Below are positions 1-64,000 of a stretch of 64,000 nt of DNA, one piece after another; position 1 is the stretch's first letter, and the number at the start of each line of letters is the position of its first letter. Origin of the DNA: an uncultured Oscillospiraceae bacterium (GTDB lineage: Bacteria; Bacillota; Clostridia; Oscillospirales; Oscillospiraceae). The position numbers were made by a program, and so were the translations under genes. Location: assembly GCA_944385765.1 (NCBI GenBank), contig CALWYL010000002.1, positions 1 through 64,000 of the forward strand, read 5' to 3'. The notes beneath the pieces are model-generated. The model did no database searches. It worked only from the letters and a program-made list of their open reading frames with translations, and was not told where the DNA came from.

Positions 1-822
1 CAGACCGGCGGGGAGCTGGAGGCGAGTTACCTGGCCATGGGCCCCCACGAGATTGGCTATTATGAGAGCGGCAGCCTGAATTCCTTTGAGAAGTATGAGA
101 TGTATTACCCGCTGGACATCGCCCGGAGCGGGCCGCTGCCCGTGGTGGTCTTTGTAAACGGCACCGGCGTGAAGGGCTCCAAATACCCCGCGCTGCAAAA
201 GCACATGGCCTCCTGGGGCTTCATCACCATCGCCACGGAGGAGGAATATGCCTGGAACGGCTTCAGCGCCGAGATGTGCGTCCGCTACCTCACCGCGCTC
301 AACGGCTATCGGTCAGAGGGGGAGGAAAACATGTTTTACGGGAAAATAGACCTGGAGCGCATCGGAATAACCGGCCACTCCCAGGGCGGAACCGGCGTTA
401 TCAATGCCATTACCGACCAGAGGAATGCGGATGCCTATAAGGCCGCGGTGATTCTCAGCGGCGGCGGGAATAAAAAACTATCCCAGGAGGCGCTGCTTTG
501 GGACTTTGACGAGACAAAAATACACGCACCGACCCTGATGCTGGCCTCCACGGGCGACGCCGAAATCGGCCTTGTGTCGCTGGAGGACATGCAGTCCCTC
601 TTTGAGAACATCCCCGGCGGCGTTGTGAAAGCGATGGCGCGCCGCAGGGATATCGGGCACGGGGAGATGCTCTACTACGGGGATGGCTATGTCACCGCGT
701 GGTTCATGTGGCTGCTCCAGGATGACGAAAAAGCCCAAAGCGCCTTCGTGGGGAAAAACCCGGAATTCATGTCCAATCCGCTGTATCAGGACCAGCGCGT
801 CAGTCTCCCGGACAAGCCGTGA
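1..822 (+). CDS. Alpha/beta hydrolase (dienelactone hydrolase / cutinase-like), 5' end outside window
   Basis: The reading frame is open from base 1, with 12 sense codons before the first ATG at 37, so the gene probably begins upstream and the N-terminus is missing. The chain has the alpha/beta-hydrolase order: a strand followed by an oxyanion-type NGTG turn, the nucleophile elbow GHSQGG (Ser115 counted from the ATG at 37), an acid in STGDAEIG (Asp174) and a late His in DIGHGE (His208). This is a complete catalytic triad of the dienelactone hydrolase/cutinase-like branch, which cleaves esters. The substrate cannot be read from the sequence, and no signal peptide is visible in the part present. 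It is convergent with the racemase operon and has no visible partner. Confidence 0.75.
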   Translation, partial: QTGGELEASYLAMGPHEIGYYESGSLNSFEKYEMYYPLDIARSGPLPVVVFVNGTGVKGSKYPALQKHMASWGFITIATEEEYAWNGFSAEMCVRYLTALNGYRSEGEENMFYGKIDLERIGITGHSQGGTGVINAITDQRNADAYKAAVILSGGGNKKLSQEALLWDFDETKIHAPTLMLASTGDAEIGLVSLEDMQSLFENIPGGVVKAMARRRDIGHGEMLYYGDGYVTAWFMWLLQDDEKAQSAFVGKNPEFMSNPLYQDQRVSLPDKP

Positions 823-1005
823 TGCGTCAGGGTTGTTTTAAAACTCATTCGCCAGGCAGGAGGCATAAGAGGGACTGGTGTATATTCAGCTGTGCAGAGG
901 CAATGAACCCCTGACGCCTTTCCAGATTTATCCGCTCCCCTCTCCACCCCGTCTTTCGGGTCCCTCCCCGCCGGATGCGGTGTAAAGCGGGCGTATTCCC
1001 AACGG

Positions 1006-1033
1006 CAAAGCCGCACGTCACCGTGCGGCTTTG
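1006..1033. terminator. Hairpin between convergent genes
   Basis: A 12-bp perfect stem (1006-1017 with 1022-1033) closes a TCAC loop. It lies about 44 bases after the racemase stop and about 185 after the hydrolase stop. The plus side runs into a T-rich stretch, so it probably ends both transcripts. I see no gene in the rest of 823-1076. Confidence 0.6.
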
Positions 1034-1076
1034 TCATTTGTTCCCGGCGGCGCCCAGGGTACGGGCGCCCGCGGGC

Positions 1077-1802
1077 TCACTTCTCCGGCGGCGGCATATA
1101 CGTCTGCCGGCTCTGGTACAGGCCCATGCGGGCGTAGAGCTCCGTGAGGGCCACGGCGCACTGGGCGGCCTCGAGGACGGGCACGTCATAGCCGTCGGCG
1201 CGCAGGCGGCCCATCATGTCGTCGTTCACGCCGACGATGCCGGTGCAGCCCATGACGAGGACGCTGACGCCGTCCTCCTCCACGGCCCTCCTGCACTCGG
1301 TGTAGAGATTCTCCATCAGCTTCCCGCGGTCGGCCAGCTCCAGCACGGGCATGTCCAGCGTGCGCAGGCTGGTGACGCGCCCCTCCAGCCCCGCGCGGGC
1401 GATGGCGCCGCGTATCATGGGCACGACGTTCCTGAGCACCGTGACGATGCCCACGGTGTCCCCCAGGCCGAGCGCGAGGTAAATGGCGGGCTCAAAGCCG
1501 CCAAAGACGGGCACTTTGAGCACCTCGCGCACGGCGCGCACGCCGGGGTCGCCGAAGCAGTTGACGAACACCCCGTCCACGCCGCCCTTTTCGGCCTCGG
1601 CCATGGCCAGCTTTATCACCTGCGGCGCGGAAAAGGCCTCGTCGTACTCGCACTCTATGGTGACGGAGCCCTCTTCTATCTGCACGTGGCGTATGTCGGT
1701 GCCGTCGGGCAGGAACCTGCCCATGTCCGATTTCATCTCCGGAGAGAGGATGCCCGGCGCGGTGACGGGCAGCAGGTCCAGTATGGTGAGTTTCTTGTCC
1801 AT
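1077..1802 (-). CDS. Asp/Glu/hydantoin racemase family protein
   Basis: A 241-residue protein of the aspartate/glutamate/hydantoin racemase superfamily. These cofactor-independent enzymes use two cysteines on opposite faces of the substrate. Both are present: Cys82 in VNCFGDPG and Cys186 in VMGCTGIV, the typical hydantoin-racemase arrangement. The length is normal. The start is an ATG preceded by an AGGAGG-type site. It is the last gene of a leftward operon (permease, DUF917 protein, HyuA-like protein, racemase), 12 bases after the HyuA-like gene. The context suggests it racemises a 5-substituted cyclic ureide, imide or related amino acid so the partner enzymes can use both enantiomers. The actual substrate is inference. 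Confidence 0.8.
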   Translation of the reverse strand: MDKKLTILDLLPVTAPGILSPEMKSDMGRFLPDGTDIRHVQIEEGSVTIECEYDEAFSAPQVIKLAMAEAEKGGVDGVFVNCFGDPGVRAVREVLKVPVFGGFEPAIYLALGLGDTVGIVTVLRNVVPMIRGAIARAGLEGRVTSLRTLDMPVLELADRGKLMENLYTECRRAVEEDGVSVLVMGCTGIVGVNDDMMGRLRADGYDVPVLEAAQCAVALTELYARMGLYQSRQTYMPPPEK

Positions 1803-1814
1803 CTCCCCGCCTCC

Positions 1815-3365
1815 TCACGCCAGGTCGCCGGCGGCCTTCACGCGCACGCGGCAGGTGTTGCCGGGGTGGTAGGCCAGAGGCACGTCCTCGACCTCTATTA
1901 TCTCGACGGTCTCCGGCAGCGCGCCGGCCTCCACGGCCAGACGCACCGCCTCGGCCTTGGCGGCGTCGAGGGCCTCGTCGCGCGGCGTCACGTTGTAGTC
2001 CACCAGCTGCTCGAAGTTGCCGGAGACCTTGGAGATGGCCGAGCCTATGGCGTTGGCGCAGCCGGAGTGCTCCGGGTCGCAGACCTTCGAGGCGCCCTTG
2101 AGCTCTCCGGGGAGGATGATGGCGCCGCCGCCCACGAGGACGACGTCCACGTCAGCGTTGGATATCTTCATGGCGTCAATGCTGTCCTCCACCATGCCGC
2201 GGATGGCCTCCAGGGCCCTGCGCGCGAGGCCTTCGTCCACTCCGGCCACCAGCGAGGCGTCGCCGATGTCGGCCATGCCGAGGCGCACGGCGATGTCCGT
2301 CGCGGTCAGCGTGTCCCCGCCGAAGCACAGCGCCTTTTTCGTAATCTCATAGCCCACGCTGTCGGGGCCCACGGTGACCGTGCCGTCGGGCCTCTCGCGG
2401 ACGATGGAGCCGCCGCCCAGGCCTATGGATATGATGTCCGGCATGCGGAAGTTGGTGCGCACGCCGCCAATCGTGACTGCGACGCTCGACTCGCGGGGGA
2501 AGCCGTGCTGTATCACGCCGAAGTCCGTGGTGGTGCCGCCGACGTCGATGACTATGGCGTCGCTGAGGCGGCTGAGATAGCTCGCGCCGCGTATGGAGTT
2601 CGTGGGGCCGCAGGCGATGGTGAGTATGGGGTAGCGGCGGGCGTGCTCCATGGTCATCAGCGTGCCGTCGTTCTGCGAGAGGTAAATCTCCGCGTTGGTG
2701 ATGCCCTCATCGGCGAGGGATTTGGCAAAACCCTCCGTAAAGCGGCGGGAGACATGGCAGAGCGCGGCGTTGAGGATGGTGGCGTTCTCGCGCTCGATGA
2801 GGCCCATGGAGCCTATCTCGCTGGAGATGGAGATGTGGATGTCCTCTCCCATCACCTCGCGGCAGAGGGCGGCCAGCTCCAGCTCCTCGTCGGCGCGCAC
2901 GGTGGAGAACACGCAGGAGATGGCGATGGACTGCACCTTGCCCCTCATGCGCTCGAAAAACCCGCGCGCGGCCGCTCTGTCGAGCCCGGCCAGCTCCCTA
3001 CCGTCGTACTCATAGCCGCCGCGTATCATGACGTAATCGGCCACGACGCCCTGTATGTCCTCCGGCCAGTCCACCATGGGGGGGATGCCGGTGGTAGCCG
3101 GCGCGCCTATGCGCACCAGCCCCACGCTGGCCAGGTGCTTGCGCTCCACTATGGCGTTGGTGCACTGCGTGGTGCCCAGCATGGCCTGGGTTATCTCGCT
3201 GCGCTCCACGCCGGAGGCGGCGAGCACCTCGCGTATGGCGGCGATGATGCCGTCATACACGTCGTCGGTGGTGGGGTGCTTGATGTCCGCCACCACGTTG
3301 AGTTCCCCGTCTATTATGACGGCGTCGGTGTTCGTGCCGCCGACGTCTATGCCCAGCTTATACAT
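1815..3365 (-). CDS. Hydantoinase/oxoprolinase family protein (HyuA-like, stand-alone)
   Basis: A 516-residue protein with an actin/hexokinase-like fold: DVGGTNTD at residues 7-14, QNDGT near 231, a second nucleotide-binding loop DVGGTTTD at 274-281, and the glycine-rich SIGLGGGS near 313. This is the HyuA/oxoprolinase subunit A family, which couples ATP hydrolysis to opening of cyclic amides such as 5-oxoproline or hydantoins, usually with a HyuB partner. No HyuB gene is next to it. Instead the gene overlaps the DUF917 gene by 8 bases, a recurrent pairing for this shorter HyuA type. The ATG start lies inside the end of the DUF917 gene, implying translational coupling. Substrate unknown. Confidence 0.82.
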   Translation of the reverse strand: MYKLGIDVGGTNTDAVIIDGELNVVADIKHPTTDDVYDGIIAAIREVLAASGVERSEITQAMLGTTQCTNAIVERKHLASVGLVRIGAPATTGIPPMVDWPEDIQGVVADYVMIRGGYEYDGRELAGLDRAAARGFFERMRGKVQSIAISCVFSTVRADEELELAALCREVMGEDIHISISSEIGSMGLIERENATILNAALCHVSRRFTEGFAKSLADEGITNAEIYLSQNDGTLMTMEHARRYPILTIACGPTNSIRGASYLSRLSDAIVIDVGGTTTDFGVIQHGFPRESSVAVTIGGVRTNFRMPDIISIGLGGGSIVRERPDGTVTVGPDSVGYEITKKALCFGGDTLTATDIAVRLGMADIGDASLVAGVDEGLARRALEAIRGMVEDSIDAMKISNADVDVVLVGGGAIILPGELKGASKVCDPEHSGCANAIGSAISKVSGNFEQLVDYNVTPRDEALDAAKAEAVRLAVEAGALPETVEIIEVEDVPLAYHPGNTCRVRVKAAGDLA

Positions 3366-4458
3366 TGGCCGCGCCTCCCTTCACCCTCTCCTCGATGGGA
3401 ATATAGTCCGTGTCCACGCCGAAATACCTGGGGCAGACCAGCTCCAGCCCCTCCGCGGTGCGCCACATCTCATAGCACTTGAGCCCCACGACCAGCACGC
3501 GCTTGCCGTACTTGAGCGCCTCGGTGGTGACGGGTATGAAGGTGTCCGTGTCCACCAGGCAGACCAGGTCCGGCACCGTGGCCAGGATTTCGCCGTCCAC
3601 GGAGGCGTAGATGTTCTCGTTCTGGAAGCAGACCTCGGCCCTGTGCCCGCGCCACTCGCCTATGCCCTCGAGCTGCACGCGCCCCAGGTTGAACTTGCCA
3701 TTTGTCTCGCGCAGCACGTCGGCTATCTTGCCCTTGAAGATGCCGTAGCCCTCGCTGGCGTCCAGGAAGGCCTGTTCCGGCGTCTTCTCCGGGTGATTTT
3801 TCACTTCGCGTATGGCCCTGCCCAGCATCTCGCTGCGGGTGACTATGCCCTTGACGCCGAAGGCCTTCATCGTGCGGCCCTCCATGACGTAGAGCGACAC
3901 GGTGACGGAGCCGCCGCAGCTCATGGTGACGGCGCGGGCGAGCTCCTCCGTCCACTTGTTGGTGATGGTGTTGAAGATGACGCTGTTCCCCTTCTCGTCG
4001 GTGAGCGCCATGGGCGTGGCGCTGACGCCGCCTATGGTGAAGGTGACCATCTGCAGCTCGGGGAAGGCCCGCCCCATGCCGTCGCAGTCCACCATCGGCA
4101 GGCCCAGGCGGGCCGCCGCCGCGATGGGCAGCATGGAGTTGACCCCGCCGGCCTCCATGGGCATGACGGCATAGACCTGCCTGCCCAGGTACTGCGATAC
4201 CATGTCGTATATCACCTTGTACTCGCCGCCGCCCGTGCCCTTCTCGCAGAGCACCGTGGGCGCGCCCATCATGGCGATGGGCATGATGACGGCGTCGTCC
4301 GGCACCTCGTCGGGGCTTATGAGCTCCACGGGGCCGTTCTCCTTGATGGCGCCTATGGCCATCAGCTTGCCGTAGTAGGGGTCGCCGCCGCCGCCCGCGC
4401 CCAGCAGTGACGCGCCGAGGGCGATGTCCTCAACCTCTCTGAGTCCGATTTTACGCAA
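3358..4458 (-). CDS. DUF917 family protein (S-methyl-thiohydantoin desulfurase-like)
   Basis: A 366-residue protein recognised by its N-terminal glycine-rich stretch (GASLLGAGGGGDPYYG, about residues 15-30) and its overall pattern as DUF917, a family whose domain is now named after S-methyl thiohydantoin desulfurase. Members usually sit beside HyuA-like genes, as here. The start is TTG (4456-4458) with GGAG nine bases upstream; no in-frame ATG fits better. It is translationally coupled to the HyuA-like gene and follows the NCS1 permease gene by 23 bases. A role with HyuA in opening or desulfurising a hydantoin-type ring is inferred from family and context only. Confidence 0.75.
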   Translation of the reverse strand: MRKIGLREVEDIALGASLLGAGGGGDPYYGKLMAIGAIKENGPVELISPDEVPDDAVIMPIAMMGAPTVLCEKGTGGGEYKVIYDMVSQYLGRQVYAVMPMEAGGVNSMLPIAAAARLGLPMVDCDGMGRAFPELQMVTFTIGGVSATPMALTDEKGNSVIFNTITNKWTEELARAVTMSCGGSVTVSLYVMEGRTMKAFGVKGIVTRSEMLGRAIREVKNHPEKTPEQAFLDASEGYGIFKGKIADVLRETNGKFNLGRVQLEGIGEWRGHRAEVCFQNENIYASVDGEILATVPDLVCLVDTDTFIPVTTEALKYGKRVLVVGLKCYEMWRTAEGLELVCPRYFGVDTDYIPIEERVKGGAANV

Positions 4459-4481
4459 GTTGCCATTCTCCTCTCAATATA

Positions 4482-5768
4482 TTACGCGCGCTTCCCGCCC
4501 GCCGCGGCCATCACGGCGTACAGGAGCATGGATACGACTATGCCGTTGACTGGCCCGATGAAGAAGGGCAGGTCAAGGAAACTGAGGAAGGGTATGGCCG
4601 CGAAGGTGCCGCCTGTCATGCAGGCCACCAGCGCTCCGGCGAAAAAGCTGACCAGGCCGGGGGCGTGGAAGCCCTCCCGCAGTTCAAAGTTCTCCGCCCT
4701 GCCCCGGCTCAGTATCCAGTAGTCGGCTATCATGGTGCCCATCAGGGCGGGGACGATGGCCGAGAGCAGGCTGAGGAAGCCCTGGACGGAGTTGAGTATG
4801 CCCGCGGCGGCCAGCAGCGTGCCGATGACGCCGGCCACGGCGGTGGTTATCTGGCTCTTCTTCTCGTCCTGGCCCAGCAGCACGGAGAGTGAGAGGCCGC
4901 CGGAGTAGGCGTTGGAGACATTCGTGGTCCAGGTGGCCAGGATGAGGGCAATGAGCCCCACCAGCGGCAGCCCGGAGGAGGCCAGCACCACACTGATGTC
5001 ATAGCTGCCCGTGCAGATGGCCAGCACCGCGCCGATTACCAGGATGCCGAGCCCTGCCGGCAGCACGCCGACGACGGAGGACTTGATGACGTCCGCGCGG
5101 CTCCTGGCGAAGCGGCAGTAGTCGCCGGAGATGGCCGCCGCCACCACGAAGGAGCCGATGGCGGCGCTCAGCGCGGCCACGAAGCCCATGGGCGCCGTGG
5201 GGACATAGCCCTTCAGCGGCTCCGCCCCGCCGCCGGAGAGCACGTCCACGAGCGTGTACACCAGGACGACCGCCAGCAGGGGCACGGCGATGTTGTTGAG
5301 CCACTTGAGCCCCGCGAAGCGGAAGCAGGCCGTCAGCAGCATTATGATGCCCCAGGCCACGCTGCTGGCCCACACGGGTATGTCCGCGCCGGTCATGTCC
5401 AGCACCATGGAGGAGAAGGACGCGCCGCAGACCGAGGCCTGTATGCCGAACCACCCGATGCAGGAGATGGCCAGGATGGAGCTTATTATGTACTTCGCGC
5501 CCTTCTCCCCCAGGGCGGACGAGGCCGCCACCGCCGTGGGCAGGCCCGTGTCGCAGCCCAGCATGCCCATGAAAATCATCAGCGTACAGATTAGCGCGTA
5601 GCCTATGAGTATCGCCGCGAACAGCCCGCCCAGAGTCATCCCCGCGCCGAGCATGCCGCCTATCATCAGCGCCGGCACGCATATGACCGAGCCTATCCAG
5701 ACAAAGGCTATGGATATCCAGCTCTGCCGCTCCTCCGGCCTGATTTCAAACCCGCTGTGTTTTTTCAT
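4482..5768 (-). CDS. NCS1 family permease (cytosine/purine/hydantoin transporter type)
   Basis: A hydrophobic protein of 428 residues with about 12 membrane segments and the charged, aromatic N-terminus typical of nucleobase:cation symporter-1 proteins (RPEERQSW before the first helix). The family imports cytosine, purines, allantoin or hydantoins with H+ or Na+. I chose the ATG at 5768 because GGGGGG lies seven bases upstream; the frame is open further, to 5849, but that extension has no ribosome site and overlaps the promoter. It is the first gene of the racemase/HyuA/DUF917 operon, so the imported compound is presumably the substrate of those enzymes. The adjacent PucR regulator fits a ureide or nucleobase-like ligand. 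Confidence 0.82.
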   Translation of the reverse strand: MKKHSGFEIRPEERQSWISIAFVWIGSVICVPALMIGGMLGAGMTLGGLFAAILIGYALICTLMIFMGMLGCDTGLPTAVAASSALGEKGAKYIISSILAISCIGWFGIQASVCGASFSSMVLDMTGADIPVWASSVAWGIIMLLTACFRFAGLKWLNNIAVPLLAVVLVYTLVDVLSGGGAEPLKGYVPTAPMGFVAALSAAIGSFVVAAAISGDYCRFARSRADVIKSSVVGVLPAGLGILVIGAVLAICTGSYDISVVLASSGLPLVGLIALILATWTTNVSNAYSGGLSLSVLLGQDEKKSQITTAVAGVIGTLLAAAGILNSVQGFLSLLSAIVPALMGTMIADYWILSRGRAENFELREGFHAPGLVSFFAGALVACMTGGTFAAIPFLSFLDLPFFIGPVNGIVVSMLLYAVMAAAGGKRA

Positions 5769-5820
5769 ATCGTTTCCCCCCGTAAGCAGTACCGGGGCCG
5801 GCCCACGGCCCCATTGCCCT

Positions 5821-5856
5821 ATTATAGTTGCGGGGGGCGCCTCCGTCATTAGACGG
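5821..5856 (-). promoter_or_regulatory. Promoter and possible operator of the permease/HyuA operon
   Basis: On the minus strand a perfect TATAAT (5821-5826) lies 17 bases from ATGACG (5844-5849), a plausible sigma-A promoter about 50 bases before the permease ATG. An inverted repeat, CCGTC-ATTA-GACGG (5843-5856), covers the -35 element and is a candidate operator for the neighbouring PucR protein; that last point is inference. Confidence 0.5.
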
Positions 5857-5866
5857 CGGGATAAGA

Positions 5867-5910
5867 TTTCGGCCCGTCCGTTGTCCCAAAGGACAACGGA
5901 CGGGCCGAAA
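5867..5910 (-). terminator. Long perfect hairpin after the PucR gene
   Basis: A 20-bp uninterrupted stem (5867-5886 with 5891-5910) with a four-base loop sits directly after the PucR stop codon. The T-rich outer ends fit a rho-independent terminator separating the regulator from the permease promoter. Confidence 0.75.
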
Positions 5911-5911
5911 C

Positions 5912-7507
5912 TCAGGCCTCGTAGCGCAGCAGGCGGCGCAGGGCCAGGGCGTAGATGAGGTCTTTGGACTGCGGTATGTCCCCCACGCGGAAGCCCAGGA
6001 TGTCGCCGGCCTTCTGCAGGCGGTACTTCACGGTGTTCTTGTGCACGAAGAGCGCGCCGGCGGTCTCCACCACGCTCGAATTACTGTCCAGCAGGTATAC
6101 GGCCAGCGTGCGCGCGATGTCCGCCCCGTCGCGGCGGGCCAGTATGGGCTCGAGCTGCGCGGCGTACCAGCGCACGCGGCTCTCGCCGGCGGCGGCTATC
6201 TCCCGGCACTCGCGCACGAACTCCACCTCGGCGAAGCTGAACGAGCCCCTCTGCGGGAATATCCTCACCGCGTCGCGCACGCACTGGCGGTTCGTCTCAT
6301 AGGCGTATTTGACGTCGCTCGTCTGCTGCAGCAGCGGGCAGCGGGTCACCGCCGCGCGCACTCCGCGCTCGGCCAGCAACCCCGCCAGCGCGGCGGCCCA
6401 CTCGTCCGTCTCGCGCAGGCTGCGGCTGCCCACGGGGAAGATGAGTATGTCCTCCTCATAGCACTCGCACAGCACCACCTGCGCGTAGTGCGCGGACAGC
6501 TCGCGCACCTCGCCCAGCAGGGAGGCCAGCCCGCCGCCGTCCAGGCGGCGGATTATCCACACGTCGCTCAGCGAGGCCACGTCTATGCGGTAGATGTCGC
6601 CCAGGCGGCGCATTTTTATGGGTTCGTCCAGCACTATGGCGCGCACCAGCTCCGACATGTCCACCCTGTCGTGCTTTCTGCCCCACACGCCCATGCCCAG
6701 GCGCACGCCCTCCAGCGTCTGCCTCCAGAGCTGCGGCTCTATCCGCCCGCCCTCCGAACAGGCCAGCAGCTGCATGTCCCCGTGTTCCCCGCGGCCTATG
6801 CGCTCGCGGTAGACCCAGAGCTGCGAGCCGTCCGGCCGCAGCTGGCAGCTCTCCGCTCCGCTCTGCCGGGCGGCCAGCGCGGCCAGGGCCTCCACGTCCT
6901 CGGAGATGGTCCTGGGCCAGGGCGCGGCGCTGAGCACGTTGTACTCGGCGTCCACTATGGCCGTGGTGGCGCGCACCCTGTCGCTGGCTATGCGCAGGAT
7001 GGTCTTCACCGTCTGGTGCGTCTTGGGCAGGCGCGACATCTGCTCCAGCAGGTCGAGCGCGAAGTTGGGGTTGCTCAGCTCGTCGCGCACTATGGCCCCC
7101 ATGACCTCGCATATCACCTCGCTGTAGCGCAAACTGGGGTCGTTTTCCGGCATACAGATGAGCACGAAACCCAGCTCGTCCGCCAGGCGCACCAGCCTCT
7201 CGTCCACCCGGGGCAGGATTATCCCCACATAGTAGAGTATGAGCCCCACCTCGCCGGCGGCGGCCAGATAGCGCACGTTGTCGCACTGGGCCTCCACGCT
7301 GTCGGCCACGGAGCTGAAGGCCGTTATCACCAGCTCGCTGCCCTGGAAGTCGATGCTCTCATAGAGCCGGCGCTGTATGCCGTCCGGATTCGCGTACTCC
7401 AGCACCGAGATGGTGGAGACGATGCGCCCCAGCCCCTCGCGCCCGGCCAGCACCCTGGCGCCGCGCATGCTCGGCAGCTTCATGATATGCTCCACAGTCA
7501 GGCTCAT
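5912..7507 (-). CDS. PucR family transcriptional regulator
   Basis: A 531-residue regulator with the PucR architecture: an N-terminal purine-catabolism-type sensory domain (about residues 5-125), a GGDEF-like degenerate middle region, and a C-terminal PucR helix-turn-helix. The latter is clear in the last 65 residues (SSVVETAGALFVHKNTVKYR). PucR proteins activate genes for purine, ureide or amino-acid-derivative catabolism in response to the substrate. It is transcribed in the same direction as, and directly upstream of, the permease/DUF917/HyuA/racemase operon, but a long terminator and a separate promoter lie between them. It therefore most likely controls that operon. The ATG follows a GGGGGCGGGAA stretch, a modest ribosome site. 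Confidence 0.85.
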   Translation of the reverse strand: MSLTVEHIMKLPSMRGARVLAGREGLGRIVSTISVLEYANPDGIQRRLYESIDFQGSELVITAFSSVADSVEAQCDNVRYLAAAGEVGLILYYVGIILPRVDERLVRLADELGFVLICMPENDPSLRYSEVICEVMGAIVRDELSNPNFALDLLEQMSRLPKTHQTVKTILRIASDRVRATTAIVDAEYNVLSAAPWPRTISEDVEALAALAARQSGAESCQLRPDGSQLWVYRERIGRGEHGDMQLLACSEGGRIEPQLWRQTLEGVRLGMGVWGRKHDRVDMSELVRAIVLDEPIKMRRLGDIYRIDVASLSDVWIIRRLDGGGLASLLGEVRELSAHYAQVVLCECYEEDILIFPVGSRSLRETDEWAAALAGLLAERGVRAAVTRCPLLQQTSDVKYAYETNRQCVRDAVRIFPQRGSFSFAEVEFVRECREIAAAGESRVRWYAAQLEPILARRDGADIARTLAVYLLDSNSSVVETAGALFVHKNTVKYRLQKAGDILGFRVGDIPQSKDLIYALALRRLLRYEA

Positions 7508-7537
7508 TTCCCGCCCCCCTTTTGGGATATTGGGGGC

Positions 7538-7566
7538 ATTATATCACAGCCCCCCGCGCCGGGCAA
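7538..7566 (-). promoter_or_regulatory. Promoter of the PucR gene
   Basis: The minus strand carries TTGCCC (7561-7566), a 17-base spacer and TATAAT (7538-7543), ending about 30 bases before the PucR start. The -10 is perfect and the -35 is weak. Confidence 0.5.
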
Positions 7567-7667
7567 CTCGCGCGGCGCGAAAAATCCCGCCGTGGGCGCG
7601 CCCGCGCCGGAGCCGGGCGTGACCCCGCTTGCCGCCGGGAATCAACAGCACGGCCGCCGTCTCCCGC

Positions 7668-7696
7668 TTGCATTGGGGGCGGCAAAGTGCCATAAT
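7668..7696 (+). promoter_or_regulatory. Possible promoter of the MATE gene
   Basis: TTGCAT (7668-7673), 17 bases, CATAAT (7691-7696), about 40 bases before the GTG start. Moderate matches only; it is the best candidate in the 229-base gap. Confidence 0.4.
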
Positions 7697-7736
7697 TATA
7701 ACCAAACAGCTATGATGGAAAGCCCGGTGTGAAAGC

Positions 7737-9116
7737 GTGGATAACAAAAGCAGCAAGCCCTCCCGGGAGGAGGTATTCCGCAGCCTGCCGCTGCCCCGCG
7801 CCCTGCGGATAATGATACTCCCCGCGGTTATAAGCCAGCTCATCGTACTCGTCTACAACATGGCCGACACCTTCTATGTCGCCCAAACCGGCAGTCCCTA
7901 CATGGTGGCCGGCACCTCGCTGATACTGCCCGTCTTCAACATCACCACCTGCCTGGCCGGATTGGCGGGTGTGGGCGGCGGCTCGCTGGTCTCCCGTCTG
8001 CTCGGCAGCGGCCGGGAGGACGAGGCGCGGCGCGTGAGCGTGTTCTCCATCTACCTCGGCATAGCCGTCGCGGCGCTCTTCTCCCTGCTGATGGGCCTGT
8101 TCATGCGCCCCATACTGCTCCTGCTGGGCGCCGGCGGCGGCAATTACGAATTCGCCCGGCAGTACGCTCTGTGCGTCATCGTCGCCGGCGGAGTGCCCAC
8201 AGTGCTCTCCAACGTGCTCTCCAACCTCCTGCGCAGCACCGGCCGCTCGGCGGCGGCCGGCTTCGGCATCATACTCGGCGGGCTGCTGAACATAGCGCTG
8301 GACCCGCTCTTCATGTTCGTGCTGCTGCCGGAGGGCCGGGAGGTGCTGGGGGCCGGCGTGGCCACCTGTCTGTCGAACTGCATCGCCTGCATTTTCTTCT
8401 TTGTCGCTCTCGCGCGCGGCGGCGCCGGCTCGGTGATTACCTTCGACCTGCGCGTGGGGCTGGCGGAGCGCGGCAGCATAGCCGGCGTGTTCGCCGTGGG
8501 CGTGCCCTCGGCCGTGGCCTCCCTGCTCTTCGACCTGGACTACGTGATACTGGACAAGCTGATGGTCTCCTATCACGACCTGGCGCTGGCGGCCATCGGC
8601 ATAGTGCTCAAGGTGGAGCGCTTCCCGCTGAATGTCGGCGTGGGCATCTGCCAGGGCATGATGCCCATCGTGGGCTACAACTACTCCTCCGGCAACCGGC
8701 AGCGCCTGCTCGGCACGATGCGCCTCTCGCTCATCCTGGGGCTGGTCACGGCGGCGGCGAGCATCCTGCTCTACGAGCTCTTCGCCACGGACCTCGTGCG
8801 GCTCTTCCTGGACGATGCGCGAACCGTGGAGCTCGCCTCGTCCTTCCTCCGCGCGCGCGTGCTGGCCACGCCGCTGATGTTCATGAGCTTTTTCACCGTT
8901 TTCCTGTTCCAGGCCTTTGGGCGGGGCGACATCTCGCTGCTGCTGGGCACGGTGCGCTGGCTGGCCTTCAACATCCCCATGCTGTACATACTCAACGCCG
9001 TCTTCGGCATGTACGGCCTGGTCTGGGCCCAGGTGACCGCCGACACGCTCACCGTGGCCATGTCGCTCGCGGTCTACCTCCGCTTCCGCCCGCCTCTTCT
9101 CCGCCCCGCCCCCTGA
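7737..9116 (+). CDS. MATE family efflux transporter
   Basis: A 459-residue membrane protein with 12 predicted helices. The opening pattern (residues 22-50, LPAVISQLIVLVYNMADTFYV in pieces, followed by a GGGSLVSRLLG segment near 82) is characteristic of the multidrug and toxin extrusion family, which exports drugs or metabolites using Na+ or H+ gradients. The start is GTG at 7737; upstream ATGs at 7712 and 7715 are in another frame and stop after a few codons. It is a single-gene transcription unit, divergent from pucR and convergent with the TauE-type permease gene. The substrate cannot be predicted. Confidence 0.88.
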   Translation: MDNKSSKPSREEVFRSLPLPRALRIMILPAVISQLIVLVYNMADTFYVAQTGSPYMVAGTSLILPVFNITTCLAGLAGVGGGSLVSRLLGSGREDEARRVSVFSIYLGIAVAALFSLLMGLFMRPILLLLGAGGGNYEFARQYALCVIVAGGVPTVLSNVLSNLLRSTGRSAAAGFGIILGGLLNIALDPLFMFVLLPEGREVLGAGVATCLSNCIACIFFFVALARGGAGSVITFDLRVGLAERGSIAGVFAVGVPSAVASLLFDLDYVILDKLMVSYHDLALAAIGIVLKVERFPLNVGVGICQGMMPIVGYNYSSGNRQRLLGTMRLSLILGLVTAAASILLYELFATDLVRLFLDDARTVELASSFLRARVLATPLMFMSFFTVFLFQAFGRGDISLLLGTVRWLAFNIPMLYILNAVFGMYGLVWAQVTADTLTVAMSLAVYLRFRPPLLRPAP

Positions 9117-9132
9117 TATCCCCCAAATACCC

Positions 9133-9170
9133 AGCCCCCGCCGCCACTCCCGGCCGCGGGGGCTTTCATT
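9133..9170 (+). terminator. Terminator after the MATE gene
   Basis: AGCCCCCGC (9133-9141) pairs with GCGGGGGCT (9156-9164) and is followed by TTTCATTTACTT on the plus strand. It lies 16 bases after the MATE stop. Confidence 0.7.
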
Positions 9171-9178
9171 TACTTCGT

Positions 9179-9898
9179 TCAGAGCGTCACCAGCGTTCTG
9201 ATGCCGGTGAAGGCCACCATGAGATACACCAGCTTCTCCATCACGCTGCGGTTTATGCGCTTGGAGAAGCGGTCGCCGAAATGCGCGCCCAGGCTTATGC
9301 CTATTATGCCCGCTATCACGGCCGGTATCATGTCCAGCGGCAAAATGCCGTTGGAGGCCCTGGCGATGGTCTCCGTCACCGAGGAGGTCGTGGCCGAGAG
9401 CTGCGAGTTGGCCATATAGCCCTCCCTGTCGTCGGTTATGGCCAGGAAGTAGAGGGCTATCATGGGCCCTCCTATGCCGAAGAGCCCCGAGCAGGCCCCG
9501 CCCGCCGCGCCGCACAGCAGCGCCGAGAGCAGGCTGCCCTTTATCCTGAAGCGGTTCTTCGCCAGCAGATTGTAGACGGCTATCAGCACCAGATAGATGC
9601 CGAAGGCCATGGTCAGCCAGTAGACGTTGAAGCTCCTGGCGCAGTATATCATGGTCACGCTGACGGAGATGTAGGCCAGGGTGAAGGCGATTATTATCTT
9701 GGGGTTCATGTGCTTCCGGTAGCTCCACGCGAGCTGGAAAGACACGGCCACGGAGATAGCCGTCGACAAGGCCGGCGCCTGGATGATACCGAACATGATG
9801 GGGAACACCATCATCATCACTATGCCGCAGCCAAAGCCCGTCAGGGCCTGGGCCACTCCCGCCGCCACCGCTATCAGCGCAACATATACTACAGTCAC
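9179..9898 (-). CDS. TauE/SafE family membrane permease
   Basis: A small polytopic membrane protein (240 residues, about 7-8 helices) with the repeated glycine-rich halves of TauE/SafE proteins (AQALTGFGCG near the N-terminus; GLFGIGGPMIALY in the middle). Family members export sulfite, sulfoacetate or other organosulfur anions. I set the start at GTG 9898, where GGGGGG lies seven bases upstream; the longer open frame adds a proline/serine/arginine-rich leader that overlaps the next gene. It lies 94 bases downstream of the region-2 catabolic operon, behind a hairpin, so it could be its last gene or stand alone. If co-transcribed with the NitT/TauT-type importer it would hint at a sulfonated substrate, but that is speculative. 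Confidence 0.75.
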   Translation of the reverse strand: MTVVYVALIAVAAGVAQALTGFGCGIVMMMVFPIMFGIIQAPALSTAISVAVSFQLAWSYRKHMNPKIIIAFTLAYISVSVTMIYCARSFNVYWLTMAFGIYLVLIAVYNLLAKNRFRIKGSLLSALLCGAAGGACSGLFGIGGPMIALYFLAITDDREGYMANSQLSATTSSVTETIARASNGILPLDMIPAVIAGIIGISLGAHFGDRFSKRINRSVMEKLVYLMVAFTGIRTLVTL

Positions 9899-9926
9899 CG
9901 CACATCCCCCCGACCAGACCGCGCCC

Positions 9927-9975
9927 GCGGCGGGGTTCCCGGGGCTTTGGGGCCCTCGCGGGCGTCCCCCGCCGC
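9927..9975 (-). terminator. GC-rich hairpin between oxidoreductase and TauE genes
   Basis: GCGGCGGGG (9927-9935) pairs with CCCCGCCGC (9967-9975) downstream of the last Gfo/Idh gene of the operon. There is no good T tract on the minus side, so read-through to the TauE gene is possible. Confidence 0.35.
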
Positions 9976-9992
9976 CGGCAGTTTTTTCTCTC

Positions 9993-11132
9993 TCAGAGCT
10001 TGACCCACTTCTCGTTGACGGCGGACTCGTAGACCGCGTTGCAGATTTCCACCTCACGGCGGCCGTCCTCAAAGGTGGCGTGGCTGGCCCCGCTGTGGTT
10101 GATGATATCGTCGTAGATGCGAATCATGTGGTGCTTCATGCTGTCGGCAAAGCCCTCGTTGTGCCCGCCGGGGTAGCTGGTGTAGCCCGCGGCATTGGGG
10201 TACATGAGGCTGGCGTCCCTGATGAGGGTCTGGTTGGCGCCCTCGCGGCTGCCTATCCACAGCTCATTGCACTTCTCGCTGTCCCAGGCCACCATGGCCT
10301 TGCTGCCGGCTATCTCGAAGTACAGGCGGTTCTTGCGTCCGGCCATGGTCTGGCAGGTGGTGCAGGAGCCGTGTATCTTGTCGCCCATGCGGAAGAGCAC
10401 GGTGGAGTAGTCCTCGGTCTCCACAGGTATCTCCTCGTAGTCCCCGGGCTCGAGTATCTTGCCGGAGTAGGTCTCCACCGGCTTCAGCGGGCGCTTGCGC
10501 ACCTTGTAGAAGGTGGCGAAGTCCGCGCAGACGGAGGTGACGCGCTGTCCGCAGATGTGCTCTATCATGTCGAACCAGTGGGAGCCGATGTCGGCCACGG
10601 TCCTGGTGCAGCCCGTGTACTTGGGCTCTGCGCGCCAGCTGTAGTCCGTGTCCAGGAGCATCCAGTCCTGGGTGTAGGAGCCGTTGATGGAGAATATCTC
10701 GCCCAGGTCGCCGCGCTCTATCATGTCCCTCACCTGCTGGACTATGGGGTAAGCCCTCATGTTGAAGTTCACCGCGCAGACCTTGTTCAGCTTCTTGCCC
10801 AGCTCTATGAGCTCGTCGCACTGCTCCATCTCCAGGGCCAGCGGCTTCTCGCACACCACGTGCTTGCCGGCCAGCAGGGCCTCCTTGGATATCTGGTAGT
10901 GGAGGTTATTGGGGGTGCAGATGTGCACGACCTCGATTTCGGGGTCGGCCAGCAGCTGCTTGTAGTCGGGATAGGCCCTGTCCACGCCCATCTCCGCGGC
11001 CTTTTTCTGGGCCTTCTCGAAGTTGTTGCCGCAGACGGCCACCACCTCGGCGACGCCGGTGCGCCTTATAGCCTCGACATGCACCGGCCCTATGAAGCCC
11101 AGGCCGATGACGCCAACTTTCACTCTGCTCAT
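9993..11132 (-). CDS. Gfo/Idh/MocA family oxidoreductase
   Basis: A 379-residue NAD(P)-dependent sugar oxidoreductase. The N-terminal Rossmann motif GLGFIG is at residues 10-15, the catalytic-lysine motif EKP at 95-97, and the C-terminal substrate-domain motif DIGSHWFD is intact. The family oxidises or reduces sugar hydroxyls, often at C3. It is the last gene of a 14-gene leftward operon that also holds a second Gfo/Idh protein, four TIM-barrel isomerase-like proteins and a ROK kinase. In the C-glycoside deglycosylation model it could be the enzyme that oxidises the glycoside to its 3-oxo form or reduces the released 3-oxo sugar. The two roles cannot be told apart by sequence here. The ATG has a GGAG site. 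Confidence 0.88.
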   Translation of the reverse strand: MSRVKVGVIGLGFIGPVHVEAIRRTGVAEVVAVCGNNFEKAQKKAAEMGVDRAYPDYKQLLADPEIEVVHICTPNNLHYQISKEALLAGKHVVCEKPLALEMEQCDELIELGKKLNKVCAVNFNMRAYPIVQQVRDMIERGDLGEIFSINGSYTQDWMLLDTDYSWRAEPKYTGCTRTVADIGSHWFDMIEHICGQRVTSVCADFATFYKVRKRPLKPVETYSGKILEPGDYEEIPVETEDYSTVLFRMGDKIHGSCTTCQTMAGRKNRLYFEIAGSKAMVAWDSEKCNELWIGSREGANQTLIRDASLMYPNAAGYTSYPGGHNEGFADSMKHHMIRIYDDIINHSGASHATFEDGRREVEICNAVYESAVNEKWVKL

Positions 11133-11148
11133 TTTTTCTCCTTTCCGT

Positions 11149-11180
11149 GGGCGCGCCCGCCCCGTCCGGCCGGCGCGCCC
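11149..11180 (-). other. Inverted repeat in the ROK-oxidoreductase gap
   Basis: GGGCGCGCC (11149-11157) and GGCGCGCCC (11172-11180) form a 9-bp stem between the ROK stop and the ribosome site of the last oxidoreductase gene. It may stabilise or partly terminate the message. No T tract is seen. Confidence 0.4.
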
Positions 11181-11191
11181 AGCTCACTCTC

Positions 11192-12142
11192 TCATCTTCC
11201 CAGCAGCGCCGCGCCTATTATGCCGGCCTCGTTGCCGAGAAGCGCTTTTTTCAGCGTTGCCTGCTTGTGCGTCCCCTTGGCCAGGGTCTTGCCCTCCACG
11301 GCCCTCTGCAGCGGGATGAGCAGCTCCTCATCCGGGGCGTTGCTTATGCCGCCCCCGATGCAGACGAGCTCCGGCTGGAACGCGTTTAGGCCGTTTATTA
11401 TGCCCTGGGCCAGGTATTTCAGATAGTTGTCCCAGACGCCTCTGGCCGTCCGGTCGCCCATTACCAGGGCGTCTATGATGGTCTTGCCGTTCACGCCCTC
11501 CAGCCTGCCGCCGGCGGTCTGCCACAGCAGGCTCTCCGGCGCGCCGGACATGGCCTCGCGCGCGTCGCTGATGAGCGCCGTGGCGGAGGCATAGGCCTCC
11601 AGGCAGCCCCTGCGCCCGCAGCCGCACTGCCGCCCGTCCATCACCAGCAGCATGTGCCCGGCCTCCACGGCGGCGCCGTTCCAGCCGGTGTATATCCTGC
11701 CGTCCACTATGAAGCCCGAGCCCACGCCCGTGCCCAGGGTGAACATCAGCATGGAGTGGGCCCCGCCGCCGCAGCCGGCGTGATACTCGCCCAGAGCCGC
11801 GCAGTTGGCGTCGTTGCCTATGTACAGCGGCAGGGGTGAATGGGCCTTAAACAGCTCCCTTATGGGCACCTTCTCCAGCGGCAGATTGGGCGTGAACATT
11901 ATCACTCCCTCGTCAGGGTCCACAAAACCAGGCATTCCGGCCCCCACGCAGGAGACCTTGTCCCAGGCCTTATTGCGGTCCAGCAGCCGGCGGCAGAGCT
12001 CCGCCATGGCCCCGGCCAGATACTCGCCGTAGTTCTCCGCTCCCCTGGCCGCCTCTATCTGCTCCTTGTCCACTATGCGGTAGTTCTCGTCCACCAGCCC
12101 GGCCTTGAAGCTGGTGCCGCCCACGTCGATGCCCAGATACAT
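11192..12142 (-). CDS. ROK family sugar kinase
   Basis: A 316-residue ROK protein with the phosphate loop DVGGTSFKAG from residue 6, the catalytic Asp111 in GNDANCAALGE, the glucose-contact motif EAGH at 160-163 and the zinc motif CGCGRRGC at 173-180 followed by LEA. The lack of an N-terminal DNA-binding domain and the complete catalytic set make it a kinase rather than a repressor. It most resembles glucokinase-type ROK enzymes. In the operon it would phosphorylate the hexose released after glycoside cleavage and oxo-sugar reduction, feeding glycolysis. It follows the TIM-barrel gene at 12146 by three bases, so the two are co-translated. Confidence 0.87.
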   Translation of the reverse strand: MYLGIDVGGTSFKAGLVDENYRIVDKEQIEAARGAENYGEYLAGAMAELCRRLLDRNKAWDKVSCVGAGMPGFVDPDEGVIMFTPNLPLEKVPIRELFKAHSPLPLYIGNDANCAALGEYHAGCGGGAHSMLMFTLGTGVGSGFIVDGRIYTGWNGAAVEAGHMLLVMDGRQCGCGRRGCLEAYASATALISDAREAMSGAPESLLWQTAGGRLEGVNGKTIIDALVMGDRTARGVWDNYLKYLAQGIINGLNAFQPELVCIGGGISNAPDEELLIPLQRAVEGKTLAKGTHKQATLKKALLGNEAGIIGAALLGR

Positions 12143-12145
12143 ATT

Positions 12146-13060
12146 TCAGCTCCTTATAAACTGGCGCATGAAGTCCCTGGAGAGCAGTATAGAATCCAGC
12201 TTGTCCTCCAGGCAGCTCTCATAGGCCCTGTCCTCTATCTCCAGCACCACGGGGCCCTGATAGCCCACGTCGTTGAGCGCGGAGACCACGGCCCCCCAGT
12301 TTATCTCGCCCTGCCCGGGCAGTTTGGGGGAGTGGTACTCGGCGGTGGGGGCGAAGATGCCCACCTCGTCGTATTTGTCGTGGAAGAACTTGATGTCCTT
12401 CACGTGGAAGTGGATTATCTTGTCGGCGAAGTTGTAGATGGGCTTGAGGTAGTCCATCTGCTGCAGCACCTGGTGGGAGGGGTCGTAGTTGAGCCCGAAG
12501 CTGTCGCTCTTCACGGCGTCGAACATGTAGCGCCAGAAGGCGGGGTTGCAGGCCAGGTTGGTGCCGTTGGGCCACTCGGTCTTGTAGTACATGGGGCAGT
12601 TCTCTATGCCTATCTTCACGTTGTGCTCCTCGGCGAAGGCGATGAGCCCCGGCCAGACGGACATGAACTCAGCCTTGTTGTCCTCGGGGGAGAGGGCCAT
12701 GTTGCGGCCGATGAAGGTGTTGACCATGCCCACGCCCAGCCTCTCGGCGCCGACGATGCACTTCTTCAGGTGGCTGACCGCCACGGCGCGCTGCTCCGGG
12801 TCGCCGGAGAGGGTGTTGGGGTAATAGGCGATGGCGCTGATAAATACGTTCTTCCTGGCGGTGTAGTCCTTTATGTGGGCCACCATGGCGTCGTCCAGGG
12901 CATCCATGTCGATGTGGGTCACGCCGGCATAGCGCCTCTCGGCCTTGCCGAGGGGCCAGCAGGCGACCTCGACGCAGGCGAAGCCGTTCTCCGCCGCGAA
13001 GTCGATTATCTGGTCAAAATCATACTCGGGCAAGATCGCAGTATTGAATCCCAGTTTCAT
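12146..13060 (-). CDS. Sugar phosphate isomerase/epimerase (TIM barrel)
   Basis: A 304-residue xylose-isomerase-like TIM barrel. The metal ligands expected for the family are present: Glu153 (IGIENC), Asp193 (NYDPSHQ), His219 (HFHVKD) and Glu274 (VLEIED). Such proteins epimerise, isomerise or eliminate across sugar carbons with a divalent metal. In operons with Gfo/Idh enzymes they often process 3-oxo sugars. It lies between the MDR dehydrogenase gene and the ROK gene, three bases from the latter. The ATG is preceded by GGAGGAAAAC. The exact reaction is not assignable. Confidence 0.82.
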   Translation of the reverse strand: MKLGFNTAILPEYDFDQIIDFAAENGFACVEVACWPLGKAERRYAGVTHIDMDALDDAMVAHIKDYTARKNVFISAIAYYPNTLSGDPEQRAVAVSHLKKCIVGAERLGVGMVNTFIGRNMALSPEDNKAEFMSVWPGLIAFAEEHNVKIGIENCPMYYKTEWPNGTNLACNPAFWRYMFDAVKSDSFGLNYDPSHQVLQQMDYLKPIYNFADKIIHFHVKDIKFFHDKYDEVGIFAPTAEYHSPKLPGQGEINWGAVVSALNDVGYQGPVVLEIEDRAYESCLEDKLDSILLSRDFMRQFIRS

Positions 13061-13093
13061 ATGTTTTCCTCCGTTCTTATTAACGCCGGCCTC

Positions 13094-14104
13094 TCAGAGC
13101 CGGGACCAGTCGATGAGTATGCCCGTCACCAGCGAGGGCTCGTCTATGAGCTTCATGTAGAGCCCGGGCATCTCGCCGGGGGCCACCACAGTGGTTATGA
13201 GGTCGTCCACCCTGAGCCTGCCCTGGCGGATGAACTGGTAATTCAGCTCATGGATGCGGTTCCAGGTGTAGGGGAAGAACTGGTTCTCCTCCTCCACGAA
13301 CATCGAGGAGTGGGCGCCCATGATGGTCAGGTAGTTGCTTATCACGCCGGGGCCGAAGGCCTGCCTGTGCGGCTCCGTGGTGTCGCCTATGATGAGTATT
13401 TTGCCGTTCTTGCGGGCCATGACGCAGGCGCTGCCCAGCACCTCGGGGTTGCCCGTGGCGTCTATCACCACATCGGCCATGCGCCCGCCGGTGAGGCGGG
13501 CAATCTCCGGCACGGCCTCCTTCGCCCTGGCGCAGACCGTCATGTCGGCCCCGTGCTCCCTGGCCACCGCCAGGGTGCGCGGGTTGGAGGAGACGGCTAT
13601 CAGCGTGCCGGCGCCGGCTATCTTGGCGAACTGCATGGTCAGCAGCCCCACGATTCCCGTGCCGATGACCACCACCAGGTCGCCCAGCTGTATGTTTATC
13701 CGCCGCGCGCCGTTCTGCGTCGTGCGCAGCATGGAGGTCCAGGTGGCCTCCCTGTCGCTTATGTGTTCGGGCAGCAGATTTACCTTCTTGGCCTCCACGT
13801 TGAAGTACTGGCAGTGCGGCGCGTGGGCAAAGACGCGGTCCCCCGGCCGGAATCCCTCAACGCCCTCCCCCACGGAGAGCACGTGTGCGCACATGCTGTA
13901 GCCCGGCTTGAAGGGGTAGCGCACCCAGCTCGCCCAGTTGGTGCCCTCGTCGAACACGCCCCTCAGGCAGCGCTCCTCGGTGCCCGCGCTTACCAGCGAC
14001 AGGCAGGCCCGGCACTGCACCTCCCCCGGCCGGGGCTCTCCCAGCTCCTGCTGGGAGAACTCCACCTGCCGCGGGCCGGTGAACACCAGATCCCAAGATT
14101 TCAT
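13094..14104 (-). CDS. MDR-type dehydrogenase without the usual zinc ligands
   Basis: A 336-residue medium-chain dehydrogenase. The GroES-like N-terminal half is followed by the Rossmann motif GTGIVG near residues 148-153 and a typical MDR substrate tail. The usual catalytic-zinc ligands are altered: the first Cys region reads LVSAGTEE and the normal GHE reads PGYSMC, and the four-cysteine structural zinc lobe is absent. This matches the BchC-like/SAGTE subgroup rather than classic alcohol dehydrogenases. It probably oxidises or reduces a sugar or polyol with NAD(P), but zinc independence is inferred. It sits between the two halves of the operon's Gfo/Idh and TIM-barrel genes. Confidence 0.78.
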   Translation of the reverse strand: MKSWDLVFTGPRQVEFSQQELGEPRPGEVQCRACLSLVSAGTEERCLRGVFDEGTNWASWVRYPFKPGYSMCAHVLSVGEGVEGFRPGDRVFAHAPHCQYFNVEAKKVNLLPEHISDREATWTSMLRTTQNGARRINIQLGDLVVVIGTGIVGLLTMQFAKIAGAGTLIAVSSNPRTLAVAREHGADMTVCARAKEAVPEIARLTGGRMADVVIDATGNPEVLGSACVMARKNGKILIIGDTTEPHRQAFGPGVISNYLTIMGAHSSMFVEEENQFFPYTWNRIHELNYQFIRQGRLRVDDLITTVVAPGEMPGLYMKLIDEPSLVTGILIDWSRL

Positions 14105-14128
14105 CTCGCTTGCTCTCCCGGGCGGCCC

Positions 14129-15295
14129 TTATATCTCGGGGATGACTATGTCGACTTCCTTCCCCAGCTCCGCGGAGCGGGTCATGCCGTCGAGTATGGC
14201 CATCTGATAGAGTATCTGCTCGGCGGGAGAGGGCACCTCGGTGCCGTAGTTGACGGCGCTGACGAAGGCGCGGACCTTCTTGTAGTAGAGCTCGCCTATG
14301 TCCTCGTCCTCGAAGGGCAGCACGGTCTGCACCTGCTCGCCGGCCACGTCGTGGTAGATGGTCAGCGGGCCGTCGAAGGAGCCGTTCCAGGCCGGGGTGG
14401 AGGGGATGCGCAGTCCTCCCTTCTTGCCCAGTATCAGGGCGTCGCCGGTGGTGTCCATGTGCATGGCCCAGGCTATGCGGAAGTCGAGGATGATGCCGCC
14501 CTCCAGGCGGATGAAGGCCGCGGCGAAGTCGTCGACGTCAAAGGCCTCGGCGTACTCGGGATGGCCCTTGTAGTAGTTGGGGTCCTTGCCGAAGAAGTCG
14601 CTCTTGTAGGCGGAGACGGTCAGCGGCTTGGGGTAGCCCACGGCATTGAGCAGCATGTCCAGGGAGTAGCAGCCGATGTCGCCCATGGCGCCGAAGCCGG
14701 ACTTGGAGCTCTCGATGAGGGAGGTGCCGAAGGGGGTAGGTATGCCGTGGCGGCGGCCGCCGCCGGACTGGATGTAGTACACCTCGCCCAGCTCGCCGGA
14801 GCGCACTATGTTCACTATGTCCTGCATGTACTTGGTCATGCGGGGCTGGAAGCCGACGGAGAGTATCTTGTTGTTCCTCTTGGCGGCGCGGCACATGGTG
14901 ACGGCCTCGTCAAGGGTGACGCACATGGGCTTCTCGCACAGGACGTTGGCGCCGGCGTCCAGGGCCTCCACGACCAGCTGGCAGTGGGAGGCGTTGGCGG
15001 TGCAGATGCTCACCACGTCGAGCTTCTCGTGCTCGTACATCTCCTTGGTGGAGTTGTAGACTTTGATGCCCCTGTCCTGTATGCCCAGGGCCTCCATGAA
15101 GGCCTCGGCCTTGCCGGGGACTATCTCGCACAGAGCCACCAGGTCGACGTCCTCGCAGCGCAGGTAGGAATCCACCTGGGCCTCGGCTATCCAGCCGATG
15201 CCGACGACGGCGGCGCGCACCTTCTTATTGGGGTCGATTATGCTCTTCTCCTTGAAGACGTTCTTCGTGAACTTGTCCATGATTACCTGTGCCAT
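14129..15295 (-). CDS. Gfo/Idh/MocA family oxidoreductase, candidate glycoside 3-oxidase
   Basis: A 388-residue oxidoreductase with an unusually long N-terminal lead of about 27 residues before the Rossmann strand (VVGIGWIAEAQ at 30-40). EKP is at 121-123. The C-terminal motif is DIGCYSLD, so the usual His is Tyr, as in glucose-fructose-oxidoreductase-like members. It lies two genes downstream of the fused C-glycoside deglycosidase gene, in the position where DgpA-like enzymes occur in known C-deglycosylation clusters. DgpA-type enzymes oxidise the C3 hydroxyl of the glycosyl unit so the C-C bond becomes cleavable. I infer, but cannot prove, that this is that enzyme. The ATG has AAAAGGAG. Confidence 0.85.
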   Translation of the reverse strand: MAQVIMDKFTKNVFKEKSIIDPNKKVRAAVVGIGWIAEAQVDSYLRCEDVDLVALCEIVPGKAEAFMEALGIQDRGIKVYNSTKEMYEHEKLDVVSICTANASHCQLVVEALDAGANVLCEKPMCVTLDEAVTMCRAAKRNNKILSVGFQPRMTKYMQDIVNIVRSGELGEVYYIQSGGGRRHGIPTPFGTSLIESSKSGFGAMGDIGCYSLDMLLNAVGYPKPLTVSAYKSDFFGKDPNYYKGHPEYAEAFDVDDFAAAFIRLEGGIILDFRIAWAMHMDTTGDALILGKKGGLRIPSTPAWNGSFDGPLTIYHDVAGEQVQTVLPFEDEDIGELYYKKVRAFVSAVNYGTEVPSPAEQILYQMAILDGMTRSAELGKEVDIVIPEI

Positions 15296-15358
15296 TTTTG
15301 TTGCTCCTTTTCTTATGATACTTTAACCTGTGTCAGATTGCAAATTCTTCTCGATTTT

Positions 15359-16165
15359 TCACATCCGTCCACGGCCCGCTCCGGCCAGCGCCCTCTCAGT
15401 GAGCGCGCGGATGTAGTCGAGCGACACGGGCCCGTCCCTCAGCCAGTCGGGCTCGTCGTGGCACTCGAAGGATATCCACTCCGCCGCCGTCTGCGCCACG
15501 CGGCGGATGAAAAACTCGTAATTGTAACCGTCGTCCGGCATGGGGGCGACGCGCTTCACGCCTATGGGGTTGTCTATGTGGGCGTGGATTATCTGGTCGG
15601 CGTAGCGCAGTATGTCGTCCGGCTCGTCCCCGGCCCTCACCAGGTGGCGGATGTCGGTGAGCAGGTAGATGTTGCTCTCCGCGCTGTCCTCACAGAGCTC
15701 CGCCGACTGCCGCAGCTGCGTCAGGTAGTCCGTGTAGTCGCCGCAGACCGTCTCCAGGGCTATCTTCACCCCGTGGGATTTGAACACCCGGGCCGTGTCC
15801 CGTATAAAGCCGTCTATGCGCCGCGCCCTGCGCCCGCTTTCGCTGTCGCGCCCCACGGTCCTGATGGGCCCGGCGGCGAACACCATGACCGGGCAGCCCA
15901 TGCGCGCGAGGCGCTCGCCGTCCCGCTCGAACTGCTCCAGCCAGCCCTCGCGGTCGAAGGCCCCGTCGCAGATGTGGACGGTGTTCTCCATTATCCACGA
16001 GCAGGCGCAGGCCTCCAGGCCCAGGGCCCTCATGCGCGCTATCAGCGCGTCGAACTGCCCGTCGTCCAGCCTCCGCAGCTCGCAGCTGTCCAGCTCCACG
16101 CCGTCAAAGCCGAGGGCGCTGAAGGTCTCCAGCTCCCTGAGCTTGGCAAAACTGGCGAATTTCAC
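15359..16165 (-). CDS. Sugar phosphate isomerase/epimerase (TIM barrel)
   Basis: A 268-residue xylose-isomerase-like TIM barrel with ligands Glu138 (IALETV), Asp171 (LTDIRH), His196 (HAHIDN) and Glu234 (SFECHD). It starts with GTG (16163-16165) with GGAG seven bases upstream. It is 13 bases after the fused deglycosidase gene, so they are almost certainly co-translated. Its small size and HAHID motif resemble hydroxypyruvate-isomerase or 3-oxo-sugar isomerase types. It may convert the released 3-oxo hexose or its elimination product. Function beyond the fold is not assignable. Confidence 0.8.
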   Translation of the reverse strand: MKFASFAKLRELETFSALGFDGVELDSCELRRLDDGQFDALIARMRALGLEACACSWIMENTVHICDGAFDREGWLEQFERDGERLARMGCPVMVFAAGPIRTVGRDSESGRRARRIDGFIRDTARVFKSHGVKIALETVCGDYTDYLTQLRQSAELCEDSAESNIYLLTDIRHLVRAGDEPDDILRYADQIIHAHIDNPIGVKRVAPMPDDGYNYEFFIRRVAQTAAEWISFECHDEPDWLRDGPVSLDYIRALTERALAGAGRGRM

Positions 16166-16178
16166 TTCTCCGCTCCCG

Positions 16179-17591
16179 TCAGGCGTCTATGTAGCGCTGC
16201 ATCATCTCCTGGTTGGCCCTGATGATGCCGAGGTTGTCCACGTCGAGGTCCCGCTGGTCGTGGAAGATGCGCTGGCCCTCGTACTCGGTGGCCACATAGC
16301 CGCTCCAGCCGTTCTCCTTGAGCACGCGGAAGATGGTCTCGTTGTCCACGCTGGGGTCAATGCCGTCGCGCATGTCCAGCACCTTGGCGTGCACGTGGGA
16401 GATGTAGGGTATGTAGTGGCTCAGCAGCTCCGGGTCGCAGTAGGTGTAGCTGTAGGCGGTCTTGGCCCAGGCCAGCTCCTTCTCTCCGGGGTTCATGTCC
16501 TTTATGCGCCCGAGCATCTCGTCGTAGCTCATGCGCTCGGCGTAGCAGCGGGAGATGAGCTTGACGGTGGCCTCGTCGGCGCCTCCGCGGATGGCCTTCT
16601 CCTCGTGGAAGGGCACCACGCTCCTGGTAAAGATGCCGAAGTCGGGTATCAGGCTGAAATACTTGGTGTTGGTGCGCTTGATGAAGTCCACGTACTGGTC
16701 CACCTGCGGGGTGCAGAGCCGGAAGGGCGGGTGGAGCTCTATGCCCATCACCACGTTGTACCTCTCGGCGCAGGGCAGGGCCCTCTCCACTATGCGCAGC
16801 GGTATGGTGTACACCACGCGCAGCACCTTGAAGCCCATGCGGGCCGCCAGCTTTATGTTGGTCTCCAGTATCTCCACCGCGCGGTCGTCGGGGATGTCCA
16901 CGCCGTCGTAGAGCTGGCCGTCCATGAACATGTCGAAGGCCACGGGCTTGACGTGGTATTTGTCCATCCACTCGAACCACTGGTTGACCCAGCTCTCAGG
17001 CGGGTTGGGGAAATTGGGGATTATGGCCTCGGAGATTATCTCCACGCCCTCGGCGCCCATCTCGGCCGTGGCCCTGATCATGCCCTCAGCGTCCATCTTG
17101 CCCAGGTAGAGCTCGTCCTGGAAGCTGTAGAAGGATATGGCCCTCTTTATCTTGGCGGGCAGCTCATAGCAGCCGTTGAGCTCCAGCTCCTTCTCGTCCT
17201 CGGCCACGAACATCACCGGCGGAATCTCCATGCCGTTGACTATCCTTATCTCCTCGAACACCCTGACGCTGTGCCTGCCCTCGGCCAGGCCGCCGGGCTT
17301 TTTGATGTGCAGGTAGGCCACCTCGCCGAAGTCCCAGCGCACGTCGTCGCGCCCCACCATCTGCTCAAAGGTGAAGCTGCCGGCCTTCACGTTGAAGGTC
17401 ATGTCCTCCTTGCCGTAGGTCTGGCCGTCCACGGTGACTCTCATGTCGTTGACGATGCCCAGCACTACTCCCCTGTAATAGCTGACCTTGACGCCAATCT
17501 GGAAACCCACGACCTGGCCGTCATCCACCACGTTTTTGAAGCTCTCGTCGCAAATGAAGTACTTGTCAAACATATGGGGCATGGATAACAT
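16179..17591 (-). CDS. Fused C-glycoside deglycosidase-like protein (beta-subunit domain plus TIM-barrel alpha subunit)
   Basis: A 470-residue protein made of two parts normally encoded as separate subunits. Residues 7-140 match the C-glycoside deglycosidase beta subunit pattern (DUF6379): FDKYFI, ESFKNVV, YYRGVVLGI, VTVDGQ, WDFGE and KKPGGLAEGRHSV in order. Residues 148-470 are an alpha-subunit-like TIM barrel (FYSFQDELYLGKM, NQWFEWMDKY) with likely metal ligands Glu285, Asp317, His401 and Glu436. In DgpB/DgpC-type enzymes the two subunits cleave 3-oxo C-glycosides by a metal-assisted elimination. The frame is continuous, with no stop or shift at the junction (about 140-150), and the ATG has AAAGGAAAG. 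The neighbouring Gfo/Idh gene would supply the 3-oxo substrate. O-glycosides are also possible substrates. Confidence 0.8.
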   Translation of the reverse strand: MLSMPHMFDKYFICDESFKNVVDDGQVVGFQIGVKVSYYRGVVLGIVNDMRVTVDGQTYGKEDMTFNVKAGSFTFEQMVGRDDVRWDFGEVAYLHIKKPGGLAEGRHSVRVFEEIRIVNGMEIPPVMFVAEDEKELELNGCYELPAKIKRAISFYSFQDELYLGKMDAEGMIRATAEMGAEGVEIISEAIIPNFPNPPESWVNQWFEWMDKYHVKPVAFDMFMDGQLYDGVDIPDDRAVEILETNIKLAARMGFKVLRVVYTIPLRIVERALPCAERYNVVMGIELHPPFRLCTPQVDQYVDFIKRTNTKYFSLIPDFGIFTRSVVPFHEEKAIRGGADEATVKLISRCYAERMSYDEMLGRIKDMNPGEKELAWAKTAYSYTYCDPELLSHYIPYISHVHAKVLDMRDGIDPSVDNETIFRVLKENGWSGYVATEYEGQRIFHDQRDLDVDNLGIIRANQEMMQRYIDA

Positions 17592-17613
17592 CTTCTTTCC
17601 TTTATAGATTGCC

Positions 17614-18369
17614 TTATAAATCGAAGTATTCCCTCAGCCGGCGCAGCCCGTCGGCCGGCTCGCGGGCCGGGAAATACTCCAGGCCCACCCACTGGTCATA
17701 GGCTGTCCGGGCTATGCTGCGCAGGACATAGTCGTAGTTTATCTCGCACGAGTCCAGCTCGTGGCGCAGCGGCACCCCCGCCGCGTGGAAATGTCCTATC
17801 TTGTCCACATTGGGTATTATGCGGGAGAGCAGGTCGCCCTCGGATATCTGCTGGTGATAGATGTCGTAGAGCATCTTCACCCTCGCACTGCCCACCTCGT
17901 CCATTATCTGAAAGGCCTCGTCGGCCCCCGTGAGGTAGTTGTGCGGCCTGTTCACCCGGCGGTTGGAGGCCTCCAGCACTATCGTGACCCCCCGGGCCTC
18001 GGCCTCCGGGGCCACGGCCCTCAGCCCCTCCACTATGGACTCGTGCTGCCTCTGGCGGCACTCGCCCGTGTCGTCGCCGGAGAGGACGGTTATGTGGCTC
18101 GCGCCCAGCGTCTCCGCCACCTCGAAGGCCCTCCCCACGGCGTCCACAAAGGCCTGCCGCTGGTCCGCCCGCGCGAGGGAGACCTCGTCGGCGTCAAAAT
18201 TCACCAGGTGCAGCCCCAGCTCCTCCATCAGCTCCCTCATCTCGCCCAGGTCCCAGGCGTCCGTGTGCCAGAACTCGAAACCGCTGTAGCCCAGGGACTT
18301 TATCTCCCTCAGGGCCACCGAGAGCTCCGTGCCCTTGTATATCGTGTCTATGCAGGGGGAAATATTCAT
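17614..18369 (-). CDS. Hydroxypyruvate isomerase-like TIM-barrel protein
   Basis: A 251-residue xylose-isomerase-like protein of the hydroxypyruvate isomerase (Hyi/OtnI) group: LEASN (Glu133), LYDIYHQQISEGDL (Asp169), GHFHAAGVP (His195) and VGLEYFP (Glu231) are the group's signature ligands and surroundings. Hyi converts hydroxypyruvate to tartronate semialdehyde, and relatives isomerise other short ketoses. Its start overlaps the stop of the UPF0303 gene by four bases (ATGA), and the fused deglycosidase gene follows 22 bases later. It presumably acts on a fragment of the sugar degraded by the operon. Confidence 0.8.
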   Translation of the reverse strand: MNISPCIDTIYKGTELSVALREIKSLGYSGFEFWHTDAWDLGEMRELMEELGLHLVNFDADEVSLARADQRQAFVDAVGRAFEVAETLGASHITVLSGDDTGECRQRQHESIVEGLRAVAPEAEARGVTIVLEASNRRVNRPHNYLTGADEAFQIMDEVGSARVKMLYDIYHQQISEGDLLSRIIPNVDKIGHFHAAGVPLRHELDSCEINYDYVLRSIARTAYDQWVGLEYFPAREPADGLRRLREYFDL

Positions 18370-18851
18370 GTCCCGACCTCCAGTCCGCCTTTTTCCCGGA
18401 GGAAGCTCCTCAGGGCGCGCACGCAGAGGGCGTGGTCCTCAAAGTGGACCAGCCCCGAGATGCACAGGGCCCCCAGCAGTATGCCGTCCCTGTCCTTCAG
18501 GGGGAAGCCTCCCCCGCGTATCACATAGTTCTCCGTGTCCTCATGCCAGGGCTCATGCCATCCGCTGAGCTCGGCCTCTATGCCGCAGCGCAGGGACGAC
18601 CAGCCGCTGGCCATCACGCTGTTCTTCTTCCTGGTGAGCCAGACGATGTTGCCGCTGTCGGTGCCGGGCAGGAAGTAGCGTATCACCTCAAAGCCCTCGA
18701 ACACCACCTGGCAGCAGATGCCCAGGCGCTCGGCGGAAGCCAACTCGTACACCGTGTGCGCGAGCTCCATGGCCCCCCTCCGGTCGAAGGACTCGAGCCT
18801 CAGCTCCCGCTCCTCCTGCCGCACCCGCTCAAGCTGTTCCGCGGTATACAT
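18366..18851 (-). CDS. UPF0303/GlcG-HbpS-like protein
   Basis: A 161-residue single-domain protein of the heme-degrading/GlcG-like UPF0303 fold, recognised by the C-terminal GGGFPL, G-x-L-L-G-x-x-x-x-S-G-L and H-F-E-D-H pattern (about residues 112-140). The biochemical role of the family is poorly defined; relatives bind small ligands or heme and are often found in catabolic operons. It lies between the ABC ATPase gene and the Hyi-like gene, with a four-base overlap to the latter, so it is part of the same transcript. Its job in sugar breakdown is unknown. Confidence 0.72.
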   Translation of the reverse strand: MYTAEQLERVRQEERELRLESFDRRGAMELAHTVYELASAERLGICCQVVFEGFEVIRYFLPGTDSGNIVWLTRKKNSVMASGWSSLRCGIEAELSGWHEPWHEDTENYVIRGGGFPLKDRDGILLGALCISGLVHFEDHALCVRALRSFLREKGGLEVGT

Positions 18852-18854
18852 GCC

Positions 18855-19595
18855 TCACCACCACTTTATGAGGTCGGTGACCCTCTCGCGGACCTCTATG
18901 AAGTCCAGGTCGGTGACGCAGCGGGGGCGCGGCAGCGGGTTGTGCATGCGCTCTTTTATCTTGGTGGGCTTGTTGGTCAGCACCAGGATGTCCTCGCTTA
19001 TGTACACGGCCTCCTCTATGTTGTGGGTGATGAAGATTATGGTGGTCCCCAGCTTCTCCCATATGTTTATGAGCTCGTCTTCCAGCTTGAAGCGCAGCTC
19101 TATGTCCAGCTGGCCGTAGGGCTCGTCCATCAGCAGCAGCTCCGGCTTGGTGGCGAAGGCCCTGGCGATGACCACGCGCTGCAGCATGCTGGCGGAGAGC
19201 TGGTTGGGATAGTGCTTGCGGAAATTCTGCAGGCCCACCATCTCTATGACCTCGTCCACCGCCTGCTTCACCTCGCTCTCCGGACGGTGCTTTATGTTCA
19301 GTCCGAAGGCGATGTTCTCCTCCACGTTGAGCCAGGGCATGGTGGAGTACTCCTGGAAGATATAGGACACGTTGTGCTTGCGCAGGTTCACGGGCTCGCC
19401 GTCTATGAGTATCTCGCCCGCGGTGGGCTCGTACAGTTTGGTAATGCAGTTGAGGAAGGTGGTCTTGCCGCAGCCCGTGGGGCCGACGACGCAGAGGAAC
19501 TCGCCCTTTCTCACATCGAAGGAGACATCATCAAGGACCAGCAGATCGCCGAACTTCTTGGTCATGTTCTTCACGCTGACTTTAATATTATCCAC
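18855..19595 (-). CDS. ABC transporter ATP-binding protein, NitT/TauT type, degenerate signature motif
   Basis: A 246-residue ATPase of the nitrate/sulfonate/taurine importer family. Walker A is GPTGCGKTT (38-46), Walker B is LLLMDEP (153-159) and the switch His is present (His191 in THNIEEA). The signature motif, however, reads LSASM (133-137) rather than LSGGQ/LSGGM. The start is GTG at 19595 with GGGAGG seven bases upstream. It forms a pair with the next ATPase (19611-20378) and two permeases, so the transporter is probably a heterodimer in both layers. The altered signature would face the Walker A of the partner ATPase. Confidence 0.88.
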   Translation of the reverse strand: MDNIKVSVKNMTKKFGDLLVLDDVSFDVRKGEFLCVVGPTGCGKTTFLNCITKLYEPTAGEILIDGEPVNLRKHNVSYIFQEYSTMPWLNVEENIAFGLNIKHRPESEVKQAVDEVIEMVGLQNFRKHYPNQLSASMLQRVVIARAFATKPELLLMDEPYGQLDIELRFKLEDELINIWEKLGTTIIFITHNIEEAVYISEDILVLTNKPTKIKERMHNPLPRPRCVTDLDFIEVRERVTDLIKWW

Positions 19596-19610
19596 TGGAT
19601 TACCTCCCTC

Positions 19611-20378
19611 TCAGAGCGTCTTGTCGACGACGCTTTGTATCTCGCTCCTCAGCGCCAGGAACTTGGGGTCGGTGTAGGACCTCGGCCTGGGCAGGTCGAT
19701 TACATACTCACATTTCACCGTGGTGGGGCAGTTGGTCAGCACCACCACGCGGTCGGCCAGGAACACGGCCTCCTCGATGTTGTTGGTGACGAATACGACA
19801 GTGCGCTTCTCTTTTTCCCATATCTTCACTATCTCGTCCTGCATGAGGTACCGCGTCTGGGCGTCCAGGTGGCCGAAGGGCTCGTCCATGAACAGCACCA
19901 CGGGCTCGTTGCAGTAGGCGCGGGCGATGCCCACACGCTGCTGCATGCCGCCGGAGAGCTGGTTGGGGAAGGAGTCCTCAAAGCCCCCGAGGCCCACCAG
20001 GTCGATGTAATACTTGGCCTTCTCGCGCCTCTCCGCCTTCTTTATCCCCTTCATGCGCAGCCCGTACTCCACGTTCTGCATGACGGTGTACCAGGGGAAC
20101 AGCGCCAGGGTCTGATAGACGAAGCCCCTCTCCGGGTCGGGCCCCTTGACCTCTTTGTCGTTCACGATTATCCTGCCCTCCGTGGGGGTCTCGAGCCCCG
20201 CCATCAGGTTCAGCACGGTGGTCTTGCCACACTGGCCGGGCCCGAAGAGCACCACGAACTCGTTCTCCTTCACTTCCAGGTTGAATTTGTTCACGACGTG
20301 GTTGGTCGTGGTCTTGGTGGTGAACGTCTTGTCGACGCTCTCACAGGATATCATTGTCTTGCGTTTCTCGTCCATCAT
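19611..20378 (-). CDS. ABC transporter ATP-binding protein, NitT/TauT type, switch His replaced by Asn
   Basis: A 255-residue ATPase paralogous to its neighbour. Walker A is GPGQCGKTT (46-54), the signature LSGGM (141-145) is intact and Walker B is VLFMDEP (161-167). The H-loop reads VTNNIEEA, so Asn199 replaces the catalytic switch histidine. In an ABC dimer the nucleotide site built from this protein's Walker motifs also uses the partner's signature, which is itself degenerate (LSASM). Both defects thus fall in one composite site, leaving the other canonical. It starts at ATG 20378, overlapping the upstream permease stop by four bases. Confidence 0.88.
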
Positions 20379-21160
20379 GTACCCCTCTTATTCCATCTTA
20401 CGAGCTTGTTCTCCGCGAAGCGCATGGCGGCGGCCAGTATGTAGCCCAGGATGCCTATCATGACTATACCGGCCAGCTCCTGCAGGACGTTGTTGTTGTC
20501 GGTGCCGCGGATGATTATCCAGCCGAGGCCGTCCACGGAGCGTATCATCTCGGAGCCGACGACCTGGCCCCAGGCGGCGTTCAGCCCCAGCTGCAGCCCG
20601 GCGAATATGTAGGGCACGGCCCCGGGCAGCACCACCGTGAGAAACACGTTCTTGTCGTTCGCGCCCAGCATCTTGGCCACGCCCACCAGCTGCTGGTCGG
20701 CCGCCTTGGCGCCGTCATAGGCGTTCTGCAGCACGGAGACCAGGGTGGCCAGGGCTATCAGGAAGTACTTCGACTCGTCGTTGATGCCGAACCAGAGTAT
20801 GGCCAGCGGTATCCAGGCGACGGGCGGGATGGGACGGACTATGCTGAATATGGGCCTCACTATGGCGTCTACAGGCCAGTACATGGCCATCAGCAGCCCC
20901 AGCACCACGCCCACGGCGGAGGCGCCGATGTAGGCGGGGATGATGCGCTTGAGGCTCATGAGCGCGTGGTAGGGGATGGTCCCCGGCCCTATCTTCTCCA
21001 CAAAGTGGTCGAAGAAGAACTCCAGCGTCTCGATGGGTCCGGGCATGAACATGCCCACGTCGGTGAAGTTGGTCAGCGCCCCCCAAAGCAGTCCGAAGAC
21101 GAGGAAGGCGATTACCGCGCAGCCCGCTTTGGTCAGGCTCTCTTTGAGTTTCTTAGGCAT
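20375..21160 (-). CDS. ABC transporter permease, NitT/TauT type
   Basis: A 261-residue integral membrane protein of the binding-protein-dependent permease family, with about six helices and the cytoplasmic coupling loop typical of the family (VGVAKMLGANDKN, then LPGAVPYIFAG). Homologues move nitrate, sulfonates, taurine or aromatic/heterocyclic compounds. It overlaps the other permease gene by eight bases and the downstream ATPase gene by four, so the three are translationally coupled. It pairs with the 21153 permease to form the channel. Confidence 0.87.
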   Translation of the reverse strand: MPKKLKESLTKAGCAVIAFLVFGLLWGALTNFTDVGMFMPGPIETLEFFFDHFVEKIGPGTIPYHALMSLKRIIPAYIGASAVGVVLGLLMAMYWPVDAIVRPIFSIVRPIPPVAWIPLAILWFGINDESKYFLIALATLVSVLQNAYDGAKAADQQLVGVAKMLGANDKNVFLTVVLPGAVPYIFAGLQLGLNAAWGQVVGSEMIRSVDGLGWIIIRGTDNNNVLQELAGIVMIGILGYILAAAMRFAENKLVRWNKRGT

Positions 21161-21944
21161 CGTGGTTCCTCCCCTTCACTATCTTTTTCTCCACCTGGCC
21201 GATGAGCCAGGTTATCAGGGAGCCCAGGGCTCCGATGCACAGCATGCCCACGATGATGACGTCGGGCCTGAATATGCCGCGGCACTGCTGTATCATGTAG
21301 CCGAGGCCCTCGGAGGAGGCGATGAGCTCGGCGGCCACTATGCTCATCCAGCACGCGCCCAGGGCGACCCTGGCGCCGGTCATTATCATCGGCAGGGCCG
21401 TGGGTATGGCCACCTTGAAGAGCATCTGCATCCTGGTCGCGCCGAAGGTCCTGGCCACCCAGAGGTGCACGTCCTTGGTCTGCTTGATGCCCGAGTAGGC
21501 GTTGAGCACGCAGGGCACCATGCCGGAGATGAAGATGGTCACGGCCTTGGAGGTGAAGCCGATGCCCATCAGCACTATCATCAGAGGCGCCCAGGCCAGG
21601 CCCGGGATGGCCTTCACGAAGTCGAATATGGGGCGGGCCAGGAAGTCCACCGGCCTGTACCAGGCCATGAAGATGCCCAGGGGTATGCCCACTATCAGCG
21701 AGAGGGCGTAGCCGGAGAGCGCCACCTTCAGGGAGGCCCACATGTGCGCCTGGATGGTCCCGCCGTCCGGCGCCGTGTGGTTGAGCTTGTAGAAGAACGT
21801 CTCCACCACCTGGATGGGGCTGGCCAGGGTGAGGTTGCTGAATATGTGGAGCACATCCGTCACGAGCTCCCAAATCAGCAGAAAGACCAGCAGCGACAAC
21901 GCCGATAACAGCATGTATTTTTTCTTTCTGTTCTTATCAGTCAT
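21153..21944 (-). CDS. ABC transporter permease, NitT/TauT type
   Basis: The 263-residue second permease of the importer, with the same fold and a coupling loop around LWVARTFGATRMQ and IPTALPMIMTG. The first helix follows a short Lys/Arg-rich N-terminus. It is the first gene after the intergenic hairpin at 22033-22059, so its expression may be lower than that of the binding protein upstream. The pair of distinct permeases and distinct ATPases suggests an obligate heterotetramer, less common in this family than homodimers. Confidence 0.87.
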   Translation of the reverse strand: MTDKNRKKKYMLLSALSLLVFLLIWELVTDVLHIFSNLTLASPIQVVETFFYKLNHTAPDGGTIQAHMWASLKVALSGYALSLIVGIPLGIFMAWYRPVDFLARPIFDFVKAIPGLAWAPLMIVLMGIGFTSKAVTIFISGMVPCVLNAYSGIKQTKDVHLWVARTFGATRMQMLFKVAIPTALPMIMTGARVALGACWMSIVAAELIASSEGLGYMIQQCRGIFRPDVIIVGMLCIGALGSLITWLIGQVEKKIVKGRNHDA

Positions 21945-22032
21945 GATCTCAATCCTTTATCAAACGCTGAAAGCGATTTTTCTCAAAGACGTCTTGGCCG
22001 CAGCCATTTTCCGCTCCGCCTGCTTTTAAAAA

Positions 22033-22059
22033 GGGGGCAGCGCCGAAGTCACTGCCCCC
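22033..22059 (-). terminator. Attenuator-like hairpin between binding-protein and permease genes
   Basis: GGGGGCAG (22033-22040) pairs with CTGCCCCC (22052-22059), and on the minus strand the stem is followed by CTTTTTAAAA. This is a rho-independent shape inside the operon and probably gives partial termination, with more binding protein than membrane parts. Confidence 0.65.
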
Positions 22060-22092
22060 AGAGCTAGTTGCTCAGGTATTTGCCCGGAGATA

Positions 22093-23247
22093 TTACTTGC
22101 TGAAGGACTTGACCTCCACGCCCAGAGCCTCGGACAGGAGGGAGGAGTCGTAGTGCTCGTAGATGTTGACGTTCTCGGCGGCGATGGCGCCGGTCTCGCC
22201 GTAGAAGTCGGCGACAGCCTGCATGCCCTCGCCCATGTAGTAGTCCTCGCCGCTCACAACGTCGGTGGTGAAGAGGCGGTTCAGGGCGAACTCGTAGTCG
22301 ACCTTCGCGTCGTCGAACTCCTTGCCGTTGTCGTTGTAGAACTCGTTGACGGCGGCCTTGTAGCTCTCGTAGTCGTCGGCCCAGTCATTTATCAGGCCGT
22401 AGATGACCTGCAGGAAGATGACGATTTCGTCGTGGCGGTTCTCGATGGCCTCGGGGGTGAAGAGGACGGGGTCGCGTATCTCGATGCCGGTGGCGTCCTC
22501 CACGCTGGCGGCGATGGTGTAGCCGCCGTCGGTGACGACCATGTCGTAGCAGTAGGGCATCTTGGTGCCGATGGCGTCGCCGTTGCCGGTCATGAAGGCC
22601 TGGGCGCCGGCGGCGTCCTCCATGTTGATGAAGGTGATGTCGTCAGCGGTGAGGCCGAACTGGGAGATGTACTTCTCTATGTAGAACTGATGGGCCTGGC
22701 CCAGCTGGCAGATGAAGCTCTTGCCGCGCAGGGTGTCGGCGCTGCCGTACATCTCGGGGTGCTCGGCGATTTCGCCCTGCACGGAGAGGATGTCGCTGTC
22801 GTTGCGGACGACTATGCAGTCGGAGCCGACGGAGTCGACCTCGCCGACCATGGTCAGCAGTCCGTTGGCCAGGGAGTAGACGGAGGCCAGGCCGCTGATG
22901 CAGCCGTCCAGCTCGCCGGCGCCCACAGCCTCGTTGATGGCGGCGCCGCCGGAGAAGATGGCCAGGTCGACGTTGATGCCGGCCTCCTCAAACAGGCCGT
23001 ACTTGTCGGCGTAGTAGAGGGAGACGCCCATCTGGTGGGGCATGGTGCCTATGCGCAGGGGCTCCTTGTCGAGGTAGTTCTCCTCGGCGGGCTCTTCGCC
23101 GGCGGGGGTCTCGCTCTCGGCGGGGGTCTCGCTCTCGGCGGGGGCCGGGGTCTCCTCCTCGGCGGGCTCGGAGCCGCAGGCGCTGGTCAGGGACACGATC
23201 ATCGCCAGGCAGAGCAGCAGGGCTAACAGTTTGGACGCTTTTTTCAT
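22093..23247 (-). CDS. ABC transporter substrate-binding lipoprotein (NMT1/SsuA-like)
   Basis: A 384-residue lipoprotein. It has a Lys-rich start, a hydrophobic signal and a cleavage Cys near residue 24, followed by an acidic Pro/Glu/Thr linker of about 30 residues. The mature part begins RIGTMPHQMGVSLYYADKYGLFEEAGI, in pieces the hallmark of NMT1/THI5/SsuA-type binding proteins for sulfonates, nitrate, pyrimidines or aromatic compounds. It is the first gene of the 14-gene operon, 115 bases behind a strong promoter. A sugar-only ligand would be unusual for this fold; a glycoconjugate with an aromatic or anionic part fits better, which is inference. The linker is nearly identical to that of the other sugar-binding lipoprotein at 48982. 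Confidence 0.85.
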   Translation of the reverse strand: MKKASKLLALLLCLAMIVSLTSACGSEPAEEETPAPAESETPAESETPAGEEPAEENYLDKEPLRIGTMPHQMGVSLYYADKYGLFEEAGINVDLAIFSGGAAINEAVGAGELDGCISGLASVYSLANGLLTMVGEVDSVGSDCIVVRNDSDILSVQGEIAEHPEMYGSADTLRGKSFICQLGQAHQFYIEKYISQFGLTADDITFINMEDAAGAQAFMTGNGDAIGTKMPYCYDMVVTDGGYTIAASVEDATGIEIRDPVLFTPEAIENRHDEIVIFLQVIYGLINDWADDYESYKAAVNEFYNDNGKEFDDAKVDYEFALNRLFTTDVVSGEDYYMGEGMQAVADFYGETGAIAAENVNIYEHYDSSLLSEALGVEVKSFSK

Positions 23248-23361
23248 TGTCTCATTCTCCTTTTTTATTTCTACCGTTTCCGGTATCTTACCGCATGGGC
23301 CCTGAAATTTGTCAAGGCAAAATGTAATATTTTTTCATTGCTTGTCAAATTTCTTGCTTTA

Positions 23362-23390
23362 CTTATAGCACTTCGTACTTTCTTTGTCAA
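23362..23390 (-). promoter_or_regulatory. Strong promoter of the importer/deglycosidase operon
   Basis: On the minus strand TTGACA (23385-23390), a 17-base spacer and TATAAG (23362-23367) form a near-consensus sigma-A promoter, about 115 bases before the binding-protein ATG. TGTCAA recurs at 23310, 23343 and 23385, leaving room for repressor binding in the 5' leader. Confidence 0.72.
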
Positions 23391-23464
23391 ACACATTGTT
23401 TTATTTTGTGACTATGTTTAATTTCGCACCCGTCAAATTGTCTATATTGACCGGGATTTAGGGC

Positions 23465-23493
23465 TTTACAAGGCGTTTTCCATAATGTATAAT
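23465..23493 (+). promoter_or_regulatory. Promoter of the LacI regulator
   Basis: TTTACA (23465-23470), 17 bases, TATAAT (23488-23493), about 41 bases before the GTG start. It is divergent from the operon promoter within the same AT-rich 287-base gap, which is typical of an autoregulated local repressor. Confidence 0.7.
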
Positions 23494-23534
23494 TTTTTCA
23501 TACCCCTAAAATACGCCGAAAGCTGGGAAACGCA

Positions 23535-24512
23535 GTGTACAAGAGGATAACCATAGAGGAAGTCGCGCGGCTGGCCAACGTCTCCACGGCCACCGTGTCG
23601 CGCGCTTTGAACGACTCCCCCGCGGTCAGGGAGAGCACCAAGCAGAAAATCGTCAGCATAGCCCAGAGTCTCGAGTCCCAGCGCTCCCCGTCCCCCAAGT
23701 CCTCAAAGATTCTGCTGGCCAGCTTCCCCGAGCTGACGAACCCCTTCTACTCGGATATCTTTCGCGGCATACTGGATTCGGCCGGCAACAGGGGCTACGA
23801 GGTGCTGTTCTACTCCATGAGGGACTACAGCCTGCCTGAGAGCTATTCGTTTTTCTTTGAAAACCGTTTCTATGCCGGGCTGATGATTTCACACGCCCTG
23901 CCCAACGCCCAGATACAGCAGAAGCTGCAGGAGCTGGTCCCCGTGGTCAAGATTTCCGAGTACTCCGACGACGACCCGGCCTACGTGGCCACCGACAACT
24001 TCAAGGCCGCCTATACGGCGGTGCAGTTCCTCATCGCCGCCGGGCGGCAGCGCATCGCCCTCATCAACTCCTCGCTGCGCAACAACTACGCCCTGCGGCG
24101 CGAGGCGGCCTACCGCGCCTGCCTGGCCGACAACGCCCGCGCCGTCAACGAGGACTGGGTGGTGCATCTGACGGACATAAACTACGGCGCCTGCCTGGAC
24201 GCCGCCTCCCGGCTGCTGCGCCAGGAGGAGCGCCCCGACGCCATTTTCTGCGTCTCGGACGTCTACGCCGCCGCCGCCACCAAGGCCGCCGCCGGCCTGG
24301 GGCTCAACGTCCCGCGCGACGTGGCCGTGGTGGGCTTTGACAACGTGGACATGAGCATCGTCACCACCCCCGCCATCACCACCATCGCCCAGCCGGCCTT
24401 CCAGTTGGGCGCCCAGGCCTGCAGCATGCTGATAGACCGCATAGAGTACCCCTCCACCCCTCCCCGCCGCGTCCTCCTGGACGGCGAACTAATCCTCCGC
24501 GGCACCACCTGA
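23535..24512 (+). CDS. LacI family transcriptional regulator
   Basis: A 325-residue LacI/GalR repressor. The N-terminal helix-turn-helix is clear (TIEEVARLANVSTATVSRAL, residues 6-25, then hinge residues NDSPAV), followed by a periplasmic-binding-protein-like sensor domain ending in the standard DGELILRGTT tail. It begins with GTG at 23535, with only a weak ribosome site. It is divergent from the importer/deglycosidase operon and is the obvious candidate for its repressor. The inducer is probably a sugar or glycoside from that pathway, which is inference from position. Confidence 0.9.
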   Translation: MYKRITIEEVARLANVSTATVSRALNDSPAVRESTKQKIVSIAQSLESQRSPSPKSSKILLASFPELTNPFYSDIFRGILDSAGNRGYEVLFYSMRDYSLPESYSFFFENRFYAGLMISHALPNAQIQQKLQELVPVVKISEYSDDDPAYVATDNFKAAYTAVQFLIAAGRQRIALINSSLRNNYALRREAAYRACLADNARAVNEDWVVHLTDINYGACLDAASRLLRQEERPDAIFCVSDVYAAAATKAAAGLGLNVPRDVAVVGFDNVDMSIVTTPAITTIAQPAFQLGAQACSMLIDRIEYPSTPPRRVLLDGELILRGTT

Positions 24513-24530
24513 CGTACCCGTAGAAAAAAT

Positions 24531-24560
24531 CCTCCGGCACTGTGTGTCCAGTTCCGGAGG
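24531..24560 (-). terminator. Terminator hairpin on the pyruvate kinase side
   Basis: CCTCCGG (24531-24537) pairs with CCGGAGG (24554-24560), and on the minus strand the stem is followed by ATTTTTT. This fits the end of the pyruvate kinase transcript. Confidence 0.55.
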
Positions 24561-24590
24561 GGTTCACCCTACAACGCCATATGACATGCA

Positions 24591-24622
24591 AAGGCCCCGT
24601 TTTCTCTCGAAAACGGGGCCTT
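24591..24622. terminator. Bidirectional terminator between lacI-type and pyk genes
   Basis: A 14-bp perfect stem (24591-24604 with 24609-24622) with a TCTC loop lies between convergent genes, 20 bases from the pyk stop. Confidence 0.75.
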
Positions 24623-24642
24623 ATCTCGCTATTCCTTTTCTC

Positions 24643-26058
24643 TCAGACCACCTGGGCCTTGATTAGGTTCGTGCTGCCCGCGCGGCCGATGGGCACGCCG
24701 GCGGTGATGACCACCGTCTGCCCGCCCTCCACGGCGCCCTCCTTCAGCGCCGTCTGCACGCACATGGAGAAGAGGCGGTCGGTGGAGTCCACATAGCCCG
24801 CCAGCAGCGGCCTGACTCCCCAGGAGATGGCCAGCTGCCTCCTCGCGCGCTCGGTGGTGGTGAGGGCCACGATGGGACAGGCCGGGCGGAAGCGGGATAT
24901 CATCCGCGCCGAGTGGCCCGTCTGCGTGGGGGTGAGTATGGCGTCGGCCGCCAGATCCATGGCCGTGAGGCAGCAGGTGTGGGTGACGGCCTCGTTGATG
25001 GAGCGCCCGGGCTTGAAGGACGCGCTCTGGAAGCGCTCCCAGTAGTCCGTGGCCTGCTCCGCCGCGCGGATGGTGTCCACCATGGTCTCCACCGCCTCCA
25101 GGGGGTACTTGCCGGAGGCCGTCTCGCCCGAGAGCATGACGCAGCTGGTGCCGTCGAACACCGCGTTGGCCACGTCGGAGACCTCGGCCCTGGTGGGCCG
25201 GGGGTTGCGTATCATGGAGTCGAGCATCTGCGTGGCCGTGATGACCGGCTTGCCTGCCATGCGGGTCTTGGTTATCATCTCCTTCTGCAGTATGGGCACC
25301 TCGCAGGCGGGGATCTCCACGCCCAGGTCGCCGCGGGCCACCATCAGCCCGTCGCTGGCGGCGATTATCTCGTCCAGGTTGTCCACGCCCTCGCGGTTCT
25401 CTATCTTGGAGATGATGCGCACGTGTTCGCCGCCGTGCTCCCTCAGGCAGGCCCTGATGTCCTCCACGTCGCTGGCCTTGCGCACGAAGGAGGCCGCCAC
25501 GAAGTCGAAGTCCTGCTCCACGGCGAAGCGCAGGTCCTCGCGGTCCTTCTCCGTCAGTGAGGGGAGGTGTATGTGCACGTCGGGTATGTTGATGCTCTTG
25601 TTGCTGGAGAGCGGCCCGCCGCTGACCACGGTGCACTCTATGTCCTGGCCGTGTATCTCGCGCACCTGCAGCTCTATGAGCCCGTCGTCTATCAGCACCC
25701 GGCAGCCAGGCGAGAGCTCCTTGTGCAGGTCCAGATAGGTCACGGAGACGCAGCTCCCGTCCCCGGGCACCTCACGCGTGGTCAGGGTGAAGGCCGCGCC
25801 CTCTTCGAGCGTCACCGGGCCGTTTTCAAAGGTCCTTATGCGTATCTCCGGGCCCTTGGTGTCCAATATGGTGGCCAGGGCCACCCCCATCTCGTCGCGC
25901 ACGCGCTTCACCTTGGTCAGCGTGGCCAGATGGCTCTCGTGCGTGCCGTGGGAGAAATTGAAGCGGGCGGCGTCCATGCCGGCAAGTATCAGGGCGCGCA
26001 GTTTCTCCTCGTCGTCCACCGCGGGTCCCATGGTACAGATTATCTTTGTCTTTCTCAA
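24643..26058 (-). CDS. pyk: Pyruvate kinase
   Basis: A 471-residue glycolytic enzyme that makes pyruvate and ATP from phosphoenolpyruvate. Signature regions are intact: RKTKIICTMGPA at the start, ARFNFSHGTHE, the K/Mg region IENREGVDNLDEI, MVARGDLGVE, and the ITATQMLDSM active-site stretch followed by GETASGKYPLEA. It lacks the extra C-terminal PEP-utiliser domain some Firmicutes carry. I place the start at TTG 26058 because GGAGGG lies seven bases upstream and the chain then begins as the family does; GTG at 26073 in the same frame overlaps that ribosome site. It forms a single transcript with its own promoter. Confidence 0.93.
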   Translation of the reverse strand: MRKTKIICTMGPAVDDEEKLRALILAGMDAARFNFSHGTHESHLATLTKVKRVRDEMGVALATILDTKGPEIRIRTFENGPVTLEEGAAFTLTTREVPGDGSCVSVTYLDLHKELSPGCRVLIDDGLIELQVREIHGQDIECTVVSGGPLSSNKSINIPDVHIHLPSLTEKDREDLRFAVEQDFDFVAASFVRKASDVEDIRACLREHGGEHVRIISKIENREGVDNLDEIIAASDGLMVARGDLGVEIPACEVPILQKEMITKTRMAGKPVITATQMLDSMIRNPRPTRAEVSDVANAVFDGTSCVMLSGETASGKYPLEAVETMVDTIRAAEQATDYWERFQSASFKPGRSINEAVTHTCCLTAMDLAADAILTPTQTGHSARMISRFRPACPIVALTTTERARRQLAISWGVRPLLAGYVDSTDRLFSMCVQTALKEGAVEGGQTVVITAGVPIGRAGSTNLIKAQVV

Positions 26059-26093
26059 GGGATGTCCCTCCACGTATCAAATGTTCGTAACGT

Positions 26094-26122
26094 ATTATAC
26101 AACATTATGTCCGCTCTTACAA
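26094..26122 (-). promoter_or_regulatory. Promoter of the pyruvate kinase gene
   Basis: Minus-strand TTGTAA (26117-26122), 17 bases, TATAAT (26094-26099), about 35 bases before the TTG start. Confidence 0.55.
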
Positions 26123-26176
26123 GAGCCCTTTGGCCAGGAGCGTGTAAAAAATATGTGAGGCCCCGCGGGCAGAGAT

Positions 26177-26205
26177 ATCCGGCCCGGAGCAGCTCCGGGC
26201 CGGAT
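26177..26205 (-). terminator. Perfect inverted repeat after the SLH/transglutaminase-like gene
   Basis: Two 14-base arms (26177-26190 and 26192-26205) flank a single central A, 22 bases past the stop codon. This is a strong GC-rich hairpin with a poor T tail, probably a terminator. Confidence 0.6.
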
Positions 26206-26227
26206 GATTCCGCCGCATCTCCCGCCC

Positions 26228-28294
26228 TCAGCTGTTCCAGCCGGGGATGGAGATGTCCAGCTCGCGGTAGTTCACGCCCTTGGCGGCGTCGCGCTGGTAT
26301 ATCACCCTTATCTCCCCCTCCGCCTCGGCGGGGAAGGTGAGGCCGGTGAATTCCGGCGGGTCATTCCAGTTGGAGGGGTACATGGCCTCCCCCGCCTCGA
26401 AAGCCACCATGAGCACTATCTCGGATTTGTCGTAGGTTGAGGGCATGTTGTCGTAGAAGTCCTCCAGGCGGTCCAGCACCGCCACCCGGCTCCCGTAGAA
26501 GTTGTAATTGCCCCCGTTGCAGTACTGGGTGAAGTCGAAGACGTAGTATTTGCCCCCGGTGTAGACCCAGCTTATGGTGTGGTTGCCGCCGCCTATCCAG
26601 CGCAGGGTGCCCACCTTCTCGTAGTCCCCCCTCAGCAGGTAGCTCACGGCGTTGGCATATCCGCCGCAGCAGCAGCCGTAATTCTGCTCCAGCTGCACGT
26701 CGCCCGGGGCGTCGAAGCCCCATATCTCGCCGCCTCTCCCGTACCATGGGGTGTAGGCCCCCGGCGCGTCGTAGCCGAAGCGGGCGGCTATCATGTACTG
26801 CAGCACGTCGCCCACGGTCTTCACGCTGTCGGCTATCCTCTGCGGGTCCTGTCCCACCAGGGCCAGCGCCCCGTCATAGCTCAGCGTGGTCTGTCCTATG
26901 GCCTGCGGCATGCCGTAGTCGGCTATCTTCAGCCCCCTGGCGTGCTGCGCCCAGCGCGCGGCCTCCTGCTCGGCCGCCTGCTCCAGCTCCTCCCTGTAGT
27001 CCTCCGCCGCCTCGCTGTCCGCCAGGTAGACGTACTCCACCCCGGGTATGTTGGGGAACGTCGCGCTGAACGGCTCGGCGGAGAACTCCACCTCTATGCG
27101 CCCGGTGAACAGCGGATAGGCCGCCACGGTGGCCAGCGCGGAGGCGCTGCCGTTCACCTCGGCCAGGGCCGCCCTCACCGCCCCCAGCGAGCCGGCGCGC
27201 ACCGTGTGTATGCGGAAGGCCGGCATCCCGCTGCTCTCCAGGTGGTCCAGCGGGTCGGTGATGTAGTAGACGCCGCCGGATTTCACGTAGTTGAAGCTGA
27301 TGTAGAACATGTCCCAGCCCTGCTCGTCGGTCTGGGAGACGAGCAGCAGCGTGCCCTCCTCGTCGTAGTCCCCCTCCACCAGGGTGTTTATCACCGTGGA
27401 CATCTCCACCCAGGATAGCTCCCGGCCGGCGGTCCCGTTGGCCAGGCCGTACTGCGGCGAGCCGCTCATGCCGGTGGTGGAGTAGCCCTCCTGCGCCAGC
27501 CAGGCGTAGGCGTCGGCCAGGGTCTCTATGCTCTCCGCCGCCCGCTCGGGCGTGAGTCCGGAGAGGGCTGCGAGTTCGCCCGCCGACAGCCGCCGTCCGC
27601 CCAGCTCCTCCGGTATGGCGCCGCTCATATCCACCGTGTAGTCGTCCGCGTCCTCCGACTCCCCCGGCAGGGGGATGGACTCCAGCAGCGTCCGCTCGGA
27701 GCCCTTGAGCTGCATGTCCAGCGCGGCGGCGGAGATGAGGGCCACGTCCGCGCGCAGGAACTGCGCGCTGTTTTCCGCCCCGTACTCCCCGTCCGTCAGC
27801 CCCAGCTCGTCCGAGAACACCCAGGCGCTGTCCCAGGCGAAGTCCCCGGCTGCGTCGTCATAGCCCAGCGCGCGCAGGACGAAGGTGATGTACTGCGCGG
27901 CAGTGACGGGGTCCTCCCCGCCGAAGAGCGTGTCGGACGTGCCCCGCGTCAGGCCGTGCGTGTAGGCGTAGCCCACATAGGGCCGGGCCCAGGCGGCCAC
28001 GTCCGTGAACGGCGTCTGCCAGCTGCCGCCCAGGGCCTCCTGTTCGCGCCCCATCAGGCGCACCAGCATGGTCACCGCCTCGCTGCGCGTCAGCGCCCGG
28101 TCGAGGTCGTATACCGGCTCCCCCGCCGCGTCCGTGCCCGTGCCCTTGAACAGCCCCAGATTGTAGAGCCGGTCGGCCGCCGCCTCGCCCTCCGCGCCGG
28201 CGGCCGAGGCCGGCAGCGCGCAGAGCAGCGCCAGGGCCAGCGCCAGCGCCGCGCATATGAGCCTCCTGCCGTGTGAAAAGCTCTTGTTGAGCAT
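26228..28294 (-). CDS. Secreted SLH-domain protein with C-terminal transglutaminase-like domain
   Basis: A 688-residue exported protein. Residues 1-33 are a signal peptide ending ALPASAAGA. SLH repeats follow (about 35-85, 95-145 and a weaker third to about 190), which would hold it to the cell-wall polymer. A long middle region (about 220-500) I cannot assign. Near the C-terminus a transglutaminase/cysteine-protease-like core appears: a CCC cluster at Cys541-543 in front of GGYANAVSYLL, His572 in GNHTISWVY and Asp587 in YYVFDFTQY, in the Cys-His-Asp order of the fold. It could act on cell-wall peptides or cross-link surface proteins. It is followed by a perfect hairpin and is probably monocistronic. 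Confidence 0.78.
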   Translation of the reverse strand: MLNKSFSHGRRLICAALALALALLCALPASAAGAEGEAAADRLYNLGLFKGTGTDAAGEPVYDLDRALTRSEAVTMLVRLMGREQEALGGSWQTPFTDVAAWARPYVGYAYTHGLTRGTSDTLFGGEDPVTAAQYITFVLRALGYDDAAGDFAWDSAWVFSDELGLTDGEYGAENSAQFLRADVALISAAALDMQLKGSERTLLESIPLPGESEDADDYTVDMSGAIPEELGGRRLSAGELAALSGLTPERAAESIETLADAYAWLAQEGYSTTGMSGSPQYGLANGTAGRELSWVEMSTVINTLVEGDYDEEGTLLLVSQTDEQGWDMFYISFNYVKSGGVYYITDPLDHLESSGMPAFRIHTVRAGSLGAVRAALAEVNGSASALATVAAYPLFTGRIEVEFSAEPFSATFPNIPGVEYVYLADSEAAEDYREELEQAAEQEAARWAQHARGLKIADYGMPQAIGQTTLSYDGALALVGQDPQRIADSVKTVGDVLQYMIAARFGYDAPGAYTPWYGRGGEIWGFDAPGDVQLEQNYGCCCGGYANAVSYLLRGDYEKVGTLRWIGGGNHTISWVYTGGKYYVFDFTQYCNGGNYNFYGSRVAVLDRLEDFYDNMPSTYDKSEIVLMVAFEAGEAMYPSNWNDPPEFTGLTFPAEAEGEIRVIYQRDAAKGVNYRELDISIPGWNS

Positions 28295-28351
28295 GTCTCC
28301 CGCCCCTTTTCCTCCGTTTTTCCCCCATTATACCGCCCGCGGCCTCCCCAA

Positions 28352-29056
28352 TCAACCCGGAAATCTCCCCGCTCCGCCCCGGCCGAACAGCGCCGGCAGC
28401 TGGTCCAGGGAGCTTATCTCCGCGTCCGCCCCCGGCAGCCGCCTCTCCCCGCCCGTATAGGCTATGGGGCAGAATCCGCCCCTCCGGGCGGCCTCTATGC
28501 CGCTGGCGGCGTCCTCCACCACCGCGCAGCGCCCCGGCGGCAGTCCCAGGAGCCGCGCCGCCGTGAGGAACACCTCCGGGTCGGGCTTGCTGCGGCTTAT
28601 CATGCCCCCGTCCACCACGGCGTCGAGCAGCGCCGCCAGGCCCAGCTTTTCCAGTATCAGCGGCGCGTTCCGGCTGGAAGAGGCCACGGCGGTCCGCAGC
28701 CCCCGCCTGCGCAGCTCCGCCAGGGCCCCGGCCGCCCCCGGTTCGGCGTCCGCGGGCGTGAGAGAGCCGAGCCTGGCGCGGTAGAGGCGGTTTTTCCTCT
28801 CCGCCAGCGCGAGCTTCTGCTCCGCCGTGAAGCGCCCGGCGCGGCCGCCGAGCACTATCTCCAGGCTCTCCATGCGCCCCACTCCTCGCGTGCGCTCCGC
28901 GGCGTCCGCCGGCAGGTTCAGGCCCAGCGAGGCCGCCAGTTCCCCCCAGGCCAGCAGATGGTACCTGTCCGTGCGGCAGAGCACCCCGTCCAGGTCGAAT
29001 ATGACCCCCTCCAGGCCCGCCCCGCCCCTCCCGGGCGCGCTGAACAAATGCGTCAT
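28352..29056 (-). CDS. pgmB: Beta-phosphoglucomutase-like HAD hydrolase
   Basis: A 234-residue HAD phosphatase-fold protein. Motif I is FDLDGVLCRTD with the nucleophile and acid Asp pair, the cap carries RTRGVGRMESLE like beta-phosphoglucomutase, motif II is VASSSRNA, and motifs III/IV are SKPDPEVF and VEDAASGIEAA. Beta-phosphoglucomutase converts beta-glucose-1-phosphate to glucose-6-phosphate after disaccharide phosphorolysis. No phosphorylase gene is nearby, so another sugar phosphate is possible. I chose ATG 29056 because GGAGGG lies six bases upstream, while ATG 29062 abuts it. A strong promoter and a perfect 26-base palindrome precede it, so a repressor is likely. Confidence 0.82.
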   Translation of the reverse strand: MTHLFSAPGRGGAGLEGVIFDLDGVLCRTDRYHLLAWGELAASLGLNLPADAAERTRGVGRMESLEIVLGGRAGRFTAEQKLALAERKNRLYRARLGSLTPADAEPGAAGALAELRRRGLRTAVASSSRNAPLILEKLGLAALLDAVVDGGMISRSKPDPEVFLTAARLLGLPPGRCAVVEDAASGIEAARRGGFCPIAYTGGERRLPGADAEISSLDQLPALFGRGGAGRFPG

Positions 29057-29099
29057 GTACATCCCTCCATTGAGCTTTTCCCGTGGAAATTCATATTTC

Positions 29100-29125
29100 G
29101 GTTTATTTAAACGTTTAAATAAACC
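29100..29125. promoter_or_regulatory. Perfect 26-base palindromic operator of the pgmB-like gene
   Basis: The half sites GGTTTATTTAAAC (29100-29112) and GTTTAAATAAACC (29113-29125) are exact mirror images centred on CG. The palindrome lies about 10-35 bases downstream of the -10 element and upstream of the ribosome site, where a LacI- or GntR-family repressor would block transcription. The CG-centred symmetry favours the LacI type. The cognate regulator is not identified. Confidence 0.65.
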
Positions 29126-29134
29126 CGTGACTCC

Positions 29135-29163
29135 ATATTACCCCAAGCTCGAAGGAATGTCAA
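29135..29163 (-). promoter_or_regulatory. Promoter of the pgmB-like gene
   Basis: Minus-strand TTGACA (29158-29163), 17 bases, TAATAT (29135-29140); a near-consensus promoter directly upstream of the palindrome. Confidence 0.72.
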
Positions 29164-29172
29164 CGCCGCGCG

Positions 29173-29207
29173 AAAAAGCCCTGAAACCTTGACGTCTCAG
29201 GGCTTTT
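29173..29207 (-). terminator. Terminator of the TRAP/RidA operon
   Basis: AAAAAGCCCTGA (29173-29184) pairs with TCAGGGCTTTT (29197-29207); on the minus strand the stem ends in a T run. It lies 28 bases after the RidA stop. Confidence 0.75.
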
Positions 29208-29234
29208 ATGCGGATATCGCGCTGTGCGCGCGGC

Positions 29235-29609
29235 TCAGAGCGCCGCGACGACCTCTATCTCCACCAGCGCGCCCTTGGGCAGCTCTGCCACCGCCACGCA
29301 GCTGCGCGCGGGGAAGGGCGCCGGGAAGTACTCCTCATAGATGCTGTTCACCGTGGCGAAATTGGCCATGTCCGTGATGAACACCAGGCTCTTGAGCACC
29401 TTGGAGAAGTCGGAGCCGGCCTCGGTGAGCACGGCCTTCAGGTTTTCGAGCGCCATGCGGGTCTGGGCCTCCAGCCCCTCGCACAGCTTGCCGGTGGCGG
29501 GGTCCATGCCCATCTGTCCGCTGGTGTAAAACAGGTTCCCATAGGCTATCGCCTGGGAATAGGGCCCTATGGCCGCGGGGGCCTTGTGGGTGGATACCGC
29601 AGTTTTCAT
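29235..29609 (-). CDS. RidA family protein (reactive imine/enamine deaminase)
   Basis: A 124-residue RidA/YjgF/UK114 protein of normal length. It has the conserved start APAAIGPYSQAI, LFYTSGQMGMDP, the TRMALENLKAVL helix, and the C-terminal FPARSCVAVAELPKGALVEIE, which contains the substrate-carboxylate-binding Arg and the Glu that positions water. RidA hydrolyses reactive enamine/imine intermediates to ketoacids and ammonia. It is the last gene of the TRAP operon, 30 bases after dctM, suggesting that catabolism of the imported compound creates such an intermediate, for example an amino-acid derivative. Confidence 0.9.
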   Translation of the reverse strand: MKTAVSTHKAPAAIGPYSQAIAYGNLFYTSGQMGMDPATGKLCEGLEAQTRMALENLKAVLTEAGSDFSKVLKSLVFITDMANFATVNSIYEEYFPAPFPARSCVAVAELPKGALVEIEVVAAL

Positions 29610-29639
29610 TTTTTTGCTCCTCTCTGTCGCGTTTTATGC

Positions 29640-30944
29640 TCAGCCCATCGTGTTGGGCAGCCAGGTGGCTATATTGGGGAAGAACCACAGCAGCACCAGC
29701 ACCGCGCCGTACATGAGGATATAGGGCGCGCAGCCCACGACAATCTCCTTGAATGTGGCCGTCCCCTTCGTTATGCCGTGCAGCACAAACAGGTTCATGC
29801 CGACCGGCGGGGTGAGCATGGCGACCTCGACCAGTATGACGAGCACCACGCCGAACCACAGCGGGTCAAATCCGGCCAGGCTGACCAGCGGGAAGAGCAC
29901 CGGGATGGTCAGATAAACTATCGAGGTGCCGTCCATGAGGCAGCCGAGCACGAGGTATATGAGTATGAGGAACAGGAAGAAGGCCACGGGCGAGGGGTTG
30001 AGCGCCACAAAGGCCGTGGTGATGCCGCGGCTGATGCCGGCCATGGTGATGATATAGGTGAAGTACTTGGCGCCGATGACTATGAAGAATATCATGCAGC
30101 AGCTCTTGACCGCCTCCAGGCAGGAGGTGGTGAAGTTCTTCCACGTCAGGTTCCCGAAGAGCGCGGAGAGGATGAGGGCCAGCACCACGCTTATCGACGC
30201 CGCCTCCGTGGCCGTGGTCACGCCCAGGTATATGCCGCCCAGGATGACCACTATGAGGAACACGAAGGGGAACATGCCCTTGAGGGCGCGCAGCTTCTCC
30301 TTGGCGGAGGCCTTCTGGCCCTTGACGGGGGCCAGCGAGGGGTTGATTGCCACCCTTATCATGACGTATATCATGAATATGAGCAGGCACAGCAGGCCCG
30401 GCACCACGCCGGCCATGAACAGCTTGGAGACGGAGGTCTCGGTGAGCGAGCCGTAGATGAGGAAGGTCACGCTCGGGGGGATGAGTATGCCCAGCGCGCC
30501 GCCTCCGCCCAGGGTGCCCAGTATCATCTTCTTGTCGTAGCCCATGGCGCTGACATCCTTGTAGGACACGCTGCCGATGGCGGCGGCGGTCGCCAGGGAC
30601 GAGCCGCTTATGGCGGAGAAGATGCCGCAGGTGATGAGGTTGGTCTGCAGGAAGCCGCCGGGTATGCGGCTGAAATAGGTGGATGCGCTCTTGTAAAAGC
30701 TGCGGCTCAGTCCGCAGTGGACGACCAGCTCGCCCATGAAGATGAACATGGGGATGGCGGTCAGCTCGAAGCTGTTCACCGCGTTCCAGGCGACGAGGCC
30801 CGACGAGGCGAGTATCGACTCCTTGCCCACTATGTAAAAGCCGGCGATACTGACGACCCCCAGCGCAAAGCACACCTTTTCGCCGAGGAACAGCAGGAAG
30901 AACAGCAGTATGAGGAGTATCCAGAACGCTGTCATGTAGGTCAT
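29640..30944 (-). CDS. TRAP transporter large permease (DctM-type)
   Basis: A 434-residue, roughly 12-helix membrane protein of the DctM family: FFLLFLGEKVCFALG in helix 1, FIFMGELV, and GGGGALGILIPPSV in the middle (the IPPS signature). It is the transport subunit of a tripartite ATP-independent periplasmic system, using a sodium gradient to move carboxylates such as dicarboxylates, sialic acids or amino acid derivatives. It overlaps the small permease gene by four bases (ATGA) and is followed by RidA. The operon order is DUF4392, DctP, DctQ, DctM, RidA. Confidence 0.92.
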   Translation of the reverse strand: MTYMTAFWILLILLFFLLFLGEKVCFALGVVSIAGFYIVGKESILASSGLVAWNAVNSFELTAIPMFIFMGELVVHCGLSRSFYKSASTYFSRIPGGFLQTNLITCGIFSAISGSSLATAAAIGSVSYKDVSAMGYDKKMILGTLGGGGALGILIPPSVTFLIYGSLTETSVSKLFMAGVVPGLLCLLIFMIYVMIRVAINPSLAPVKGQKASAKEKLRALKGMFPFVFLIVVILGGIYLGVTTATEAASISVVLALILSALFGNLTWKNFTTSCLEAVKSCCMIFFIVIGAKYFTYIITMAGISRGITTAFVALNPSPVAFFLFLILIYLVLGCLMDGTSIVYLTIPVLFPLVSLAGFDPLWFGVVLVILVEVAMLTPPVGMNLFVLHGITKGTATFKEIVVGCAPYILMYGAVLVLLWFFPNIATWLPNTMG

Positions 30945-31585
30945 GTCTCCGCGCCTCCTTTGTCGTTGTCCGCCTGGGCGTCGCTCTGCTGAGCCGCGCC
31001 CGCTTCCCCGCCGTCAGCCTCGTATGCCGTCCCCAGCTTTTCAAATTCGCTCTCGTCGGGCATGGCCTCGCCCACCGGCTCCATGAGGTTCTTGCCGCCG
31101 GTTATGAACGGGTCGAACGTGCACACTACCATCTCCATGAGGAAGATTATCAGCCCCACGAACATGCAGCCCTGCGGGATGAACAGCGGCGTGCGCGATA
31201 TGCTCGCCGAGCGGACGTCGCCCGTGAACGAATAGCTCGTGATATACCAGGCCTTGCTCAGCAGGAAAATTACGAAGGCTATGCCGATGAGATTGAGCAC
31301 GAGGTCAAGCCATTTCCTGACCTCCGGCTTAATCTTGGCATAGAATATGTCCACATTTATAAACGAGCCCTGGCGGTAGGCCATGGCTCCGCCGAAGAAG
31401 GTCATGGCGACGCAGAAATAGCAGGAGTACTCATCCGCTATCATGGTCGATACGTTGAATATGCCCCTCAGGAACACGTCCACGGTCACCAGCGCCGCGG
31501 CCGCGCACACGGCTATGCCCCCGATGACCAGGCCAATCCTCACAAGTACGTCCGTGACCTTGCAGTAACCTTGCCAGATTTTCAT
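30941..31585 (-). CDS. TRAP transporter small permease (DctQ-type)
   Basis: A 214-residue, four-helix protein of the DctQ family, with the typical Trp/Phe-rich segments and MAYRQGSFINVDIFY loop. The C-terminal 45 residues form an acidic Ala/Glu/Asp-rich tail longer than usual for the family. It docks the large permease and completes the membrane complex. Its ATG has GGGAGAG, and the gene follows the dctP stop by 118 bases, across a strong hairpin. Confidence 0.87.
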   Translation of the reverse strand: MKIWQGYCKVTDVLVRIGLVIGGIAVCAAAALVTVDVFLRGIFNVSTMIADEYSCYFCVAMTFFGGAMAYRQGSFINVDIFYAKIKPEVRKWLDLVLNLIGIAFVIFLLSKAWYITSYSFTGDVRSASISRTPLFIPQGCMFVGLIIFLMEMVVCTFDPFITGGKNLMEPVGEAMPDESEFEKLGTAYEADGGEAGAAQQSDAQADNDKGGAET

Positions 31586-31641
31586 TTCTCTCCCCTTTCT
31601 AAGAACAACGGTCGCTGTGGTTCATGGAAGGTTGAAAAGCG

Positions 31642-31678
31642 GGCTGCTCCGCGCGGCGCGGGGCGGCGCGGAGCAGCC
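31642..31678 (-). terminator. Attenuator-like hairpin between dctP and dctQ genes
   Basis: A 13-bp GC-rich stem (31642-31654 with 31666-31678) followed on the minus strand by CGCTTTTC. It probably reduces permease expression relative to the binding protein, as at 22033 and 50359. Confidence 0.6.
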
Positions 31679-31703
31679 GCACTGTATCAGTCGTTCACCG
31701 CGC

Positions 31704-32759
31704 TCATTTGCCGACCGCGGCGCGGACCGCGGCGAGGCAGTCCTTGGTGTTCTGATCGTAGTCCTGTATCCACTTATCCCAGTAGCCCTTGGCCAGCTCG
31801 GTCATCTCGGCGACCTCTTCCTCGGTGGGGAACACGACCTCGCAGCCGTTGGCCTCCAGCTCCTCTATGGCCGAGTCCACGGACGTGGCGGCGAATTCCT
31901 CGTTCGCCTTGGTGAGGTTATCCGCCTCCTCGAGGATTATCGTCTGTATCTCCTCGGGCAGGGAGTTGAGCAGCTCGGTGTTTATCATGACGATGTCCCC
32001 CGAGGCGCTCATGGGTATCAGATAGGCCCAGGTGCAGGTGTCGTACCACTTGACGTCTGCGGCGCCGATGATGCCGGTCAGCGCGCAGTCGATGACGTTC
32101 TTGGACATGGAGGGGAGGACCTCGGACATGACCATGGACACGGCGCTCATGCCGTAGTGGGCGACTATCTCCGGCTGATACGCGTCGAAGGTGCGCAGCT
32201 TGCGGCCGTTCAGGTCCGCCAGGCTGTGCGGCGTCTCGCCCACGCCGAACATCGTCTGCATCGGCGCGGAGGTGTAGCCCACGACCGTGATGCCCATGGC
32301 GTTGAGCTCGTTGTTTATATAGGGGTCGGCGGCCTCCACGGCGACGGCCAGCTCGTCGACCTCACCGGCCAGCAGGGGCCAGCCGACGACGCCGCAGGCG
32401 GGACATTCGCCGGATATGTAGGAAAACGGGGCGGCCGCCATCTCCAGCGTGCCGTCGCTCACGCAGCGGGCGAACTCCGTGCCCTGATAGGGCAGCTCGC
32501 CGGAGGCGTAGACGGTGATGTCCACCAGGCCGTTGGTGCGCTCGCGCACCGCGTCGGCGAAGTCGCACTCCATGAGGTAATAAGACGAGGTCGAGCCGGC
32601 GTGGCAGGCGAAGCTCCACTGCACGGGCTCCATATCCACGCCCGCGAGCTCGCCGCTGAGCTCGGCGCCCGGCTCCTCGGCCGTCTGGCCGCAGCCGGAG
32701 AGCGCCAGCGGCAGCAGCATGAGCAGCGCCAGGACAAAAGCAGCTGTTCTCTTCTTCAT
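31704..32759 (-). CDS. TRAP transporter substrate-binding lipoprotein (DctP-type)
   Basis: A 351-residue binding protein with a lipobox (LALSGC) instead of the cleaved signal of Gram-negative DctP, as expected for a Gram-positive host. Internal features include ELPYQGTEFARCVSDGTLEMA and GRKLRTFDAYQPEIV, where the Arg corresponds to the residue that clamps the ligand carboxylate in TRAP proteins. The ligand is therefore likely an organic acid or amino acid derivative. It follows the DUF4392 gene by 52 bases with its own AAGGAG site and precedes the two permeases across an attenuator hairpin. Confidence 0.87.
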   Translation of the reverse strand: MKKRTAAFVLALLMLLPLALSGCGQTAEEPGAELSGELAGVDMEPVQWSFACHAGSTSSYYLMECDFADAVRERTNGLVDITVYASGELPYQGTEFARCVSDGTLEMAAAPFSYISGECPACGVVGWPLLAGEVDELAVAVEAADPYINNELNAMGITVVGYTSAPMQTMFGVGETPHSLADLNGRKLRTFDAYQPEIVAHYGMSAVSMVMSEVLPSMSKNVIDCALTGIIGAADVKWYDTCTWAYLIPMSASGDIVMINTELLNSLPEEIQTIILEEADNLTKANEEFAATSVDSAIEELEANGCEVVFPTEEEVAEMTELAKGYWDKWIQDYDQNTKDCLAAVRAAVGK

Positions 32760-32811
32760 CTCTTGCTCCTTTCCATTGCTAATAAACTGTCGGGTCCGGG
32801 GCGGCCTCCGC

Positions 32812-33786
32812 TCAGGGATGGGTCATGGGCGTGGTGTCGTAGAACTGCGCGGTGATGGTGTAGAGCAGCTGCACCACGGCCTTCACGCCCTCCAGGGGGA
32901 TGCCGTCGATGTTGGTGTTGGAGACGAAATGCCCGCCGTCTATCAGGCCCCAGGCCTTGCCCGCGCGGATGATGGTCTCCTCCATCTCCGGGGTGTGCAG
33001 GATGTCGAGGCGGCCAGTGGCGGCGGCCAGCGCGGCCACGGCGGCGTAGGCGCCGAAGTTGGAGACGTTGGAGGGCAGCAGATAGTCGGTGGCCCAGGCG
33101 CAGATGTTGCCCTCGTTCTTGGGGCAGCCGCACTTCTTGCCGTAGGGGCTTATCTCCCTGGCCTGCTCCCATATCTTGCCGAAGCCTATCTCATTGCCGA
33201 AGTCCCCGAAGCCCACGCTCATCTTGCCCTCGCTGTGCATTTTCGCGATGAAGGTGTCGAGGGGGCTATCCTCCCCGTTGCGGGGGTTGCCGGTGGAGTA
33301 GTGGTACACACCCTCGCAGGAGGGGCCTATCTTCTCCACGAAGAACACGCCGTCCAGGTCGTCAATGAGCTTGCCGTTCTCCTCGTCGCTGTCGCGGCGC
33401 AGGGCCACCACCTTGTTGCTCTTGAGCTCCAGCAGCTCACGCAGCTTCTCCATGGGCATGCACTCTTCCGGCTCCGTGATTTGCACCACCTCTGCGCCCA
33501 GCATCTCGAGCGCGCGCCCCAGGACAATGGCGCCGTAGGGGCCGTCAGTCTCGCCCACCGGGAGGCCGACCTCCTTGTACACCCCGTTCACCACGCCGAA
33601 GCGCTTCTTCCCGCTGTTTATGAGCGCCAGCGTGGCTTCGGCTATCTGCCCGGTTATGGGGTCTCCCCCCGCGCGCGCCACCTCATAGAGCCTCGGGATA
33701 AACCCGTTGTCCATCCAGGGCAGCCTTATCTCGGTCGTGGCTACGTGGTCGAGCGCCTCATAAACGCCTCTCAGTCTGGGATTCAT
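32812..33786 (-). CDS. DUF4392 / D-glutamate cyclase-like protein
   Basis: A 324-residue protein recognised as the C-terminal D-glutamate cyclase (DUF4392) type by VGETDGPYGAIVLGRAL (about 76-92), GFGDFGNEIGFGKI (near 200), ICAWATDYLLPSNVSNFGAYA (near 230-250, in pieces) and NIDGIPLE near the end. The characterised relative, mitochondrial D-glutamate cyclase, converts D-glutamate to 5-oxo-D-proline. The family glycine-rich motif is usually GDGGNE and here reads GDFGNE. As the first gene of the TRAP operon with RidA last, it suggests uptake and processing of a D-amino acid or lactam-type compound. The ATG has AAGGAGG. Confidence 0.72.
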   Translation of the reverse strand: MNPRLRGVYEALDHVATTEIRLPWMDNGFIPRLYEVARAGGDPITGQIAEATLALINSGKKRFGVVNGVYKEVGLPVGETDGPYGAIVLGRALEMLGAEVVQITEPEECMPMEKLRELLELKSNKVVALRRDSDEENGKLIDDLDGVFFVEKIGPSCEGVYHYSTGNPRNGEDSPLDTFIAKMHSEGKMSVGFGDFGNEIGFGKIWEQAREISPYGKKCGCPKNEGNICAWATDYLLPSNVSNFGAYAAVAALAAATGRLDILHTPEMEETIIRAGKAWGLIDGGHFVSNTNIDGIPLEGVKAVVQLLYTITAQFYDTTPMTHP

Positions 33787-34121
33787 CTGACATGACCTCC
33801 TTAAAAAATATGAATAATTTCTCAGCCCTCATCTGCGGAGAGCTGTATCGCGCGCCCATATATATGAAAGCGCCGTTGTACCAAGCCGGGTGTTTGACAA
33901 TCCGGGCAATAGTAATGTATTCCGGATATAAGGCCGAACATTGGCGTTACCTGGCATGGACAACGGTTAAACTCAGTATGTATTTACTACTTATACTAAC
34001 ATCTATCTAACTGATAAACTATTTTATTACAAAATACCATTGAAATCCCCAACTGTAAATGTTATGCTAATACCATAAGTCGATTGGACTTTGTATTCAC
34101 AATACAGGCGGTTTGAAAATT
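33787..34121. other. AT-rich intergenic region between divergent DUF4392 operon and PucR-type gene
   Basis: This 335-base gap is visibly AT-richer than its surroundings. It holds the ribosome site of the DUF4392 gene, a plus-strand TTGACA at 33894-33899 without a clear -10, a promoter for the rightward regulator (34040-34068) and a small inverted repeat, TGTATT-CAC-AATACA (34092-34106). I found no convincing leftward promoter. A 72-codon open frame at 33792-34010 has no coding features. Confidence 0.6.
34040..34068 (+). promoter_or_regulatory. Promoter of the second PucR-type regulator
   Basis: TTGAAA (34040-34045), 17 bases, TATGCT (34063-34068). The inverted repeat TGTATT/AATACA at 34092-34106 lies just downstream, a possible autoregulatory site. 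Confidence 0.5.
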
Positions 34122-35369
34122 ATGGAGCACGCAACAGACGACGCAGTGGTCAAGCTGCTGAACACCCTGTTCTTTTCTGCCAACCTGGAGCAGCTGGTCA
34201 ACTGCAGCATTGACATAGTCAAAAATCCCATAGTAGTTTACGATGCCGGCTATTTCTGCATTGCTCAATCCGACACACGTGGTATCGACGACCCATTCTG
34301 GGTCCTGGGCAAGGTGGGCAGCAACTGCCTCTACGAGTTCGCCACCATCCTCAGCCACCTGGGCACGAAGCTCCTGCAGGATTCCGGCAGCCGGGAGCTG
34401 CTCTACTACGACATTGAGAATTTCAGCACCCACCGCCGGCGGATAATCCCCCTGGTGTTCTCCGACGAGCTGCTGGGCTTCCTCATCGTCCTCGAGCTGC
34501 GCCATCCCCTGGACGACATACCGGAGGCGGACTACCGCATCGTGGCCGGCGCCATGGTCAAGGAGCTGTCCGCCGAGCAGAAGATGCTCAACTACAGGCG
34601 GGGCGACACGCAGAAGAAGGTCATACTGGACCTCATGCAGGGGAACTTCAACAGCCGGGACATCTTCCAGCTCCGGCTCAGGAGCCTGAAGATAACCGGC
34701 AAGTCAACTTACTGCATAATCTCCGCCAACATGTCTGACTTCCATCTGGAGTCCCGCTATAACTACCTCGAGGCCCTGCTGGAGAGCATCTTCCCCCGCG
34801 CGTGGACCGTGCTCATGCAGAACCACTTTCTGCTGCTTGTCGACTGCGCTCTCGCCGCGCAGCTGCCCGGTGAGAGCCTGGAAAACCTGAAGAGCGTCAT
34901 GGCGGCCACCGGATTGCAGGCCGGGGTCAGCGACTTCTTCTCGGACCTCTTCAAGGCCCCGCAGTACTGGCAGCAGGCCATTCTCGCCGCCGGGATGGCG
35001 AAAAAGCTGGGTCACCACTCCCCCGTCGTCTTTTTCGACAGTTACAAGCTCTGGCTCTGTGTCGACTCACTCAGCCCCCAGTCCCGCGGCGCATATATAA
35101 GCACCCTGGTCAAAAAGATGCACGAGCACGACGTGGCGAACGGCAGCCAGTATGTGGAGACCCTGTACCACTATCTCAGCTCCGGCAAGAGCCTGATAAA
35201 AACCGGTGAGGCCCTGCACCTGCACCGGAACACCATCGTGTACCGCCTCGAGCGGATGAAGGCGCTCTTCGGCCTGGAGTCCGGCGAGAGCTACGACGAT
35301 TTGCAAAATTACCTGAGCTGCATGCTGCTGATACTCTCGGAGATAGAGTCCGGCGAACAAGAGGCCTGA
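34122..35369 (+). CDS. PucR/CdaR-type transcriptional regulator
   Basis: A 415-residue regulator ending in a PucR-type helix-turn-helix (GEALHLHRNTIVYRLERM, about residues 360-378), with an upstream GAF/PAS-like sensor region and the central domain of CdaR-like proteins. Unlike the first PucR protein it lacks the N-terminal purine-catabolism domain. I use ATG 34122, since AGGCGG lies ten bases upstream; TTG 34113 in frame is too close to it. It is divergent from the DUF4392/TRAP/RidA operon and is its most likely activator, responding to the imported organic acid or a metabolite of it. Confidence 0.83.
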   Translation: MEHATDDAVVKLLNTLFFSANLEQLVNCSIDIVKNPIVVYDAGYFCIAQSDTRGIDDPFWVLGKVGSNCLYEFATILSHLGTKLLQDSGSRELLYYDIENFSTHRRRIIPLVFSDELLGFLIVLELRHPLDDIPEADYRIVAGAMVKELSAEQKMLNYRRGDTQKKVILDLMQGNFNSRDIFQLRLRSLKITGKSTYCIISANMSDFHLESRYNYLEALLESIFPRAWTVLMQNHFLLLVDCALAAQLPGESLENLKSVMAATGLQAGVSDFFSDLFKAPQYWQQAILAAGMAKKLGHHSPVVFFDSYKLWLCVDSLSPQSRGAYISTLVKKMHEHDVANGSQYVETLYHYLSSGKSLIKTGEALHLHRNTIVYRLERMKALFGLESGESYDDLQNYLSCMLLILSEIESGEQEA

Positions 35370-35383
35370 GCCGGCCCAAACGA

Positions 35384-35419
35384 AAAAAGTCCTGAAATCT
35401 CACGATTTCAGGACTTTTT
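35384..35419. terminator. Bidirectional terminator between PucR-type gene and tRNA-Ala
   Basis: A long stem, 35384-35399 with 35404-35419, has A/T runs on both sides. It can end both the rightward regulator transcript and the leftward tRNA. Confidence 0.8.
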
Positions 35420-35420
35420 C

Positions 35421-35496
<76 letters not shown>

Positions 35497-35512
35497 ACGC
35501 GGTGCGAAAGTT

Positions 35513-35541
35513 ATATTAACAGATTCGACCGCTGTTGTCAA
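35513..35541 (-). promoter_or_regulatory. Promoter of tRNA-Ala
   Basis: Minus-strand TTGACA (35536-35541), 17 bases, TAATAT (35513-35518), 16 bases before the tRNA 5' end. A strong sigma-A promoter. Confidence 0.85.
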
Positions 35542-35550
35542 GAGATTTTT

Positions 35551-36633
35551 TTATTTTGCCTCAACTTCATTGGGGGCGCGCACCGTGAAGGCGTTTTCCT
35601 GCAGATACTGCAGCACCGAGGCCAGGCAGGAGTCAGTCCGCTCGCCGCACTGGATGCGCACATCCGCCCGCTCCGGGTGGAACTCGATATAGGCGGTTAT
35701 CATGGAGGCATAGCTTATGCCGGCCCCGCCCTGGACCCCGTCTATGTCGTAGCCCCAATATACCAGCCCCGCCTCCGCCGCCTCGGAGCGGCACGCGTCG
35801 GCGTACTCAGGCGCGGAGGACACCAGCAGGGTCTTTACCCTGGCGGCCTCGAAGAGCAGCGCGGAGAACTCCTCATACTCCCCCTCCAGGTCCCCCGAGC
35901 TGAGCAGGCCCAGGGAGAAGCCCTCGCCCGCCAGCCGCCTCACAGTCTCCGGAGAGCTGCGCACATCCTCGGCTGTGAGGAAGAAGCCGGCGTTCACGCC
36001 GTAGTTGAGCAGCGTGTCGATGAGCGCGGCGGAGGGCAGGCCCTGGAAGCTGAGGTAGACGAGGTCGCCGCCGCCCATCTCCTCTCCGGGGACGCCGCCC
36101 GGCCCGTCGCCGGCGCTGCCGCTGTAGCTGTTGTAGAGTATCCTCATGTAGCTCTCCGCCGCCGTGAGGAACTGGCTGTCCGTGAGTATGTAGGAGCCGT
36201 CCTTGATGCGGCAGACGTCGCCGTAGCCCGAGCCCTCTATTATGGAGTAGCTGAGCCCGAACTGCGAGCAGACAAAGCCCACGGGCACATACACCTGGCC
36301 GTTGCGCTGGATGGCGGAGGTGTCGTAGTAATTGTCGTTGTTGTCGTACGTGAGCCCGCTCTCGAGCTCGAAGAATATCTGCTTGTTCGCGGAGAACAGG
36401 GTGGCCGTGGAGTTGGCCGAGTGGTACGAGTTATATATCCTGAAGCCGGCGAGCGAACCTATGGGCACATACACGTTGCTTCCGGAAAAATACGCCAGCG
36501 AGGACTCCACAAAGCTCTCGTTGAGCGCGATATAGCAGAGCCCCGTGCCGTCCGCCATCGCGCTCTGCGGGGCCGCGAGGCAGAGGGCGAGGCAGAGTAT
36601 CAGCACCGCCGCGGCAGCTCTTCTCAAGCGCAT
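35551..36633 (-). CDS. Exported stalk-domain protein with degenerate polysaccharide deacetylase (NodB) domain
   Basis: A 360-residue exported protein with a signal peptide (1-27). An N-terminal copper-amine-oxidase-like stalk domain covers about residues 30-150 (NVYVPIGSLAGF and GQVYVPVGFVCSQFGL are its two repeats). A C-terminal region (about 190-355) follows the NodB polysaccharide deacetylase pattern: LPSAALIDTLLNYGVNAGFFL, then PETVRRLAGEGFSLGLLS. The catalytic residues are gone: the TFDDG motif reads SFQGLPS, and the HxxxH zinc site after GFSLG is missing. It may therefore bind rather than deacetylate glycans. ATG 36633 abuts GGGAGGG; TTG 36627, six bases on, may be the true start. Confidence 0.72.
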   Translation of the reverse strand: MRLRRAAAAVLILCLALCLAAPQSAMADGTGLCYIALNESFVESSLAYFSGSNVYVPIGSLAGFRIYNSYHSANSTATLFSANKQIFFELESGLTYDNNDNYYDTSAIQRNGQVYVPVGFVCSQFGLSYSIIEGSGYGDVCRIKDGSYILTDSQFLTAAESYMRILYNSYSGSAGDGPGGVPGEEMGGGDLVYLSFQGLPSAALIDTLLNYGVNAGFFLTAEDVRSSPETVRRLAGEGFSLGLLSSGDLEGEYEEFSALLFEAARVKTLLVSSAPEYADACRSEAAEAGLVYWGYDIDGVQGGAGISYASMITAYIEFHPERADVRIQCGERTDSCLASVLQYLQENAFTVRAPNEVEAK

Positions 36634-36709
36634 CCCTCCCGGAATATTTCTGGCTGCATTTTAGCACAAAAAAAGTTTCGCCGCAAGCGGACAAATTTCA
36701 AAAACACTC

Positions 36710-36738
36710 TTGACAATCCCCCTGCGTTCTGGTATATT
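36710..36738 (+). promoter_or_regulatory. Promoter of the tRNA-Asp/tRNA-Thr unit
   Basis: TTGACA (36710-36715), 17 bases, TATATT (36733-36738), 15 bases before tRNA-Asp. A strong promoter. Confidence 0.87.
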
Positions 36739-36753
36739 ACAAAAGCCGCTTGT

Positions 36754-36830
36754 GGCCGAGTAGTTCAGTCGGTTAGAACGCTAGCCTGTCACGCTAGAGG
36801 CCGAGGGTTCAAGTCCCTTCTCGGTCGCCA
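36754..36830 (+). tRNA. tRNA-Asp (anticodon GTC)
   Basis: A cloverleaf of 77 bases including CCA: acceptor GGCCGAG with CTCGGTC, an anticodon stem CTAGC/GCTAG around loop CTGTCAC (anticodon GTC), a T arm with GGGTTCAAGTCCC, discriminator G, and CCA encoded at 36828-36830. It is the first gene of a two-tRNA transcript. Confidence 0.97.
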
Positions 36831-36874
36831 CTCCCCACGGGTCACCCCGTGGGGAGTTCCCCTCAGCGGAAAAT

Positions 36875-36950
<76 letters not shown>

Positions 36951-36951
36951 A

Positions 36952-36985
36952 AAAAAGCCTGAAACCTGCCGGTTTCAGGCTTTTT
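36952..36985. terminator. Bidirectional terminator between tRNA-Thr and mutM
   Basis: A 15-bp stem (36952-36966 with 36971-36985), loop TGCC, with flanking A and T runs on both strands. It lies two bases after the tRNA-Thr CCA and 12 bases after the mutM stop on the other strand. Confidence 0.85.
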
Positions 36986-36997
36986 CTTTTTTTCTCT

Positions 36998-37831
36998 TCA
37001 CTCGCTCGTCCCCTGGCAGCGGGGGCAGTAGACGCTGCTCCGCCCGCCGATTACCACGCGGAGGAGCGTCTCCCCGCAGCGCGCGCAGGGCTCGCCCGCC
37101 CGGCCATACACCTGCAGGTACGGCGTGTTGCGGTAGTCCCGCCCCCCGGTGAGCAGATACTCCTCCGGGGTTATGGCGTTTTTCTCGATGAAGTACTCCA
37201 GCCGCTCGGGTATGGCCGCGGCCAGGCGCCGCCAGTCCCCGTCCTCCAGGGTGCAGGCCGCCCGCCGCGGGTCTATGCGCGCATCGAAGAGTATCTCGTC
37301 CGAGTAGATGTTGCCGATGCCGGCCACCACGCCCTGCTCCATCAGGCACTCCTTCACCGCCCTCCTGCGCCGGCCCAGCGCTGAGCGCAGGTATTCCGCC
37401 GTGAGCGCGGGGTCAAAAGGCTCCGGCCCCAGGTTCTCCATGCCGCTGTACACGTCCCTCTCGCCCGGGAGCAGCAGCCAGAGCCGCCCAAAGCGCCGCT
37501 GGTCGCAGAAGCGCAGCTCGCGGCCTCCGCTCACGGCCATCACCGCCCGGGTGTGCCTCTCCGGCGGGTATGACGCCGGGCAGAGCAGCACTCTGCCGGT
37601 CATGCGCAGGTGGACCACCAGCCTCGCCCCGCCGCCGAGGCGGAACACCAGGAATTTACCCCGCCGCTCCACCTCCTCCACGGCGCGCCCCTCCAGGGCC
37701 CGGCAGAAATCCTCCGCGCCCGGGTGGGCCGCCGCCTCCGGGCTCAGCACGGTGGAGCGGCCAAAGCGCGCGCCCGGCAACTGGGCGCGGAGCACCCGCC
37801 TCACCGTCTCCACTTCCGGCAGCTCAGGCAC
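36998..37831 (-). CDS. mutM: Formamidopyrimidine-DNA glycosylase
   Basis: A 277-residue base-excision repair enzyme that removes 8-oxoguanine and opened purines and nicks the strand. The N-terminal PELPEVETV supplies the catalytic Pro and Glu, and RRGKFL holds the conserved Lys. The helix-two-turn-helix region (VVAGIGNIYSDEILF) is intact, as is the C-terminal Cys4 zinc finger (CARC...CPRC). It starts with GTG at 37831, overlapping the end of the radical SAM gene by eight bases, so the two are co-transcribed and coupled. Confidence 0.95.
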   Translation of the reverse strand: MPELPEVETVRRVLRAQLPGARFGRSTVLSPEAAAHPGAEDFCRALEGRAVEEVERRGKFLVFRLGGGARLVVHLRMTGRVLLCPASYPPERHTRAVMAVSGGRELRFCDQRRFGRLWLLLPGERDVYSGMENLGPEPFDPALTAEYLRSALGRRRRAVKECLMEQGVVAGIGNIYSDEILFDARIDPRRAACTLEDGDWRRLAAAIPERLEYFIEKNAITPEEYLLTGGRDYRNTPYLQVYGRAGEPCARCGETLLRVVIGGRSSVYCPRCQGTSE

Positions 37832-38795
37832 GGCCTCCGCCCCCCTTCCCGGCGGATTTCTTTATCCGCTCGTGGTAGAAGTAGTTGACGACCACCGGCG
37901 TGGCCTCAAACGGCCGGCGCATGCTGTCGTCGTCCGTCACATAGTCCAGCCCCAGGCGGGCGCAGAACTCCCGCAGCCGCCCATCCAGCAGCTCCCAGTA
38001 GCCCATGTCTCCCCGCTCATAGATGTCGCGGTAGAGGCTCAGCAGCCGGGGCTGCCTCCGCCCTATGTAGCCCATGATGTCCCCCTTGAAGCCGCCCCTC
38101 AGGTTGAGGTTCTCCAGCCAGATGAGGTTGCAGTGCTCCCGGGCCCTCATGATTATGGCCTCCACATCGGTTATCCCGGGGAATATCGGCGAGATGAAGC
38201 AGGTGGTGCGCACTCCCGCGCGGTGGAACTCCTCCATGGCGGCAAACCTCCTCTCTATGCTGACGGCGCGGTCCATGTCGTCCTTGAATCCCTCGTCCAG
38301 GGTGTTTATGGACCAGGAGACGCGCGCGCCGGGGAAGGTCCTGATGAGCTCCAGGTCCCTCAGCACCAGGTCACTCTTGGTGGCTATGCTCAGCTTGACC
38401 CCGCTGCCCGCGAGCTGCTCCAGCAGCGCCCTCGTGCGTCTGTATTCCGCCTCCTGCGGCAGATAGGGGTCGGTCACCGAGCCCAGGAATACCTCTTTCC
38501 CGGCGTACTTCTGCGGATTCCCTATCTCCGGCCAGTACTTCACATCCAGGAAACCGCCCCAGGGCTCCTGGTGGTTGGTAAAGCGCTTCATAAAGGAGGC
38601 GTAGCAGTACCGGCAGCCGTGTGTGCAGCCCACATAGGGGTTTGCCGAGTAGTCGCTCACCGGCAGGTCCGATTTTGTCAATATCCCCTTGGCCTCCACG
38701 GCCCTGATTATCGGCTCCAAGCCGCACCGCCCCCCTCTCCGTGATATGCCCGATTTTATCACCGCCCCGCGCGCGGCGTCAAGCGCACGCCCCAT
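37824..38795 (-). CDS. SPL family radical SAM protein
   Basis: A 323-residue radical SAM enzyme of the spore-photoproduct-lyase-like/Rv2578c group. The iron-sulfur motif is NPYVGCTHGCRYCYASF (CxxxCxxC, about residues 50-65), with a following MKRFTNHQEPWGGFLDVK block typical of this group. Its function is not established beyond the fold; members are often next to DNA repair genes, as here with mutM. The frame is open far upstream on the minus strand, but the ATG at 38795 has GGGGAG eight bases before it, and the region beyond codes for the divergent helicase. It is divergent from that helicase with 48 bases between starts. Confidence 0.83.
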   Translation of the reverse strand: MGRALDAARGAVIKSGISRRGGRCGLEPIIRAVEAKGILTKSDLPVSDYSANPYVGCTHGCRYCYASFMKRFTNHQEPWGGFLDVKYWPEIGNPQKYAGKEVFLGSVTDPYLPQEAEYRRTRALLEQLAGSGVKLSIATKSDLVLRDLELIRTFPGARVSWSINTLDEGFKDDMDRAVSIERRFAAMEEFHRAGVRTTCFISPIFPGITDVEAIIMRAREHCNLIWLENLNLRGGFKGDIMGYIGRRQPRLLSLYRDIYERGDMGYWELLDGRLREFCARLGLDYVTDDDSMRRPFEATPVVVNYFYHERIKKSAGKGGGGRA

Positions 38796-38843
38796 TTGCA
38801 AATCTCCCCGGCTCCTGCTACAATGTCCACGGGAGGGATGACC

Positions 38844-41006
38844 ATGAGCGATATATTGCGCGGCCTCAGCAGCGCGCAGCGCGAGGCCGTGACATCCACC
38901 GAGGGCATGGTCCGCGTGATAGCCGGCGCGGGCTCCGGCAAGACGCGCGCGCTCACCGCCCGCTTCGCCTATCTGGTGAACGAGCTCGGCATATTGCCGG
39001 GCAACATCCTCTGCGTCACCTTCACCAACAAGTCCGCGAACGAGATGAGGGCGCGCATCCACGGCCTGACCGGCGACAATGACACCGGATATATCAACAC
39101 CTTCCACGGCTTCTGTGTCTCCGTGCTGCAGGAGGACAGCCACGCCGTGCAGTACCCCAAGAGCTTTCTCGTGCTGGACAACTCCGACATCGACGCCATG
39201 CTGCGCATAATATACGAGGAGCGCGGCCTGACGCTGAGGGACATGACCTTCTCCGCCGCGCGCGACATGATAGAGATTCTCAAGCTCAAGGAGCGGCCGG
39301 ACTACTATCTGGACATGCTGGCCATGTCCCCGGAGGCCCTGCGGGAAAAGTACGAGGAGGCCACCTCCCCCCGCGACATCATCTTTTACGGCTATCTCTA
39401 CCAGGAAAAGCGCTGTTTTGCCCTGGACTACAACGACCTCATCATTTTCACGCTGCACATCTTCAAAGAGCGTGAGGACATCCGCCTCAAGTGGCAGCAG
39501 CGCCTGGAGTACATCATGATAGACGAGTTCCAGGACATAGACGAGCCACAGTACCGCCTGATGGAGGTGCTCTGCGCCTACCACGGCAACCTCTTCATCG
39601 TGGGGGACCCGGACCAGACCATCTACACCTGGCGCGGCGCCGACGTGCGCTTCCTGCTGGACTTTGACAGGAAGTTCCCCCAGGTGCGCACCATCATGAT
39701 GATGGAGAACTACCGCTCCACGCCGGAGATACTCGCCGCGGCCAACTCCCTCATCTCCGCCAACAGCCAGCGCATCCCCAAATCGCTCGTCCCCACCCTG
39801 CCCTCCGGGCGGCGCGTCGCCTGCCACCTGGCCCCCTCGGCCCAGGCCGAGGCCGAGTGGATAGTCACCCGCATAGCCGCCCTGCGCGAGGAGGGCGTGG
39901 CCTTCCGCGACATCTGCCTGCTCTACCGCGCGCACTATGTGACGCGTGAGCTGGAGGAGGCGCTGCTCGCCGCGCAGATGCCCTATTCCATCTACAGCGG
40001 CACGCAGTTCTTCTCCCGCGCCGAGGTGAAGGACGCCCTCAGCTATCTGCGCATGGCCGCCTATCAGGACGACCTCTCCTTCCTGCGCATAGCCAACGTC
40101 CCCCGGCGCAACCTGGGCGAGCGGCGCATGCGCTTCCTCAAGGACTACGCCGCGGAGAATGGCTGCACGCTCTACCAGGCCCTCAGGCGCACGGTGGACG
40201 AGCCCATATTCCGCGGCACCAGGGCCCGGCAGTTCATCTCGCTCATCGAGCTGCACTCCGGGAGCTGCTCCGGGCGGCGGATAGCCGAGCTGCTCGGCGA
40301 ACTGCTCAGCGAGAGCGGCTACGAGGAGATGCTGCGCACGGAGGGCAGCCAGGAGCGCCTGGACAACCTGGCCGAGCTCAAGCAGTCCATCCACGACTAC
40401 GAGACCAGCTGCGGGGAGGAGAGCACCCTGGAGCACTACCTCGCGCACGTGGCCCTCTTCACCAACAGCGACGCGTCGGACAGCGGCGACCGCGTGCGGC
40501 TGATGACGGTGCACTCGGCCAAGGGCCTCGAGTTCCCCTATGTGTTCCTCTGCGGGCTGAACGAGGGCGTGTTCCCCTCCCGCCGCGTCCGCACCCTGCC
40601 CGGCATGGAGGAGGAGCGCCGGCTGGCCTTTGTGGCCGTGACCCGCGCGCGGCGGGCGCTTTTCCTCTCCGCCGCCGGCGGCCGCGCGCCGGACGGCGCC
40701 CCGCGCTACCCCTCCCGCTTCATCCTGGACATAGACCAGTCCCTGCTGGACTACACAGCCCCTCCCCGGGAGGGGCTGATAGAGGAGGCCCGGAGCTATG
40801 TGCGCCAGGCCGCGGAGCGCCTGCGCCGGGAGGATGAGCGCGCCGCCTTCTGCGAGGGGGACCGGGTCCTCCACCGCGTCTTCGGCCCCGGCACCGTCCG
40901 CTCCCTGGACTACGACCGCCGGGCCTACCTGGTGGAGTTCGACCGGGTCAAGACCCCCCGCGCCATCGCCTTCAGCGCCCCGCTCTCCCCACTGGAGGGC
41001 GCCTGA
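38844..41006 (+). CDS. UvrD/PcrA-like superfamily 1 DNA helicase
   Basis: A 720-residue 3'-5' helicase with all SF1A motifs: Q-motif SAQREAV, Walker A AGAGSGKT (27-34), Ia TFTNKSANEMRAR, Walker B MIDEFQDID, III GDPDQTIYTWRGA, IV ENYRST, V VHSAKGLEFP and VI VAVTRAR. The C-terminus (VLHRVFGPGTV) has the PcrA-type tudor-like RNA-polymerase-binding patch. I start at ATG 38844, six bases after GGAGGG; ATG 38838 abuts that site and TTG 38796 has none. Slightly short compared with PcrA. It probably works in repair or recombination and is divergent from the radical SAM/mutM pair. Confidence 0.92.
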   Translation: MSDILRGLSSAQREAVTSTEGMVRVIAGAGSGKTRALTARFAYLVNELGILPGNILCVTFTNKSANEMRARIHGLTGDNDTGYINTFHGFCVSVLQEDSHAVQYPKSFLVLDNSDIDAMLRIIYEERGLTLRDMTFSAARDMIEILKLKERPDYYLDMLAMSPEALREKYEEATSPRDIIFYGYLYQEKRCFALDYNDLIIFTLHIFKEREDIRLKWQQRLEYIMIDEFQDIDEPQYRLMEVLCAYHGNLFIVGDPDQTIYTWRGADVRFLLDFDRKFPQVRTIMMMENYRSTPEILAAANSLISANSQRIPKSLVPTLPSGRRVACHLAPSAQAEAEWIVTRIAALREEGVAFRDICLLYRAHYVTRELEEALLAAQMPYSIYSGTQFFSRAEVKDALSYLRMAAYQDDLSFLRIANVPRRNLGERRMRFLKDYAAENGCTLYQALRRTVDEPIFRGTRARQFISLIELHSGSCSGRRIAELLGELLSESGYEEMLRTEGSQERLDNLAELKQSIHDYETSCGEESTLEHYLAHVALFTNSDASDSGDRVRLMTVHSAKGLEFPYVFLCGLNEGVFPSRRVRTLPGMEEERRLAFVAVTRARRALFLSAAGGRAPDGAPRYPSRFILDIDQSLLDYTAPPREGLIEEARSYVRQAAERLRREDERAAFCEGDRVLHRVFGPGTVRSLDYDRRAYLVEFDRVKTPRAIAFSAPLSPLEGA

Positions 41007-41043
41007 GCGCCCCCCGTTTTCCGCCGCCATCCACCCCAAACAC

Positions 41044-41074
41044 AACGGCTCCCCCATTTCACGGGGGAGCCGTT
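41044..41074. terminator. Bidirectional terminator between helicase and response regulator genes
   Basis: AACGGCTCCCCC (41044-41055) pairs with GGGGGAGCCGTT (41063-41074), followed on the plus strand by TTCACTACTTT. It lies between convergent genes. Confidence 0.8.
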
Positions 41075-41078
41075 TTCA

Positions 41079-42185
41079 CTACTTTATGTCGGAGGGCGAA
41101 TAGCCGTAGTACTGCTTGAAGCACTTGCTGAAATACGAGGCGTCCTCAAAACCCACGGACCTCGCCACCTGCTGTATCTGCATGTCCCCCTCCTCCAGCA
41201 GCTTTTTGGCCGCCGCCATGCGCGTCTCCTTGAGCACGGCGGCCGGCGACTTGCCGAAGGACGCCTTGAATATCCTCCGCAAATAGCCCTCGTGGAAGTG
41301 CATCATCTCCGCCAGGGTGCTCACGTTGAATTTGGGGTCGGGGTAGTACTTCTGGATGTTGTAATAGGCCTTGTCCGTCACATGGGTGCTGTTGGGCTGC
41401 GGCCTGTTCGCCAGCGCCGCCGCCGTGCGGCTGCACAGCTCGAACAGCGTCTGGTTTATCGTCTCGGACAGCACCGCGCCCTGCACCGTCTCCAGCAGCT
41501 TCTGCCGGTCGTTCAGCGGTGACGGCGCCTCCTCCGCCGGGTCCCCGCGCAGCAGCTCGAAGCACAGCAGCGCCGGGAAGGCGTCCAGCCAGAAGATGTG
41601 GTTGTAGGGCGCCGGCCGGCGGTCCACCGCCAGCAGGTACTGGGTTATGGCCTCGTTTATGTGGTAGACGTCGTTCTCCCGCACCCGCTTCACTATGGCC
41701 GACGCCAGGCCGAGGACCGACTGCTCCGCGGCCCCCTCTTCCAGCAGCTCCAGCGCCGCGGGTTCCCCGGAACCCATGTAGCCGCTCATGGCGGCGGCGG
41801 ATATCCGCTTCGCCCAGTGCTCGTTCACCGCATTCTCCAGCGCCAGTTCCAGGGCCCGCCGCGGCATGGGCTTGAGCAGGATGTCCGTCACGCCGTACTT
41901 CGCCCCGCTCTGCGCGTATTCAAACTCGTCGTGCCCCGTCACCAGCAGTATCTCACAGCTCTGGCGGCTCTCCCGGAGACGGGCTATGCAGTCCAGGCCG
42001 CTGGGCCCGGGCAGCTCCACATCCATTATTATGATGTCCGGCCGCAGCTTTTCCGCCAGCTCCAGCGCCTCGTCCCCCGTCCTGGCGCGGCCGGCGAGCT
42101 CCGTCTTTATGGTCTCCCAGTCCACGCATCTCTGGACATAGCGGGCGAAAATATCGTCATCCTCAGCCAGCAGGGCTTTCAGCAC
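41079..42185 (-). CDS. Response regulator with AraC-type DNA-binding domain (YesN-like)
   Basis: A 368-residue two-component regulator. The receiver domain has the acidic pocket EDDD (8-11), phosphoacceptor Asp55 in IIIMDVELPG and Lys in LLKPMP. The C-terminus is a double helix-turn-helix AraC domain (STLAEMMHFHEGYLRRIF; QQVARSVGFEDASYFSKCFK). The start is GTG 42185, six bases after AGGAGGGG and 23 bases inside the end of the kinase gene, giving translational coupling. YesN-type regulators usually activate nearby ABC sugar importer genes. The CUT1 importer at 48982, with direct repeats before its promoter, is the likely target. Confidence 0.88.
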   Translation of the reverse strand: MLKALLAEDDDIFARYVQRCVDWETIKTELAGRARTGDEALELAEKLRPDIIIMDVELPGPSGLDCIARLRESRQSCEILLVTGHDEFEYAQSGAKYGVTDILLKPMPRRALELALENAVNEHWAKRISAAAMSGYMGSGEPAALELLEEGAAEQSVLGLASAIVKRVRENDVYHINEAITQYLLAVDRRPAPYNHIFWLDAFPALLCFELLRGDPAEEAPSPLNDRQKLLETVQGAVLSETINQTLFELCSRTAAALANRPQPNSTHVTDKAYYNIQKYYPDPKFNVSTLAEMMHFHEGYLRRIFKASFGKSPAAVLKETRMAAAKKLLEEGDMQIQQVARSVGFEDASYFSKCFKQYYGYSPSDIK

Positions 42186-43932
42186 TCTTCTCCCCTCCTG
42201 TCGTGGTCGCCGCGCCATAACCGGCTATCTGCCGCGGGTCATAGCGCAGCGTTATCTCCGTCCCCTCTCCGGGGGCGCTCCTCACGTCGAGCCTGAAGGA
42301 CTCGCCGCAGAGCAGTTTGAACCGCTCGTTCACGCTGTATATGCCGAAGTGGCCCTCGCTCTGCCCGTGCAGCAGCCGCTCCCGCGTCTCTCTGTCCATT
42401 CCCTCTCCGTTGTCCAGCACGCTTATGGCGGCCCGGCCGCCCTCGGAGCGCGCCCGGACCTCTATCCTGTTGCCCCTGGAGAGGCGGAAGGCGTGCTTCA
42501 CCGAGTTCTCCACCAGCGGCTGGACCGTCATTTTCGGTATGGGCGCGCGCTTCACCGCGTCCTCGCAGCTGATGCTGTACTCCAGGGACTCGCCCCGGCC
42601 CAGCTTCACTATCTGCAGATACAGCTCGACGCAGCGGAGCTCCTGCTCCAGGGTGACGACGTCCTTGCCGTCGCTCAGCACCCGCCGGTAGTACTGCGCC
42701 ACCAGCATGGACATGCCGGAGGCCTCCTCCAGCTGCCCCATCTCGCAGAGGGTGGAAATGGAGTTGAGCGCGTTGTAGAGGAAGTGCGGCTGTATGCGGT
42801 TCTGCTGCACGGCCAGCTCCGTCCTCAGCTTCTCCTGCTGTTCGCGCTCTATCTGCCCCATCAGGGTCTCTATCCTGTCCAGCATGCTGTTGAAGCTGGA
42901 GGCCAGGGCGCCTATCTCGTCGTCCGACTGCAGCTCGCACCTCATGTCCATGTTGCCGTCCCTTATCTCGTCGGCGTTTTTCGCCAGCTCGTTGAGCGGG
43001 TTGAGCAGCCGCCTGGCTATGCTGCCCGACTCGAATATGGCCAGCCCCAGCCCCGCCGCGGCGGAGAGCAGTATCAGCAGTATCGACGCTATGCTGTCGC
43101 GGTAGAGCTCCAGCACGGGGAACATGAGCACTATGGTGGCGTTCAGGCTCTCGGAATAGGCCTGCCGCCTCAGGTACAGCCGCCCCTCATGCCTGGCGAA
43201 CACCCGCTCGCCGTCCAGGCACGCCGCCTCCAGCACGCTGCCCTCGGCGGACTCCTCCGTGGATGAGAGCACGGTGCCGTCGTCCGCGCAGAGGAAAATC
43301 TGCTGCCCCTCGGTGATAATCGACTCGGCGTACAGCGCGTCCAGCAGCTCGTGGTCGGCCGCCACATACAGATACCCTATCGCCCGGCTGTTGTCTATGT
43401 AGCGCAGCAGCTTGCCCGCCAGGAGCACCGGCCGCTCGGGGTCTATGGCCGGCACCAGGCGCAGCCCCAGGCTGAGCGTCCTGCCGTGCGCATCCTCCAG
43501 CGCCTCGTGCAGCCCGGGGTCGAAGTCCTCCCTCAGGCTGTCCTCCATTATGTTGTTGCCCGCGTATATCTCGCCGTCCGCCCCGAAGAGCACGGCGGAC
43601 TCAATGTCGTCGTAGACCTGCCTGAGCAGGTACAGGCTCTGGGTTATATTCCCGTATTTGAGCACGCTGTTGGCGTTCTCGTCGAACAGCAGCGCGCCGT
43701 CCAGGTCGTTGAGGTCCAGGAAGGCCGTGTCCGCGGCCTGTTCCAGATAGTCCATCTGGCTGTTGAGCCGGTTCTGCAGCTCGGTGAGCTTGCTCTGCAT
43801 AGTCAGCCTGATGTTGGGCAGCGTGCTCAGCCATATCGTCAGTAGGAAGCCGGCCAGCATCAGCACGGCCACCGCGACAATCAGCGAGAGATACGACCTC
43901 GTCAGTTTCTGATGTATGCTCGTGTGTCTCAT
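42163..43932 (-). CDS. Sensor histidine kinase (YesM-like)
   Basis: A 589-residue membrane kinase: helix 1 at about residues 11-35, an extracytoplasmic dCache-like sensor region to about 265, helix 2 near 270-292, a HAMP linker, then a HisKA_7-type core with His383 in RIQPHFLYNALNSI and an ATPase domain (VENSVKHAF; DNGEGMD; FGIYSVNERFKL). This type senses carbohydrates outside the cell and phosphorylates a YesN regulator. I use ATG 43932, five bases after GGAGG. It follows the GntR gene by 19 bases and overlaps the response regulator gene, so lacZ-gntR-kinase-regulator is one transcript. Confidence 0.9.
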   Translation of the reverse strand: MRHTSIHQKLTRSYLSLIVAVAVLMLAGFLLTIWLSTLPNIRLTMQSKLTELQNRLNSQMDYLEQAADTAFLDLNDLDGALLFDENANSVLKYGNITQSLYLLRQVYDDIESAVLFGADGEIYAGNNIMEDSLREDFDPGLHEALEDAHGRTLSLGLRLVPAIDPERPVLLAGKLLRYIDNSRAIGYLYVAADHELLDALYAESIITEGQQIFLCADDGTVLSSTEESAEGSVLEAACLDGERVFARHEGRLYLRRQAYSESLNATIVLMFPVLELYRDSIASILLILLSAAAGLGLAIFESGSIARRLLNPLNELAKNADEIRDGNMDMRCELQSDDEIGALASSFNSMLDRIETLMGQIEREQQEKLRTELAVQQNRIQPHFLYNALNSISTLCEMGQLEEASGMSMLVAQYYRRVLSDGKDVVTLEQELRCVELYLQIVKLGRGESLEYSISCEDAVKRAPIPKMTVQPLVENSVKHAFRLSRGNRIEVRARSEGGRAAISVLDNGEGMDRETRERLLHGQSEGHFGIYSVNERFKLLCGESFRLDVRSAPGEGTEITLRYDPRQIAGYGAATTTGGEKSAESPAG

Positions 43933-43951
43933 CCGCGCCTCCATAAGCCGT

Positions 43952-44725
43952 TCAGAGGGGCTTTCTGGCTATCTCCACGCTGTCGTGATACATGGTTATC
44001 TCGAATTTGGAGCGCGAGCTGGGCATGACCGACACGGTGTACTCTATCAGCCTGAGCTCGGCGTCCCAGGTGGAGCGCTTGAGCAGGAACGCCGGCTGCC
44101 CCTGCTCGCACTGCAGCGCCTGGCTCTCCTCCTTGTTCAGCACCACCGCCTCGTAGGTCTCCACGGCCTTGTAGAGCTGCAGCCCGTAGTGCTCGGAGAG
44201 TATGGTGTAGAGCGCGCTGGTCTCCAGCCGCTCCCACGAGAGGTCCGGGCAGAGGTCCACCGGCAGGTAGGTGCGCTCTATGAGCATGGGCCTCCCGTCG
44301 GCCAGGCGCAGGCGCACCACCTCTATGAGGCGCTCCGACTGGAAGCGCTGCATGGGCAGCAGGCAGTCCGCCCTGTCCACCAGGCGGTAGCTCATTATCT
44401 TTGAACTGGGGGTCATCCCCAGCTTTTTCATGTCGTCCGTAAAGCTGTACAGGTTCCCCAGGTGGCGCGAGACCTTGGGCTCCGTCACATAGGTGCCCAG
44501 GCCGCGCTTGCGGGTGATGAGCCCCTGCTCCTCCAGCTCCCTCAGCGCCTGGCGCACGGTGGTGCGGCTGATGTGGTACGCCTCGCAGAACTCGTTCTCC
44601 GAGGGCAGCATGTCCCCCGGCTCGAGCTTCCCGTCGCCTATCTGGCGCGCTATGATGTCCAGCAGCTGCAGGTATATGGGCCTGGGCTCCCCGGGGTCTA
44701 TCCTGGCGGCAAAATCAAAAGCCAT
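43952..44725 (-). CDS. GntR family regulator, HutC/UTRA type
   Basis: A 257-residue repressor with an N-terminal winged helix (LPSENEFCEAYHISRTTVRQ in pieces, then RELEEQGLITRKRGLGTYV) and a C-terminal UTRA ligand domain (PMLIERTYLPVDLCPDL; RLIEYTVSVMPSSRSKFEI). UTRA proteins sense sugars or sugar phosphates, amino-acid derivatives and similar small ligands. The start is ATG 44725, five bases after GGGAGGG. It lies 14 bases after lacZ and before the kinase gene, so a second, cytoplasmic input probably controls the same locus as the two-component system. Confidence 0.88.
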   Translation of the reverse strand: MAFDFAARIDPGEPRPIYLQLLDIIARQIGDGKLEPGDMLPSENEFCEAYHISRTTVRQALRELEEQGLITRKRGLGTYVTEPKVSRHLGNLYSFTDDMKKLGMTPSSKIMSYRLVDRADCLLPMQRFQSERLIEVVRLRLADGRPMLIERTYLPVDLCPDLSWERLETSALYTILSEHYGLQLYKAVETYEAVVLNKEESQALQCEQGQPAFLLKRSTWDAELRLIEYTVSVMPSSRSKFEITMYHDSVEIARKPL

Positions 44726-44739
44726 GTCGTCCCTCCCGG

Positions 44740-47754
<3,015 letters not shown>

Positions 47755-47804
47755 TCAGCGCGGCCGTCCCGCCGCCGGCGCCGCCGGAGCGGCGTCTTCA
47801 CATT

Positions 47805-47835
47805 GGGGCGGGGCCCGTGAGCCGTGCCCCGCCCC
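47805..47835 (-). terminator. GC-rich hairpin between deoC and lacZ
   Basis: GGGGCGGGGC (47805-47814) pairs with GCCCCGCCCC (47826-47835), 22 bases after the deoC stop. It has no T tract, so it could act as an mRNA stabiliser or partial terminator. Confidence 0.4.
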
Positions 47836-47857
47836 GTCTTAAGCGCCCTGGCGCGCC

Positions 47858-48571
47858 TTACTGCTCCTTCAGCCCCAGCACCACGGGCGTGGAGCGGTAG
47901 CCTATGCCCATGCGGTCTATGCCCATGTCAATGAGGCGCAGGAAGTGCTCGCGCGTGCGGATGCAGCCGGAGCCCTTGACCTTGGCCTTGCCCTCGGCGT
48001 TCTCCATCATCAGCTCCACGACCTCCTCGGTGGCGCCCACGCAGGGCCCGCCGGTGTAGAAGCCGGTGGAGCTCTTCACGAAGTCGGCCCCGGCCGCCAC
48101 CACGGCCTTGGTGCCCTTGATTATCTCCTCCTTGGTGAGGGCGTCGGTCTCCAGTATGACCTTCACGGCCACGCCGTACTTGTGGCAGACGTCGCAGACG
48201 GCCTTCACGTCGTCGCGCACCGCGTCCCACATCCCGCTGCGTATCCAGCCGTAGTTGGCCACGACGTCCAGCTCAAAGATGTCGCCGCGCTTGCAGTACT
48301 CCTCGGCCTGCAAGCACTTGGAGGCCGTGGTGGACAGCCCGAAGGGGAAGTCGCAGACCACGCATATCTTGGTGTCGGTGCCGGCGCAGAGCTCGGCGGC
48401 GATGTCCAGCGACGCCGGGTTGATGCAGACCGTGCGGCAGCCGTAGTCTATGCCCTCCTGGATATACTTGCGTATATCGTCCTGCGTGAACTCCGGCTTG
48501 AGGACGGACTGGTCGATATAGGCGGCCAGCTCCTTGACCGTCATCTCACTCGCTTTTTTCTCAGGTTTCAT
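47858..48571 (-). CDS. deoC: Deoxyribose-phosphate aldolase family protein
   Basis: A 237-residue class I aldolase of the DeoC family. The Schiff-base Lys is Lys166 in ADFVKSSTGF, and the second lysine Lys199 lies in KVKGSGCIRT (usually KASGGIRT, so one Gly is Cys). Other family blocks are present: DQSVLKPEFT, CINPASL and VCDFPFGL. DeoC cleaves 2-deoxyribose-5-phosphate to acetaldehyde and glyceraldehyde-3-phosphate. I start at ATG 48571, after GGAAG; the frame extends to 48619 without a ribosome site. No other nucleoside catabolism gene is nearby. Its place beside lacZ and opposite a sugar importer may mean it cleaves another sugar phosphate. Confidence 0.87.
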   Translation of the reverse strand: MKPEKKASEMTVKELAAYIDQSVLKPEFTQDDIRKYIQEGIDYGCRTVCINPASLDIAAELCAGTDTKICVVCDFPFGLSTTASKCLQAEEYCKRGDIFELDVVANYGWIRSGMWDAVRDDVKAVCDVCHKYGVAVKVILETDALTKEEIIKGTKAVVAAGADFVKSSTGFYTGGPCVGATEEVVELMMENAEGKAKVKGSGCIRTREHFLRLIDMGIDRMGIGYRSTPVVLGLKEQ

Positions 48572-48664
48572 GTTCGCTTCCACATGCCGCCGGCGGCGGC
48601 ATTTTTCTCCTTTCCACATTATACTGTTAGATAATACAACCTCGCCTCACAGCGGCTCACTTGT

Positions 48665-48693
48665 ATGTTAATGTATTGTTTTATGTTTGTCAA
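48665..48693 (-). promoter_or_regulatory. Promoter of deoC (and probably lacZ-gntR-kinase-regulator)
   Basis: Minus-strand TTGACA (48688-48693), 17 bases, TAACAT (48665-48670), about 95 bases before the deoC ATG. The -35 overlaps the AAGATGG arm of an inverted repeat. Confidence 0.6.
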
Positions 48694-48830
48694 GATGGTT
48701 CTTTTATGTCCCATCTTGTTTGTGGGGCTCTCCCGCGCCGCGCCCGCGGCCTCCCCTCGTCAAAATTGACATATTTGCATTTTTGATATTGTACAGTTTC
48801 ACGATATTACACACATGAGGTGTCAACAGG

Positions 48831-48862
48831 TTCGTTTTTTACTAGAAATGTTTCATTTTTAC
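48831..48862 (+). promoter_or_regulatory. Near-direct repeats, possible AraC-type activator site
   Basis: TTCGTTTTTTAC (48831-48842) and TTTCATTTTTAC (48851-48862) match at 9 of 12 positions with a 20-base period, two helical turns. The second copy ends one base before the -35 element, as for AraC-family activators that touch RNA polymerase. The local YesN-like protein is the candidate. Confidence 0.45.
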
Positions 48863-48863
48863 C

Positions 48864-48892
48864 TGTACATTCCACAGCCATTACCTTATAAT
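48864..48892 (+). promoter_or_regulatory. Promoter of the CUT1 importer operon
   Basis: TGTACA (48864-48869), 17 bases, perfect TATAAT (48887-48892), about 90 bases before the binding-protein ATG. The weak -35 suggests activator dependence. Confidence 0.6.
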
Positions 48893-48981
48893 CCTTGTAT
48901 CATACAACTCATAGAAGTTGGACGGCCGGCGGGAGATGAGCCCCGGCGGCAAAAAACAATAAGGAAAAGGGAGGCAAAAAA

Positions 48982-50334
48982 ATGAAGAAGATCCTAGCAT
49001 TTCTCCTGGCAGCCGTGATGCTGCTGAGCCTGGCAGCCTGCGGCTCCGAGCCCGCAGAGGAAGAGACTCCGGCCCCCGCCGAGAGCGAGGCCCCCAGCGG
49101 CGAAGAGCCCAGCGGGGAGGAGCCCAGCGGCGAAGGCGAGCATGAGCCCGTGACTCTGCGCGTCTATGTGCGCTACTCCGACGACGACACCATCCTGCCC
49201 TACGACTACGCCGTTGAGTGCCTGGCCGAGGACATGCCCTGGGTCACCCTGGAGCTCGACCCCATGCCGGCTGACGACGGCGTGAAGCTCAAGTCCATGG
49301 TCGCCACCGGCGACATGCCCGACATCTTCGCTGTCGGCTCCGTCGATATACTTGATTCCATGATAGAGGCCGGCGCGGTGCAGGACCTCACCGAGGAAGT
49401 CACCGCCAACGGCTTTGTGGAGAAGGTCCTGCCCGCCGCCTACAGCAAGTTCTATGACGAGGACGGCAAGATTTACACCCTGCCCTACACCGGCACCGAG
49501 GTGGGCCTGCTCTTCGTGAACAAGACCATCTTCGAGGAGAACAGCGTGGAGATTCCCCGCACCATCGAGGAGTGGATAGCCGCCGCCGAGACCTTCTCCG
49601 CCGCCGGCATCACCACCCTGCCCATCTTCGGCAAGGAGCAGTGGATATGCAACGCCCTCTATGACGCCCTGGTCACCCGCTACATCCCCGACGGCCTCAG
49701 CAGCCTGCACGACGGCAGCCACAGCATCCGCGAGGAGGGCTACCTGAAGGCCGCCCAGGACCTCGAGGCCCTTGCCGCCGCCGGCGCCTTCCCCGACGGC
49801 GTCACCACGCTGAACTACGAGCAGGCCACCAACCTCTGGTACAACGGCCAGGCCGCCATGTTCCTCAACGGCCAGTGGGAGATTCCCACCACCGAGCAGT
49901 ACCTCGGCGACGCCGCCGACTGGATTCCCATCCCCGCCGCCTCCGAGGAGGAGTATGAGACCTCCCAGCACGCCTTCATCGGCGGCACCGGCACCCCCGC
50001 CGGCCTGAGCGTCTGCACCTGGAGCGAGAACTACGACGTCGCCATCGACGTGGCCTGTTACCTGGCCGAGAAGTACGCCGAGTACAACTACACCCAGCGC
50101 GGCTCCACCACCATCGCCGTCCGCTGCGACAAGCCGATGGAGGTCGAGCAGTCCGCCATGAACGCCAAGCTCTCCGAGGCCATCCAGGAGGCCACCAGCA
50201 CCACCGTCATGGCTGGCAGCGGCACCAACACCGAGCTCTACACCGTCCTCGGTGAGGGCACCCAGAGCCTGCTCGCCGGCGTTATGACCGCCGAGGACTT
50301 CATCGAGAGCATAGCCCTGGTCACCGGAGACTAG
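48982..50334 (+). CDS. ABC transporter sugar-binding lipoprotein (CUT1 family)
   Basis: A 450-residue lipoprotein: Lys-rich start, hydrophobic core, lipobox LAAC with Cys20, then an acidic Pro/Ser/Glu linker with GEEPS repeats to about residue 53. The mature domain is an extracellular solute-binding protein family 1 fold, with MVATGDMPDIFAV and NGQWEIP typical of oligosaccharide-binding members. It captures a sugar or oligosaccharide for the two permeases downstream. It is the first gene of an eight-gene rightward operon, with GGGAGG before the ATG. Its post-lipobox linker nearly equals that of the NMT1-like lipoprotein at 22093, pointing to shared ancestry of the leader. Confidence 0.9.
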   Translation: MKKILAFLLAAVMLLSLAACGSEPAEEETPAPAESEAPSGEEPSGEEPSGEGEHEPVTLRVYVRYSDDDTILPYDYAVECLAEDMPWVTLELDPMPADDGVKLKSMVATGDMPDIFAVGSVDILDSMIEAGAVQDLTEEVTANGFVEKVLPAAYSKFYDEDGKIYTLPYTGTEVGLLFVNKTIFEENSVEIPRTIEEWIAAAETFSAAGITTLPIFGKEQWICNALYDALVTRYIPDGLSSLHDGSHSIREEGYLKAAQDLEALAAAGAFPDGVTTLNYEQATNLWYNGQAAMFLNGQWEIPTTEQYLGDAADWIPIPAASEEEYETSQHAFIGGTGTPAGLSVCTWSENYDVAIDVACYLAEKYAEYNYTQRGSTTIAVRCDKPMEVEQSAMNAKLSEAIQEATSTTVMAGSGTNTELYTVLGEGTQSLLAGVMTAEDFIESIALVTGD

Positions 50335-50358
50335 TCTCCCCTTATCGGACGATCCACG

Positions 50359-50384
50359 AAGGAGGGGCCTCACGGCTCCTCCTT
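50359..50384 (+). terminator. Attenuator-like hairpin after the sugar-binding protein gene
   Basis: AAGGAGGGGCC (50359-50369) pairs with GGCTCCTCCTT (50374-50384) over a TCAC loop. It has only a short TTT tail, which suits partial termination or 3'-end stabilisation of the binding-protein message. Confidence 0.6.
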
Positions 50385-50407
50385 TGGAATAAAGAAAGGG
50401 GCGGCAA

Positions 50408-51289
50408 ATGAAAAAATACTTAGGCAACAAAGCGATGATTCTGGCGCTGATAGCGCCCACCATGATACTGATATGCGTCATGGTCCTCTACCCTCTGGTC
50501 ATACTGTTCACCAAGAGCTTCACCGAGTGGGACGGTCTCAACCCCTCCACTTTCAAGGGCATGGACAACTACATCCGGCTCTTCAAGGACCCCATCTTCT
50601 ACACCGGCTTACAAAACGGCATCATCTTCGCCCTGGTGCAGACCTGCATCCAGATTCCCGTGGCCACCCTGCTGGCCTTCGCCGTCAAGGACTCCGGCAG
50701 ATTTGAGAAGAAGTTCTTCCGCATCACCTACTATCTCCCCGCGGTGCTGTCCATAACCGTTGTCGCGCAGCTCTGGCTGTCCATGTACAACGCCGAGTAC
50801 GGCCTCATCAACAAGATTTTCGAGCTCATGGGCCTCGAATACCGCCAGAACTGGCTGGGCGACGGGGACTCCGGCATCGTGGCCATCGCCATAGTCAACA
50901 CCTGGCAGTTCACCGGCTACCAGTTCATTCTTTTGCTCTCCGCGGCCAACTCCATCCCCGAGCACTACTTCGAGGCCGCGCAGATAGACGGCTGCAGCAA
51001 GTTCAAGGCGCATCTGCGCATCACGCTGCCGCTGATGCAGGAGAGCTACAAATACTGCCTGATAATCGCCATCACCGGCGGCCTCAACGCCTTCGCCACC
51101 ATGAACATCATGACCGGCGGCGGTCCCGGCACCTCGACATACACCCTGACCTACCTCATGTACCGCTCCGCCTTCAAAGTCGGCAACTACGGTTACGGCT
51201 GCGCGTCCGCGATTATGCTGGTGGTCCAGTGCCTGATCGTCTCCATCATAATCAACAAGGCGGTCGCCCGTGAACGCATAATATACTGA
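50408..51289 (+). CDS. ABC sugar transporter permease (MalF/UgpA-like, CUT1)
   Basis: A 293-residue membrane protein with about six helices and the CUT1 EAA coupling motif EAAQIDGCSKFKAHLRITLP (about residues 190-209). The N-terminus MKKYLGNKAMILALIAPTMI leads straight into helix 1. It forms the channel with the next gene. No ATP-binding gene is present anywhere in this operon, so a shared MsmK-like ATPase from elsewhere in the genome is expected. Confidence 0.92.
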   Translation: MKKYLGNKAMILALIAPTMILICVMVLYPLVILFTKSFTEWDGLNPSTFKGMDNYIRLFKDPIFYTGLQNGIIFALVQTCIQIPVATLLAFAVKDSGRFEKKFFRITYYLPAVLSITVVAQLWLSMYNAEYGLINKIFELMGLEYRQNWLGDGDSGIVAIAIVNTWQFTGYQFILLLSAANSIPEHYFEAAQIDGCSKFKAHLRITLPLMQESYKYCLIIAITGGLNAFATMNIMTGGGPGTSTYTLTYLMYRSAFKVGNYGYGCASAIMLVVQCLIVSIIINKAVARERIIY

Positions 51290-51307
51290 GGAACGGGGGT
51301 CGCTGCA

Positions 51308-52162
51308 ATGACATTACAACATCATCACCGCAAACATTTCACTGTCGGCACCGTGTTCTTCAAATTCGTCCTCTACATATACGCGGTCGTCAACCTCTAC
51401 CCCATCATCTGGATGTTGTTCTACTCTTTCAAGGACAACATGGAGATTTTCACCACCAACCCCTTCGGCCCCCCGCAGACGCTGCGCTTTGAGAACTACG
51501 TCAAGGCCTGGGAGACCTTCAACCTGCCTGTCTACTTCATGAACAGCGTCAAGGTGACGGCGGCCGTCATAGTCTTTGTCATAGCTTTCTCCACCATGTT
51601 CGCCTACGCCACGGCGCGCATGCGCTTCCGCGGGCAGACCTTCCTGCGCGTACTCACCATGATAGGCCTCTTCCTTCCCCTGCAGTGCATCATGATACCC
51701 ATAGCCGTGCTGGTGCGCGACCTGCACATAAACAACACGCTCTGGGCCGTCATCGTGCCCTATACGGCCTTCAACCTCTCGTTCTCCATCATGGTGCTGT
51801 ACGGCTACATGCGCAGCCTGCCCTTTGAGCTCGAGGAGTCGGCCTGTCTGGACGGCGCGTCAATCTGGACCTGCTTTTTGCGGATAATCGTGCCGAACGT
51901 CAAGTCGGCCATAGCCACCGTGGCCATCTTCGTGTTCATGAGCGTCTGGAACGAGTACAACCTGGCGCTCATCCTGCTCACCCGCGACGAGCTCAAGACG
52001 CTCCCGCTGGGCCTGCTCTTCTTCCAGGGCGAGTACACCACCGACTGGGGTGCCATGGGCGCCACCATGGTCATCGCCAGCATACCCACCGTACTCGTCT
52101 ACACCCTTTTCAGCGCCCAGGTTGAAAAGGCGATGACTGTAAGCGGCGCGGTCAAGGGCTGA
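51308..52162 (+). CDS. ABC sugar transporter permease (MalG/UgpE-like, CUT1)
   Basis: The 284-residue partner permease with six helices and the EAA-type loop ESACLDGASIWTCFLRIIVP (about 178-197). It has a His-rich N-terminus (LQHHHRKHF) before helix 1. It lies 18 bases after the first permease gene, and the Gfo/Idh genes follow 46 bases later with their own strong ribosome site, so import and intracellular oxidation are on one message. Confidence 0.92.
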   Translation: MTLQHHHRKHFTVGTVFFKFVLYIYAVVNLYPIIWMLFYSFKDNMEIFTTNPFGPPQTLRFENYVKAWETFNLPVYFMNSVKVTAAVIVFVIAFSTMFAYATARMRFRGQTFLRVLTMIGLFLPLQCIMIPIAVLVRDLHINNTLWAVIVPYTAFNLSFSIMVLYGYMRSLPFELEESACLDGASIWTCFLRIIVPNVKSAIATVAIFVFMSVWNEYNLALILLTRDELKTLPLGLLFFQGEYTTDWGAMGATMVIASIPTVLVYTLFSAQVEKAMTVSGAVKG

Positions 52163-52208
52163 CACGCCCCGCGTTAAAGAAAAAATAAAACACAAGGAGG
52201 AAAATCCT

Positions 52209-53360
52209 ATGACTAAACTCGGTATCGGCGTGGCCGGCTGCGGCTCCACGGGCATACAGTCCGTTTGCCAGCACACGGTATTCCCCGATGAGTGCGACCT
52301 GGTCTACACCGCGGCGGTAATGGACCCCGTGCCCGGGCGCGCGAAATACGTGGCTGAAAAGTTCAATGTCCCCCACTACTACACCAGCTATGAGGAGCTG
52401 CTGGCCGACCCCACCGTCGATATCGTCACCCTGGCCTCGCCCATCGGCGTACATTTCGAGCAGGGCATGGCCGCCATCCACGCCGGCAAGCATGTGCACT
52501 TCAACAAGACCATGACCGTCTCCACCGAGGAGGCGACCATCATGATTGAGGAGGCCAAGAAGTACAACGTCAAGCTCGTCTCCTCCCCCGGCCAGATGAC
52601 CTCCCCCGCCCTGCGCCGCATGCGCAAGGCCATACTCACCGGCGAGATAGGCATCCCCAGCTGGACCATAGGCGGCTCCGAGGGCGTGCTCCTATGGCAC
52701 TGCTGGCAGCCCAACCGCGACCTTGGCGAGGGCATGCCCAAGATTGACCCCACCTGGTACTTCAAGCAGCCCGCCGGCGGCCCCATCTGGGACTGCACGG
52801 TCTACGCCCTGCACGCCATGACCGGCATCTACGGCCCTGCCAAGCGCGTCACCGCCCTCTCCGGCCAGCGCTACCACGACTATGAGTTCGACGGCAAGCA
52901 CATCGACTCCGAGGTCGACGACTCCACCCAGATGATACTCGACTTCGGCGACGCCTTCTTCGGCGTGGTCTACACCTCGCTCAAGGGCGACTTCGGCAAC
53001 CACAACGGCTTCAGCACCATCACCTTCGGCACCGAGGGCCGCATCATGGACGGCAAGATTGTGGGCCGCAACGGCGAGGTCCAGCTCTACGATCCCCAGA
53101 ATCTCGATTTGAAGTTCATCCGCGACAACATGGGCATGCCCCACCTGAACGACCACCAGGTCCGCCTGGGCGAGTCCCACATCTTCGAGGACATCAACCA
53201 GCTGGCCGACTGGATACTCAACGACATCCCGCCCTACGGCACCGTCGAGCACGCCCGCCACGTGATAGAGATTATCGAGGCCGCCTACAAGTCCGCCGAG
53301 ACCGGGCACGTGGTCGACCTGCACACCACCTTCGAGCCCCTGCCGCTCGAGAGGCTCTGA
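52209..53360 (+). CDS. Gfo/Idh/MocA-like protein with altered catalytic motif
   Basis: A 383-residue Gfo/Idh fold protein: N-terminal GVAGCGSTGIQS (7-18) for NAD(P) and a C-terminal sugar-binding domain. The family's EKP motif reads NKT (99-101): the lysine stays, but Glu and Pro are lost. The usual DxGxHxxD reads DCTVYALH. The chemistry may therefore differ from a plain dehydrogenase, or the protein may act in elimination/hydration as suggested for other unusual members. The ATG follows AAGGAGG. It is the fourth gene of the operon and precedes a TIM-barrel protein and two canonical Gfo/Idh proteins. Confidence 0.8.
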   Translation: MTKLGIGVAGCGSTGIQSVCQHTVFPDECDLVYTAAVMDPVPGRAKYVAEKFNVPHYYTSYEELLADPTVDIVTLASPIGVHFEQGMAAIHAGKHVHFNKTMTVSTEEATIMIEEAKKYNVKLVSSPGQMTSPALRRMRKAILTGEIGIPSWTIGGSEGVLLWHCWQPNRDLGEGMPKIDPTWYFKQPAGGPIWDCTVYALHAMTGIYGPAKRVTALSGQRYHDYEFDGKHIDSEVDDSTQMILDFGDAFFGVVYTSLKGDFGNHNGFSTITFGTEGRIMDGKIVGRNGEVQLYDPQNLDLKFIRDNMGMPHLNDHQVRLGESHIFEDINQLADWILNDIPPYGTVEHARHVIEIIEAAYKSAETGHVVDLHTTFEPLPLERL

Positions 53361-53382
53361 GAGGCACCGGGAGGCTGAGCCG

Positions 53383-54369
53383 ATGAACAACAGCTTCAAT
53401 TTCAAAGTTGGCTTCCAGCAGTTCGCCAACCGCTGCCCCGAGAGCCTGAAGCCCGGCCGCGACTCCTTCATCTGGTACATAGAGGAGTGCAAGCGCATGG
53501 GTGCCCACTCGCTCTCCATGATGCCCGTGCCCCGTATACCGGAGGACGAGAAGTACGACGGGGGCTACCTGGCCTTTGAGGACATGGGCTACGTGCGCGA
53601 GATGGCCGCCCTCGCCAAGGAGGCGGACGTCCACTACGTGGTCTACTGCATTCCCGGCATGAGCCTGGCCGGGCTGCCGCACCCCGCCACCGGTGAGATG
53701 GGCATGCCCCCCGCCGAGGCCCGCAAGTATCTGGACAAGATAATCGAGATTTGCGAGATTTTCGGCGCCGACACCCTGGGCGGCGGCTACGGCAAGCTGG
53801 AGGTCAAGTACAGCCGCTACAACAAGGACGTCAAGTTCGAGGATGTCAAGAAGTTCGTCGTGGCCAATATGCGCGAGCTGGGCCGGGCCCTGGAGGGCAC
53901 CAACATCATGATGGCCTATGAGAACCACTGCGACTTCACCGGCAAGGAGATAGCCGGTATCCTGGAGGAGATAGACCACCCCAACATCGGCGGCATGTTC
54001 GACATCGGCAACGGCGCGGTAATCTGCTGCGACCCCATGGCCGACGTGGAGTATCTCGCCCCCTGGGCCGTGGCCGCGCACTTCAAGGACTTCAAGGTCG
54101 TGAACAACCCCGTGTTTGAGCATCTCTGGCAGGACATGCCCATGATATTCAAGGGCTGCTGCCTGGGCGAGGGCATCATCGACTTCGACGTGATAATGCA
54201 TGCCATCTGCGCGCAGGCCAAGCGCAAGGAAAATATGATACTCATGGCGGAGCCCGCCTTCATCCTGCCCGAGCAGCACTACAACTGCCTGGAGGAGATG
54301 CACGAGTTCGACAGGAAGTGCACCTATCAGTTCGTGAACTTCATGCAGGAGCTGGTAGCCCGCTATTGA
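53383..54369 (+). CDS. Sugar phosphate isomerase/epimerase (TIM barrel)
   Basis: A 328-residue xylose-isomerase-like TIM barrel with expected ligands Glu180 (MAYENH), Asp207 (MFDIGNG), His233 (AAHFKD) and Glu290 (LMAEPA). It may epimerise, isomerise or eliminate across 3-oxo sugars made by the neighbouring oxidoreductases. The ATG has GGGAGG. The stop is 17 bases before the next start, so the operon is tightly packed. The set of three Gfo/Idh proteins with one TIM-barrel protein matches gene sets seen in oxidation-based glycoside breakdown. Confidence 0.82.
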   Translation: MNNSFNFKVGFQQFANRCPESLKPGRDSFIWYIEECKRMGAHSLSMMPVPRIPEDEKYDGGYLAFEDMGYVREMAALAKEADVHYVVYCIPGMSLAGLPHPATGEMGMPPAEARKYLDKIIEICEIFGADTLGGGYGKLEVKYSRYNKDVKFEDVKKFVVANMRELGRALEGTNIMMAYENHCDFTGKEIAGILEEIDHPNIGGMFDIGNGAVICCDPMADVEYLAPWAVAAHFKDFKVVNNPVFEHLWQDMPMIFKGCCLGEGIIDFDVIMHAICAQAKRKENMILMAEPAFILPEQHYNCLEEMHEFDRKCTYQFVNFMQELVARY

Positions 54370-54386
54370 GCCCCGGAGGTAACTAT

Positions 54387-55412
54387 ATGAAAATAATCCA
54401 GGTGGGCTATGGCTACTGGGGCGAGAGCTGGCTCCAGTTCATAGCCGACGACCCCAACTCCGAGCTGGCAGCCCTGGTCGTCAGGACGCCGGAGACGCTG
54501 AAAAAGGCCCAGGACAAGTGGGGCCTGAGAGACGACATGTGCTTCACCGACTATGACAAGGCCCTCGAGCTGGAGGCCGACCTGGTGGTGATAGTCATGC
54601 CGCATTACGCGCACATCGACTTCGCCAAAAAGGCCGTGCTCGCCGGCAAGGACGTGCTGATAGAAAAGCCCCTCTGCGACGACCTCGACGAGGCCAAGGA
54701 GTTCGCCGAGTGGATGAAGGGCCGCAAGGAGCGCGTGTTCGTCAGCCAGAACTACCGCTACCGCGACGAGCTGTGGCAGATTCGCCACGGCATCAACAAC
54801 GGCGAGCTGGGCGAGCTGCAGTTCGTGGAGCTGGACTACAGGACAGGCATGACCACCGACCCGCAGGAGCACGTCTGGAACATCCAGGGCTGGCGCGGCA
54901 AGCAGGCCTGCATGCAGGCCTATGAGGTCTGCATCCACCACTTCGACATGTTCCGTTTCCTCACCGGCTCCAATGTGAAGAGCCTCTATGCCGACGGCTG
55001 GAACCCCAAGTGGGCCATCACCCACGGCCCCGAGTCCTTCTTCGTCAACCTGGAGTTTGAGAACGGAGCGCACATCCTCTTTTCCAACCACATGAGCTCT
55101 GTGGGCGCGCCCACCGAGTTCCAGGGCAACTGGCAGGTCCAGTGCAGCCGCGGACTGGTCACCTGGCGCGGCCCCGAGGGCCTCAAGCTCTACCCCGCCT
55201 CAGACCATCCGGGCGTCATCCCCAGCGCCGCCGAGAGCGGCTGCCCCGGCTTCGACCGGGCCGGCGTCCTCGCCGAGCTGCACAAGGCCCGCGCCGGGCA
55301 GCCCTCCACCCTGCCCACTCTGGAGGACAACCTCTACAGTCTGGCCATAGCCACCGCCGTGCTCCTCTCCGCGAAAGAGCACCGCGTGGTGGAGATGTCC
55401 GAGCTGATTTGA
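54387..55412 (+). CDS. Gfo/Idh/MocA family oxidoreductase
   Basis: A 341-residue oxidoreductase with an N-terminal YGYWGESW loop (9-15) instead of the usual GxGxxG spacing, EKP at 93-95, and CIHHFDMFRFLTG in the C-terminal domain providing the catalytic His and Asp. The frame is open from 54318, inside the previous gene, but the ATG at 54387 has GGAGGT seven bases upstream. It is one of three Gfo/Idh proteins in the operon; its partner reaction and substrate cannot be assigned. Confidence 0.87.
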   Translation: MKIIQVGYGYWGESWLQFIADDPNSELAALVVRTPETLKKAQDKWGLRDDMCFTDYDKALELEADLVVIVMPHYAHIDFAKKAVLAGKDVLIEKPLCDDLDEAKEFAEWMKGRKERVFVSQNYRYRDELWQIRHGINNGELGELQFVELDYRTGMTTDPQEHVWNIQGWRGKQACMQAYEVCIHHFDMFRFLTGSNVKSLYADGWNPKWAITHGPESFFVNLEFENGAHILFSNHMSSVGAPTEFQGNWQVQCSRGLVTWRGPEGLKLYPASDHPGVIPSAAESGCPGFDRAGVLAELHKARAGQPSTLPTLEDNLYSLAIATAVLLSAKEHRVVEMSELI

Positions 55413-55434
55413 AATCACCGGGAGGTCATAGACG

Positions 55435-56481
55435 ATGAAACTTGCCATAATAGGCGCAGGGCTCGTAGCCAAGACCTTTCACATCCCCGCGTTCCTCAAC
55501 TGCCCCGGGGTGGAGATCACCGCGATCTATGACCGTAAGGAGGCCAAGGCCCAGGCCTTGGCCTCTCCCCTGGGCGCCGCGGTTTACACGGACTACGACA
55601 GGCTCCTCGCCGAGAGCGGCGTGGACGCCGTCTCCATCTGCACCCGCACGGACATGCACTGCTCCATGGCCGTCGCCGCCGCCAAAGCCGGGAAGCACGT
55701 CTTTCTGGAGAAGCCCATGGCCATGAGCGCGGCCGAGGCGGAGGAGATTTGCCGCGCCGTGGAGGAAAACGGCGTCATCTTCATGCTGGGTATGCTCAAC
55801 CGCTTCCGCACGGAGGCGATGATAATCAACGACCGCCGCGAGCGCGGGCTGATGGGCGAGATTTACCACGCCGACGCCCGCTGGATACGCCGCCGCGGCG
55901 TCCCCGCCAACCCCTGGTTCTCCCAGAAGGAGCTCTCCGGCGGCGGCGCGGCGCTGGACATAGGCGTACACACCATAGACCTCGCCTGGTACCTCATGGG
56001 CTGCCCCCGCCCGCTCTCCGTCAGCGCCATGGCCCACAAGCGCCTCGGCGCGGCCCGGGCCAAGGGGCTCTCCAGCTGGGGCACCGCCGAGCCGGCCTCC
56101 GGCGCCATCGACGTGGAGGAGGCCGCGGCGGCCTTCATCCGCTTTGAGGGCGAAAAGAGCATGACCGTCACCGTCAGCTGGGCCATAAACGGCCCCGACG
56201 AGGACTTCAACTTCAAGCTCTACGGCACCCGCGAGGGCGCCAGCCTAAACCCCTTCACCATCTACAGCATGGACGACGGCTACTGCACTGAGATAAACCC
56301 CGTATTCACCCGCGAGGACGCCTGGGTGGAGGGTTTCGCCAATGAGACGGCGCATTTCGCCGACTGTGTGGCCCGGCATTGCCAGCCCATAACCTCCGCG
56401 GAGAACTGCCTCAGCGTCCAGCGGATGATAGAGGCCATATACGAATCTGACCGTCTCGGCCGCGAAGTGCGGCTCGACTGA
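55435..56481 (+). CDS. Gfo/Idh/MocA family oxidoreductase
   Basis: A 348-residue, fully canonical member: IIGAGLVAKTFH (5-16) for NAD(P), EKP at 92-94, and LDIGVHTIDLAW with the catalytic His and Asp. Of the three Gfo/Idh proteins in the operon, this one and that at 54387 keep the catalytic set. One oxidising and one reducing enzyme would regenerate cofactor within a closed pathway, which is inference. It lies 22 bases after the previous gene with GGGAGG, and 11 bases before the GH13 gene. Confidence 0.88.
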   Translation: MKLAIIGAGLVAKTFHIPAFLNCPGVEITAIYDRKEAKAQALASPLGAAVYTDYDRLLAESGVDAVSICTRTDMHCSMAVAAAKAGKHVFLEKPMAMSAAEAEEICRAVEENGVIFMLGMLNRFRTEAMIINDRRERGLMGEIYHADARWIRRRGVPANPWFSQKELSGGGAALDIGVHTIDLAWYLMGCPRPLSVSAMAHKRLGAARAKGLSSWGTAEPASGAIDVEEAAAAFIRFEGEKSMTVTVSWAINGPDEDFNFKLYGTREGASLNPFTIYSMDDGYCTEINPVFTREDAWVEGFANETAHFADCVARHCQPITSAENCLSVQRMIEAIYESDRLGREVRLD

Positions 56482-56492
56482 GGAGGACAAGA

Positions 56493-58172
56493 ATGGAACT
56501 GAACCGCCACTGGTGGAAGGAGTGCGTATTCTACCAGATTTACCCCCGCAGCTTCCAGGATTCCAACGGCGACGGCATGGGCGATTTGCGCGGCATAATC
56601 AACCGTGTGGACCACCTGGTCGAGCTCGGCATAGGGGCCATCTGGCTCGGCCCGGTGTTCAAGTCCCCCAATGACGACATGGGCTACGACATCGCCGACT
56701 ACCGCGACATCATGGAGCAGTTCGGCACCATGGCCGACTGGGAGGAGCTGCGCGACAAGCTGCACGCGAACGGCATAAAGATACTCGTCGACCTGGTGGT
56801 GAACCACACCAGCGACGAGCACCCCTGGTTCGTGGAGGCCCGCAAGTCCAGGGACAACGCCTACCACGACTACTACATCTGGCGTCCCGGCCGCGACGGC
56901 CGCGAGCCGAACAACTGGGCCTCTTTCTTCACCCCCTCGGCCTGGGAGTACAACGAGGCCACGGATGAGTACTATCTGCACCTCTTCTCCAAGAAGCAGC
57001 CCGATCTCAACTGGCACAACCCGGCCGTCCGCGAGGAGGTCTACGACCTCATGTCCTGGTGGCTGGACAAGGGCGCCGACGGCTTCCGCATGGACGTCAT
57101 AAACCTGCTCTGCAAGACCGACGGCCTGCCCGACGCCTCCGGCCCCGTGGACATGAACGGCTATGTGTTCCCCACGGAGCACATGTGCGACCGCCCGCCC
57201 ATACACGAGTACCTGCAGGAGATGGCCAAGCGCGTCTATGCCGACAAGGACATCTTCACGGTGGGCGAGTGCATAGCCCTCACCACCGAGGAGGGCTGCA
57301 GGTACACGGCCGGCAAAAAGCACGAGATAGACGCCGTGTTCTCCTTCGCCCACATAGACATGGACGGCCAGCCCCTCGGCAAGTGGTACTACCGCCCCTG
57401 GAAGCTGCCCGAGCTCAAGAGCCGCCTCTTCGAGTGGCAGCACGCCCTCAAGGACGGCTGGCTCGGCCTCTTCTGGTCGAACCAGGACCAGCCCCGGGCG
57501 CTCTCCCGCTTCGGCACCACGGGCAAATACCGCTTCCGCTGCGCCAAGATGCTCGGCATCATACTGCACAACCTGCGCGGCACGCCCTTCGTCTACCAGG
57601 GCGAGGAACTGGGCATGGTGAACGTCCCCTGGACCTCCACCGACCAGCTGCGCGACGTGGAGAGCCTCAACTTCGTGGCCAACTGCCGCCGCACCGGCGC
57701 CGGGGACGAGTTCATGTGGGACGCGGTGCACCGCAAGGCGCGCGACAACGCCCGCACGCCCATGCCCTGGGACGACTCGCCCAACGGCGGCTTCACCACG
57801 GGCGAGCCCTGGATAATGCTCAACCCCGATTATCCCCAGGTCAACGTGGCCGCCGCCAAGCGCGACCCCAACTCGGTGTTCTACTTCTACAAGAAGCTCA
57901 TCGAGCTGCGCAAGGGCAACCTCATCATGCCCTACGGCGAGCCCACGCTCCTTCTGCCGGAGGACGAGCAGGTGTTCGCCTATGAGAAGCGCCTGGACGG
58001 TGAGCACTGGCTGATTGCCGGCAACTTCAGCGACGAGGCCGTCGAGCGGCCTCTCAGCTGCCTTGTTCCCGGCTCCGAGCTGATACTCTCCAACGTCTCC
58101 GAGAAGCTGGAGGCCGACGGCGTGCTGCGCCTGCAGCCCTGGGAGGGCGTCATCATCCGCCTGTCGGAATAA
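56493..58172 (+). CDS. GH13 alpha-glucosidase (oligo-1,6-glucosidase/trehalose-6-phosphate hydrolase type)
   Basis: A 559-residue cytoplasmic GH13 enzyme. It has a calcium-site-like DSNGDGMGDL (23-32), region I DLVVNHTS, nucleophile Asp201 in GFRMDVIN, acid/base Glu259 in TVGECIAL, and transition-state Asp332 in SNQDQPR. The last motif is normally NHD; here Gln331 replaces the conserved His. The residue after the nucleophile is Val202, the state associated with alpha-1,6 rather than alpha-1,4 preference. It hydrolyses the terminal alpha-glucosidic bond of short saccharides or their phosphates. It is the last gene of the CUT1 operon, before a strong terminator. Confidence 0.9.
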   Translation: MELNRHWWKECVFYQIYPRSFQDSNGDGMGDLRGIINRVDHLVELGIGAIWLGPVFKSPNDDMGYDIADYRDIMEQFGTMADWEELRDKLHANGIKILVDLVVNHTSDEHPWFVEARKSRDNAYHDYYIWRPGRDGREPNNWASFFTPSAWEYNEATDEYYLHLFSKKQPDLNWHNPAVREEVYDLMSWWLDKGADGFRMDVINLLCKTDGLPDASGPVDMNGYVFPTEHMCDRPPIHEYLQEMAKRVYADKDIFTVGECIALTTEEGCRYTAGKKHEIDAVFSFAHIDMDGQPLGKWYYRPWKLPELKSRLFEWQHALKDGWLGLFWSNQDQPRALSRFGTTGKYRFRCAKMLGIILHNLRGTPFVYQGEELGMVNVPWTSTDQLRDVESLNFVANCRRTGAGDEFMWDAVHRKARDNARTPMPWDDSPNGGFTTGEPWIMLNPDYPQVNVAAAKRDPNSVFYFYKKLIELRKGNLIMPYGEPTLLLPEDEQVFAYEKRLDGEHWLIAGNFSDEAVERPLSCLVPGSELILSNVSEKLEADGVLRLQPWEGVIIRLSE

Positions 58173-58185
58173 CCTCCCAATATAA

Positions 58186-58217
58186 ATGCCCCGCCCGTGC
58201 CGGGCGGGGCATTTTTT
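58186..58217 (+). terminator. Strong rho-independent terminator of the CUT1/Gfo-Idh/GH13 operon
   Basis: ATGCCCCGCCCG (58186-58197) pairs with CGGGCGGGGCAT (58201-58212) over TGC, followed by TTTTT. It lies 13 bases after the GH13 stop. Confidence 0.9.
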
Positions 58218-58247
58218 GTCCTCTGTCCGCGCGAGAGATATGAAGAA

Positions 58248-58279
58248 CACCGGCAGGCGCTTCAAAGCGCCTGCCGGTG
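58248..58279 (-). terminator. Terminator of the SLH-protein operon
   Basis: CACCGGCAGGCGC (58248-58260) pairs with the matching arm ending at 58279, about 24 bases after the SLH gene stop on the minus strand. A TGTTCTTC tail follows. Confidence 0.7.
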
Positions 58280-58302
58280 CGTTTTATCTGTTCGTCCCTC
58301 TC

Positions 58303-59205
58303 TCAGTCGCCGTAGGCCCCGGCCCACTCGGCCTCCAGGGCGCTCCAGTTGAGCTCGGGGAGTTTTTCAGTCCACTCCTCCGTCTCCTCGTCCTCGTCCA
58401 GCCAGTCGTAATCGTGGTTGTTCGTGGCCTCCTGGATGGCGGCATAGTACCAGGCGCCGGTGTCGGCGTTGTCGGACCAGACGTTCATCTCATCGGCCGG
58501 CAGCAGATGGTCCACATGCGGGGCCCTGCCCAGCGTGCGGTTCACTATGGTGCAGGCCTCGGCCCTGGTGATGCTGTTGTTGGGCAGGAAGGTGCCGTCC
58601 TCATAGCCGCCCACCAGGCCCAGCTCCACGCCGTTGGCCACGGCGGAGGCAAACCAGTCGTTCGCCCTCACGTCGCTGAAGCTGCCGTCGTAGGCGGCGT
58701 CCGCCTCGGCGAAAAAGCCGGTGGCTATCTTGGTGAACTCCGCGCGGGTGATGCTGGAGTCGGGGTGGAAGGTGCCGTCCTCATAGCCGCCCAGCACCCC
58801 CATGTTGCAGAGCGTGGACACGGCGGTGTTGTACCATGCGTTGGGCGCCACGTCTTTGAAGTCGTTTTTGTCGCTCCAGAACTCCTCCCGGGCCTCGTCG
58901 GTGAGCAGGCGGTAGAATATGGTCGCCACCTCGGCGCGGGTGATGTTGCCCTGCGGGCGCACGGTGCCGTCCTCATAGCCCACTATGTAGCCAAAGTGGT
59001 CCTCCGTGTTCAGCGGGAACTCATCCTCCTCGACGGGCACCACGATGACCGGAGTATCGGGCACCACAGGGTCCCGGAAGTCCTCGGAGCCGCCCGTTAT
59101 CTCGCCGGTGATGCCGCCGGCATCGGCGGCAAAAGCCGCCGTGCCGAGGCTGAGGACGAGCGCCAGCGCCAGAACTATGCTTGTCAGATATCTCAGTTTA
59201 CGCAA
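58303..59205 (-). CDS. Secreted S-layer-homology (SLH) protein
   Basis: A 300-residue exported protein with a signal peptide (1-27, ending AAFAA), a short linker, then three SLH repeats (about 65-125, 126-190 and 191-255), each with the G-x-x-x-G-Y-E-D-G-T and ITRAE cores that bind pyruvylated secondary cell-wall polymer. An acidic C-terminal tail (DYDWLDEDEETEEW) follows. It has no other domain, so it may serve as an anchor or be part of the surface layer. It starts with TTG (59203-59205) nine bases after AAGGAG. It lies 31 bases after the giant MBG-repeat gene, so the two are one operon. Confidence 0.88.
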   Translation of the reverse strand: MRKLRYLTSIVLALALVLSLGTAAFAADAGGITGEITGGSEDFRDPVVPDTPVIVVPVEEDEFPLNTEDHFGYIVGYEDGTVRPQGNITRAEVATIFYRLLTDEAREEFWSDKNDFKDVAPNAWYNTAVSTLCNMGVLGGYEDGTFHPDSSITRAEFTKIATGFFAEADAAYDGSFSDVRANDWFASAVANGVELGLVGGYEDGTFLPNNSITRAEACTIVNRTLGRAPHVDHLLPADEMNVWSDNADTGAWYYAAIQEATNNHDYDWLDEDEETEEWTEKLPELNWSALEAEWAGAYGD

Positions 59206-59236
59206 GTGCTGTCACTCCTTTTCGTCTGTCAGGTAT

Positions 59237-62200
59237 TTAGTCTTGCACGTAGAAGATATAGCCGGTGGCCTCGAGGCCGTAGCGCACCAGGTAGCCCCTC
59301 AGCGAGGCGTGGTTCAGCTCGTAGTAGGCGTAGCGGCTGCTGTCCCAGCTGCTGTCCCATCCGGCGTCGCCCTCGTGCAGCTCGGTCATCGCCGTGGCCG
59401 GCACCAGCACCTTGCCGCTGTCCGGGTCGACGGCCGTCACGGTCAGCCGCAGGTCGGCAATGCCGCCGGCGGGCTCGACATAGGCGGAGGCGCCCTCGGG
59501 GGCGATGGTCCTCTGGAGCTGCAGCACCGTGCGCGTGGGGGTCTTGACGATGAACTCGCCGTTGGCCGTGATATTGCCGATGACGACGGTTATCGTGCTC
59601 TCATTGGGGTCGAGGTAGTAGTTGGTGTTCGCGCTAATCAGCCTCACCGTCTGCTCTCCCGCGCCCGCGGAGGTGTTGAGCCCGCTCACGCTCAGCAGCA
59701 GGTCCCTGTAGTCGTGCTCCAGGTTCGCGGCCAGGCCCTCTATCTTCAGCTGCGGCCCGATGATGGTCATCAGGTCCTCGGCCTTCGTGCCGGCAGGCAC
59801 GGCCACGGTCACGTTCTCGATGGATACCGGCCTCTGCGTCACATCCTGGCGGCCGTTCACCACCGTGACGCTGTAGTTGCGGGAGTTGGTCTGGCCGGTT
59901 ATCACGTAGTCCGCCTCATCGATGGCGGGGTCGGGCACTATCAGCTGGTGGTCCAGCGTGCCGTGCTCGGACGTAATCTTGCCGCCGTTGTACTTCTCAT
60001 TGGCCGCCGCCTCGGCGCTCAGGTCGTAATCCACATTGAGCACCGCGAACTCGGCCTGTGCCCTGCCGGTATCCCAGAGGTCGGCCACGGAGTCGCCCCC
60101 AATCAGGCCATTTCCGCCTATCTGGTAATCCAGCACCTGGTTGCGCTCGCCGAACACCCTGTCGCCCTCGTTCTCAAAGGCGGCCTCAGGCAGATTGGTG
60201 TAGAGCCCGGCGAGCTCGTTGTCGTTCTTCTCGCGCCACTGGTTGGTGGCGCCCTCGGTGTCCGTCAGGCTGCCCACCGTGAAGGTGAGCTCCCTCTGGG
60301 TTATGTCGTAGTCGTTGTCCGCCATGCCCGCGTCGTAGTGCGCGTAGGACACGTTGTAGTTGTAGCCCTCCGTGCCGCCGGCCACGAGTATCTCATAGCC
60401 GTCCACGTCGCTGTTGTAGCGCGCGTCCGCCTGCACCACGCCGCTGGCGAGCACATCGGCCAGGCTGTCGCCGGCCACTATCGGCGCCGCCGTGTAGCGG
60501 TCCTCGCCCCTGCCGGGGAAGGTGAACACGTCGCCGTACACGCTCGTCTGGGCTATCGGCGTCACCGTGCTGTTGACGCGGTGTATCGCCAGCAGTCCCC
60601 TGCCGTCGCCGACGTTCTTGCTCGCTCCGGTGATGCTCGCGCTCACCGGGTACTCGCCGGATTCGCTCTGCGGCTGGCCGGTTATCGTGCAGTGGTCCGC
60701 GCTCAGCGGATCCTGGCTCTCAAAGAGAGTGCCGTGCATCATGTAGTAGAAGCTGTAGTTGACCTCCGCTATGCTCTGCTCGCCGGCGTTGTAGGGCACA
60801 TCCTCACGGGCTATCACCACGTCGTTGCGCCTCGGCAGCGCCGTATAGGTCTCAGACTTGGATATGGCCGTGTTGGGGTCGTCGCCGCGCGTGCCGGTGA
60901 TGGTGAACTCGCCCACGCCCTTGACGGTGATGTTGCCCTGGGCGTCCACCTCTGCTATGGCGGGGTCTCTGCTCGTCCAGGTCACCTTGCTGGCCTCGTT
61001 GGTGATGACGGCGCCGTCGCCGTCCAGCTGCCCGCTGCTGCCGTAGAGGAAGGCCTGGAACTCGTCGCCGTAATAGATGGTGCCGGGCACGCCGCGGATT
61101 TCCAGGGCGGGCCAGGGCGCCTGGTTGTTTATGGCCGCCTCGCCGTCCACATAGCTGACGGCGTAATTGCGGGCGTTCACGTCGGACATGTGTATCGTCA
61201 GATAGCCCACATGGCTCAGCTCGTCGTTGCTCAGCTCGCTGTTCTCGCCCAGGCGGAAGGTCGGCATGGCTATGAGGTCGCGCAGCTCGCTGTCCGCGCC
61301 GTAGTCTCCGTCCACGAAGCCGTCATAGGTGGCGGTGAACTTGGACTGGGTGTCGAACAGCTCAATATAGGTGTCCTCGCCGTAGATGGTCAGAGGCGCC
61401 TTGGTTATCTGGTACTCGGCGGAGGCCGTCAGGGCCACGGTGTTGGCCGTCTCGGGCACGTGCGCGGTGACCACGTAGGTCCCGTAGGCCCCGCTGGTCA
61501 CGCTGTCGTCGTACGCCCCGTCCGCCACATAGCTGACATCGCGCGGGGCGTTGTAGCTGTAGCCGGTGATGCTGCCGCCGACAAAGGTGTAGTAAGTCTC
61601 GCCGTAGATGTGCTCCAGATTGTCATGTCCGGCGTTGAAGGTCTCCACCGCGAGGTCCGGAGCCCCGTCGTAGCGGTGGCCGCTGTAGACGGCGCCAGTC
61701 GCCGTGAGCGTGGCCTGCGGCTCGCCCTTGACTATGGTCATGATGCCGTAGGCGACGTTCAGCAGCTCGCCGTTGGCCCCGTTGCCCGTGTAGGCCCGTA
61801 CCATGTACCTGCCGGCGTCTATCGGCTGGACCGCGCTGTAATTGCCGTCGGCCCCGGCGTACTCGACGGTGACGCTCTCGCCGGTAGTGGCGGTGGCAGT
61901 CACGCCGTGGGGCTGGCCGTCATAGACGTAGTTGGTGTCGGTTATGTCGATGAGCGCGCTCGCTGCGGTCCTCTCGACGCTGCCCTCCTTGACGGCCTGC
62001 GCCGCGTTGGGGTCTATCCACAGCGTCAGCGTCAATCCGCCCTTGTAATTGGTCTCGTTCATGCCGATGACCACGGTGTACTTGCCCGCGGCGGCGGTCG
62101 TGTCGACCGCCTCTATCTCGTTGCCGCTGTGGTAGTAGTAGGTAATCTGGGCCCTGGCGGCGCCTATCTGGTTGCCGCTCTGGTCAATCATGTAGAAGTC

Positions 62201-64000
62201 GTCGTCGCTTATCCGGTAGCCGGGGGCCGCGGTGATGACGTCGTACGCGTCACCGTAGAGCTGGCTGCGCGACACGGTGAAGCTCTCGGTGTAATCCGTG
62301 TTCGCTATCACATAGTTTCCGGCGTCCGGGCCGGCCAGCGCGGCGTTCATGAGGCTGAGCGTCTGATCGCCGCCCGCGGCCGCGTTGAGCCTTCCGGTGG
62401 CCGTGACGTACACGCTGTCGCCCTCGACCACGCCGGTTTTGCCGCTGGGCAGGCCGGTCGCAGCGTCGGTGGCGCTCTGCCCGAGCTCTATCGTCTGGAT
62501 GTTCACGCCGGCCACGCCGTCGTAGGTCTTGGCCTGCGCCGTCACGTCCGCTATATCTACCGCGCGCTTTTCAATGGTGTAGGTGCCCCAGGCCTCGACG
62601 TAGCCCCAGTACATGGTCTCGGGCAGGTAGGCCTTCACGCTGTAGGTGCCGGCCTCGGTGGGCTCGGCCACGCGGTCGCCCTCCCCGTCGAAGTACTGGA
62701 AGGTCACGGCCTCGCCGGCCAGAGCTGCCCATTCGGTGTAATCGCCGAAGCCGCTGATGGTGACGTCGCCGCCTGAGAGCATCTGGGCCTGGCCGTTGTA
62801 GGTGGCGGGGGACGCGTGGATGCCCATGCTGAGCACGCCGGGCACACCCGCCTCGCCCGTCTGGTCGGCGGAGGTGAAGCGGACTATGTACTGCTGCACA
62901 TTTTCCTCGGCCTTGAAGCCGTTGTTGCCGCTGAAGCTGGTGGTTATGGTGTACTCGCCGGGCTCCGCGCCGCTCCAGGTGAAGGTGGTGCCGCCGTTGA
63001 CGTTGTTGCGCGTGTCCTCAAACACCAGATTGTCAAAGCGGTCCACCACCTTGACGGACAGGCTGCCCACCGGGGTGGTGCTGCCGCCCATCATCAGGGC
63101 GTCGATGTATACGGTGTCGCCGTTGGCGCTGGCGGAGCTGGCCTTGCGGATGTTGGCGAAGAGCCTGCCCTCGGCGTCGCCCACGGTGAGGATGTTGGAG
63201 TAGAGCACGCGCTCGCCGTCCACGGCCTCCGCGCCGTAGTTGTCGAACTCGGCGTAGGCCGCCCGGGCCTTGGGGGTGTCCAGGAAGGTTATCTTGGCCC
63301 TGAAGGCGTAGCTGTATACCTGCTTGATGGCGCAGGTGTCGCTGGAGGTGGAGGTGTCCATGGCGGCCCAGTTCATGCCCTCGTCGCTGCCGCTGAGGAA
63401 CTCCTCATAGGCCTCGTAGGTCGAGCAGTACTGCCACTCCACGGTGTAGTCCACGTTCAGCTTGAGCTTGTAGATGTCCTCGAGCTCCCCGAGCTTTTCG
63501 GCTCCATCGTAGCCCGGTATGGCCGCCTCCCTGTCGGTTGCGTCGAGCGTGTAGATGGGGTGCAGCGTCAGGGTCGTGTTGGTGCCGTCGGACACCAGGT
63601 CCTTGCTGCTGATGATTATGCCGTCATAGCCGTCGCCGCTGGCGGAGCCCTTGCTCCAGGCGGTGACATTGCCGTTTCCGTCCACGCTGATGCTGTCGAG
63701 CACCTGGTTTTCGATGTTTTCCTTGTCCTGCAGCGCCACGGAGGAGAATACCGTCACCACGTCGCTGCTTATGTTCACGCTGCCGTTGATATTGTCATTT
63801 GCCGCGTAGGTCTGGTCGCCGGTGTACACGGCCCTTATCACCATCTGCCCATAGGTGCCGTCCCCGGCCACCGGCAGGCCGGAGGTGGTGATGCTGGCCT
63901 GCATCACGCCGTCTTTATCCGTCCCGGAGCTCACCTTCACCAGCTCGGCCACGTTGGTGGGCTCGTCGCCGTCGGAGACCACCGGCAGCCACTCGCTGAC
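59237..64000 (-). CDS. Giant surface protein with MBG/YDG/Big-type repeats, N-terminus outside window
   Basis: At least 1587 residues; the frame is still open at base 64000, so the start and any signal peptide lie outside. The visible chain is a run of beta-sandwich repeats: Ig-like units, YDG/MBG units (KTYDGVAGVNIQTIE; ITKAPLTIYGEDTY; ITQRELTFTVGS; VTQRPVSIENVTV), and a Big_2-like unit (VTWTSRDPAIAEVDAQGNITVKG in pieces). Such modules build extended adhesins or cell-surface fibres. The C-terminus (GYIFYVQD) has no LPxTG signal or SLH repeat of its own. The SLH protein encoded 31 bases downstream is a candidate anchor partner, which is inference. Confidence 0.8.
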   Translation of the reverse strand, partial: VSEWLPVVSDGDEPTNVAELVKVSSGTDKDGVMQASITTSGLPVAGDGTYGQMVIRAVYTGDQTYAANDNINGSVNISSDVVTVFSSVALQDKENIENQVLDSISVDGNGNVTAWSKGSASGDGYDGIIISSKDLVSDGTNTTLTLHPIYTLDATDREAAIPGYDGAEKLGELEDIYKLKLNVDYTVEWQYCSTYEAYEEFLSGSDEGMNWAAMDTSTSSDTCAIKQVYSYAFRAKITFLDTPKARAAYAEFDNYGAEAVDGERVLYSNILTVGDAEGRLFANIRKASSASANGDTVYIDALMMGGSTTPVGSLSVKVVDRFDNLVFEDTRNNVNGGTTFTWSGAEPGEYTITTSFSGNNGFKAEENVQQYIVRFTSADQTGEAGVPGVLSMGIHASPATYNGQAQMLSGGDVTISGFGDYTEWAALAGEAVTFQYFDGEGDRVAEPTEAGTYSVKAYLPETMYWGYVEAWGTYTIEKRAVDIADVTAQAKTYDGVAGVNIQTIELGQSATDAATGLPSGKTGVVEGDSVYVTATGRLNAAAGGDQTLSLMNAALAGPDAGNYVIANTDYTESFTVSRSQLYGDAYDVITAAPGYRISDDDFYMIDQSGNQIGAARAQITYYYHSGNEIEAVDTTAAAGKYTVVIGMNETNYKGGLTLTLWIDPNAAQAVKEGSVERTAASALIDITDTNYVYDGQPHGVTATATTGESVTVEYAGADGNYSAVQPIDAGRYMVRAYTGNGANGELLNVAYGIMTIVKGEPQATLTATGAVYSGHRYDGAPDLAVETFNAGHDNLEHIYGETYYTFVGGSITGYSYNAPRDVSYVADGAYDDSVTSGAYGTYVVTAHVPETANTVALTASAEYQITKAPLTIYGEDTYIELFDTQSKFTATYDGFVDGDYGADSELRDLIAMPTFRLGENSELSNDELSHVGYLTIHMSDVNARNYAVSYVDGEAAINNQAPWPALEIRGVPGTIYYGDEFQAFLYGSSGQLDGDGAVITNEASKVTWTSRDPAIAEVDAQGNITVKGVGEFTITGTRGDDPNTAISKSETYTALPRRNDVVIAREDVPYNAGEQSIAEVNYSFYYMMHGTLFESQDPLSADHCTITGQPQSESGEYPVSASITGASKNVGDGRGLLAIHRVNSTVTPIAQTSVYGDVFTFPGRGEDRYTAAPIVAGDSLADVLASGVVQADARYNSDVDGYEILVAGGTEGYNYNVSYAHYDAGMADNDYDITQRELTFTVGSLTDTEGATNQWREKNDNELAGLYTNLPEAAFENEGDRVFGERNQVLDYQIGGNGLIGGDSVADLWDTGRAQAEFAVLNVDYDLSAEAAANEKYNGGKITSEHGTLDHQLIVPDPAIDEADYVITGQTNSRNYSVTVVNGRQDVTQRPVSIENVTVAVPAGTKAEDLMTIIGPQLKIEGLAANLEHDYRDLLLSVSGLNTSAGAGEQTVRLISANTNYYLDPNESTITVVIGNITANGEFIVKTPTRTVLQLQRTIAPEGASAYVEPAGGIADLRLTVTAVDPDSGKVLVPATAMTELHEGDAGWDSSWDSSRYAYYELNHASLRGYLVRYGLEATGYIFYVQD

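Follow-up and report, generated by a model that had tools for sequence, protein, structure and literature searches.

A lid-bearing single-chain C-glycoside deglycosidase predicted in two genera of Oscillospiraceae

In the gut, C-glycoside deglycosidases (CGDs) free plant polyphenols, for example daidzein, from glycosides linked through carbon. In a 64,000-nucleotide stretch of an uncultured Oscillospiraceae genome (GenBank GCA_944385765.1, contig CALWYL010000002.1, positions 1 to 64,000; hereafter the window), an initial annotation made from the sequence proposed that the beta subunit and the TIM-barrel alpha subunit of such an enzyme are joined in one uninterrupted reading frame. The locus raises the question of whether this is a genuine single-chain CGD and what reaction it catalyzes.

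The gene occupies positions 16179 to 17591, as originally given, on the minus strand, which had been left unstated, and encodes 470 amino acids plus a stop codon in one frame without an internal stop; the two subunits are not separately encoded. Pfam and PDB matches both bear out the proposed architecture, with the beta domain first as in the enzyme type represented by PDB entry 8QRZ. The HMM comparison suggested at the outset gave a match of residues 8–117 to PF19906 (CGD beta subunit, DUF6379; E = 1.5e-33, 115 bits, cut-off 27.6) and of residues 172–319 to the xylose-isomerase-like barrel PF01261 (E = 6.8e-14). We delimit the beta-subunit domain (CGDB) to residues 7–138 (17178–17573, minus strand), which match 8qvc_B (1e-16), DfgB, DgpB and other beta chains among PDB sequences, and the alpha-subunit barrel to residues 148–470 (16182–17150, minus strand), the best PDB match of residues 147–468 being 8qvc_A (3e-58). 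A linker of about nine residues (139–147; 17151–17177, minus strand) separates them, as judged from the DSSP assignment of a structure model, in which one strand spans residues 126–138 and the next, belonging to the barrel, starts at 148. In two AlphaFold2 models (pLDDT 89–90, pTM 0.73–0.75), the alpha domain fits 8qvc_A with a TM-score of 0.95–0.96 and an rmsd of 1.6 Å and the beta domain on 8qvc_B with a TM-score of 0.88–0.90, all TM-scores by target length. The fused gene is the sole CGD beta match in its own genome and, among the matches listed, also the sole match to the window protein (P0001).

A fused orthologue with 86% identity is encoded in a metagenome-assembled genome (MAG) from a different genus of the same family (locus L002, genome G026), recorded as uncultured Oscillospiraceae with the isolate name ‘Lapin’, presumably rabbit. 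Comparison of the two fused genes gave dN/dS values of 0.13 for the beta domain, 0.12 for the alpha domain and 0.33 for the linker, the last from few sites; both halves are under purifying selection. Among the matches listed, the fused gene was absent from the other genomes of its own genus that were searched, many of them incomplete. The operon is patchy in its distribution and may have moved between genera. We conclude that the window protein is a true single-chain CGD common to two genera of one family.

Active-site residues were assigned by alignment with DgpC and DgpB with AgCGD2 residues numbered as in Mori et al. 2021 (PMC8563793), and their conservation was assessed in an alignment (A3) of 16 full-length homologues, all of which except two fused proteins are adjacent genes read through their stop. 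Both this alignment and its companion A2 are without plasmid-derived rows, and adjacent in-frame pairs were joined through the stop into paired rows. The metal set initially named is in place, comprising Glu285 (16737–16739; AgCGD2 Glu147), Asp317 (16641–16643; Asp179), His401 (within 16383–16391; His269) and Glu436 (within 16278–16286; Glu305), all coordinates on the minus strand. Beyond that list, the protein keeps the metal ligand Lys403 (within 16383–16391; AgCGD2 Lys271), the catalytic base His287 (16731–16733; PuCGD His143, AgCGD2 His149), Glu438 (within 16278–16286; AgCGD2 Glu307, PuCGD Glu301) and, in the beta domain, Tyr39 (17475–17477), which is identified by alignment and a YYRG motif as the equivalent of the PuCGE beta-subunit Tyr39 that activates the aglycone (PMC10628242). 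The metal ligands, Glu438 and Tyr39 are invariant among the 16 homologues and His287 is conserved in at least 90%. PuCGE Tyr303, the second oxyanion tyrosine, aligns with Gln440 of the window protein.

The idea that the beta domain is the lid did not hold up. We take it to be a misreading, since Mori et al. assign the moving lid to an insertion of four helices in the alpha subunit, the beta subunit contributing part of the aglycone pocket (PMC8563793); one review likewise words the lid as belonging to beta (PMC12141560). In the window protein the lid insertion lies in the alpha domain at approximately residues 327–380 (16452–16613, minus strand), with model helices at 327–335, 340–351, 356–366 and 370–379/380. 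The beta domain has a four-residue insertion, NGME (N118–M121; 17229–17240, minus strand), in the beta7–beta8 loop, which is common to the L002 orthologue and missing from the other gut relatives aligned. It is reminiscent of an insertion of equal length, in the same loop, that Mori et al. associate with a preference for C6-glycosides (PMC8563793), and may offer a lead to substrate preference.

The fused gene lies within a run of minus-strand genes extending from a candidate promoter at about 23348 down to 9993. The promoter (TTGACA-16-TACATT, 23321–23348, minus strand) comes from a consensus scan, and a divergent LacI-family regulator (23535–24512, plus strand), also present in L002, lies beyond it. 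The run begins with an ABC importer (18855–23247), its gene order kept in L002, and a small HbpS-like protein (PF03928; 18366–18851). TIM-barrel isomerase-like proteins are encoded directly upstream of the fused gene (17614–18369, hydroxypyruvate-isomerase-like, 72% identical in L002) and directly downstream (15359–16165, PF01261 3e-24, 68% identical). They are followed by a DgpA-like Gfo/Idh/MocA oxidoreductase (14129–15295; best PDB matches DgpA1 9m3d, 3e-35, and DgpA 7xr9, 3e-33), a Zn-dependent alcohol dehydrogenase-like protein (13094–14104), a further TIM-barrel protein (12146–13060; match to the 2-hydroxy-3-keto-glucal hydratase 8ro4, E = 4e-8), a glucokinase-like ROK family sugar kinase (11192–12142; PF00480 2e-68; glucokinase model TIGR00744 4e-66, at 223 bits below its cut-off of 260) and a second Gfo/Idh/MocA oxidoreductase (9993–11132). 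The L002 operon is a gene-for-gene match, minus the Zn-dehydrogenase and plus a DeoC-like gene. Genes 50–52% identical to the TIM-barrel gene at 12146–13060 adjoin split CGDs in genome G582 (L097) and in Enterococcus raffinosus (L109), where two Gfo/Idh genes and a ROK gene also stand beside the split CGD.

The importer comprises two distinct ATPases, two distinct permeases and an NMT1/SsuA-like binding protein, an unusual composition for a glycoside importer, and a strong stem-loop with a T tail (22033–22059, minus strand) lies between its binding-protein and permease genes, as for a partial terminator. Elsewhere in the window, a second cluster (48982–58172, plus strand) carries sugar ABC transporter genes, three Gfo/Idh/MocA proteins, a PF01261 barrel and a GH13-type enzyme; it has no beta subunit and perhaps serves a 3-keto O-glycoside route.

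We propose that the gene product is very probably a CGD in one chain, acting as a 3-keto-glycoside beta-eliminase, with a linker of about nine residues connecting the beta subunit to the N-terminus of an alpha subunit that bears the lid, and that this protein is most likely able to act on C-glycosides. By homology, the DgpA-like oxidoreductase, predicted from its sequence to be the oxidizing partner encoded nearby, would oxidize the sugar C3 hydroxyl of an imported glycoside. The fused enzyme would bind a divalent metal, probably Mn2+, via Glu285, Asp317, His401, Lys403 and Glu436; His287, with Glu438, would take the C2 proton while Tyr39 of the beta domain would aid ionization of the aglycone phenol, and the C–C bond (C–O in O-glycosides) would break to give the aglycone and 2-hydroxy-3-keto-glucal. 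The neighboring TIM-barrel protein (12146–13060) is a predicted hydratase of this glucal. An oxidoreductase would then reduce the 3-keto sugar, the second Gfo/Idh/MocA protein being predicted to act in this reduction or in hydride recycling, before phosphorylation by the ROK kinase, completing a putative route of oxidation, elimination, hydration, reduction and phosphorylation. In favor of this reading, no other CGD-like gene that could provide a separate subunit was found in the genome among the matches listed. Against it stand Gln440 at the PuCGE Tyr303 position, the binding protein of a type unusual for sugars, and a relative placement of the two domains in the models that is inconsistent with 8QRZ. 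Identity to any characterized CGD is only about 25–36%, so the substrate, and even the preference for C- or O-glycosides, is not fixed.

It is conceivable, if unlikely, that the single chain is a 3-keto-glycoside lyase acting mainly on O-glycosides or another linkage, with C-glycosides as minor substrates or not cleaved at all. PuCGE itself cleaves 3-keto-O-glycosides (PMC10628242), DgpA-type enzymes oxidize both O- and C-glycosides (PMC11239390), and Gln440 replaces PuCGE Tyr303. In PuCGE, however, Bitter et al. 2023 found that Tyr39, supplied by the beta subunit, is needed for C-glycosides and hardly for O-glycosides: the alpha subunit alone cleaved an O-glycoside at about 1.4% of the native level and was inactive on C-glycosides, and the Y39F variant lost its C-glycoside activity while keeping most of that on O-glycosides (PMC10628242). 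The retention of the beta domain and Tyr39 under purifying selection in the window protein argues for C-glycoside cleavage.

Considerably less probable is a beta domain that serves as a scaffold or oligomerization piece for an alpha domain with some other isomerase or epimerase reaction. PF01261 barrels catalyze many isomerizations, and the two such proteins flanking the fused gene have no assigned reaction, but the barrel finds its best structural matches exclusively among CGD alpha chains (TM-scores 0.82–0.96 by target length, vs about 0.62–0.76 for epimerases and other isomerases) and the CGD residues Lys403, Glu438 and Tyr39 are kept. An origin of the single frame in misassembly, or additional production of a separate alpha part from an internal start, is very improbable indeed, because a fusion differing by mostly synonymous changes occurs in an independent MAG of another genus with both halves under selection and, although possible start codons exist at residues 111, 121, 126, 127 and 129, with a weak AAGGA 11 nt ahead of codon 121, residues 130–165 have none, so that a clean alpha subunit cannot begin just ahead of its first strand.

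In the fused chain, the beta domain may sit on its own barrel or on that of a neighbor. Against the full 8QRZ chain the models gave an rmsd of 17–19 Å and a TM-score of about 0.6, which is what superposition of one domain alone would give; both differ from it in domain orientation, with a pTM of only 0.73–0.75, and the second had been built with more paired rows. Since the linker has only about nine residues and the beta domain is expected at the barrel's catalytic face, we tentatively suggest that the fused chain may act as a domain-swapped homo-oligomer, each beta domain completing the active site of a neighbor, though we consider this arrangement unlikely.

Other fusions were found among the relatives, in a survey of 1,250 genomes sampled from one phylum, whose counts are lower bounds and give no frequency of fusions, and on a plasmid. 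On the Arthrobacter sp. StoSoilB13 plasmid, two single-chain CGDs from different lineages lie in tandem (L045:5986-8797); the plasmid table gives no annotation for them. A fusion in the reverse order, alpha then beta, is encoded at L101:2037-3461 (G816:C44; 474 amino acids from its Met), with both Pfam domains above their cut-offs, in a genome of the same family as the window genome (genus g59). G816:C20 looked like a further fusion when open frames were inspected and was rejected, a stop being present between the genes. L034 and L035 gave weak PF19906 matches that the search with the window protein did not confirm. The retrieved loci held 87 distinct adjacent gene pairs, 52 in the order beta–alpha and 35 alpha–beta. 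That gut relatives might characteristically be one stop codon away from fusion was discarded, because the frames of the beta–alpha pairs are spread 18/18/16 and the 18 of 52 in the same frame reflect chance. G816 and G070, both of genus g59, hold at least 25 and at least 14 PF19906 beta-subunit copies, respectively (e.g., L102, L104, L105 and L111–L127), in drafts of 1.6 and 0.9 Mb that are 77% and 69% complete. Catenibacillus decagia, by comparison, is reported to have six dgpBC clusters (PMC11170127), far fewer, and the two g59 organisms are apparently C-glycoside specialists.

In a tree of 79 alpha domains, its PDB rows being partial sequences copied from alignments, the window protein and its L002 orthologue form one clade, apart from the actinobacterial fusions, with strong branch support. 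The short-lid clade has the 8QRZ type as its sister (100/99). The second of the two Arthrobacter fusions groups with a split enzyme, a placement flagged as possibly due to long-branch effects, and a long branch also leads to the reverse-order fusion, at another point of the tree. This topology implies at least four changes of the fused state. AU tests rejected a single clade of all five beta–alpha fused rows (p = 0.0006) and did not reject one uniting the window pair and the 8QRZ type (p = 0.079), so that the tree favors, and does not prove, an independent origin of the window fusion.

CGD subunits are reported to be non-interchangeable between enzymes (PMC8563793), and their repeated fusion, in both orders, makes it testable whether fusion keeps partners together. 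If the domain swap is true, the independent fusions, beta–alpha here and in actinobacteria and alpha–beta in G816, would represent repeated fixing of subunit pairing. Trials of CGDs as catalysts for making C-glycosides are under way (PMC13273386), and a natural single chain with the full metal set and a lid would spare the co-expression of matched subunits.

Known CGDs had been described at the outset as consisting of two separately encoded subunits, and this does apply to several of the closest systems. The gut enzymes DgpBC/PuCGD of strain PUE (7BVR, 7EXZ) and DfgAB/EuCGD (7BVS) share with the window protein a Gfo/Idh/MocA partner, the metal and catalytic residues and the beta Tyr39, but they are two polypeptides forming alpha4beta4 (PMC8563793) rather than one chain, and EuCGD has no lid. 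The soil actinobacterial CarBC/AgCGD2 (7DNM) has the same alpha/beta architecture, residue set and lid in alpha, but is made of two polypeptides, as a heterodimer in AgCGD2, with an FAD-dependent oxidase partner (PMC12724307). The O-glycoside beta-eliminase AtOGE has the TIM barrel, Mn2+ site and catalytic His in common with the window protein, but lacks a beta subunit and a lid, and His replaces one metal Glu (PMC10628242). For both halves, the nearest solved structure is the CGD of Deinococcus aerius (8QVC/8QVD/8UMC; identity 34% and 1.6 Å for alpha, 36% for beta), whose two subunits are nonetheless separate; its relative D. aetherius has the alpha gene before the beta gene and, in place of Gfo/Idh, a GMC oxidoreductase. 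As a generalization, however, the description fails and the window fusion is not unique, given the Arthrobacter fusions and the Microbacterium testaceum C-glucosyl deglycosidase (8QRZ/8UN2), a single 435-residue chain solved by cryo-EM and released on 2025-04-23. Like the window protein, the latter places beta before a TIM-barrel alpha domain with a short linker, and it matches both halves, at about 25% identity. The gene described here is accordingly a useful extension and no surprise, a single-chain CGD having already been solved. The Microbacterium alpha domain lacks most of the lid region, grouping with the short-lid clade, and has Gln at the metal-His position; what is new relative to it is a single-chain CGD that bears the lid, keeps the canonical metal His401 and has a Gfo/Idh partner.
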